Positions 1-36,241 of a stretch of DNA of 36,241 bases are shown piece after piece. The notes beneath the pieces are model-generated. The model saw nothing but the letters and a program-made list of their open reading frames with translations. It was not told where the DNA came from and searched no databases. The stretch is from a virus. Each line of letters begins with the position of its first letter. Positions within the stretch are counted from its first letter, which is position 1. The DNA lies in the IMG/VR virus record IMGVR_UViG_3300009159_004928, positions 1-36,241 of that record; one strand, written 5' to 3'. The position numbers and the translations under genes were made by a program.

Positions 1-2682
1 GCCGGCTCTGCTGATGTAGCAAATAGTATAGCTAATGGAACTAGTAATATTAACACACCCATAGCAGGTGGAAACATTACTGTTGGCATTGGTGGTACTG
101 CTAATACTGCAATATTTACTACTTCGGGTATAACTGCTAATACATTTACTGGTAATTTATTCCTATCAGTTTCTGGTACTACTAATGCCGCAATAGTTTC
201 TGCGAATATGGCTGGAAGCGACTATTTTAGAATTCTTGTAGGTGGTACAGCAACTGACGGTGGATTTGTTGAATTTGCAACAGCCGATAACGGCAACGAA
301 CCTATTTATTTTAGACAATATAACGTATCAGGTTCGGTTGGTTTTGGTACTGTAGCAAGAACACTTACATTATTAGATGCATCAGGTGATACATACATAC
401 CAGGAAAACTTACTACAACCGGAAATATTGTTGCTAACTCAGGTGGTTTTTTTGTTGGTAATGGTTACTATTTAACTGGCGTTGACCAATTAGCTGCCGG
501 ATCTGCTGATGTAGCAAATAGTATAGCTAATGGAACTAGTAATATTAACACACCCATAGCAGGTGGAAATATTACTGTTGGCATTGGTGGAACAAGTAAC
601 ACAATTATCTTTACTAGCACAGGTGTTAATGTTGCTGGATATATTTCTCCTAGTGTAGGCAGTGGTACTAATGGTATTATATGGCCTACTAATATCGGCG
701 GTGGAACGGGAGATGTTGCAAGTATTAAATATTATGCAGTAACCGGTGAACAAACAAGATTAGAAATAAATGTACAAAATGACTATGCTAGCGGTGCAGT
801 TAGAGATGATTTGTATTTTACTACAGCAGGTTACACGGTTGTTAATAATTCTACTGAAGCTACATCAACTACCGACGCTCCGTTTCAAGTTCTAGGTGGC
901 GCAGGCGTAGCTAAGAAATTATATGTTGGTGGAAACATTGAAGCTGGCACAAACTACATAAAGGGAAATGGTTACTATCTAACCGGGGTTGACCAATTAG
1001 CAGCCGGCTCTGCTGACATAGCAAATAGTATAGCTAATGGAACTAGTAATATCAACACACCCATAGCAGGTGGAAATATTACTGTTGGTATCGGCGGAGT
1101 AGGAAATACTGTAATATTTACCAGTACTGGGGTAAATGTAGCCGGGACACTAAATGTATCAGGTAATTTAACTGTTAATGGAACAACTACATCGGTAAAC
1201 TCAACAGTAACACGTGTAGTAGATCCAATCTTTGAATTAGGTGGTGGCGCAAATGGCGCGGCATTAACAACAGATGATAACAAAGATAGAGGTTTGTTAT
1301 TACATTATTATAGTGGAGCTAATCCCTTAGATGCATTCATGGGATGGGATGACAGTGCTGGAGAATTTGTATTTAGTAGCAATGTAACTGTTTCTAGTGA
1401 AGTAGTTACATTTAACAATTATGCTAATGTCAAGGCTGAATATTTTCTAGGCAACGGTTATTATTTAACCGGAGTTGATGCTCTATCTGCAGGTTCTGCG
1501 GACGTAGCTAACAGTATAGCTAATGGAACAAGTAATATCAACACACCTGCGTCAGGTGGAAATATTACCGTAACTATCGGTGGTGTAGCGAATACAGTAG
1601 TGTTTACTTCTACCGGAATGAATGTAATAGGGAATATCACAACTGCTGGCGCTGGTGGAAACTTATCTGGTGCAAACTACATATCTGCCAATTTCTTTAC
1701 TGGTAATGGTAGTTTATTAACATCAATTACCGGTGCTAATGTGTCAGGTCAAGTCACATATGCGGGAACTGCTAATAGTGTTGCAGGTGCTAATGTAAGT
1801 GGTACAGTAAGTAGTGCTTCTACCGCGGGTACTGTAACAACAGCCGCACAACCTAATATTACTTCAGTAGGTACATTAACTAGTTTAGCTGTTACTGCTA
1901 ATGTAAGTGCAGGTAACCTTAAAACTGACAATCTATTATATGCTAACGGTGTTGCTTATAGCATTGGGTCAGGCTCTGCGGTTGCTGGGTCTAATACACA
2001 GATACAATTTAATGATTCTGGTAGTTTTGGTGGCAACGCAAATTTAACATTTAATAAAGCAACTGCAATTCTTACAGCAAATTACTTTGCTGGTACATTA
2101 ACAACAAACGCACAACCTAATGTAACTTCAGTCGGAACATTAAGTAGTCTAACCGTAGGAAACGCAACTGCAAATACAATTTTTGGTAACGGTACAATTA
2201 CGGCAGCTGGAAATGTCTCATTTACTGGCGCAAGTGTAAGTTTAGGATCAATTGGTAATTTAAGTATTACAGGTGGTGCAGCCAACTATTTCTTAAAGAC
2301 TGATGGAGCAGGAAGTTTAAGTTGGGCAACACCTTCAGGTGGTGTAGGCGGCACAGGTTTAACATACACACCAGACACTGCACCCCCAGCAACAGGTAAT
2401 GTTTTGGGTGACCAGTGGTTTAATACAACTACAAATGTATTGTACGAATACATAAATGATGGTACTGGTAGTTATTGGGTTGACACAAGTTCACCTAGCA
2501 TTAGTTCAAATAGTTCTCTTGTAGGTGCAATAACAATACAAGATGAAGGTAGCAATTTAACTAATGCTGTTTCAAGTATTAATTTTGTTGGATCAGCAGT
2601 TACCGCATCAAACATTGGTAATGCAGTAACAGTAACAATAACAGCAGACACAGTAAGCCCATTCTTGTTAATGGGAGCATAA
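1..2682 (+). CDS. Tail-fibre-like repeat structural protein (5'-partial)
   Basis: The frame is open from base 1, so the gene begins upstream of the window; the Met at 208 is internal, because the sequence before it already encodes the same repeat found later. About 893 residues are visible. A 45-residue unit (GNGYYLTGVDQLAAGSADV, then an IANGTSNINTP stretch) occurs four times, at 1-96 (cut by the edge), 457-591, 964-1098 and 1450-1584. Downstream are fibre motifs I know from marine phage proteins: FTGNGSLLTSITGANVSG, then AQPNITSVGTLTSL twice, and a TQIQFNDSGSFGG block. Near the C-terminus is a GDQWFNTTTNVLYEY motif, which recurs in altered form in the gene at 15875. No signal peptide or enzyme motif is seen. 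I infer an elongated, probably trimeric beta-rich fibre or virion-decorating protein. The exact virion position is unknown. Confidence 0.8.
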   Translation, partial: AGSADVANSIANGTSNINTPIAGGNITVGIGGTANTAIFTTSGITANTFTGNLFLSVSGTTNAAIVSANMAGSDYFRILVGGTATDGGFVEFATADNGNEPIYFRQYNVSGSVGFGTVARTLTLLDASGDTYIPGKLTTTGNIVANSGGFFVGNGYYLTGVDQLAAGSADVANSIANGTSNINTPIAGGNITVGIGGTSNTIIFTSTGVNVAGYISPSVGSGTNGIIWPTNIGGGTGDVASIKYYAVTGEQTRLEINVQNDYASGAVRDDLYFTTAGYTVVNNSTEATSTTDAPFQVLGGAGVAKKLYVGGNIEAGTNYIKGNGYYLTGVDQLAAGSADIANSIANGTSNINTPIAGGNITVGIGGVGNTVIFTSTGVNVAGTLNVSGNLTVNGTTTSVNSTVTRVVDPIFELGGGANGAALTTDDNKDRGLLLHYYSGANPLDAFMGWDDSAGEFVFSSNVTVSSEVVTFNNYANVKAEYFLGNGYYLTGVDALSAGSADVANSIANGTSNINTPASGGNITVTIGGVANTVVFTSTGMNVIGNITTAGAGGNLSGANYISANFFTGNGSLLTSITGANVSGQVTYAGTANSVAGANVSGTVSSASTAGTVTTAAQPNITSVGTLTSLAVTANVSAGNLKTDNLLYANGVAYSIGSGSAVAGSNTQIQFNDSGSFGGNANLTFNKATAILTANYFAGTLTTNAQPNVTSVGTLSSLTVGNATANTIFGNGTITAAGNVSFTGASVSLGSIGNLSITGGAANYFLKTDGAGSLSWATPSGGVGGTGLTYTPDTAPPATGNVLGDQWFNTTTNVLYEYINDGTGSYWVDTSSPSISSNSSLVGAITIQDEGSNLTNAVSSINFVGSAVTASNIGNAVTVTITADTVSPFLLMGA
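457..1584 (+). repeat. In-frame 135-bp coding repeat, three full copies here plus one at the window edge
   Basis: Copies lie at 457-591, 964-1098 and 1450-1584, with a truncated one at 1-96. The ends of successive copies are 495, 507 and 486 bases apart, all multiples of three, so the repeats stay in frame. Copies 1 to 3 are nearly identical at DNA level over the AGSADVANSIANGTSNINTP stretch, while copy 4 has drifted (for example TPASGG for TPIAGG). The spacers between copies differ in sequence. This looks like duplication of a structural module, or gene conversion among copies, within a fibre gene. Confidence 0.85.
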
Positions 2683-2691
2683 GGATAAGAA

Positions 2692-3855
2692 ATGGCATTA
2701 ACAAAATTAGAATCATACATGGTCGGACCAACTGCATCGACTCCAAAAATTACTTCATTAGCATATTCTGGTGTTACCATTGGGGCTAATTCATTTGGTG
2801 GAGAAACATTAACTATTACTGGATCTGGATTCAGTTCCGGTGCAGTTGTTTATATTGACACTACGAGTTGTGCAACTACATTTGTTAATTCAACTACTTT
2901 AACATTTACTGGACCTGCAAAAAGTGCAGGTTCATATCATCTTTATGTTTATAATACTGATGGAAGTTTTGCTTTAAAGCCCGGTGGAATTACCTTTATC
3001 ACTTATGTTACACCAACAGTAGAATACTTAGTAGTAGCAGGTGGCGGCGGTGGCGGTACGCAGAGTGGGGGTGGCGGTGGCGCTGGTGGATATAGAACTG
3101 CTACAGGATTTGCTGTTGCATCTGGTACACCTATCACAGTAACAGTGGGTGGTGGAGGCGCAGGGACTGCTGCCGGTGGCAACGGTGACAGACCTGCCGG
3201 AACTAGTGGTAGTCCTTCAGTTTTTTCTACAATCACTTCACTAGGAGGTGGTGGCGGTGGTTGTTATAGGGGTGGCGTCGGCCTAGCTGGTAATTCTGGT
3301 GGTTCTGGGGGTGGCGGCGGCGTAGGTGGGAGTGCTGGTGCTGCTGGAGGTAGTGGAACAGCAGGCCAAGGTTTTGATGGTGGCATAGGCGGTCCAGATA
3401 ATAGTAGCAATCAAGATGTAGGTGGCGGTGGTGGCGGAGCAGGAGCTGTAGGAGTTTCATACACTGATGCAAACACCGCAATAAGAGGTAATGGCGGCGC
3501 CGGATCAACATCATCTATATCAGGTACAAGTGTTACTTACGCCGGCGGCGGTGGCGGTGGCACATATGGTGGTCCGAGAGCTGGAGAAGGCGGCACAGGC
3601 GGCGGTGGCGCTGGTGGAAATAGTACTGGTAGTGTTACCGCATCAAATGGAAATCCTAATACCGGTGGAGGTGGCGGTGGTGGTTGGGAGTTTAATAATG
3701 CCGGTGGCACTGGTGGTTCAGGTGTTGTTATAATTCGTTACGCAGACACATATAACGCAGCCACAGCAACAACTAACTTAGAGGCCGGATATCCAGTTGT
3801 TAGTGGTGGATATAGAGTATACAAGTGGATTACATCCGGTAGTATAACATTTTAA
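2692..3855 (+). CDS. TIG/IPT-domain plus glycine-rich adhesin-like protein
   Basis: 387 aa; ATG preceded by AAGGA in ATAAGGATAAGA, 9 bases after the previous stop. Residues about 15-105 form an IPT/TIG-like Ig fold (GGETLTITGSGFSSGAVVYI, then TFVNSTTLTFTGP). From about 110 (VEYLVVAGGGGGG) to 345 the chain is glycine-rich, with many GGGGG runs, and closes with GGSGVVIIRYADT. The C-terminus (YRVYKWITSGSITF) matches the end of a glycine-rich virion protein type common in marine phage genomes. Gly-rich regions of this kind in phage adhesins can form polyglycine-II sheets that carry variable receptor-binding loops; that role is inferred here. Two other proteins in the window (16429 and 23824) carry related Gly-rich regions. 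A tail-tip adhesin is the likeliest job. Confidence 0.75.
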   Translation: MALTKLESYMVGPTASTPKITSLAYSGVTIGANSFGGETLTITGSGFSSGAVVYIDTTSCATTFVNSTTLTFTGPAKSAGSYHLYVYNTDGSFALKPGGITFITYVTPTVEYLVVAGGGGGGTQSGGGGGAGGYRTATGFAVASGTPITVTVGGGGAGTAAGGNGDRPAGTSGSPSVFSTITSLGGGGGGCYRGGVGLAGNSGGSGGGGGVGGSAGAAGGSGTAGQGFDGGIGGPDNSSNQDVGGGGGGAGAVGVSYTDANTAIRGNGGAGSTSSISGTSVTYAGGGGGGTYGGPRAGEGGTGGGGAGGNSTGSVTASNGNPNTGGGGGGGWEFNNAGGTGGSGVVIIRYADTYNAATATTNLEAGYPVVSGGYRVYKWITSGSITF

Positions 3856-3865
3856 CTAAATATAC
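3856..3865 (+). promoter_or_regulatory. Candidate phage late promoter (CTAAATATAC)
   Basis: The ten bases CTAAATATAC start immediately after the stop of the preceding gene and 25 bases before the next ATG. The identical ten bases recur at 27669 before the PAAR gene, and a close variant lies at 9463. They resemble the T4-type late -10 element (TATAAATA), which is recognised without a -35 box. Assignment rests on position and recurrence only. Confidence 0.45.
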
Positions 3866-3880
3866 ATAGAGATAAAAAAC

Positions 3881-4621
3881 ATGGCATTTCCAAGTAGTCC
3901 AATAAACGGTCAGTTAGCGGTACAAAATGGTATCACGTATACCTACAACAGTACATATAGTTCTTGGACACGAAACCCATCTACACTACCAACATTAAGC
4001 GTAGTGGTTGATACTTTCACTGGCAATGGTAGTACAGTAGCATTTACATTAAGTGTTACCCCAAGCAACGCAGACTTTGTTAGCATTAATATTGACGGTG
4101 TAAGTCAGTTAAAATCAGCTTATACATTATCAACAAACATAGTAACATTTACTGGTACACCCGCAAATGGTTCAGTCATTGAAGTTAAATCATGGAATTC
4201 GGCAGCAGTTGGAGTACTAACTGGATTAACATTTGATAGTTTTACAGGTAACGGCTCAGCGGTAGCATATACATTAAGCACAACACCAACAAATAAAAAC
4301 TTTACAATAGTAACAATTGGTGGCATCACACAAGAAAAAGTTAATTATAATGTAAGTGGAACAACACTAACATTTACAACAGCACCACCAAACACTGCAC
4401 CAATTGAAGTAACTACATTTGGTCCTGCAATCAATACCGCAGTAGCGGCAGGATCAAGTACACAAATTCAAATTAATTCTAGTGGTATATTAGCTGGATC
4501 ACCAAATTTAACATTCAACACAAGTACTAATACACTGAATGCAACAAACATTACACAAAACGGAACACCAATAACAACATTAGGAAAATCCATAGCAATG
4601 TCTATGGTATTTGGAGGATAA
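3881..4621 (+). CDS. Small tail-fibre/structural protein with duplicated beta module
   Basis: 246 aa. The N-terminus (FPSSPINGQLAVQNGITYTY, then SSWTR) is a motif I associate with phage tail proteins. It is followed by two tandem copies of a ~55-residue module starting FTGNGSTVAFTLS and FTGNGSAVAYTLS, each ending in an IEVK/IEVT strand (about residues 45-105 and 115-175). A TQIQINSSGILAGSPNLTFN block near residue 193 matches the TQIQFNDSG block of the first gene, so the two proteins share a module. The short hydrophobic ending AMSMVFGG parallels the LLMGA ending of the first gene. No catalytic motif is seen. It sits inside the fibre cluster, and its role there is inferred as a fibre segment or decoration. 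A CTAAATATAC motif precedes it. Confidence 0.75.
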   Translation: MAFPSSPINGQLAVQNGITYTYNSTYSSWTRNPSTLPTLSVVVDTFTGNGSTVAFTLSVTPSNADFVSINIDGVSQLKSAYTLSTNIVTFTGTPANGSVIEVKSWNSAAVGVLTGLTFDSFTGNGSAVAYTLSTTPTNKNFTIVTIGGITQEKVNYNVSGTTLTFTTAPPNTAPIEVTTFGPAINTAVAAGSSTQIQINSSGILAGSPNLTFNTSTNTLNATNITQNGTPITTLGKSIAMSMVFGG

Positions 4622-4622
4622 C

Positions 4623-4982
4623 ATGGCAGCACCTAACATAGTAAACGTATCAACAATCACTGGTAAACTAGCAGTACAAGCAGTTGGAACTAGTGCAACA
4701 GCAATAGTAACAAACAGTGCCGCAAGTGGACAAGTATACAAAATAAATATTTTGACAATTTCAAACATAGATGCAGGTAATATAGGCTTGATTACTGTAG
4801 ATGTATTCAGATCCAGCACCGCATATAGAATAGCCAGCAATATCAGTGTGCCGATAGGAAGTTCATTCACACCAATCGACAAGTCTACTATATACTACTT
4901 AGAAGAAGGTGATACTCTTAGATTGACTGCAAATGCAGTAAGCAGATTTGAAGCAACATGCAGTTATGAGGTTATTAGCTAA
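4623..4982 (+). CDS. Small beta-rich virion protein, paired with the LamG giant downstream
   Basis: 119 aa, starting MAAPNIVNVSTITGKLAV. I chose ATG 4623 over a TTG at 4611 because GGAGG (4613-4617) sits 5 bases upstream of the ATG. The protein is short, beta-strand-rich and without Cys motifs of note; the segment STIYYLEEGDTLRLTANAVS is a turn-and-strand pattern like that of small phage neck, tail or fibre-attachment proteins. Its stop overlaps the ATG of the 1492-aa LamG protein by one base (TAATG). The same arrangement of a ~110-aa beta protein followed by a TIG/Ig/LamG giant recurs at 9489-12370, suggesting each small protein partners its neighbour, perhaps as an adaptor. Function is not established. 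Confidence 0.75.
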   Translation: MAAPNIVNVSTITGKLAVQAVGTSATAIVTNSAASGQVYKINILTISNIDAGNIGLITVDVFRSSTAYRIASNISVPIGSSFTPIDKSTIYYLEEGDTLRLTANAVSRFEATCSYEVIS

Positions 4983-7900
4983 TGTTAAACAGTGGTTTCA
5001 GGGGTAAACGTGCAACTGATGGTACTGGCGCAATTTCTGCACAAACTCAATCAGTTCAAGCAACTAACCCAGTTCCTAAAATTAATAGTTGGGCAGTAAC
5101 TGACAATAGTTATGTTGCTATTGATGATACTGCGGCTACGTCTGGTGCAACGATTGTAGTATATGGGAATAACTTTGTAACCAATATGACAGTTTACATT
5201 GGTAATATTTCAGTAGCCGCAACGTACTTAGATTCAACTAGAATTACATTTACTGCACCTACACTGAGTAATGGTACATACGTTATTTACGTAATCACTC
5301 CTCAAGGAGCCGCCGCACTATTGACTCCTGGTATTATTTATTCTGGGTTTCCTACTTGGTCAACGTCTACGTACATTAGCACTGTTACTGCAATTAATAT
5401 TCAATTACTAGCTACCGGTGACGCACCATTGACATATGCGTTGCAAGGTGGTAGTACATTACCAACAGGAATTTCATTAACAAGTACCGGGGTATTAACC
5501 GGGACTGCAACTAGTGTTACAACTGATAGTGTGTTTTATTTTACTGTTATAGTAGATGATGCACAATTACAAAGTACTCAGCAATCAATAACATTGACTT
5601 TTCAATTTGGTGAGCCTTACTTTAAATATACAACATTGTTATTGAACGGTGAAACAAGCGTGACTCCATTCATTAGTGACGCAAGTACAAATAGTTTTGG
5701 TTTGACAATTGCAGGTGATACAAAACCTACTAAGTTTACACCATACAGTGAGGGTTATTATAGTAACTATTTTGATGGTACTGGGGATTATTTAAATATA
5801 GCAAGCAATGCGGCATTTGCTTTTGGTACAAGTGACTTCACCATTGAATTTTGGGCTTATCCAACTGTTAATGCAAGACAAGATTGGATAGATTTTGATA
5901 GTGGTGGCGGTTATAGATTATTAGTTTATTATGATGGATCTAATATTATTTACTATTCTAGCGGCGCCAGGATCACTGGATCAGCGATGACATTAAATAC
6001 CTGGCAACACATTGCGGTAGTTCGTAATTCGGGATCAACTAAATTATACATCAATGGAAGTCAAAGTGGTAGCACATACTCAGACAGTATAAACTTTCTT
6101 GCACAACAATTAACAATTGCTAAAGACAATGCCGGTTCAACTTATGTTACAGGATATATGAGCAATGTTCGTATTGTAAAAGGCACCGCAGTATATACCG
6201 CAACGTTTACACCGCCTACATCACCATTGACTGCAATAGCAAACACAAGTTTATTGACCTGTCAGAGTAATAGATTTATTGACATATCTGCTAATGCTTT
6301 TGCAATAACAGTCAACGGAGATGTATCAATATCACCTAACATACCATTCATTGCAAGTAGCAGTTACGCTACATACGGTAGTGCATACTTTGATGGTACT
6401 GGGGATTATTTAACTACAACAGGTACAGCCGCTGGCACCGGTAATTTAACATACGAATGTTGGTTTTATTCAACTTCATTGGCGGTACCGCAGGTTATAT
6501 TCACCACACGTACGGGAAATACATCTGATGGTTTTCAATGTATGTTAGATACCGGCGGTGAATTTCGTGTTGGTTATACCAATATTAATTTTATTAGTAG
6601 TGCTGTAAGTCTTGGTAAATTAAATAGATGGTATCATGTTGCTGTCACAAGATCATCAGGAACAGTTACATTGTGGATTGATGGCATCTCAATTGGCACC
6701 TCAGGAAGAGCAGACAACCTAACATCTACTGCGGTTGGTATTGGCGCAGGCAGAGATTCCGCCGGAGCAAACCCAGTTACCGGATATATTTCTAATTTAA
6801 GATTTATAATAGGCACCGCAGTTTATACAACAGCATTCACCCCGCCAACCTCACCACTAACAGCAATAGCAAATACAAGTTTATTAACATTACAATATAA
6901 TGGTGGTGCAACTAATCAAGCTATTATAGATAATGGACCGTTTAACAACATTATTACAAGAGTAGGTAATACAAGTCAAGGATCATTTAGTCCGTATAGT
7001 GTAACAGGTTGGAGTTTAAATTTTAATCGTAGTAGAATAGATTCTACTCTCACCGGTAAATCACCGGGCACTGGTTCATTTACATACGAATTGTTTTTTA
7101 ATGTAACAATCAAAGAGGCGGTCATTAATAATGTTGCCACATTGTTCAGTACACGGGGAGGAGGTACCGGTGCTGATGGATTTGACGTTCAAATTACAAC
7201 CGCCGGCTCAGTAGAAATCGGTACATCAGGGTCTATTTTGTTTACTTCTAGTGCCGGATTAGTGACCAATGGTGTATGGTATCATTTAGCAATAGTCAGA
7301 AACGGTACAACAAACTGGACAGTATATTTAAATGGAAGTTCTATCGGTACGATAATTAACTCTACCAATTTCACATCAACTGACTTCTATATGGGAGTTT
7401 TTGGAGGAAATGGTAATGATTGGTTTAAAGGTTACATAAGCAATTTTAGATATACCCGTACAGCGGTATACACCGCAACCTTTACTACACCTACGTCACC
7501 GTTAACGGTAATTGTAAACACAGAATATTTGGTATGTCAATCTAATCGATTAGTAGATAATTCACCCAACAATTTCACGGTTACACCGGTGGCTGTAAAC
7601 GGATCATCTAGCATTCAAGCCTTTAGTCCATTCGGTAGTGTATCTGAAGCAACGCCTATTAGTTATAGTAACTATTTTGATGGTACTGGTGATTATTTAG
7701 ACGTTCCGGCAGGCAATTCAGCGTTATCATTAGGTACAAGTGACTTCACTGTTGAATTTTGGTTCTATGCCGGATCGACCGCAACTAAAGCATTAATTGA
7801 TTGCAGAAATCCTGATACTGGAAATGCTGGGTTTGATATTTCATATTTAACACCAAATAAAATAAGATTTAGTACCAGTGGAATCGCATATATAGATAGC

Positions 7901-9460
7901 ACAACTACCGTCACTGCTAACACATGGTATCATATCGCACTGACCCGAACGTCTAATGTGTTTAGCATGTACATCAACGGCACAGTCGATTCCACTACAT
8001 ATACCGGTAGTTCTGTGCAAAACTTTACAAACACTAATTATAGAATTGGTTCAGGAGCAAACGGTGCGTTTACAGGATACATATCAAATGTTCGTATTAT
8101 AAAAGGTACAGCAGTCGTTCCTCCGGCAAGCGGACCAACAACACCGTTGACCGCAGTGGCAAATACAAGTTTGTTAACATGTCAATCAACTACTATTGTT
8201 GATAATAGTGTTAACAACTTAACATTAACCGCTAACGGTGATACTAAGCCAAAGCAATTCAACCCATTCGGATATACTGCACAAATTAATACAATTTACA
8301 CACCAAGTATACATGGTGGCAGTGCATACTTTGATGGTACCGGGGATTACTTGAGTACACCTACTAATACTGCACTTAATTTTAGCACTGGTGATTTTAC
8401 AGTAGAAGCATGGGTTTATCCAAATTCACTTGCCGCAGATTGGTTTATCATCAGTTCAACAGGATCCGGTGGGCTTTTCTTTGGACTGGCAGCAGGACAA
8501 GGTTATGGTTGGGGTAGAACCGCAACAGCATGGGATTATCGTGTTGCTGGATATGATAAAATTAATCAATGGCAACATATCGCAGTTACACGAAGTGGTA
8601 CAAGTATGCGATTATTTTTTAATGGAACTCAAATTGGAACAACACAAACCATATCCACTGCTTATAATCTAGGAACAACCAGCACAACAATTGGCAGTCA
8701 AGGTGCTAACTATTATCTCAATGGTTATATCTCTAACCTGCGTGTGGTCAAAGGTACTGCAATCTATACCAGCAACTTCTTACCACCCGCACAATCACTA
8801 ACAAATTATTCTACTACAGTTCCATCAACATTGTTATTGAACTTTGACAACGGTGGTATAGTTGACCAACATTCTACAAATGTATTAGAAACTGTGGGTA
8901 ATGCACAGTTAAGTACTGCGGTTAAGAAATACGGTAATGCTAGTATGTATTTTGATGGTACTGGTGACCTTTTAACAATACCAAATAATCCATCACATGC
9001 TGCATTGGGAACATCAGATTTTACTTTAGAGTTATGGTTTAATCAAACTGTTTTAAATGCCAGAGATAATTATCTTATTTCCCATCGTGTAGGTGGTTAT
9101 GCACCATTTTTATTCTGGATCAACAGTGGAGGTTCATTAAGATATTACTCAAGTTCGGATTTAGGTAGTTGGGGTTTGGCAAATGATATTGCTTTGGGTG
9201 CAATATCTCTTAATACATGGTATCATCTCGCATACACTCGGAGTGGATCTACATTTAAAGTGTTTTTAAATGGTGCTCAAGTATATACACACACATCTTC
9301 TGCAACATTTACCACAGCAACTACTGCACTTAACATAGGTGGTCAAGTTGGAGGTGGTGATAACTTTACTGGATACATTGATGATATAAGATTTACAAAA
9401 GGTGTTGCTAGATACACTGCTAACTTCACTGCACCGACAGCGGCATTTATAGGACGATAA
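4982..9460 (+). CDS. Giant TIG/Ig-like/LamG adhesin (six LamG modules)
   Basis: 1492 aa. Domains in order: TIG/IPT-like Ig fold at about 35-120 (SGATIVVYGNNFVTNMTVYI); a putative-Ig (He_PIG-like) domain at about 125-208 (LPTGISLTSTGVLTGTATS); then six LamG/concanavalin-A-like jellyrolls whose hallmark FDGTGDY strand lies near residues 263, 470, 677 (degenerate, WSLNFNRSRID), 899, 1117 and 1324. Each LamG unit runs about 207-222 residues with the pattern FDGTGDY, DFTIEFW, W-H-AVVR, LYINGSQ, GYMSNVRIVKGTAVYT. No catalytic residues are seen. Such folds bind glycans, so I infer host-surface recognition by a long fibre. It shares its whole architecture, and a distinctive last module (STAVKKYGNAS, then GYIDDIRFTKG), with the 850-aa protein at 9818, which has only three LamG units. 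Confidence 0.8.
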   Translation: MLNSGFRGKRATDGTGAISAQTQSVQATNPVPKINSWAVTDNSYVAIDDTAATSGATIVVYGNNFVTNMTVYIGNISVAATYLDSTRITFTAPTLSNGTYVIYVITPQGAAALLTPGIIYSGFPTWSTSTYISTVTAINIQLLATGDAPLTYALQGGSTLPTGISLTSTGVLTGTATSVTTDSVFYFTVIVDDAQLQSTQQSITLTFQFGEPYFKYTTLLLNGETSVTPFISDASTNSFGLTIAGDTKPTKFTPYSEGYYSNYFDGTGDYLNIASNAAFAFGTSDFTIEFWAYPTVNARQDWIDFDSGGGYRLLVYYDGSNIIYYSSGARITGSAMTLNTWQHIAVVRNSGSTKLYINGSQSGSTYSDSINFLAQQLTIAKDNAGSTYVTGYMSNVRIVKGTAVYTATFTPPTSPLTAIANTSLLTCQSNRFIDISANAFAITVNGDVSISPNIPFIASSSYATYGSAYFDGTGDYLTTTGTAAGTGNLTYECWFYSTSLAVPQVIFTTRTGNTSDGFQCMLDTGGEFRVGYTNINFISSAVSLGKLNRWYHVAVTRSSGTVTLWIDGISIGTSGRADNLTSTAVGIGAGRDSAGANPVTGYISNLRFIIGTAVYTTAFTPPTSPLTAIANTSLLTLQYNGGATNQAIIDNGPFNNIITRVGNTSQGSFSPYSVTGWSLNFNRSRIDSTLTGKSPGTGSFTYELFFNVTIKEAVINNVATLFSTRGGGTGADGFDVQITTAGSVEIGTSGSILFTSSAGLVTNGVWYHLAIVRNGTTNWTVYLNGSSIGTIINSTNFTSTDFYMGVFGGNGNDWFKGYISNFRYTRTAVYTATFTTPTSPLTVIVNTEYLVCQSNRLVDNSPNNFTVTPVAVNGSSSIQAFSPFGSVSEATPISYSNYFDGTGDYLDVPAGNSALSLGTSDFTVEFWFYAGSTATKALIDCRNPDTGNAGFDISYLTPNKIRFSTSGIAYIDSTTTVTANTWYHIALTRTSNVFSMYINGTVDSTTYTGSSVQNFTNTNYRIGSGANGAFTGYISNVRIIKGTAVVPPASGPTTPLTAVANTSLLTCQSTTIVDNSVNNLTLTANGDTKPKQFNPFGYTAQINTIYTPSIHGGSAYFDGTGDYLSTPTNTALNFSTGDFTVEAWVYPNSLAADWFIISSTGSGGLFFGLAAGQGYGWGRTATAWDYRVAGYDKINQWQHIAVTRSGTSMRLFFNGTQIGTTQTISTAYNLGTTSTTIGSQGANYYLNGYISNLRVVKGTAIYTSNFLPPAQSLTNYSTTVPSTLLLNFDNGGIVDQHSTNVLETVGNAQLSTAVKKYGNASMYFDGTGDLLTIPNNPSHAALGTSDFTLELWFNQTVLNARDNYLISHRVGGYAPFLFWINSGGSLRYYSSSDLGSWGLANDIALGAISLNTWYHLAYTRSGSTFKVFLNGAQVYTHTSSATFTTATTALNIGGQVGGGDNFTGYIDDIRFTKGVARYTANFTAPTAAFIGR

Positions 9461-9462
9461 GA

Positions 9463-9472
9463 ATAAATATAG
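9463..9472 (+). promoter_or_regulatory. Candidate phage late promoter (ATAAATATAG)
   Basis: ATAAATATAG lies 2 bases after the stop of the 1492-aa gene and 16 bases before the ATG at 9489, in a 28-base gap. It is close to CTAAATATAC at 3856 and 27669 and to T4-type late promoters. AGGA of the ribosome binding site follows at 9479-9482. Confidence 0.4.
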
Positions 9473-9488
9473 AATAATAGGATAAATC

Positions 9489-9818
9489 ATGGCAACCGTA
9501 TATAAAGTATTAGGACAAATTAATCCAGCAGGTAATACAATGACAACATTGTATACAGTTCCTGCAGGTACACAAACAGTAGTAAGTACAATAACAGTCT
9601 GTAATCAAGCGGCAACAACTGCTACATTTACGATAGCAGTACAACCGTCCGGAGCAAGCATATTAACTAAACACTATATAAATTTTAGCACACCGGTGCC
9701 AGCAAATGATACGATTACATTGACATTAGGTATCACATTAGCAACTACTGATTTAATTGCATGTAGCGCAAATACAGCTTCTGTTAGTTTTAGTGCGTTT
9801 GGAAGCGAGATTAGCTAA
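9489..9818 (+). CDS. Small beta-rich virion protein, partner of the second LamG protein
   Basis: 109 aa, starting MATVYKVLGQINPAGNTMTT. AGGA (9479-9482) precedes the ATG by 6 bases. The chain alternates hydrophobic and Thr/Ser residues throughout and reads as one beta-sandwich (YTVPAGTQTVVSTITVCNQA, then FTIAVQPSGAS). I recognise this type from phage virion clusters but know no assigned role. It is the positional counterpart of the 119-aa protein at 4623: both end in a short acidic or polar tail ending IS, and both stop codons overlap the ATG of a TIG/Ig/LamG giant by one base. This supports a one-to-one partnership, for example as adaptor or trimerisation unit, which is inference. Confidence 0.75.
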   Translation: MATVYKVLGQINPAGNTMTTLYTVPAGTQTVVSTITVCNQAATTATFTIAVQPSGASILTKHYINFSTPVPANDTITLTLGITLATTDLIACSANTASVSFSAFGSEIS

Positions 9819-12370
9819 TGGCAATAAAAACTGCTAGTAATCGTAAAACTACAAGTAGCAGTACGCTTTCAAGTGCATATTCATCCACGGTTGTTATTAG
9901 ACAAGTGGTAATAACCGATAGCAATTATGATGCATTGGATGATACTGCTGTGTCAAGTGCCGGCGGATATATTAAAATATTTGGCATAGGATTCATGTCC
10001 GGCTATTCATTATATTATAATGGTATAGCTATCGCAACTTCTACACTTATTAATTCAAATGAAATTAGAGCAGTAATTCCTAGTATAGCAAATGGAACAT
10101 ATAATTTAACAGTGTTTAATACAAATAATACCGGCGCATTGTATGTATTAACTGCTAGTGGATTCCCTACTTGGACAACTAGTTCTTATTTAGCCACAAC
10201 TGCTACTTTGAGTGTGCAGTTATTAGTATCAGGTGATGCACCGTTAACCTATACATTGCAAAATGGTAGCTCATTGCCAAGTGGTATATCATTAAGTTCA
10301 AGTGGATTATTGTCTGGTACTATTATCGGCTTGACTACTAGTACAGCATATTCTTTTACTATTATCGTGACTGATGCACAATTACAAAACACACAACAAT
10401 CAATTACATTGAATGTTACTGTAAGTGACCCCCAATTCAACCTTACGACATTGTTGTTAAATGGTGAAGGTAGTGGCGCAAGTAACAATGCAACTAATTC
10501 TTCTTTTGTAGACAGTAGTACAAGTGCAATTGCAATTACTACAAGTGGAAGTCTTTATCAAGGTACATATAGTCCATTTAGTGCAAGTAGTTTTAGTAAT
10601 TACTTTGATGGCAGCGGAGATTATTTAACTTTAGCAGCCAATGCAGCCTTTACATTTGGTACAGGTGACTTTACTATTGAATGCTGGATATATTTATTAG
10701 GAACTGCAGGAAACTATACAATATACGATAGTAGGACTGCCGGAAGTTCAGTTTCAGTAAATTGGTATTTTCAAGGCAGTAATAATTTATCATTAATGGT
10801 TAGTGGAACAAATCGAATTGCACAAGGATCAGCTTTTCCGGCTAACGTTTGGAGTCATGTAGCTTTGTCTAGGGTATCTGGTTCTACTAGACTATTTGTC
10901 AATGGAACTCAGGCAGGATCAACATATACAGATGCAAATGATTATAATCAGGGTATACCTACTATAGGTCGTAATGCTATAGCCGGCGGCGGAGATAATT
11001 CTTTTCCCGGTTATATCAGCAATTTTCGTATAATTAAAGGTACTGGACTTTATACTACTACGTTTACACCAAGCACGACACCACTTACAGCAATTACAAA
11101 TACAAGTTTATTAACATGTCAATCAAGTATCTTTAAAGATATTTCTACTAATACTTTTGCAGTTACTAGAAATGGTGACGTTAACGTTACCAAATTCAAC
11201 CCGTTCAGTAGCACAGCTTCATATGATCCAGCAATACACGGCGGTGGTACATTTTTTGCTGTTGCAAACGTTGATATGTTGACCATACCAACTAATGTAG
11301 CCTTTGATTTTGGAACTGGAGATTTTACATTTGAATTTTGGATGTGGTTACCGGCAACTGGTGCAAGCGGTGAAGGAGCCTTTCTTAGTGGAAGTGCGTC
11401 AGGGTCTAGCGATTTTGTTTGGTACCAAAGCACATTGAGGTTTGGTCGAAATGGTATTGCGTGGGATACAACATCAAGTGCATTTAATCCTACACTCCAG
11501 CAATGGTATCATATTGCTTTTGTAAAAACAAGCGGCACTGCAAAAATATTTGTAAATGGAGTATCAGTTGCAAGTGCGGCAAATGGAAATACTTATAGTA
11601 GTCAGGGAGGAACTATTCAGCTTGGTAGATCGCAAGACGGATCCAGAGGTTTTGCTGGAATTATGTCCAATATACGTGTAGTTAAAGGCACCGCAGTGTA
11701 CACAGCTAACTTTATTCCACCAACCTCAATACTAACAGCTATATCAGGTACTACATTTTTATTAAATGGAACAAATGGTGGTATTATTGACCAAACCGGT
11801 AACAATAACATTCGTGTATTCGGGGACGCAAAAATATCTACCGCAGTTAAGAAATATAATTCAGGTAGTATTTTATTTGATGGTAACGGTGATTCTTTAA
11901 CTATAGCAAGTAGTCCATTGCTTGCATTTGGTACAGGTGACTTTACCATTGAAATGTGGGTCTATTTTACCTCTATTACGGGAGGTTGTACATTATATGA
12001 TGCAAGAGACTCGGGTAATAGTTTGGGTATTCTTATTGGTATTGATGGAGGCAGTTTGGGACCATATTTTCATGTTTCTGGTGGAAATAGAATACTTGGT
12101 ACTGCATTATCCAATGCTACATGGTACCACATAGCAATTTCTAGGGCATCTGGTTCTACTAAGCTATTTGTCAATGGTGCTCAGTCGGGATCAACATATA
12201 CAGATGCAAATAATTATATCGCAGGTATACCTACTGTAGGAAATAATTCATCGGGTGGCGGTGGCACTAATTATCTTAATGGTTATATAGATGATTTTAG
12301 AATCACAAAGGGATTTGCAAGATATACTGCTAACTTTAGCTCACCATCATCGGGATTTCTAGGACAATAA
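9818..12370 (+). CDS. TIG/Ig-like/LamG adhesin (three LamG modules)
   Basis: 850 aa; paralogue of the 1492-aa protein. Domains: TIG-like at about 30-120 (GGYIKIFGIGFMSGYSLYY); He_PIG-like Ig at about 122-208 (LPSGISLSSSGLLSGTIIG); LamG jellyrolls around residues 262 (FDGSGDY), 478 (degenerate, FFAVANVDMLTIP) and 686 (FDGNGDS). The last module carries the STAVKKYNSGS entry and the GYIDDFRITKGFARYTANF exit also found in the last module of the larger protein. Modules 1 and 3 share a nearly identical DNA stretch (10871-10947 against 12143-12219), a sign of recent duplication or conversion. No enzymatic residues are seen. I infer a glycan-binding fibre. The ATG overlaps the upstream stop (TAATG). 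Confidence 0.8.
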   Translation: MAIKTASNRKTTSSSTLSSAYSSTVVIRQVVITDSNYDALDDTAVSSAGGYIKIFGIGFMSGYSLYYNGIAIATSTLINSNEIRAVIPSIANGTYNLTVFNTNNTGALYVLTASGFPTWTTSSYLATTATLSVQLLVSGDAPLTYTLQNGSSLPSGISLSSSGLLSGTIIGLTTSTAYSFTIIVTDAQLQNTQQSITLNVTVSDPQFNLTTLLLNGEGSGASNNATNSSFVDSSTSAIAITTSGSLYQGTYSPFSASSFSNYFDGSGDYLTLAANAAFTFGTGDFTIECWIYLLGTAGNYTIYDSRTAGSSVSVNWYFQGSNNLSLMVSGTNRIAQGSAFPANVWSHVALSRVSGSTRLFVNGTQAGSTYTDANDYNQGIPTIGRNAIAGGGDNSFPGYISNFRIIKGTGLYTTTFTPSTTPLTAITNTSLLTCQSSIFKDISTNTFAVTRNGDVNVTKFNPFSSTASYDPAIHGGGTFFAVANVDMLTIPTNVAFDFGTGDFTFEFWMWLPATGASGEGAFLSGSASGSSDFVWYQSTLRFGRNGIAWDTTSSAFNPTLQQWYHIAFVKTSGTAKIFVNGVSVASAANGNTYSSQGGTIQLGRSQDGSRGFAGIMSNIRVVKGTAVYTANFIPPTSILTAISGTTFLLNGTNGGIIDQTGNNNIRVFGDAKISTAVKKYNSGSILFDGNGDSLTIASSPLLAFGTGDFTIEMWVYFTSITGGCTLYDARDSGNSLGILIGIDGGSLGPYFHVSGGNRILGTALSNATWYHIAISRASGSTKLFVNGAQSGSTYTDANNYIAGIPTVGNNSSGGGGTNYLNGYIDDFRITKGFARYTANFSSPSSGFLGQ
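10871..12219 (+). repeat. Near-identical LamG-coding DNA repeat (10871-10947 and 12143-12219)
   Basis: The two ~77-base copies, 1272 bases apart (a multiple of three), both encode a R-SGSTRLFVNGTQAGSTYTDA type segment and differ at only a handful of positions. Copy 1 is in LamG module 1 and copy 2 in module 3 of the same protein. Module 2 between them is diverged at this place. Confidence 0.7.
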
Positions 12371-12382
12371 TAAAGGACAAAT

Positions 12383-12814
12383 ATGGCACTAACAAAAATT
12401 AAATCAACAGGAACAGACTTATCATCTGGTGCAGTACCAGTAACGATAGGTACGCTTTATCGTGGCAGTTTACCCATTATTTGTAACGATATTAGTACAC
12501 AATTTGACGGTAGAAAAGCAGTGTTTCCGTTGAAGCAGGATCAAACTAGCATAAATACAGTAGTAGATTCAAAAGATGTTCAAGTAACATTGAATGGTCA
12601 GATTTTAGCACCATATGTCAAAGAATTGACATATCCGTGGATCGTAGAATATAACTCATACAAAGGATTTAGAGTGACAAGTACTGGTAATTTAATAATT
12701 TATAACGCGCCGGCTCCGGGAGACCAAGCAGTTGTAATGATTACCGGCACTAGTCAATCTGTCCAAACTCGCAAATACCCGTTTTCAGCGACAACCATCG
12801 CATTAGGAGATTAA
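12383..12814 (+). CDS. Conserved small phage structural protein
   Basis: 143 aa; AAAGGA at 12372-12377 precedes the ATG. The protein reads MALTKIKSTGTDLSSGAVPV at the start, an opening similar to that of the Gly-rich protein at 2692 (MALTKLESYM). Its centre, DVQVTLNGQILAPYVKELTY followed by PWIV, is a strand-loop pattern I associate with tail or fibre proteins of T4-like marine phages; GDQAVVMITGTSQS follows near the end. No signal peptide or enzyme motif is seen. It lies between a LamG adhesin and a large structural protein, so a tail-fibre connector or decoration is likely, but the specific role is unknown. Confidence 0.7.
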   Translation: MALTKIKSTGTDLSSGAVPVTIGTLYRGSLPIICNDISTQFDGRKAVFPLKQDQTSINTVVDSKDVQVTLNGQILAPYVKELTYPWIVEYNSYKGFRVTSTGNLIIYNAPAPGDQAVVMITGTSQSVQTRKYPFSATTIALGD

Positions 12815-12819
12815 TTAAA

Positions 12820-15800
12820 ATGGCAAAACACGTAATATTAGAAAGCTATACATTTACACCGAGCACCAATACTGTTGTTGTTTCGGGCAAATTTATCAGA
12901 GCAGAACAATTGTTGTTGATTACTAACGTAACTAGAGGTACAGTAATTTATAATTTTAGTGATCCTAGCTTAACTGCTACTATCACTAATAGCATAAGTT
13001 CAGTAACTGGATTAGAAACGACTACAATCATTACCTCGTACATTACATCAAGTCATAGTAGTACAGATAAGTTGTCTATTATCGTTGAAGAAACTTATAG
13101 TGAAATAACTCCTTCAGAAGCATTAATGGATCCGGTTGGTAAATTACGTACAAGTCAACCACAATCATTGATTGATACTGACTTCGAATACGGTGTACAA
13201 CCAACTAAGTGGGAAAGTGTTAACTTACTTAATAATCGTCCTAGTGCATTCTTTGACGCAACTGCTCCTATTCCATTAACAACATTAACATCATCAACTA
13301 CCACTGTTACTGCAACTGCGTTATCATTTACAGGCGGTACAATTGTTGGTGCAACTACGGTTTCAACAATTACTGGTTTAGCAAGCATTACTGGTTTATA
13401 TCCAGGTATGGCAATTACTAGACAAAGTGGTGTTGGTGCATTTGGTGCAGGTATAACAACTATTCTTTCTATTGATAGTGCAACTCAAATTACAATTATA
13501 TCTCCGGTCGCAAATACTGCTGGTGGTATTGTATTCTCTGCAACTATACCAACTGCAGGTCAAACATTATTTATTCAAAATACACTTGATATGGGAAATG
13601 CTGATGGCTGGTGGATTTGTAATAGTAGTACCGCATCAACAGGGGTGTTCACATATCAAACATTAACTGCCCCAACAATGATTAGTGCTACACTATTTGA
13701 TGCTACTAAAACATATGTATTTGCAGGTACATTTTTTACGGGTTCCGCAATTCCTGCAGGTACTAGTGCATTCTCAGCCATTGCGGCTAGTTCATGTACA
13801 GTAACTACTACAAACGCACATGGATTACAAGTAGGTAATCACGTATACCTAACTGGTGTTGGTACTGTAACAGCAATTAATAATACTGTAGTGGTAGTAG
13901 TCTCTACCCCAACTAACAATACATTTACTTTTGCTACAGCGGCAACAGGTACACCAACATCAACACTAAATGCAACATTCTATCCAAGAGCAACTGGTTA
14001 TGTTGAACATAGTCCGTGGAGTGGTGGTGTTCAATTTAGTAATGGATATGCTACACACGGCTATCAAGTTATTCGACAAACCCGTCGTTACTTCCGTTAT
14101 CAATCTGGTAAGGGTATACAGTTTTCAACTGGTACGATTATGAAGCCGCAACTATGGCAAGATTCTATAACATCTAGTGGTACAACAGTTACCGTAACAT
14201 GTAAAATAACACATGGTTTACAAGTTGGTGCACAAATTCAAGTAGTTGGAGCAACTGAAACAGCTTACAACGGTATATTTACGGTTACAACAGTACCATC
14301 AAGACTATCGTTCACATATACTGCATTATCTACACCAACAGCAGCCACAGCGACAGGTTTCCCTATATACATAAGTCCATATTTATGGTATAATGCTACT
14401 ACTAGAATTGGTATGTTTGACCAACAAAACGGATTGTTCTTTGAATATGACGGTCAAACAATGTCAGTAGTAAAACGTTCAAGTACGTATCAATTAAGTG
14501 GTAGTGCTACAGTAACTAACTCAAGTCAAACTGTTACCGGACTAGCAACTACTTTCCCCGATCAATTAAAACCCGGTGATTATATAGTTATTCGTGGACA
14601 AAGTTATTTGGTTCAAGATATTGCTAGTAATACAGTACTATCGATATACCCTGAATATAGAGGTGTATCATCTACTAATGTTATCATCAGTAAAACAATT
14701 GATACTAAATTTGTACAATCAGCATGGAATATAGATAAATCTGATGGCACCGGTGCAAGTGGCTTTAATCTTGACTTAACAAAAATGCAAATGTTCTACA
14801 TGGACTATTCATGGTATGGTGCAGGTGAGATTCGTTTTGGATTTAGAAATACTCGCGGTGACGTTATGTATTGTCATCGTATTCCTAACAACAACTTAAA
14901 CTATCTAGCATGGATGCGCTCAGGTAATATGTGTGCCCGCTATGAAACAAACACTATTGCTTTTACTACATATTTAACAGCTACACTAGCAAGTAGTGCC
15001 ACTACAGGTGCAACCATCAGTGGTGCAGATTTTAGTAGATGGCCAAGTAGTGGTACAGCTTACTTAACACAATCCGGAGCTACCGGTGCGGCTATTGAGT
15101 ATATCTCATACAGTGCTAGAACTAATACTGCATTGACAATTAGTGCTAGAGCCCAAACAGGTGGTGGTGCGGCAACATTATTCACATATAGTGCCGTTGC
15201 CCCAATTAAAATTAGTTTATATAGTCCACTAATTGCCACTACTATTAATCACTGGGGTAGTTCAGTTATTATGGATGGTCGTTATGATGATGATAAATCT
15301 TTGGTGTTCAACGTTGGTGTTAATACAGCATTTGCATTTACCGGCGGTCAACAAAATCAACGTGTACCACTACTGAGTTTACGTGTTAGCCCGAGTGTGG
15401 ATTCAGGTCAATCTGGTTTGTTAGGCGCACGTGAAATCATTAACCGCATGCAGTTAGTTTTACGACAAATAGACGTTAATACAAGTGTGGCGTTTCGTAT
15501 TGACATTATTTTAAATGGTTCTCCAAGTGCTGGCACATTTGTACCAGCAGGCGGTTCAAGTTTAGCTCAATATGCTATTCATACTATTTCACAAACTATT
15601 TCAGGCGGTGAGAGTATGTTCTCATTCTTTACTAATACAACTGGTGTTACACAACAAGAATTGACACTGGTTCGAGATATTGGTACTAGTATTTTGGGTG
15701 GTGGACCAACAACAACGGGAGTACCTAACACACTTGTACCAACAACTGCTCTTGGTAAGTACCCAGATGGTCCTGACGTTATCACTATTTGTGCTACTTG

Positions 15801-15858
15801 TTTAAGTGCAACTGGAAACATCTTACCTCGTTTATCTTGGACTGAAGCACAGGCTTAA
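12820..15858 (+). CDS. Large virion structural protein (tail/baseplate-associated)
   Basis: 1012 aa; AGGAG at 12805-12809. The N-terminal ~110 residues lead to a conserved-looking block PVGKLRTSQPQSLIDTDFEY and GVQPTKWESV, of a kind I know from structural proteins of marine myoviruses. Inserted or repeated small beta modules follow: TGLYPGMAIT at about 190, TNAHGLQVGNHVYLTGVG at about 328, a second THGLQVGAQIQVVGA at about 465, and a TVTGLATTFPDQLKPGDYIV unit at about 570. Another conserved-looking core, MDYSWYGAGEIRFGFRNTRG with MYCHRIPNNN, lies near 660-690. A Ser/Thr/Gly-rich insert (about 715-790) precedes the C-terminal region. No enzymatic motif is seen. The mosaic of small modules suggests a host-interacting structural protein assembled by module shuffling. 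Confidence 0.75.
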   Translation: MAKHVILESYTFTPSTNTVVVSGKFIRAEQLLLITNVTRGTVIYNFSDPSLTATITNSISSVTGLETTTIITSYITSSHSSTDKLSIIVEETYSEITPSEALMDPVGKLRTSQPQSLIDTDFEYGVQPTKWESVNLLNNRPSAFFDATAPIPLTTLTSSTTTVTATALSFTGGTIVGATTVSTITGLASITGLYPGMAITRQSGVGAFGAGITTILSIDSATQITIISPVANTAGGIVFSATIPTAGQTLFIQNTLDMGNADGWWICNSSTASTGVFTYQTLTAPTMISATLFDATKTYVFAGTFFTGSAIPAGTSAFSAIAASSCTVTTTNAHGLQVGNHVYLTGVGTVTAINNTVVVVVSTPTNNTFTFATAATGTPTSTLNATFYPRATGYVEHSPWSGGVQFSNGYATHGYQVIRQTRRYFRYQSGKGIQFSTGTIMKPQLWQDSITSSGTTVTVTCKITHGLQVGAQIQVVGATETAYNGIFTVTTVPSRLSFTYTALSTPTAATATGFPIYISPYLWYNATTRIGMFDQQNGLFFEYDGQTMSVVKRSSTYQLSGSATVTNSSQTVTGLATTFPDQLKPGDYIVIRGQSYLVQDIASNTVLSIYPEYRGVSSTNVIISKTIDTKFVQSAWNIDKSDGTGASGFNLDLTKMQMFYMDYSWYGAGEIRFGFRNTRGDVMYCHRIPNNNLNYLAWMRSGNMCARYETNTIAFTTYLTATLASSATTGATISGADFSRWPSSGTAYLTQSGATGAAIEYISYSARTNTALTISARAQTGGGAATLFTYSAVAPIKISLYSPLIATTINHWGSSVIMDGRYDDDKSLVFNVGVNTAFAFTGGQQNQRVPLLSLRVSPSVDSGQSGLLGAREIINRMQLVLRQIDVNTSVAFRIDIILNGSPSAGTFVPAGGSSLAQYAIHTISQTISGGESMFSFFTNTTGVTQQELTLVRDIGTSILGGGPTTTGVPNTLVPTTALGKYPDGPDVITICATCLSATGNILPRLSWTEAQA

Positions 15859-15874
15859 TTTTAGGAGATTACAG

Positions 15875-16426
15875 GTGAGTACTAGAAAAACACCCACTCA
15901 TACAGTATCAACAACTCAACCCCCAATTGGTATGCCGGGGGACGAGTGGTACAATCCTACAACCAACTTTCTATATAAAGTATTTGCAAACTCCGGTACA
16001 ACATTGGTCTGGCAACAAATACCCTCAACTAATGTAACTGGTACTGCGTCAACAGCAACTGCCGGAATTTCTACTGCTTCTGTTACTATAATTGCAGTTA
16101 CTGATGAAACAAGTAATGTAACTGTTAGTACTGCAAGAATGTCTTTTAGAGCTCCTGTAGCAATGGCACTATCTGCTACACCCAGAGCAACACTAACTAC
16201 TGCCTCTTCATCTGGTTTAGTAACTTGTGATATTAAATTAGACGGTACTTCTATATTAAATGCAACAAATAAATTAAGTATAGACGCTACTGAATTATCA
16301 AGTGTTACTGCGGCAACTGCAACTTCATTAGTTACAACGGCTATTCCTGATGATGGGTTAATCACAATTGACATAACGTCAGCCGGCACTGGTGCCAAAG
16401 GATTAAAAATTATTTTCTACTCATAA
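15875..16426 (+). CDS. Fibre-tip-like small structural protein
   Basis: 183 aa from GTG 15875. AGGAG at 15863-15867 lies 7 bases upstream of this GTG, whereas the in-frame ATG at 15806 would overlap the previous gene by 53 bases and lacks a clear ribosome site, so I prefer GTG. Residues about 15-50 carry PPIGMPGDEWYNPTTNFLYK, the same motif as GDQWFNTTTNVLYEY in the first gene. The C-terminal ~90 residues (SFRAPVAMALSATPRATLTT, then GAKGLKIIFYS) belong to a beta module I recognise from many phage tail fibres. Together this looks like a short fibre or fibre tip. It follows the 1012-aa protein by 16 bases and precedes the Gly-rich protein by 2, so the three are probably translated together. Confidence 0.72.
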   Translation: MSTRKTPTHTVSTTQPPIGMPGDEWYNPTTNFLYKVFANSGTTLVWQQIPSTNVTGTASTATAGISTASVTIIAVTDETSNVTVSTARMSFRAPVAMALSATPRATLTTASSSGLVTCDIKLDGTSILNATNKLSIDATELSSVTAATATSLVTTAIPDDGLITIDITSAGTGAKGLKIIFYS

Positions 16427-16428
16427 TT

Positions 16429-18510
16429 ATGGCAGGATTTCGTTTTTCTAACCCAGAAGTTCAGTACGTTGCGTTAGCTGGACAAGAAGAATGGACATCT
16501 AGTTCAGGAAGTTTTACATGGATTGTACCTAGAGGAGTCTTTTCAATACATGCTTGTTGCATTGGTGGTGGTGGCGGAGGTGGCGCCCATGCTACCTCAG
16601 TTTCTGCTGGTGGTGCCGGTGGTTCGTTAGCGTGGGGAAATGAGATACCCGTAACACCCGGAGAATCATTATCTGTTATTGTTGGTGGTGGTGGCAACAG
16701 GGCGGCTGCTAGTGCAACAAGTGGCGGAGATGGGGGAGAGTCATATATTGCAAGAGGCGGAACTAGATTACTAAGCGCACCGGGAGGTCAAGGAGGCGGA
16801 AGTGGCGCCGGTAGCACAAATACTAATACCGCCGCAACGTCAGGTGTAGGCACAATCCTCAGGTCTAGTTCAACAGATTCTTCAGTTTCTTACGGTGGAA
16901 CATCATATGTAACTACAGCGGCTGCAGATGAAAGAACTTCTGGCGGAGGTGGAGGTGCCGGGTATGCCACCGTTGCAGAACATCTAACAGTTACCGGTGG
17001 TATCGGTGCACCAACCGGCGCCTTGTCCGGTGATGGTATAAGGGGTGGCGGAGGTGGCGGCGGTGGCGGCACCAGCAACACCAATGCCGGAGCTGGGGGT
17101 GGAACAGGACCTTGGGGTCAAGGAGCAAACGGTGGCAAAGGTGGTACAGCTGGTTGGCAAGGCAGTGGAGGTTCAGGTGGATTGCCAACATCTATTTTTA
17201 TGAGTCCACAAGCACTATGTTTGGTAACAGCATGGAGTGAAGCCGGTAATTCAACTAATGGTGGATTGTTTGGTGGTGGTGGTGGCGGTGGACTTTCTAA
17301 CAATCCTGGCACAGGTTCTGGATTCGGTGCAAGAGGTTGTGTTAGAATAATGTGGGGTACAGATAGAAGCTACCCTTCAACAAATACAGGTAATTATTAC
17401 GGATCAACTGCTATAGCAAACAGTCAACAAAATTATTTTACACCGGGAACATATACATGGACTGTTCCAGCCGGGGTAACTGAATTCTCAATATGTGCTA
17501 TAGGTGGAGGCGGCGCAGGTATGCAGGGTAGTAGTACGACAGGAAAAGGTTCAGGTGCAGGTGGTGCTTTAGCTTGGGCAAACTTCTCATGTAGACCCGG
17601 AGAATCATTTACTGTAGTAGCAGGTGACGGTGGTCAATCAACTGCATTAAATACAGCAACAGCAGGCGGTTCTAGTACTATTACCAGAACTGTTTCGTTT
17701 AGGGGTTTTACCTCAGACACTAGTTTATTCATAACTGAAATGCTTTCAGGGTTAATAACGACCGGAATAACTATAACTGGTTCAGGTGTATCATCAACTA
17801 CAATAAACACATTTGTGACAGGTGAGTATGGTTACACAGGAACATACACAATAGGAGTTTCACAAACAGTAGGTACATTAGCAAGTCCGATTACATTTAG
17901 TGGAACTTTATTATTATTAACAGCTGGCGGCGGCGATGCTGCCCGAGCAGTAGGTGGTGGCACACCTGCAGGTGGCACAAGAACCATACACTCAAGTGCT
18001 AAAAGTAGTGGTGGTGCGTCAGGTGGTGTGGGTGGAGCAAGCAGTTCATCAACTACTGCACAAGGAGGCAGTGGTGGTGGGGCAGGAGGTTATTCAGGTA
18101 CAGCAGGTGGTGGCGGGAACAATGCTGGTTCAGCCGCAAACGGGTCTTACCCAACCCCTTATGCAGGTAATAGATATTCAATGACAGGTGGGTCAAGTAG
18201 TGGCCGCACAGGCGGCTCTTCTTTGGCAATGGGTGCTGGCGGTGGCGGTACAGGAATATATGGAACAGGCAAAGATGCCAATATGGATACTGGCCAGGTC
18301 TCATCAGCACTCAATTCTTCAGGCATCGGGGGTAGTGGTGGTACAGACGGTGGTATACCAGCAGGCACCGGCCAAGGCGGTTACTTTGGGGGCGGTGGCG
18401 GTGGCACAGGAACTAACCACACAGCTGGCCGGTCAAACGGCGGTATCGGTGGTGTAAGAATAACTTGGGGCGCCCGTCATAAATATCCCGCACCAACAAC
18501 AGACGTTTAA
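16429..18510 (+). CDS. Double glycine-rich adhesin-like protein
   Basis: 693 aa with two Gly-rich modules. Module 1 (about 20-315) opens with SFTWIVPRGVFSIHACCIGG and closes with RGCVRIMWGTDRSYPSTNTG. Module 2 (about 330-690) opens with TPGTYTWTVPAGVTEFSICA and closes with GGVRITWGARHKYPAPTTDV. Between are long GGGGG-rich stretches. Module 2 holds an insert at about 424-500 (FITEMLSGLITTGITITGSG, then GYTGTYTIGVSQTVG) that resembles a short module repeated across phage tail proteins. The same opening and closing strands occur at the C-terminus of the 1271-aa protein (23824). Function is inferred as receptor-binding adhesin with polyglycine-II-like core. No strong ribosome site precedes the ATG, which lies 2 bases after the upstream stop, consistent with translational coupling. 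Confidence 0.75.
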   Translation: MAGFRFSNPEVQYVALAGQEEWTSSSGSFTWIVPRGVFSIHACCIGGGGGGGAHATSVSAGGAGGSLAWGNEIPVTPGESLSVIVGGGGNRAAASATSGGDGGESYIARGGTRLLSAPGGQGGGSGAGSTNTNTAATSGVGTILRSSSTDSSVSYGGTSYVTTAAADERTSGGGGGAGYATVAEHLTVTGGIGAPTGALSGDGIRGGGGGGGGGTSNTNAGAGGGTGPWGQGANGGKGGTAGWQGSGGSGGLPTSIFMSPQALCLVTAWSEAGNSTNGGLFGGGGGGGLSNNPGTGSGFGARGCVRIMWGTDRSYPSTNTGNYYGSTAIANSQQNYFTPGTYTWTVPAGVTEFSICAIGGGGAGMQGSSTTGKGSGAGGALAWANFSCRPGESFTVVAGDGGQSTALNTATAGGSSTITRTVSFRGFTSDTSLFITEMLSGLITTGITITGSGVSSTTINTFVTGEYGYTGTYTIGVSQTVGTLASPITFSGTLLLLTAGGGDAARAVGGGTPAGGTRTIHSSAKSSGGASGGVGGASSSSTTAQGGSGGGAGGYSGTAGGGGNNAGSAANGSYPTPYAGNRYSMTGGSSSGRTGGSSLAMGAGGGGTGIYGTGKDANMDTGQVSSALNSSGIGGSGGTDGGIPAGTGQGGYFGGGGGGTGTNHTAGRSNGGIGGVRITWGARHKYPAPTTDV

Positions 18511-18524
18511 TTAAGAGGAAATCT

Positions 18525-18947
18525 ATGAATTTATATATTGAAATAAATGATGGTAACATAATGAATCATCCGATGCAACAATCTAATTTAGAAATGCTTT
18601 ATCCAGGTATAGATTTTGAAAATTTGCCAGAAAATTACTGTAAATTTATTCGTATAGAACGACCGTTCCCTAAATGGGATGAAGTAATTGAAGGACCAGA
18701 ATATAAAATAATTGATGGAATTTGTTATGATGTATGGACTATTAATAAAATTTCTGATGAAGAACGTCAGAAAAAAATAGATGATTTAGTTGCATCTAAT
18801 CCATATCCTTCATGGACAATTGACTATGAAAATTACAATATAATATCACCGATACCTTATCCAACCGAAGGTTCATGGACGTGGGACGAGACTACGTTGA
18901 GTTGGATTCCTTATGTTGAACCTGTTGAACCTGAAGTAACAGAATAA
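18525..18947 (+). CDS. Small acidic tail-cluster protein, unknown function
   Basis: 140 aa, with AGAGGA upstream of the ATG. The protein is acidic and aromatic-rich and, unlike its neighbours, has few Gly, Ser or Thr, so it is not a beta-repeat virion module. Visible segments include IRIERPFPKWDEVIEGPEYK, a central helix DEERQKKIDDLVASNPYPSW and a C-terminal GSWTWDETTLSWIPYVEP. The W-x-W-D-E-x-x-x-x-W pattern and the size recall small proteins encoded next to phage fibre genes, some of which act in fibre assembly. That match is weak, and no function is assigned. It is the last gene before the ribonucleotide reductase block. Confidence 0.65.
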   Translation: MNLYIEINDGNIMNHPMQQSNLEMLYPGIDFENLPENYCKFIRIERPFPKWDEVIEGPEYKIIDGICYDVWTINKISDEERQKKIDDLVASNPYPSWTIDYENYNIISPIPYPTEGSWTWDETTLSWIPYVEPVEPEVTE

Positions 18948-18967
18948 ACAACTAAATTCACACGCAC

Positions 18968-19429
18968 GTGCGAATCAATGTTAAATATACTGTGATTAAT
19001 GTATTTCAACAAAACTATGATACCAGACTACGTAGTTGGTACGAACTCAGAAAAAAAATAGAATCTGTAGATATTCAAACCAAATGTGTAGAAATTGATC
19101 GTTGGTGGCAAGATGCACCATTAGTCAATCATCATCTACACATTTTGGACAATAATACTTGGCCCGGTCCCTGGGATCTTTTGGTAGAAAATACCTATTG
19201 TACTGTTGCAAGAGCAGTAGGAATGTGTTATACTCTACTACTGACAGGAGAAAACGATATAGAATTGATTGAGGCTACTGATAAAACGGGCGATGATGTG
19301 GTATTAGTCCTGGTTGATAACGCAAAATATGTACTTAATTACTGGCCCAATATGGTACTAAGTAGTTCACTAACCGATTTTACCATTAAGCGTCACGTAG
19401 ACGTATCACACATACAATCAAAACTATAA
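18968..19429 (+). CDS. Conserved-looking hypothetical protein upstream of nrdA
   Basis: 153 aa from GTG 18968, the first possible common start after an in-frame stop at 18953; no clear ribosome site is seen, and a later GTG at 18992 (MINVFQQNYD) is the alternative. The protein is soluble, Trp-rich and mixed alpha/beta: TVINVFQQNYDTRLRSWYEL, VEIDRWWQDAPLVNHHLHIL, then NTWPGPWDLLVENTYCTVAR and GMCYTLLLTGENDIEL. I do not recognise a family. The pattern WPGPWDLL-EN-YC-VARA-GMCYT looks like a conserved active or binding surface rather than a structural protein. It lies 11 bases before nrdA, suggesting co-transcription with nucleotide metabolism, which is inference. Confidence 0.65.
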   Translation: MRINVKYTVINVFQQNYDTRLRSWYELRKKIESVDIQTKCVEIDRWWQDAPLVNHHLHILDNNTWPGPWDLLVENTYCTVARAVGMCYTLLLTGENDIELIEATDKTGDDVVLVLVDNAKYVLNYWPNMVLSSSLTDFTIKRHVDVSHIQSKL

Positions 19430-19440
19430 CAGGGAATACA

Positions 19441-21762
19441 ATGAATATAAACGTAGTCAAGCGCAACGGCGAAATAGTACCACTAGATATAGCAAAAATA
19501 CAGAGACAAGTAGCACATGACTGCAAGGGCATAGATAATGTTAGCCCAAGCATGATTGAGATTAAAGCACAAATTGAATTACATGATGGAATAAGTACCG
19601 AAACAATCGATGAACTATTGCTTAAAGCAATGGTTAATTTAATTGATGAAACAGAGAACCCAGACATTAATAATGTCAACTATCAATATGTAGCAGGTAG
19701 ACAAAAGGTATCAATGCTACGTAAAAGCGTATATGGTACATACACACCCCCTCCGTTATATGATATCGTAAAAACCAATGTTGAAGCTGGTATGTATACT
19801 ACCGAATTACTAAATTGGTATACAAAGGATGAATGGAACATCATTGATTTGTTTATTGACCATAGCAAGGACGAAAATTACACTTATGCGGCTATCGCAC
19901 AATTAACCGAAAAGTACTTAGTGCAGAACCGTGCTACTGGTCAAATTTATGAAAGTCCGCAGATAAGGTATGCAATAGCAGCCGCCACTGCTTTCCACAA
20001 TGAACCCAAAGAAAAGAGATTAAAATATGTTAAAGAATATTATGAATGCGCCAGTGATGGTCACTTCACTCTTGCTACGCCGGTGCTGGCAGGGCTTGGA
20101 ACTACTACTAAACAGTTTAGTAGTTGTGTACTTATTACTTCGGATGACACTTTGGACAGTATTTTCGCGGCCGGAGAAATGATGGCAAAGTATGCTAGCA
20201 AACGTGCTGGCATTGGCTTAGAGATTGGTAGAATCAGACCACTAGGTGCACCTATTCGTAACGGTGAAATTAAACACACCGGCATGATTCCTTTCTTAAA
20301 GAAATGGTTTGGTGATCTACGTAGTTGCAGTCAAGGTGGTGTACGCAATGCAAGTTGTACAGTTACATTTCCAGTATGGCACTATCAGTTTGAAGATTTG
20401 ATTGTGTTGAAGAACAATCAAGGCACAGAAGAAACACGTGTACGTCAAATGGATTACAGTGTAGTTGTCAACAAGATGTTCTTTAATCGTTTTGCTAAGA
20501 ATGAAAACATCACGTTGTTTGATCCACATGATGTACCAGATTTATATGAAGCATACTATAGAGATAGTGAAGAATTTGAAAAACTTTATACAATGTATGA
20601 AAGTAAGCGTGGCATCAAAAAGAAAGTATTGCCTGCAGTAGAAATATTTAAGAATGGAATACTAAAAGAACGCACTGACACGGGTCGTATATATCTAGTA
20701 TTCATTGATAACGTAATTAATCAGGGTCCGTTTGATACTAAACTTGATCCGATTTATCAGAGTAACCTTTGCCAAGAAATACTATTACCTACAAAGCCTT
20801 TTCAACGTATTGAAGACGAGGCAGGTCGCATTGCACTATGTACATTGGGCAGTGTGAACTGGGGTGCGTTTAGGACGCCCCAAGAAATGCGTAAGGCATG
20901 TAGAGTATTAGTCAGAAGTTTAAGTAATCTCCTTAGCTATCAAGACTTCCTCAGTGTACAGAGTAAGTTAGCTAACTTAGATTTCGAACCTCTTGGTGTA
21001 GGGATTACCAATTTAGCATACTGGCATGCAAAGCGTAGTTACAAATATGGCACGCCAGAAGCATTGGCAGAAGTAAAACGTTGGATGGAACATCAAGCAT
21101 ATTATCTAACTGAAACAAGCGTAGAATTAGCACAAGAACGTGGTGCATGTAAACTATCAGCGCAAACATATTATGGTAAGGGTATATTCCCTTGGGAACG
21201 TAGAAGTGAAGGTGTCAATGAGTTGACAGATTTCAGTCCTAGTATGGATTGGGAAAGTCTACGTGAAAAATTATTGAAGTATGGCATTCGCAATGCAACT
21301 TTAATGGCCGTGGCACCGGTCGAATCCAGCTCAGTTGTGTTAAACTCCACCAACGGAATTGAAATGCCGATGGAATTGATTTCTGTGAAGGAATCAAAGG
21401 CTGGTTCGTTTGTACAAGTCGTGCCAGAGTACAAACGTTTAAAGAATCGTTATCAAATGATGTGGGATCAAAAAGATTGTGTAGAGTATTTGAAAACTTC
21501 AGCAGTGTTAGCAGTATACATTGACCAAAGTCTAAGTACAAACACATTCTATAATCCTGCATACTTTGCTGAAGGTAAAGTACCCGGTACATTGATTGCT
21601 AAGAATTTAATGCTTGCATACAAGTGGGGTCTAAAAACAATTTATTATAGTTTAATTAATAAAGTAGGTAGTAAGGCTGCACTACAAGAAGATAATATTA
21701 TTCCTTTTGTAAAGCAAGATATTATTGAAGATGAAGAATATTGTGAAAGTTGTGTATTATGA
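19441..21762 (+). CDS. nrdA: Class Ia ribonucleoside-diphosphate reductase, alpha (large) subunit
   Basis: 773 aa, close to the usual NrdA length; AGGGA precedes the ATG. It reduces ribonucleoside diphosphates to deoxyribonucleotides, supplying phage DNA replication. Residues about 3-95 form an ATP-cone (VVKRNGEIVPLDIAKIQRQV), the overall-activity site. Catalytic residues are all present: C229 (QFSSCVLI), the N442/C444/E446 set (SNLCQEILL), C467 (ALCTLGSVN) and the radical-transfer Tyr pair Y735-Y736 (TIYYSLI). All are offset by five from E. coli N437/C439/E441/C462/Y730/Y731, which confirms the alignment. The C-terminal shuttle pair is C768 and C771 (YCESCVL), reducible by the glutaredoxin encoded downstream. 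Its last four bases overlap the nrdB start (ATGA), giving tight coupling of the two subunits. Confidence 0.97.
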   Translation: MNINVVKRNGEIVPLDIAKIQRQVAHDCKGIDNVSPSMIEIKAQIELHDGISTETIDELLLKAMVNLIDETENPDINNVNYQYVAGRQKVSMLRKSVYGTYTPPPLYDIVKTNVEAGMYTTELLNWYTKDEWNIIDLFIDHSKDENYTYAAIAQLTEKYLVQNRATGQIYESPQIRYAIAAATAFHNEPKEKRLKYVKEYYECASDGHFTLATPVLAGLGTTTKQFSSCVLITSDDTLDSIFAAGEMMAKYASKRAGIGLEIGRIRPLGAPIRNGEIKHTGMIPFLKKWFGDLRSCSQGGVRNASCTVTFPVWHYQFEDLIVLKNNQGTEETRVRQMDYSVVVNKMFFNRFAKNENITLFDPHDVPDLYEAYYRDSEEFEKLYTMYESKRGIKKKVLPAVEIFKNGILKERTDTGRIYLVFIDNVINQGPFDTKLDPIYQSNLCQEILLPTKPFQRIEDEAGRIALCTLGSVNWGAFRTPQEMRKACRVLVRSLSNLLSYQDFLSVQSKLANLDFEPLGVGITNLAYWHAKRSYKYGTPEALAEVKRWMEHQAYYLTETSVELAQERGACKLSAQTYYGKGIFPWERRSEGVNELTDFSPSMDWESLREKLLKYGIRNATLMAVAPVESSSVVLNSTNGIEMPMELISVKESKAGSFVQVVPEYKRLKNRYQMMWDQKDCVEYLKTSAVLAVYIDQSLSTNTFYNPAYFAEGKVPGTLIAKNLMLAYKWGLKTIYYSLINKVGSKAALQEDNIIPFVKQDIIEDEEYCESCVL

Positions 21763-22862
21763 GTAAAGAACAATATAACCTAAGTAAACAAACAAACTAT
21801 CTAAAACGTACAATGTTTTTAGATCCAGAAGGCCCTGTAACAGTGCAACGTTTTGAAGAAGTCAAGTACCCAAGACTAGCTAAGTATGAAGAAACAGCAC
21901 GTGGTTTCTTTTGGGTGCCGGAAGAAATTAGTTTAACAAAAGATAAGATTGACCACAAGGATAGCAGTGATGCAATTAAACACATTTTTACTAGCAACCT
22001 GTTGAGACAAACCGCACTTGACAGTATTCAAGGTCGTGCACCGAGTCAAGTATTTTCGCCCGTAATCAGTATTCCAGAACTTGAAGCATTAGTTAGCAAT
22101 TGGAGTTTCTTTGAAACTAATATACACTCAAAATCTTACAGTCATATTATTAGGAACGTATATGGTGTTCCTAAAGAAGAATTCAATAAAATTCACGATA
22201 CAAAAGAAATAGTTGAAATGTCTAGTAGTGTAGGCAAATATTATGATGAACTACATCAACTAAATTGTTTGAAAGAATTAGATCCTAGCAAAGTAGGACA
22301 TCAAGAACATATTAACAGTATTTGGATGGCATTGAATGCTAGCTATGCATTAGAGGCATTACGCTTCATGGTTAGTTTTGCAACAAGTCTTGCTATGGTA
22401 GAGAACAAGATTTACATTGGTAACGGAAACATTATCAGTTTGATATTGCAAGATGAAATACTACATGCAGAATGGACAGCTTGGTTAATTAATAACGTAA
22501 CTAAAGATGACCCAAGATTTGTAATAGCAAAACAACAATGTGAACGTGAAGTATATGAATTGTATATGGATGTTATACGTGAAGAAAAAGAATGGGCACA
22601 TTATTTATTCAGTCGGGGAGTTGTGATTGGATTGAATGCAGAGATATTATCAGACTTTGTGGACTACACTGCTTTTAATCGTCTGAAAGATATCGGTATT
22701 AAATATAATGAGAACCATCCAAAACACTCACCCATTCCATGGTTCAACAAACACGTGAATATTAATAAAAAGCAATCAGCATTGCAAGAAACAGAAAGTA
22801 CTAACTATGTTATTGGTGTAATGAGTGACGTAGTTGATTATGAGGAGTTACCAGTATTATGA
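21759..22862 (+). CDS. nrdB: Class I ribonucleoside-diphosphate reductase, beta (small) subunit
   Basis: 367 aa from ATG 21759, which overlaps the nrdA stop; a TTG nine bases earlier is less likely. It forms the radical-generating R2 subunit. The diagnostic core is present: LDSIQGRAPSQVFSPVISIP, radical Tyr Y127 in HSKSY, E199 in ALEALRF, and E233/H236 in QDEILH. Two metal-site-1 positions look unusual against E. coli NrdB. Where E. coli has Asp84 (RPEEVD), this protein has Ser58 (VPEEIS). The E115-x-x-H118 pair appears as E119-x-x-x-H123 (FFETNIHSKSY), one residue longer. This may be a subfamily feature, since I have a vague memory of similar ETNIHSKSY strings in bacteria, or it may mean a modified metal centre. 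The gene stop overlaps the next ATG (ATGA). Confidence 0.95.
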   Translation: MSKEQYNLSKQTNYLKRTMFLDPEGPVTVQRFEEVKYPRLAKYEETARGFFWVPEEISLTKDKIDHKDSSDAIKHIFTSNLLRQTALDSIQGRAPSQVFSPVISIPELEALVSNWSFFETNIHSKSYSHIIRNVYGVPKEEFNKIHDTKEIVEMSSSVGKYYDELHQLNCLKELDPSKVGHQEHINSIWMALNASYALEALRFMVSFATSLAMVENKIYIGNGNIISLILQDEILHAEWTAWLINNVTKDDPRFVIAKQQCEREVYELYMDVIREEKEWAHYLFSRGVVIGLNAEILSDFVDYTAFNRLKDIGIKYNENHPKHSPIPWFNKHVNINKKQSALQETESTNYVIGVMSDVVDYEELPVL

Positions 22863-23296
22863 TAGAAAAAGATATTAGAAAACAATTAAACATGATTAAC
22901 GAGTCCATGCAAATTAGTGAAGATTCAGTAACAACATTTGCCGCACTAGCGCATGAAGAATGGCGTAAGAATTATGATCCGTCTGGCACAAAGCCTAGGA
23001 TTAAAAAGAATAGTGACGGAACTGAAGGTGATATTAATCAATCTTTTAATAAAATACATCCAGATTGGCAAAAAGAAAATCTAGCGGCTGGGCAAGCGGC
23101 ACTTGAAGCAGTCAAAAGATTTTCAAATGATGAAGAAAAGGCTGCTGAGTTTATTCATATTCAATGGATGAGACGTAATCCAAAGGCAGATTATAATGCC
23201 GCACAACATGTACCTTATGAACAACTTCCGGAAGAAGAAAAAGAAAAAGATAGAGTACACGTAAGAACAATGAAAAAAATATTAGGACAACAATAA
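22859..23296 (+). CDS. Small RyR-domain-like protein in the nrd operon
   Basis: 145 aa, helical and charged. Residues about 115-145 read HVPYEQLPEEEKEKDRVHVR followed by TMKKIL, which matches the C-terminal signature of the RyR repeat (a VPY-x-x-L-PEEEK-x-x-DR helix-loop) found in ryanodine receptors and in many small phage and bacterial proteins. A partner helix lies at about 95-108 (AAEFIHIQWMRRN). An earlier helix (FAALAHEEWRKNYDPSGTKP, about 27-46) repeats the same H-x-x-W theme, so the chain may hold two degenerate halves. In bacteria RyR domains are linked to nucleotide binding in some systems; its role here is unknown. It is locked between nrdB (ATGA overlap) and glutaredoxin (TAATG overlap), so translation is coupled to the dNTP pathway. 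Confidence 0.75.
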   Translation: MIEKDIRKQLNMINESMQISEDSVTTFAALAHEEWRKNYDPSGTKPRIKKNSDGTEGDINQSFNKIHPDWQKENLAAGQAALEAVKRFSNDEEKAAEFIHIQWMRRNPKADYNAAQHVPYEQLPEEEKEKDRVHVRTMKKILGQQ

Positions 23297-23526
23297 TGAA
23301 AGCAATTGTATGGAGTAAGTATCACTGCCCTTATTGCGACCAAGCAAAGGCATTACTAACAAGTAAGGGTATCGAATTTGAAGAACGCAAGATTGGTGAT
23401 GGATTTACTAAAGAAGAATTATTAGAAGCAGTTCCAACTGCCAGAACAGTACCGCAAATCTTCTTAGATGGAGAATTAATCGGTGGGTTTAATGAACTCA
23501 GAACAAAATTAACAGAAAGCGTATGA
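23296..23526 (+). CDS. Glutaredoxin
   Basis: 76 aa, typical of small bacterial and phage glutaredoxins. The active-site motif C11-P-Y-C14 (SKYHCPYCDQ) is intact, the cis-proline loop is T51-V-P53 (ARTVPQIF), and the GG-F-N-E motif at 63-67 (IGGFNEL) binds glutathione. It is a dithiol glutaredoxin that would re-reduce the CESC tail of the NrdA encoded upstream, using host glutathione. T4 also encodes its own NrdAB and a thioredoxin/glutaredoxin (nrdC) for this purpose. The gene overlaps its upstream and downstream neighbours by 1 and 4 bases. Start ATG 23296 is fixed by the overlap and by the first beta strand KAIVWS. Confidence 0.95.
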   Translation: MKAIVWSKYHCPYCDQAKALLTSKGIEFEERKIGDGFTKEELLEAVPTARTVPQIFLDGELIGGFNELRTKLTESV

Positions 23527-23822
23527 TGCAAGTTGGAAAAATTTACACATTTAAGTTGAATAGTGGTGAAGAATTAATCGCCAAAGTAATAGAAAATACA
23601 GGTGGTGGATATATTACTATTTCAGAACCTGTAAGTATAGCACCCTCACAGCAAGGGATGCAAATGATTCCTAGTATTTTTACCGGAGATCCCGGAGCAA
23701 ATGTTACACTAAATACTAATAGTGTTACTCTTTACAGCGATACCGAGGATAGTATCAAAGACAAATATATTGAGGCTACTACAGGTATTAAATTACCGGA
23801 TAAAAAAATTATATTAGGGTAA
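23523..23822 (+). CDS. Small Sm-like beta-barrel protein, unknown function
   Basis: 99 aa; the start is ATGATG, overlapping the glutaredoxin stop, so translation may begin at 23523 or 23526. The opening MQVGKIYTFKLNSGEELIAK followed by a -VIE- strand and YITISEPVSIAP looks like an Sm/LSM-type small barrel, a common small-protein type in T4-like marine phages. The C-terminal half (NVTLNTNSVTLYSDTEDSIK, then DKYIEATTGIKLP) is polar. No RNA-binding residues can be confirmed by eye, and an RNA-chaperone role would be speculation. It is the last gene of the coupled nrd block and is followed after 1 base by the 1271-aa adhesin gene. Confidence 0.7.
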   Translation: MMQVGKIYTFKLNSGEELIAKVIENTGGGYITISEPVSIAPSQQGMQMIPSIFTGDPGANVTLNTNSVTLYSDTEDSIKDKYIEATTGIKLPDKKIILG

Positions 23823-23823
23823 A

Positions 23824-26800
23824 ATGGAAATTGGCGGTGGGGTACAATTTACTGCAGGAATGAACGTAACAGGTATATTTGCTATACCTGAAGCACCTAC
23901 GTCTATTACCGCTAGTAGAAACAGTAGCCTAGCTGTCCCCGGTGATGTAACTAGTGCAACAGTAACATTTGTTGCACCCACACAACCATTCGGAGTTGAT
24001 GCACAAGTATCAACATATACTGCAACAAGTACTCCGGAAAGTATTGTTGGAACTATTAATCAATCAACTGCCGGACCTATCACTGTAAGTGGTTTAACTA
24101 GTACTACTAATTATACATTTGTGGTAACTGCTACTAATAGAGCAGGAACTAGTCCAAATAGTATCACTAGTAATAGCATAGGTAGTTTGCCGCTTAATAC
24201 AGTAACACCAGTATTAACCGGTACTACAACCGTAGGACAAACACTAACTACAACATCGGGCACATGGACTGGTAGTCCTACGCCAACGTTGGCATATCAA
24301 TGGCAACGTGCGGGAGTTAATATTTCGGGAGCAACTAGTAGTACATATACACTAGTGAGTAGTGATGCAGGAAATACAATACGTTGTGCTATAACTGCAA
24401 CCAATAGTACAGGTGCCGTTACACAAAACTCTAATACAACAACTGCAATTAATTGGATGCCTAATAATACAGTTGCACCAGTGGTGTCGGGTACTACACA
24501 AGTTGGCTATACACTAACCACAACAGATGGTACTTGGACTGGTTATCCAACACCAATACTTACATATCAATGGCAACGTGCAGGTGTTAATATTGGTAGC
24601 GGGTACGCAACTAGTAGTACATATACACTAGTGAGTGGTGATGCCGGTACTGTTATAAGATGTGTAGTTACCGGTACAAATGTATTAGGGCCAATTAGTG
24701 CAAACTCTAATGCAACCTCTGCTATTGTATGGCAACCAATTAATACTATTGCACCGGCAATCACAGGTACAACAACAGTTGGACAAACATTGTCAGTATC
24801 AACCGGTACATGGACGGGTTACCCAACACCAACATTTGCGTATCAATGGCAACGTGCCGGAGTTGATATAGCTAGCGCAACAAATAACACATATACATTG
24901 GTAAATACTGATGCTGGAAACACTATACAATGTGTAGTTACTGCTACTAATACAGTAGATACTGTCACGCAAATCTCTAATACAACAACTGCAATTAATT
25001 GGATGCCAGCTAATACCGTGGCACCGGTCGTATCAGGTACTACGCAAGTTGGCTATACACTAACTACAACAAATGGTACATGGACTGGTTATCCAACACC
25101 AACATTCACGTATCAATGGCAACGTGCGGGTGTTAACATTGCAAGTGCAAATAATAGTACATATACTTTAGTAGGTAGTGATGCAAGTTATGTTATAAGA
25201 TGTGTAGTTACCGGTACAAATGTATTAGGGCCAATTAGTGCAAATTCTAACGCAACATCTGCTATTGTATGGCAACCAATTAACACATTGGCACCTGCTG
25301 TAACTGGTACACCCGTACAAGGTTATACACTAACTACAACAAATGGTACATGGACTGGTTATCCAACACCAACGTTTACATACCAATGGCAAAGTGCCGG
25401 GGTTGACATTACAGGTGCAACTAGTAGCACATATATATTAGCTAGTTCAGATTTAGGAAACACTATACGTTGTATAGTCACAGCTACCAACTCAGTCACT
25501 AGTGTAACTGCTAATTCTAATAGTACATCTATTGTAAGTAGTACACCGGTAAATACAGTAGCACCAGCAGTTACTGGTACAGAAGCAGTTGGACAAATAT
25601 TATCTACTACTGACGGAACATGGACCGGTACACCTACACCAACGTTTACATATCAATGGCAACGTGCGAGTGTTAATATCAGCGGGGAAACTAGTGCAAC
25701 ATATACTCTAGTAAATGCGGATGCAGGAAATACAATACGTTGTGTTGTCACCGCATCTAACACAGCTACAAGTTTGATTGGTGTAGTTACTGCTAATTCT
25801 AATAGTACCGGTATAGTTACTGGTCCACCTGTTAACTATGTAACTCCTGCAATTATAGGTACTACAGTGCTTGGCTTAGATTTAACATGTACCACTGGTT
25901 CATGGTATGGTTATCCAACTCTAACGTTTACATATCAATGGCAACGTTCTGGTGTTGATATAGCTAGCGCAACAAATAATACATATACAATATTGGCTCA
26001 GGATGTCAGCACATCAATTACATGTATTGTTACTGCTACAAATGCTATAAGCACAAGCACTGTCACTAGTAATTCAGTTACACCGTCTATAGCTAGTTAT
26101 TCTGTTATATCAGATGGGGGAACCGGCAGTAGAGGCTCTATTAATATGGCCAACAATTCTGCATATGGTATAAGAAATAATTTAACGATTGAATTTTGGA
26201 TTAGATTGAATACTGGATCCAGAAATACTACTGAAGTAATTCTCAGTGCTAGTAGTACTATTAATCCGGCGCAATATTTATCAATCGATAGTTCAAATCG
26301 TATCGGAATAGGTCCAGCACACACCCCGGCAGCAAGTGGGTTAGGTGCTAAAAGTGTTAATTCTCTAACTAGAGATGACTCAACATGGCAACATGTAGCA
26401 GTAGTAGTATCATCGGGTAATTTAAAGTTATTTGTTAACGGCACATTGTGGACTTTAACTGGTACTACTACTGGCTGGAATACAGGATCTGTAACAGTAT
26501 TTATGACGTTATTCAATTATGCTGGTGGAGGTAACTATTACCTTAAGGGTTCATTATCAAATATGAGAATTACTACTTCTCCGTTATATACTGGCGCCTT
26601 TACTCCACCAGCAAATCCGTTAACAATATCTACCGTAGGAACAACTGGCGCTAACGTATATAACGGTGCGTTGGGTTCTTCTGTAGTGTTCTTAGGACTT
26701 AACACAACCAATACTAATAATGATGATTCTAATACCGGAGTACTAACTACAAACAATCCATCGTTTATTCGCTATTCAACATCTAACCCGTTTACTGAAA

Positions 26801-27639
26801 TAGCGCCCGGAGAACAAGTATATACTACACCGGGAACATATACATGGATAGCACCTGCTTATGTAACTGAAATTTCAGTAGTTGCTGTTGGTGGCGGTGG
26901 AAGCGGCGGACCCGGGGATATTAATGGTGCTTATGGAGGAGACGGTGGGTATCTAGCATATAGAAATAATATAACAGTCATCCCAGGTTCTACATATACT
27001 GTAGTAGTTGGTGCCGGTGGTGAGGCAGTAAATTATATAAAAAATAATGGTAGTAACAGTTCTATATCATTAAACGGTACTGCTATTTGTTTAGCATTGG
27101 GCGGTGGTCAAGGTGGATCTGCTGGTATAGCAGAACAGACTTCTTATGCTGGCGGCACGGGCTTAGTTGGTCTAGGTGGAGGTTCGACAGCACAATATAA
27201 CGGAGGTGGTGGTGGCGCTGGCGGATATGCCGGTATAGGTGGAGTAGGTGGTAGTTTGTTTAGTAACCAGAATGGCGGTGCACCTGCATCAAACAGCGGT
27301 GGAGGTCAAGGCGGTGCCTATGGTAATAACGTCGGTGCAACAGGTGGAGGTGGTGTGGGTATATATGGTAAGGGTCTAGATGGATCAGGTTCAGGAGTCG
27401 GCGGAAGTAGCGGAAGTGGCAGTACAAATGGTACGAAAAACGTTGCCCCGGATGCTGGTGTGGGCGGTACCGGTGGCAATTTTGGTGGAGGCGGCGGCGG
27501 GGGTGATTGGATTAATAGCGGTGGATATGCCTTACGAGGTGGCGCCGGCGGTTCGGGTGCAGTACGTATTATTTGGAGAGGTAGACGATTCTATGACTCA
27601 ACTAGAGCATTCCCGTCTACATTAGCCGGAACTATATAA
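23824..27639 (+). CDS. Giant FN3 / Ig-repeat / LamG / Gly-rich adhesin
   Basis: 1271 aa; AGGG in ATTAGGGTAAA precedes the ATG. Domains in order: FN3-like at about 23-122 (PTSITASRNSSLAVPGDVTS, then STTNYTFVVTATNRAGTS); seven tandem ~90-residue Ig-like units starting at residues 125, 215, 307, 397, 487, 577 and 671, each with the pattern NTVAPVVSGT, GTWTGYPTPTFTYQWQRAGV, TIRCVVTATN; a LamG jellyroll at about 765-925 (LTIEFWIRLNTGS, WQHVAVVVSSGNLKLFVNG); and a C-terminal Gly-rich module from about 1000 (TPGTYTWIAPAYVTEISVVA) ending GAVRIIWRGRRFYDST. It therefore joins module types that are separate proteins elsewhere in the window. I infer a long receptor-binding fibre: Ig repeats as stalk, LamG and Gly-rich parts as binding tip. 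Phage Ig-like domains are known to bind surface carbohydrates weakly. Confidence 0.82.
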   Translation: MEIGGGVQFTAGMNVTGIFAIPEAPTSITASRNSSLAVPGDVTSATVTFVAPTQPFGVDAQVSTYTATSTPESIVGTINQSTAGPITVSGLTSTTNYTFVVTATNRAGTSPNSITSNSIGSLPLNTVTPVLTGTTTVGQTLTTTSGTWTGSPTPTLAYQWQRAGVNISGATSSTYTLVSSDAGNTIRCAITATNSTGAVTQNSNTTTAINWMPNNTVAPVVSGTTQVGYTLTTTDGTWTGYPTPILTYQWQRAGVNIGSGYATSSTYTLVSGDAGTVIRCVVTGTNVLGPISANSNATSAIVWQPINTIAPAITGTTTVGQTLSVSTGTWTGYPTPTFAYQWQRAGVDIASATNNTYTLVNTDAGNTIQCVVTATNTVDTVTQISNTTTAINWMPANTVAPVVSGTTQVGYTLTTTNGTWTGYPTPTFTYQWQRAGVNIASANNSTYTLVGSDASYVIRCVVTGTNVLGPISANSNATSAIVWQPINTLAPAVTGTPVQGYTLTTTNGTWTGYPTPTFTYQWQSAGVDITGATSSTYILASSDLGNTIRCIVTATNSVTSVTANSNSTSIVSSTPVNTVAPAVTGTEAVGQILSTTDGTWTGTPTPTFTYQWQRASVNISGETSATYTLVNADAGNTIRCVVTASNTATSLIGVVTANSNSTGIVTGPPVNYVTPAIIGTTVLGLDLTCTTGSWYGYPTLTFTYQWQRSGVDIASATNNTYTILAQDVSTSITCIVTATNAISTSTVTSNSVTPSIASYSVISDGGTGSRGSINMANNSAYGIRNNLTIEFWIRLNTGSRNTTEVILSASSTINPAQYLSIDSSNRIGIGPAHTPAASGLGAKSVNSLTRDDSTWQHVAVVVSSGNLKLFVNGTLWTLTGTTTGWNTGSVTVFMTLFNYAGGGNYYLKGSLSNMRITTSPLYTGAFTPPANPLTISTVGTTGANVYNGALGSSVVFLGLNTTNTNNDDSNTGVLTTNNPSFIRYSTSNPFTEIAPGEQVYTTPGTYTWIAPAYVTEISVVAVGGGGSGGPGDINGAYGGDGGYLAYRNNITVIPGSTYTVVVGAGGEAVNYIKNNGSNSSISLNGTAICLALGGGQGGSAGIAEQTSYAGGTGLVGLGGGSTAQYNGGGGGAGGYAGIGGVGGSLFSNQNGGAPASNSGGGQGGAYGNNVGATGGGGVGIYGKGLDGSGSGVGGSSGSGSTNGTKNVAPDAGVGGTGGNFGGGGGGGDWINSGGYALRGGAGGSGAVRIIWRGRRFYDSTRAFPSTLAGTI
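24196..26097 (+). repeat. Seven tandem ~270-bp Ig-coding repeats with two-unit higher-order duplication
   Basis: Units start at 24196, 24466, 24742, 25012, 25282, 25552 and 25834. Most steps are exactly 270 bases; unit 2 is 276 because of a two-residue insertion (GSGYATSS), and unit 6 is 282. Units 1 and 3 share the exit NTTTAINWMP, and units 2 and 4 share VLGPISANSNATSAIVWQP with near-identical DNA (24661-24741 against 25201-25281). Pair 1+2 was therefore duplicated as pair 3+4 with a ~546-base period. Units 6 and 7 are the most diverged. Confidence 0.85.
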
Positions 27640-27647
27640 TAGTTTCA

Positions 27648-27672
27648 TTAGTCTAGTTTAAAAACAGACTAA
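27648..27672 (+). terminator. Hairpin in the 27640-27692 gap, possible terminator or processing site
   Basis: TTAGTCT (27648-27654) pairs perfectly with AGACTAA (27666-27672). Inside, GTT/AAC can add three pairs around a small loop. No U-tract follows, so it is not a classical intrinsic terminator. Its 3' arm overlaps the first bases of the CTAAATATAC motif at 27669. Confidence 0.4.
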
Positions 27673-27678
27673 ATATAC
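27669..27678 (+). promoter_or_regulatory. Candidate phage late promoter (CTAAATATAC)
   Basis: Exact ten-base match to the motif at 3856-3865, placed 24 bases before the PAAR ATG. AAGGA of the ribosome binding site (27682-27686) follows 3 bases later. This is one of the few true gaps in the region (53 bases), fitting a transcription start for the PAAR/740-aa pair. Confidence 0.5.
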
Positions 27679-27692
27679 TATAAGGATTTATA

Positions 27693-27974
27693 ATGGCACA
27701 AGTAAGTCGCAAGGGCGATGCAAATCAAACTGGTGGAAAATTAGAACGTGGTGCAGACCATGTGTTTGTTAACGGGAAACCAATAGCATTACATGTTAGT
27801 AGAATCAGCCCCCACGCTCCATGGGGAACACCACATCCGCCCCACGAATCAGCTACCACCACAGAAGGCAGTCCTAGTGTATTTGCAGAAGGTGTACCAG
27901 TCGTTAGAATAGGATCAGGAAACAGTTGCGGTCATAGTATCGTTGAAGGAAGTCCTGATGTGTTTGTCCCATGA
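27693..27974 (+). CDS. PAAR-domain spike-tip protein
   Basis: 93 aa. The PAAR pattern is clear: N-terminal RKGDANQTGGKLERGADHVF, then FVNGKPIALHVSRISPHAPW, a repeated GSPSVFAEGVPVVRIGSG and the closing CGHSIVEGSPDVFVP. PAAR proteins are small cones, often with a bound metal, that cap the central tail spike; in T4 this is gp5.4 on the gp5 spike. Candidate metal ligands are the many His residues (ALHVS, SPHAPWGTPHPPHES, CGHS). Length fits the stand-alone family, with no effector fusion. AAGGA lies 6 bases before the ATG. Its stop overlaps the ATG of the 740-aa gene (ATGA), so that protein probably belongs to the same spike, hub or tail structure. Confidence 0.88.
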   Translation: MAQVSRKGDANQTGGKLERGADHVFVNGKPIALHVSRISPHAPWGTPHPPHESATTTEGSPSVFAEGVPVVRIGSGNSCGHSIVEGSPDVFVP

Positions 27975-30193
27975 GTTTATCAGGTAAATATAGTCCATTA
28001 AATCTAAATTGTTTAGGATCATTTATACAGAACGAAGGTTTATGCATAAATCCTAAAACAACCGGATATATCGGTACGGTTAATAGTATAGGGAGTTATA
28101 CTAAAGGTACACTGACATATGATACTGCAATCTCACTAACTTCAGACTTATATAATAGGGCATTCGAATTAACATATGCTACCATTGTTGCCGGAACATT
28201 TACAAATCTTACTACATATACTATTAAAACTGTAGGAACTACAGACTTTACATTAATAGGTGCATCAAGCAATACAATAGGTACACGATTCACTGCATTA
28301 GGCCCGGGAACTGGTACTGGCACAGCAGTGCGTGAATCAGGTGGAGGATCTATACCGGTATCAACTTATTTGAATCTCATAACTATGGGTTCAGAGTATA
28401 CCCCGTTGTTAACTAATACTAAACCAGCAGGTTATATACGTGAATACAACGCAACTACTGCACGTTATGGATTCTTGGGTTTGTTCGCCGTACAAGCATT
28501 CAACGAATTCTATATAAACAACGGTTCATACAGTGATTTCTTTAACGTAGTAAGCACATGCTTATCATTCAAAAAACAAAGTAATAAAGTTATTGGTAGT
28601 TTTGCTAAAGCAGGTACATTCTTAGACGGTGCATATAGTAATATGAATGACTTGATTACTGGTGATATAGCCGGCGTCAATTTAAGTACATTCTTTTGGG
28701 GTCAAGACTTAATCGCTAGTGGTAGAGTAATAGATTTATTTAATATAGATAAATTTGGTAATCCTGATGTACTGTTAAGAACTATCTACAAAAACAAAGC
28801 ACTAACACGTGCCTTGAACTTGGCATTATTGACAGCCGGTCTATCTACGAATGACATTAATAATATAATGAATGGATTAGAGGCTACCAAAGAACAACAA
28901 AAATTAATATATGCTAGTTTTAATCTTATACTAAACAATGATTTACTAGATGTATTGATACCGATGAACTGTCAAACTGCAAACTTACAATCATTAGCTG
29001 ATTTATTAGATCCTAAAAAACTATTCCCTAATAGTTATATGAGTTTAACATTTCCAGAATATAATGATAAGCCTAATCTACCAACTAATAGCAAAACATA
29101 CTATCTATTATATCGTAACGGTCAGGTTAATAAGGTACAAACATTAAGTTACGGAGATAGATTACGCAATATCATGCCTGATGAATTGGCATATGCATGT
29201 GATTCATTCAGTAAAACAATGATGCAAATTAAAAACATCAAAGCAGTTAATATTGAAAAGTTTGCCCAAGTCGTAACTAATTTAGAAAATGTTAATGGCT
29301 TAAATGTTAATGGCACAAATGTTCCTACTAATACTGATATAGCATCTACTGCACTAGACACTGTGGGGCAGGGTACAGGAACTGACGGAGTATATACTAC
29401 GTGCGATTTCTTTGGGTGTATGACAAATATATACTATCCGTGGGATCAATTAACACAGTGTATCAAGGACTATAGTGAATTGTCAGGAGTACAAGCACTA
29501 TTCAATAAGATAACAGATATATATAACTTGCTAAACGGTGCTGGACCATACACTAACCTACAAAACTTAATTAATGATGTTAATATATTGTCAGAAATTA
29601 TACAGCGTGATAATACAGAAAAAACCAATAAGATTAATGCAATATATAACGAATTCGGAATTAGGCTCAACAAAGAGCAAAATGCTAGAGACTTAGCATT
29701 ACCCAATGGTACTAAAAACTTAGTTACAACTGTTAGTGATGTTTATGGGTTTATTGATAACTTAAATCAATATGCACTAGAAACAGAACAGTATGAAACT
29801 GCACAATTTTTAGAATCAATTAGTGACAATACTTTAATAGGAGGAACTAGTCTAATCGCAAGTATGCGTGAAATACGAAATGCCCATCGATTGGGTCTCG
29901 CCGGCGTGGAACTTGACAATGATGTTGATATCCCCGACCTAGCTGTGAACCGTGCACCGGGGAAAGCTACAATACCCACAATAGACTTAGCAGGTAATCC
30001 AGGAACTAAGACAGTTAATTATGTCTCAGGCGCCGGAATTGCAGGAAGTCTTGGGGGTAGCCCAGAAGTATTGCTTATTCCTACTAATTTGAATATACTT
30101 ACAATTAATACTGGGCCTACTATTCTATTGCCTGAACAAGCAGTACAAGACGTTATTCGTTGTAACTGTGATTGTTGGGACATGTTAGAATGA
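27971..30193 (+). CDS. 740-aa virion structural protein coupled to the PAAR gene
   Basis: 740 aa; start fixed by the ATGA overlap with the PAAR stop. Residues about 70-117 hold a small inserted beta module (TYTIKTVGTTDFTLIGASSN, then GTRFTALGPGTGTGTA) that I recognise as recurring in many marine phage structural proteins. The rest is mostly helical and unlike the beta-repeat fibres: for example GLFAVQAFNEFYINNGSYSD, a central helical block at about 285-340, and a long helical stretch near 495-560 (LQNLINDVNILSEIIQRDNT). The C-terminus holds CNCDCWDMLE, with three closely spaced Cys. There is no lysozyme or protease signature. Genomic coupling suggests a baseplate or hub protein, but no specific function can be assigned. 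Confidence 0.72.
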   Translation: MSLSGKYSPLNLNCLGSFIQNEGLCINPKTTGYIGTVNSIGSYTKGTLTYDTAISLTSDLYNRAFELTYATIVAGTFTNLTTYTIKTVGTTDFTLIGASSNTIGTRFTALGPGTGTGTAVRESGGGSIPVSTYLNLITMGSEYTPLLTNTKPAGYIREYNATTARYGFLGLFAVQAFNEFYINNGSYSDFFNVVSTCLSFKKQSNKVIGSFAKAGTFLDGAYSNMNDLITGDIAGVNLSTFFWGQDLIASGRVIDLFNIDKFGNPDVLLRTIYKNKALTRALNLALLTAGLSTNDINNIMNGLEATKEQQKLIYASFNLILNNDLLDVLIPMNCQTANLQSLADLLDPKKLFPNSYMSLTFPEYNDKPNLPTNSKTYYLLYRNGQVNKVQTLSYGDRLRNIMPDELAYACDSFSKTMMQIKNIKAVNIEKFAQVVTNLENVNGLNVNGTNVPTNTDIASTALDTVGQGTGTDGVYTTCDFFGCMTNIYYPWDQLTQCIKDYSELSGVQALFNKITDIYNLLNGAGPYTNLQNLINDVNILSEIIQRDNTEKTNKINAIYNEFGIRLNKEQNARDLALPNGTKNLVTTVSDVYGFIDNLNQYALETEQYETAQFLESISDNTLIGGTSLIASMREIRNAHRLGLAGVELDNDVDIPDLAVNRAPGKATIPTIDLAGNPGTKTVNYVSGAGIAGSLGGSPEVLLIPTNLNILTINTGPTILLPEQAVQDVIRCNCDCWDMLE

Positions 30194-30201
30194 CGTTCTA
30201 A
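30185..30201 (+). terminator. Hairpin across the stop codon of the 740-aa gene
   Basis: TTAGAA (30185-30190) pairs with TTCTAA (30196-30201) around a TGACG loop that contains the TGA stop; a G-T and a T-A pair can extend the stem. No U-tract follows. It may mark a transcript end or processing site, but could be chance in AT-rich DNA. Confidence 0.35.
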
Positions 30202-30217
30202 TACACACGACAATAGA

Positions 30218-30279
30218 GATAGTTACTATCACGATATAATTGTGATAGAGTGTTCATCGATACCTTTAAAAAGGTTATC
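30218..30279 (+). promoter_or_regulatory. Cluster of competing hairpins in the leader of the SleB/isc operon
   Basis: GATAG (30218-30222) pairs with CTATC (30226-30230), but CTATCAC (30226-30232) pairs equally with GTGATAG (30242-30248), so the two hairpins exclude each other. A third, GATA-CCTTT-AA-AAAGG-T-TATC (30259-30279), ends 3 bases before the AAGGA ribosome site at 30283-30287. The arrangement could modulate translation or protect the transcript end, which is inference. No conserved riboswitch was recognised. Confidence 0.4.
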
Positions 30280-30292
30280 AGAAAGGAAACTT

Positions 30293-30835
30293 ATGAAAAC
30301 ACTACACCTTAAACATTTTTTAATGTTATCATTCTTTTTACTATGCGCTACTATGACAGTAAACGTAGATACTAGAAATGCTGTTATGGATACTGAAAGA
30401 AAAATAGCTAAAATGGTAGATCCAAAACAACTAGTATGTTTAGCAACAGCAATATACTATGAAGCCGGAAGCGAAAGCACAATCGGAAAAGCGGCGGTAG
30501 CTAGAGTAGTGATAAATAGAGTAGAGCATGGATTTGCTAGCAACCCATGTAAAGTCGTATATCAAACAACTACTATAGATGATAGAAAATTGTGTCAATT
30601 TAGTTGGGCATGTGAAGACAAACCTAAACCAAGTGAGAACAACCCTAGATATCAAACATCAAAACAAATTGCATATGATGTATTAGCGAATGACGCTTAC
30701 ACAGAAGTAGTACCTAAAACTACATTATTCTTTCATAACTTAACAGTGGATCCAATGTGGCCCTATCACAGAGTTAAGCAAATAGGTAATCATATCTTTT
30801 ATAGTAAAAAGAAACCACCAGAGGCTAAAAAATAA
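30293..30835 (+). CDS. Secreted SleB-type cell-wall hydrolase (candidate endolysin)
   Basis: 180 aa from ATG 30293, chosen because AAGGA lies 5 bases upstream; an in-frame GTG at 30242 falls inside the leader hairpins. Residues 9-25 (FLMLSFFLLCATMTVNV) are a hydrophobic export signal or signal anchor after a short basic start. Residues 45-178 match the SleB/Hydrolase_2 family: LVCLATAIYYEAGSESTIGK with the likely catalytic Glu57, AVARVVINRVEHGFASNPCK, FSWACEDK, and the WPYHRVKQIGNHIFY end. Family members cleave peptidoglycan glycan strands, often as lytic transglycosylases. With a signal sequence, it could reach the periplasm without a holin pore, as signal-arrest endolysins do; that is inference. 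It is the first gene of the block containing iscU (2-base gap). Confidence 0.88.
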   Translation: MKTLHLKHFLMLSFFLLCATMTVNVDTRNAVMDTERKIAKMVDPKQLVCLATAIYYEAGSESTIGKAAVARVVINRVEHGFASNPCKVVYQTTTIDDRKLCQFSWACEDKPKPSENNPRYQTSKQIAYDVLANDAYTEVVPKTTLFFHNLTVDPMWPYHRVKQIGNHIFYSKKKPPEAKK

Positions 30836-30837
30836 TC

Positions 30838-31224
30838 ATGGCATACTCAACTAAGGTAATCGAACATTATGAAAATCCCCGGAATGTCGGCTCTTTTGAT
30901 AAGAGTGATACTGATATTGGTACTGGTATGGTTGGCGCACCAGCATGCGGGGACGTAATGAAACTTCAAATTAAGGTAGAAAATGGCATCATCAAAGACG
31001 CAAGGTTCAAAACATACGGTTGTGGATCTGCGATTGCAAGTTCCTCTCTTATTACCGAGTGGGTTAAAGGCAAGACATTGGACGAAGCCGCAACTATTAA
31101 AAATTCAGAAATTGCTGAAGAACTCTCATTGCCCCCAGTCAAAATCCATTGTTCAATCCTTGCTGAAGATGCAATCAAAGCCGCAGTAGCTGATTACAAA
31201 AGTAAACATGATATCAGTAACTGA
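30838..31224 (+). CDS. iscU: Iron-sulfur cluster scaffold protein IscU
   Basis: 128 aa, full IscU length. IscU builds [2Fe-2S] and [4Fe-4S] clusters on three Cys using sulfur from IscS. All key residues are present: C37 and D39 (GAPACGD), C62 (KTYGCGSAIASSS), H104 and C105 (KIHCS). The LPPVK motif (residues 98-102) that the HscA chaperone binds is intact, so the protein could use the host HscA/HscB and IscS machinery, neither of which is encoded here. It starts 2 bases after the SleB stop and its end overlaps the next gene by 17 bases. No degeneration is visible. As the phage has only scaffold and carriers, it presumably plugs into the host pathway late in infection. Confidence 0.95.
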   Translation: MAYSTKVIEHYENPRNVGSFDKSDTDIGTGMVGAPACGDVMKLQIKVENGIIKDARFKTYGCGSAIASSSLITEWVKGKTLDEAATIKNSEIAEELSLPPVKIHCSILAEDAIKAAVADYKSKHDISN

Positions 31225-31531
31225 TAAAGCAAAAGCAAAAATAGAAAAACTATTAACGTCTACCCAACATGTTGGTATTCGTATAGGAGTGAAAACGACC
31301 GGTTGTAGTGGATTAGCATATGTATTAGAGTATGTAAAAGAATACGTTAGTGATCCTACTACTATCAACTATGCTCAACCTAACTTTTGTATATTAGTAG
31401 ATAAAAAACATGATGTATATCTGAGAGGACTTACAATGGATTATGTCCGTAATGGACTAAACGAGGGGTTTGAGTTTAGCAACCCGAATGAACGTGACCG
31501 CTGTGGATGCGGAGAAAGTTTTAGAATATGA
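31208..31531 (+). CDS. A-type Fe-S carrier, IscA-like (divergent copy)
   Basis: 107 aa, canonical length for IscA/ErpA/SufA carriers. The three cluster-binding cysteines are present: C33 ([10 protein letters not shown]) and C99/C101 ([12 protein letters not shown]). The fold hallmarks [13 protein letters not shown] and NPNE are seen. The middle ([20 protein letters not shown]) is longer and less acidic than in ErpA and fits IscA better, so I call it IscA-like, but phylogeny would decide. It would receive clusters from IscU and pass them to apo-enzymes. Its start lies inside the end of iscU (17-base overlap) and its stop overlaps the next carrier gene (ATGA), so all three are translationally coupled. 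Confidence 0.92.
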
Positions 31532-31851
31532 TAACAATTACAGAATCAGCACGTAATAAAATTGCGGATATTATAGCAGAAGAAAATAACCCTGATATTA
31601 AACTACGAATGTTTGTGCAAGGCGGCGGATGCTCAGGTTTCAGCTATGGGTTTACATTAGATGAAATGAAAAACGATGATGACTTTGAATTTGAGGCCGG
31701 CGTAACTGGTGTACTAGTAGATGCAATGTCTGCACAATATTTGCAAGGTGCACAAGTAGATTATATAGAGGATTTAATGGGCGCTGAATTTAAAATATCA
31801 AATCCAAACGCCCAATCAACATGCGGCTGCGGTAGTAGCTTTAGTGTTTAA
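31528..31851 (+). CDS. A-type Fe-S carrier, ErpA-like
   Basis: 107 aa. C35 ([12 protein letters not shown]) and C99/C101 ([11 protein letters not shown]) provide the cluster ligands. The acidic [20 protein letters not shown] stretch and the [18 protein letters not shown] end are typical of ErpA/HesB-like proteins, the branch that delivers [4Fe-4S] clusters to essential enzymes. It is clearly different in sequence from the preceding carrier, so the pair are not a recent tandem duplication. It ends exactly where the opposite-strand sulfotransferase gene ends: the two genes overlap by 4 bases on the palindrome TTAA (31848-31851), so each strand reads its own TAA from it. Confidence 0.93.
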
Positions 31852-32456
31852 TACGTGTAATTAAACTTGTCACAGTCAATTTCAAATAGTTTTCTAATCA
31901 TTTCACGTGACTCAGTAGTATAATAATCACGGTATTCATGGTGATTATTAGTCTTACTAATGTCTGGAATACTTAGATAGAAGTTTAAATACCCTTGTAG
32001 TATTACCATGTCTTGTTCTAAGTTCTCAGCCTTGAGAATAAAGTCAACTGTAGTATCACCATCAGTGATAAACTCATTCATAGTAGTAAATCTATTAAAC
32101 CATCTTGGGAACTCAAATACTACTTCGGGGTTGCAATAGTCAGCTATCCATTCGTTGAACGGTTTCAAATCCATTAGTTGTTTATCGTTCCAGTCTAGCC
32201 AATAACCTTCTTCATTAATCTTCTTATAAAAACTATATAATCTCATCCATGGATTACGCACTACAGTAAATGTCTTTGCTGTAGGATAATGCTCACGTAT
32301 AGTTTTTAGATTAGGATGGTCAACCATCCATTCATCTTCATCTTTAATATCAAAGTTTGGCTTTAAATATTCTTCAATCAATATTTTCATACCCATACCA
32401 GTACGTGGTATATGTACATAACTTAGCTCCGGCTTCTCAATATATATTGCACCCAT
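31848..32456 (-). CDS. Sulfotransferase-family protein
   Basis: 202 aa from ATG 32456 on the - strand; AAAGG lies 8 bases upstream, and this start leaves 2 bases after the desaturase stop, whereas the longer frame from 32501 would overlap it. The 5'-phosphosulfate-binding loop appears as [12 protein letters not shown] (residues 13-24, compare HIPKTGGTS). The 3'-phosphate site is [16 protein letters not shown], with R67, P69, R72 and S75. These are the hallmark PAPS-binding motifs of cytosolic and Golgi-type sulfotransferases, which move sulfate from PAPS to a hydroxyl or amino group. The acceptor is unknown; glycans, lipids and small molecules are possible. It is the last gene of the three-gene - strand block. 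Confidence 0.82.
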
Positions 32457-32458
32457 AA

Positions 32459-33220
32459 TTAAACCTTTATTACCTTTATAATTAAACCCATTAAATCCCA
32501 CTCATACCATCGTTCACCCGAATAATATCTCTGCGGATTGTTATGATGATTGTTGTGCCAACCATCACCCAAGCTGAACAGATTAGCTATCCAGCTATTA
32601 GTACTCATATCGTATTTATCGTGGTTACGGTACCCGTGAAAATGTCCTAAAACATTAACCATACCTATTATAAAATATGTCATCATTGCGGGTATAATGT
32701 AACAGTACATTACTAATAGTGGATTGATTAACAATAATCCTAAACATGTACCTAGAATAATACTAAAATAATGTCTATATATAAATCTATGCAACGGATC
32801 ACGCACTAGATCCTTAGCATTATCTATGCCTATGTGTGTGACTTTCCAATTAAACCCTAGCCAAACTTCAATTGCTTTCTTATAAGTAAACATTCCACCA
32901 TCATAAGGGCTATGCGGGTCTAGATCCATATCACTATGTTGATGATGCACTCTATGTAATGCTACCCAATTAATAGTGGGTCCTACACTACTATATACAC
33001 TTAGTAAGCATAATGTATTTTCTAACCATTTATGTGTTTTAAAGCTACGATGACTTAGCATTCTATGTAATCCTATTACTACGGCTATAGGACCAATAAA
33101 GAACCAACACAATAATGATACTAATAACCAGGAATAGTCTTGTGTATAAAATACATAGATAAACCCTAGTATTGCAAATACAAAGTTGAATAATTGTAAT
33201 AACTTAATCTTGTCGTTCAT
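32459..33220 (-). CDS. Membrane fatty-acid desaturase (delta-9 type)
   Basis: 253 aa from ATG 33220, whose ATGA overlaps the stop of the upstream gene; a GAGGTGGG ribosome site precedes it. The three His boxes are intact: H52-x4-H57 (GLHRMLSHRSF), H89-x-x-H92-H93 (LHRVHHQHSD) and H222-x-x-H225-H226 (GDGWHNNHHNNP), with extra ligand candidates at GHFHGYR. Hydrophobic stretches near 8-50, 70-88 and 150-192 fit a four-helix membrane diiron desaturase. The family inserts a cis double bond in acyl-CoA or acyl-lipid chains with O2 and host electron carriers. The short N- and C-termini lack a fused cytochrome b5. Phage-driven remodelling of host membrane fluidity, or desaturation of a lipid made by this gene cluster, are the two readings. 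Confidence 0.92.
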   Translation of the reverse strand: MNDKIKLLQLFNFVFAILGFIYVFYTQDYSWLLVSLLCWFFIGPIAVVIGLHRMLSHRSFKTHKWLENTLCLLSVYSSVGPTINWVALHRVHHQHSDMDLDPHSPYDGGMFTYKKAIEVWLGFNWKVTHIGIDNAKDLVRDPLHRFIYRHYFSIILGTCLGLLLINPLLVMYCYIIPAMMTYFIIGMVNVLGHFHGYRNHDKYDMSTNSWIANLFSLGDGWHNNHHNNPQRYYSGERWYEWDLMGLIIKVIKV

Positions 33221-33819
33221 TTTCCCACCTCTAATAATAGCCACTCATTGTCTAATATAGTTTTTGGATTCCATTTAGTAAAATCCCCCCTATATACATA
33301 ATTCTGCCAGCATTTCTGTACGTTATGCGGACATGTTTGTATATATCCCTCACCCAAAGTCCAAGCATCATTGCTGGCACTGTTCATACTACTAACCCAT
33401 GCGTCCCACCAACGCTTATTGGGTCTACCCTCACGGTTCTGCATACTAATAAAATAAGTCTCAAACTTATTAACTCTTATTAGATGATTTACTAATAAAT
33501 CAGCAATACGGAACGCATCAACCATTTGTGTACGTGTCATTCTAAACTCCGGAAACGTATATAATCTACTACACATTTTAGCTACGTAGTCAGGATATCT
33601 ACCGTCGTTAAATACCCCGCACATGACCATTGGTTTCATTGTGCTAGCTTGATATACTACCCCATACCCATGATGATTTTCTACAATTAAATTCTCACGG
33701 GTATAATTGTCTCTTAACCAATTATCCTCAAGTAAACAAATATCACGTACATGTTCAAATTCAGCACAGGATTCAGTGTAAATTACTACTAGTGTATCCT
33801 CTAGGCTATATTTATTCAT
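33217..33819 (-). CDS. Hypothetical protein, possibly acyltransferase-like (GNAT)
   Basis: 200 aa from ATG 33819 (MNKYSLEDTLVVIYTESCAE); a longer frame from 33915 would overlap the divergent gene, so I reject it. No clear ribosome site precedes it. The layout of strands and helices, HGYGVVYQASTMKPMVMCGV followed by FNDGRYPDYVAKMCSRLYTF, and a late NHLIRVNKFETYFISMQNRE, recalls a GNAT-type fold with low similarity, but no acetyl-CoA loop (Q/R-x-x-G-x-G/A) can be read. WWDAWVSSM and CWQNYVYRGDFTKWNP are Trp-rich, conserved-looking segments. Function unknown. It is first in the - strand block, overlapping the desaturase by 4 bases. Confidence 0.65.
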   Translation of the reverse strand: MNKYSLEDTLVVIYTESCAEFEHVRDICLLEDNWLRDNYTRENLIVENHHGYGVVYQASTMKPMVMCGVFNDGRYPDYVAKMCSRLYTFPEFRMTRTQMVDAFRIADLLVNHLIRVNKFETYFISMQNREGRPNKRWWDAWVSSMNSASNDAWTLGEGYIQTCPHNVQKCWQNYVYRGDFTKWNPKTILDNEWLLLEVGK

Positions 33820-33844
33820 CAGATATTTAGTAAATAAATACTTA
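33820..33844. promoter_or_regulatory. 25-bp divergent intergenic region with late-promoter-like motif
   Basis: Between two divergent ATGs there are only 25 bases. Read on the - strand it contains CTAAATATCTG directly before the ATG, near-identical to the CTAAATATAC motif; on the + strand it contains GTAAATAAATAC. Neither side has a ribosome site, so transcripts may be leaderless or start inside the opposite gene. It is the only divergent junction of the window. Confidence 0.35.
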
Positions 33845-34468
33845 ATGAAAGATAATTTACTAACAATACTAAACTTTAAAGTTGACACCAAAGAATTAAC
33901 TGAATATTTTAACATAATTAATGATAATTACCAGCATTTAAAATGGAACTTTGAAGTCGGGGGCGACACCATCACTGATGAATGGCGCCAAAGAATGACA
34001 GCAGAACCAGCTACATTATTACCATATGGATGGGCAATACAAAGCAATATCCCAAACTTAAACGAACCCTGCCCCCCATACAATATAACTACACATGAAC
34101 GTGTAGAATACCGTAATACTCAGATGGCTTTTGGTATTATTAACAGATTACAAGAGATTATGCCCTATGCATATCGCTGGAGTATTAGCGTACAACCTCC
34201 TGGTGGTAAAGTATCAATCCACAGCGACCAGGAAGATGAATATACTATATGGATCCCAATACAAGGGGATTCTAGTGCAACCATTACATATGTAATAGAC
34301 GGTGTTAGTTATCCACTAGTGTTACCCCCTACAGGTAATCTATATCTATTAGATACTACATATAGTCATTATACTATTAACAACGGATATATGGATCGTG
34401 TAGCAATTATCTTTAGAATTAATCAAAGACATACTATTAAACTAATGAACATTAAGGGTATAATATGA
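33845..34468 (+). CDS. 2OG/Fe(II) dioxygenase, aspartyl/asparaginyl-hydroxylase-like
   Basis: 207 aa. The core double-stranded beta-helix runs about 105-195. Metal ligands are H126-x-D128 (KVSIHSDQEDEY) and H175 (DTTYSHYTINNG); R185 or R191 (MDRVAIIFRIN) would bind 2-oxoglutarate. The PPGGKVSIHSD approach and the WIPIQGDSSATITYVIDGV strand fit the aspartyl/asparaginyl beta-hydroxylase family as found in phages. Substrate unknown: protein side chains, peptides and small metabolites are all possible. The ATG lies 25 bases from the divergent - strand gene, and the stop overlaps the next ATG (ATGA), starting a coupled four-gene run. Unlike the second dioxygenase-like gene at 35145, it has the standard length and spacing. 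Confidence 0.8.
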   Translation: MKDNLLTILNFKVDTKELTEYFNIINDNYQHLKWNFEVGGDTITDEWRQRMTAEPATLLPYGWAIQSNIPNLNEPCPPYNITTHERVEYRNTQMAFGIINRLQEIMPYAYRWSISVQPPGGKVSIHSDQEDEYTIWIPIQGDSSATITYVIDGVSYPLVLPPTGNLYLLDTTYSHYTINNGYMDRVAIIFRINQRHTIKLMNIKGII

Positions 34469-35148
34469 TATATGAATATTACTATAATCGTGTACCGGGC
34501 GAAGAACCCTGGAGAAACAATTTAATATATACTAGTTTAATGAACACAGATAAAACTGTATTTGTTAAATGGTATAACAATGATACAGAATATCATAAGG
34601 GTCAGAATCAAGTTGTAGACCCAGAATTAATGCAAGAAAAATGGAGTCGTGAATTAAAATACTATAAACTGATGCATAGTGCATTCCCAAACTTAGTTCC
34701 TAGGATATTAGATATAGATGAATCAAATCGTAAACTATACTTAGAAGTACAGGGTGTAGACTTCTGGCAATGTAGTTTAGACAATAATACAGACTTTGAC
34801 GGAGTATTACCCGACTGGCGTGAACAAATGCTAGATATATTAAAAGCACATAAAAGTCTAGGGTTATATAAGTTTAGTATGCATCCTAGCAGTTATTTTA
34901 TTATCGATGGTAGACTACGCAGTATTAATTACTTCTTTACATATCATGTAAATGAACCATTAATCAGTATTGAAAGTCATACTAGTCATATATACAGTAC
35001 AAGACAAGAACAAATGAAACAATATACAGATAGTTTAGGTATTAGCTGGACTGACCCTCAACCATTTAATGTATTACAGAACTTATGCTGGGATAGTTTT
35101 AGAACTAATTATCCAAGTGATTTTATAGAAAGTGCAAAACAATTATGA
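34465..35148 (+). CDS. Kinase-fold protein lacking catalytic residues (pseudokinase-like)
   Basis: 227 aa. The order of elements follows the aminoglycoside-phosphotransferase/protein-kinase fold: a beta strand with Lys35 (TVFVKWYN) in the VAIK position, an alpha-C-like helix with Glu63 (KWSRELKYYKLM), a hinge-like LYLEVQGVDFWQ at 91-102, and a catalytic-loop region LYKFSMHPSSYFIIDGRLRS followed by INYFF. Aligned to the family motif HGDLHPGN...IDF, the catalytic Asp is Ser138, the metal-binding Asn is Ser143 and the DFG/IDF Asp is Asn155. Thus ATP-binding Lys/Glu are kept but phosphotransfer residues are lost. It may be a regulatory or substrate-binding pseudokinase, or use non-canonical chemistry such as AMPylation. 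The fold call itself is from motif reading and should be tested by structure prediction. Confidence 0.6.
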   Translation: MIYEYYYNRVPGEEPWRNNLIYTSLMNTDKTVFVKWYNNDTEYHKGQNQVVDPELMQEKWSRELKYYKLMHSAFPNLVPRILDIDESNRKLYLEVQGVDFWQCSLDNNTDFDGVLPDWREQMLDILKAHKSLGLYKFSMHPSSYFIIDGRLRSINYFFTYHVNEPLISIESHTSHIYSTRQEQMKQYTDSLGISWTDPQPFNVLQNLCWDSFRTNYPSDFIESAKQL

Positions 35149-35948
35149 TTAAAGGAATTAACGGACAACCCTATGTTGATATGAGTAGTCATATTAATAT
35201 GGATAGATTTATAGAATTACAGCCGGAAATTTTTAGAGGCTTTAGTGAAGCACGTGAATTTGCTAAAGAAGGAACGTGGATGACCCCTGCATTTCGCATA
35301 GAAGATATGAGTTATATGCTTAATTGGAAGCCTATATACAAAGCTATTGAAGAATTTCTAGCATTACCCGATGACGATCCTATTAAGTTAGGGGGTATTG
35401 ATTTATACAGAGACTTCCACGACTTCCGTGTACGTAATCGTTTCACAAGATATATTAAAATGGCTATGGGTGCATATGATCCGTATATCTATTATTTCTT
35501 GTGGGAACAGGGTAGTTGGGATGATAGAAGTCAATCACGCAAACTAACAGAAGAAGCACAATATTTTCCGGGCGTAGTTAAATGGATTGAAGATATGATT
35601 ACTGACAATATCTTTGAACATGTTGGCCGTGTTATATTCTTTCATTGTGAAGCGGATGGTATACCTTTCGAACACAGAGACTTAGACGGAACTAAGGGTA
35701 TTCATAGTTATAGTCCACATCGTAATGAGTTTATACATATACGTCCTGACTTACGTAAACCCTTCTACCTATGGGATCCGGAAGCAAACGGCAGAACTTA
35801 TATCAATGCTAAAGCCGCATGGTGGAATGACCAAGACTGGCACGGTGGCGATAGAATTATGCAACAGAGTTACGGCTTACGCATCGATGGGGTATTTACA
35901 CAACAATTCCGTGACAAATTGGGCGTAGGACATTTAGATAGTTATTAA
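35145..35948 (+). CDS. Second 2OG/Fe(II) dioxygenase-like protein
   Basis: 267 aa; start fixed by ATGA overlap with the pseudokinase-like gene. The N-terminal ~150 residues are helical and aromatic (SYMLNWKPIYKAIEEFLALP, YIYYFLWEQGSWDD). The C-terminal part has a dioxygenase-like set: H177-x-D179 (PFEHRDLDG), H233 (DQDWHGGDRI) and R246 (SYGLRIDGVF), with spacing of 54 and 13 residues typical of 2OG oxygenases. Strands EFIHIRPDLRKPFYLWD and YINAKAAWWND lie between. It is not similar to the oxygenase at 33845, so the two are not recent duplicates. Substrate unknown. If both are active, the cassette carries two separate hydroxylation steps. An alternative is a non-catalytic cupin. Confidence 0.65.
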   Translation: MIKGINGQPYVDMSSHINMDRFIELQPEIFRGFSEAREFAKEGTWMTPAFRIEDMSYMLNWKPIYKAIEEFLALPDDDPIKLGGIDLYRDFHDFRVRNRFTRYIKMAMGAYDPYIYYFLWEQGSWDDRSQSRKLTEEAQYFPGVVKWIEDMITDNIFEHVGRVIFFHCEADGIPFEHRDLDGTKGIHSYSPHRNEFIHIRPDLRKPFYLWDPEANGRTYINAKAAWWNDQDWHGGDRIMQQSYGLRIDGVFTQQFRDKLGVGHLDSY

Positions 35949-36241
35949 TGTACGATATTATATTGTTCGGGGACATGCCGGACTTAGATACTTATAGTCG
36001 CAGTACTGGCTGTCATAGACTAGCCACAGAATTACGCAAACATAATTATAGTGTATTGGTAGTTGATTACGGCAATTATATCAATTTAGACAGATTTAAA
36101 CAATTAATTGATTTAATAGTGGGCCCCAATACATTATTTGTGGGGTTCAGTAGCACCTGGTATCCCTGGCAATTAACTAACGGGGACTATGCTATTAATG
36201 AGCCTAGTAAACCACACAATAAGTATACTGGCCCTGTAATA
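35948..36241 (+). CDS. Probable B12-binding / radical SAM protein (3'-partial)
   Basis: 98 codons are visible and the frame is still open at the window end. The ATG overlaps the previous stop (TAATG). The start YDIILFGDMPDLDTYSRSTG, then CHRLATELRKHNYSVLVVDY, and NTLFVGFSSTWYPWQ form a Rossmann-like N-terminal unit of the kind that precedes radical SAM domains in B12-binding radical SAM enzymes: a beta strand, helix with LATELRKHNY, second strand SVLVVDY, helix, third strand TLFVGFSSTW. The cobalamin His loop (DxHxxG) is not seen, as is common in divergent members. The radical SAM CxxxCxxC motif would lie downstream, outside the window, so the assignment is provisional. Confidence 0.6.
   Translation, partial: MYDIILFGDMPDLDTYSRSTGCHRLATELRKHNYSVLVVDYGNYINLDRFKQLIDLIVGPNTLFVGFSSTWYPWQLTNGDYAINEPSKPHNKYTGPVI

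Follow-up and report, generated by a model that had tools for sequence, protein, structure and literature searches.

Two tandem cassettes of a small predicted jelly-roll protein and a LamG-repeat giant in an aquatic-virus fragment: candidate socket-and-plug fibre modules

Modules of the LamG fold are generally known to bind host glycans. In aquatic phages, among them T4-like cyanophages, LamG or concanavalin-A-like repeat proteins (phrog_3545, phrog_24074 and phrog_13163) are encoded in virion-structural gene clusters and, like the locus described here, have repeated LamG modules. The locus differs from them in one of its two large repeat proteins (giant B), the N-terminal region of which had no match among 50,697 phage records. 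The host recognition cluster of pelagimyophages and cyanomyophages is comparable in that several fibres and concanavalin-A domains are encoded within a hypervariable island (PMC7029224), but the accessible part of that paper does not mention a pairing between a small protein and a fibre anchor as described below. No description of such a pairing was found in the literature we searched, which included few subscription papers.

Among the described relatives of the small proteins, S-SCSM1_27 and S-TIM5 gp130 match the same superfamily profile and have the same place before a large fibre, but they belong to another subfamily, precede another fibre N-terminus and are separated from the fibre gene by a gap of 5-15 nt instead of sharing a one-base overlap. 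S-SCSM1_27 is labelled as virion protein, and so are the two proteins whose genes flank it, a long tail fibre and a tail fibre. According to the available part of the S-SCSM1 virion proteome study, 45 proteins were found by mass spectrometry (PMC9602691), and the label probably marks such a detection. S-TIM5 gp130 is labelled as virion structural and is positioned 5 nt 5' of a 1415-aa tail fibre. HTVC010P gp24, which is named virion structural protein, is also matched by the superfamily profile, but there is no long fibre directly behind it. The second small protein of our locus (small B) matches phrog_1276 (E 3.9e-11), a family itself without stated function or partner. The members in S-SCSM1, S-TIM5 and HTVC010P are distant relatives with other fibre N-termini.

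In the exosporium of Bacillus, ExsF (with BclA/F-Anchor) is a jelly-roll trimer which holds a long filament protein by its N-terminal peptide (PMC11952670). Its likeness to the small proteins is a weak fold match and is used as an analogy only; ExsF belongs to a bacterial spore surface and has no sequence relation to them.

Layout of the two cassettes

The window, meaning the whole stretch of 36,241 bases that was analysed, is a linear IMG/VR virus record with a GC content of 38.5%. It contains two tandem cassettes with the following features:

4623-4982, + strand: small protein A (family A), 119 aa, predicted jelly roll (AF2, IMG/VR relatives, superfamily profile)
4980-4984, + strand: TAATG stop/start overlap from small A to giant A (sequence)
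4982-9460, + strand: giant A, 1492 aa; its start shares one base with the stop of small A
4982-5080, + strand: giant A, putative N-terminal anchor of type A, MLNSGFRGKRATDG..., about 33 aa (anchor type tracks the small family)
5081-5758, + strand: TIG/He_PIG-like N-terminal region of giant A (48% identity to giant B; paired with that of L090 giant A in the tree)
5759-8818, + strand: LamG modules 1-5 of giant A, at 5759-6247, 6377-6877, 7010-7522, 7664-8167 and 8318-8818 (boundaries from Pfam Laminin_G_3 and local profile)
8939-9454, + strand: special last LamG module of giant A, STAVKKY...GYIDD (local profile, module tree)
9489-9818, + strand: small protein B (family B), 109 aa, phrog_1276-like, predicted jelly roll (AF2, PHROG, superfamily profile)
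9816-9820, + strand: TAATG stop/start overlap from small B to giant B (sequence)
9818-12370, + strand: giant B, 850 aa; its start shares one base with the stop of small B
9818-9895, + strand: giant B, putative N-terminal anchor of type B, MAIKTASNRKTTSSS..., about 26 aa (anchor type tracks the small family)
9896-10591, + strand: TIG/He_PIG-like N-terminal region of giant B (Pfam TIG, N-terminal tree)
10592-11752, + strand: LamG modules 1-2 of giant B, at 10592-11104 and 11246-11752 (Pfam, local profile)
11864-12364, + strand: special last LamG module of giant B (local profile, module tree)

The shared order given in the preliminary description, with a protein of about 110 aa, a one-base overlap and a giant in each cassette, is confirmed by the coordinates and by TAATG at both junctions. 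Small gene A starts with ATG at 4623 and a further in-frame TTG is present at 4611. The gene just 5' of small A (3881-4621) has two DUF4183 stretches (Pfam E 3.8e-6), a domain which builds F-ENA spore appendage fibres (PMC11952670). Further upstream, positions 1-2682 encode a fibre-like protein running off the window, in which a segment around GNGYYLTGVDQLAAGSADVANSIANGTSNINTP is repeated several times.

Laminin_G_3 (Pfam: PF13385) is annotated in six stretches of giant A (E 5.6e-111, 367.9 bits) and in three of giant B (E 2e-56, 190.8 bits), with a Pfam cut-off of 27.6 bits. A profile built from the window's own LamG modules again found six and three, with the last module closing both giants, so that the difference in LamG number first read from the sequence is supported by both searches. 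TIG (Pfam: PF01833) scored above the Pfam cut-off in giant B alone (23.2 versus 20.9 bits), giant A has a sub-threshold match to TIG_SUH, and He_PIG had no Pfam match in either giant at E values up to 0.1. Of the TIG and He_PIG modules initially assigned to both proteins, TIG in giant B thus holds as a Pfam domain, while TIG in giant A and He_PIG are resemblances at the motif level.

The two giants are 38% identical over 855 aa (BLASTP), rising to 48% in the N-terminal ~196 aa and 42% in the last modules from STAVKKY to GYIDD. This homology begins directly after the anchors, which comprise the first ~33 and ~26 residues, and on this sequence evidence the giants are paralogues. Giant A is matched by 414 phage records. 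Peptide-pattern scans with the N-terminal region of the giants gave almost no matches, one of them returning only the contig L090, because this region is too variable for peptide patterns. Relatives were therefore reached via the small genes.

Small-protein families and the anchors that follow them

There is no BLASTP-level similarity between small A and small B (E 5.4), and phmmer searches with the two matched 100 and 101 ORFs of the fetched loci, with not one in common. That A and B form one close family of recent duplicates was rejected on these two results. At least 575 relatives of small A and 306 of small B were found in IMG/VR. Comparing the two family profiles with hhalign gave a P value of 2.6e-6 and a probability of 88.7, and proteins of S-TIM5 (3671-4066) and of Microcystis phage MaMV-DC (34958-35281) are matched by both profiles. 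AF2, with input alignments of window and IMG/VR rows, predicted an 8-stranded single jelly roll for small A (pLDDT 89, pTM 0.80) as well as for small B (pLDDT 91.8, pTM 0.82), and the predicted strands of the two correspond in the same order. Used as a profile, the joint alignment of both families detected small A with E 6e-31 and small B with E 6e-42. It found members in all 12 records tested, which partly contributed rows to the alignment, the independent finds being those in HTVC010P, S-SCSM1, S-SKS1 and Bellamy and at further places in the rest. On profiles and predicted structures, A and B are distinct families, both widespread, within a single superfamily of remotely related single jelly rolls.

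In the PDB, both proteins have single jelly rolls as neighbours, which assemble into trimers, pentamers or fibres; the matches hold at the fold level alone (all E > 0.001). They include the KHP40 trimeric cement protein (PDB: 7dou, TM about 0.6 for small A and small B) and, as other weak neighbours, Ena appendage subunits and ExsF with a bound N-terminal fibre peptide (PDB: 9h3d), the cleft of which PMC11952670 describes. A PDB sequence search with both small-protein profiles returned no useful match.

A one-base overlap between the small gene and the next ORF is present in 58 of 81 distinct family-A pairs and in 62 of 79 distinct family-B pairs, and the downstream protein tracks the small family in its first 25-40 residues. 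The A-type anchors follow a (R)NGGxIGxxxTPTxSxASGxWSL...NWP-like pattern. Family B anchors are varied (MAVSKLNP, MAIRFAS and MAIKTAS) and follow MA[IV][SRK]..-like, with MGxSVFPA in a shorter B subfamily. When the comparison was restricted to small proteins less than 70% identical and to non-homologous bodies, the nearest anchor belonged to the same A or B family in 131 of 150 distinct pairs (chance 0.5). The excess anchor similarity was reached in none of 1,000 permutations, which ignore relatedness and are to be taken as a guide only. Homology of the bodies, on the other hand, is nearly equal within (10.7%) and between (9.1%) the small families. Anchor profiles from training sets that excluded the tested loci and similar small proteins called part of the fibres and gave 48 A-A pairs, 19 B-B pairs and no cross-pairs.

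Part of this pairing could be linkage alone, as the anchor adjoins the small gene. Another 24 distinct calls of type A, of which about 20 are clear, were made on fibres not adjoining a small gene, all in small-A loci; the loci were chosen by small gene, which biases towards A anchors near small A. The ~20 clear cases are second or third fibres, which speaks for the anchor being retained on other grounds than nearness to the small gene.

In MaMV-DC the superfamily gene overlaps the next gene by one base and the product of the latter starts with KREGGYIG. On metagenome-bin contigs from a scan of bacterial genomes, an A-type anchored fibre lies directly 3' of small A (L172) and the next fibre starts with NGGYVG (L171). 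S-SKS1 has two tandem fibres behind one small A (L004, 9363-12257), both with the NGGxIG anchor and both with the C-terminal end NFDALKGRYGL. A possible third pair was seen in S-SKS1 and S-SCSM1 (L004 3463-8999 and L178 4148-6637), where the fibre behind a small MAAVAxNxFxTI protein starts with SGR....

Probable exchange of fibre bodies and rearrangement of LamG modules

The closest relative is the 70.8-kb contig L090, which has the same A-then-B cassette order. At the DNA level, window and L090 are 87% identical over 1468 bases in the left flank, 82% over 1115 bases from the end of giant A through small B to the start of giant B; a third stretch, which runs from the end of giant B through the genes that follow, is 90% identical over 3585 bases. 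The LamG regions between these conserved stretches match in scattered pieces alone, and the giants of L090 have seven and six LamG modules against six and three in the window. Some pieces of window giant A best match L090 giant B, i.e. the other cassette; positions 6782-7082, for example, are 84% identical over 234 bases to L090 giant B and 76% to L090 giant A. Within the LamG modules (5759-9454 and 10592-12364) the edges and linkers match widely, whereas the centres are highly variable and often without match. The conserved edges and linkers could help homologous exchange.

Other giants with the same N-terminus or body have three to eight LamG modules, and the short protein of S-SKS1 has two. 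Loci carry one to three cassettes (L141: A, B, A; L117: B and A), and in L105 and L123 a second giant lacks a small gene of its own. The change in repeat number proposed in the preliminary description is supported, and the varying cassette number that it suggested looking for is seen among the relatives. With the LamG modules there is a further case in which domain number changes fast between conserved ends; the tandem repeats of the BACON domain in crAssphage are another example of domain-repeat evolution in phages, with a different domain, in the part of the report available (PMC6949934). A stretch of about 3 kb (window 15859-18995 versus L090 14288-15333), including the glycine-rich gene at 16429-18510, has no match in L090; entire fibre-like genes are thus gained and lost as well.

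In the tree of N-terminal domains, the two A giants of window and L090 group together (100/99), as do the two B giants (99/99), and the bodies associated with A and B are intermixed. As the two window giants are split from each other, their divergence is older than that of window and L090. At depth the LamG-module tree has poor resolution, and only the positional class of the last modules was taken from it: 18 of 22 last modules of different phages fall in one group (SH-aLRT 97), with 6 label changes compared to 14.7 in shuffles, none of 500 being as low. The special last module shared by the giants, as claimed earlier, is thus a class that recurs in other phages. Its relations disagree with the N-terminal tree, since the last module of window giant B is closest in identity to that of L090 giant A. 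The N-terminal and C-terminal histories therefore partly differ, which comes near to the unrelated lineages that would speak against duplicated cassettes, yet all parts belong to the same domain families.

The preliminary description had proposed that the entire cassette of small and giant gene was duplicated in tandem, with LamG gain or loss thereafter. Paralogy of the giants' bodies stands, but duplication of the whole cassette as a unit does not. The like order and one-base overlap, the paralogous giants and the remotely homologous small proteins agree with it; however, the bodies are 38-48% identical while the small proteins are mutually undetectable by BLAST, each small family is separately widespread, two anchor types follow the two families, and the split dates to before L090. 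A recent duplication was rejected on the BLASTP result and the N-terminal tree, and we regard the proposal in general as quite improbable. The data fit better with bodies moving between different heads of small protein and anchor. A very old duplication of the whole cassette, followed by body exchange, may have taken place, as the two small families have a common ancestor.

Possible roles of the cassettes

We lean slightly towards reading the cassettes as socket-and-plug fibre modules, composed of a virion jelly-roll socket, a matched anchor and a swappable LamG body. The small protein would be a single-jelly-roll subunit, probably oligomeric and positioned on the tail or baseplate of the virion. 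The matched plug which docks into this socket would be the N-terminal ~25-40 residues of the fibre, whose translation begins at the overlapping start. Docking is suggested by the analogy to ExsF and the N-terminal peptide of F-Anchor (PMC11952670) together with the covariation of anchor and small protein. Behind the plug, the exchangeable body of TIG/He_PIG region, LamG lectin-type string and special last module may contact the host surface. In the window, paralogous bodies would sit behind two different, long-diverged socket/plug pairs, and LamG modules would be gained, lost and moved between cassettes by recombination, with sockets, plugs and ends conserved. It is plausible that the two giants are alternative or complementary fibres.

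Linkage could also account for the pairing if the small protein were an independent decoration protein or lectin and recombination breakpoints lay just inside the fibre gene, the anchor being the fibre part nearest the small gene. The cement-protein fold neighbours agree with such a role, as does a 'putative lectin' annotation in DSL-LC04 and S-CBWM1. We consider it unlikely, given that the same anchor type is met again on second and third fibres away from the small gene, on bodies that are unrelated, and in isolates as distant as MaMV-DC and S-SKS1. A shade less probable to us is a fibre folding chaperone or assembly factor which is translated first and stays outside the virion. Known phage pairs of fibre and chaperone are adjoining, translationally coupled genes as well (PMC10579305), but in S-SCSM1 (with a proteome study), S-TIM5 and HTVC010P the superfamily member carries a virion-protein annotation, and the single jelly-roll fold is common to structural and cement proteins. 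Moreover, the variation of the small protein matches the fibre N-terminus, whereas many fibre chaperones act at the C-terminal tip. Neither small A nor small B had a Pfam or PHROG match to fibre chaperones of the Tfa/gp38 type. As for the giants, PHROG names related LamG proteins baseplate wedge subunit or virion structural protein, not fibre, which would suit structural baseplate or collar pieces with LamG as scaffolding in place of receptor binding. These matches cover the LamG repeats alone, though, and rapid LamG change within conserved flanks fits host recognition better, so we hold such a scaffolding role to be very improbable.

Extending the socket-and-plug reading, we suggest tentatively, and with somewhat less than even confidence, that many unrelated aquatic phages (sipho-, podo- and myoviruses) share a fibre exchange standard of jelly-roll socket and plug with at least two or three mutually exclusive codes. 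If so, a phage could acquire any body and run several fibres per socket via recombination behind the plug, and the anchor sequence would tell which socket a fibre fits. Hundreds of anonymous ~110-aa genes of aquatic phages would gain a role. Receptor-binding proteins could then be found in unannotated viruses, and the trading of host-recognition parts with the particle kept would become testable.

Elsewhere in the window, the gene at 23824-27639 is, on the Pfam and PHROG searches, a further modular adhesin-like one: its 1271-aa product has about seven Ig-like repeats and one LamG, with a glycine-rich domain at the C-terminus. Between 30838 and 33244 there are genes which, by eye, we take to be IscU-like, two A-type iron-sulfur carrier-like, sulfotransferase-like and fatty-acid desaturase-like.
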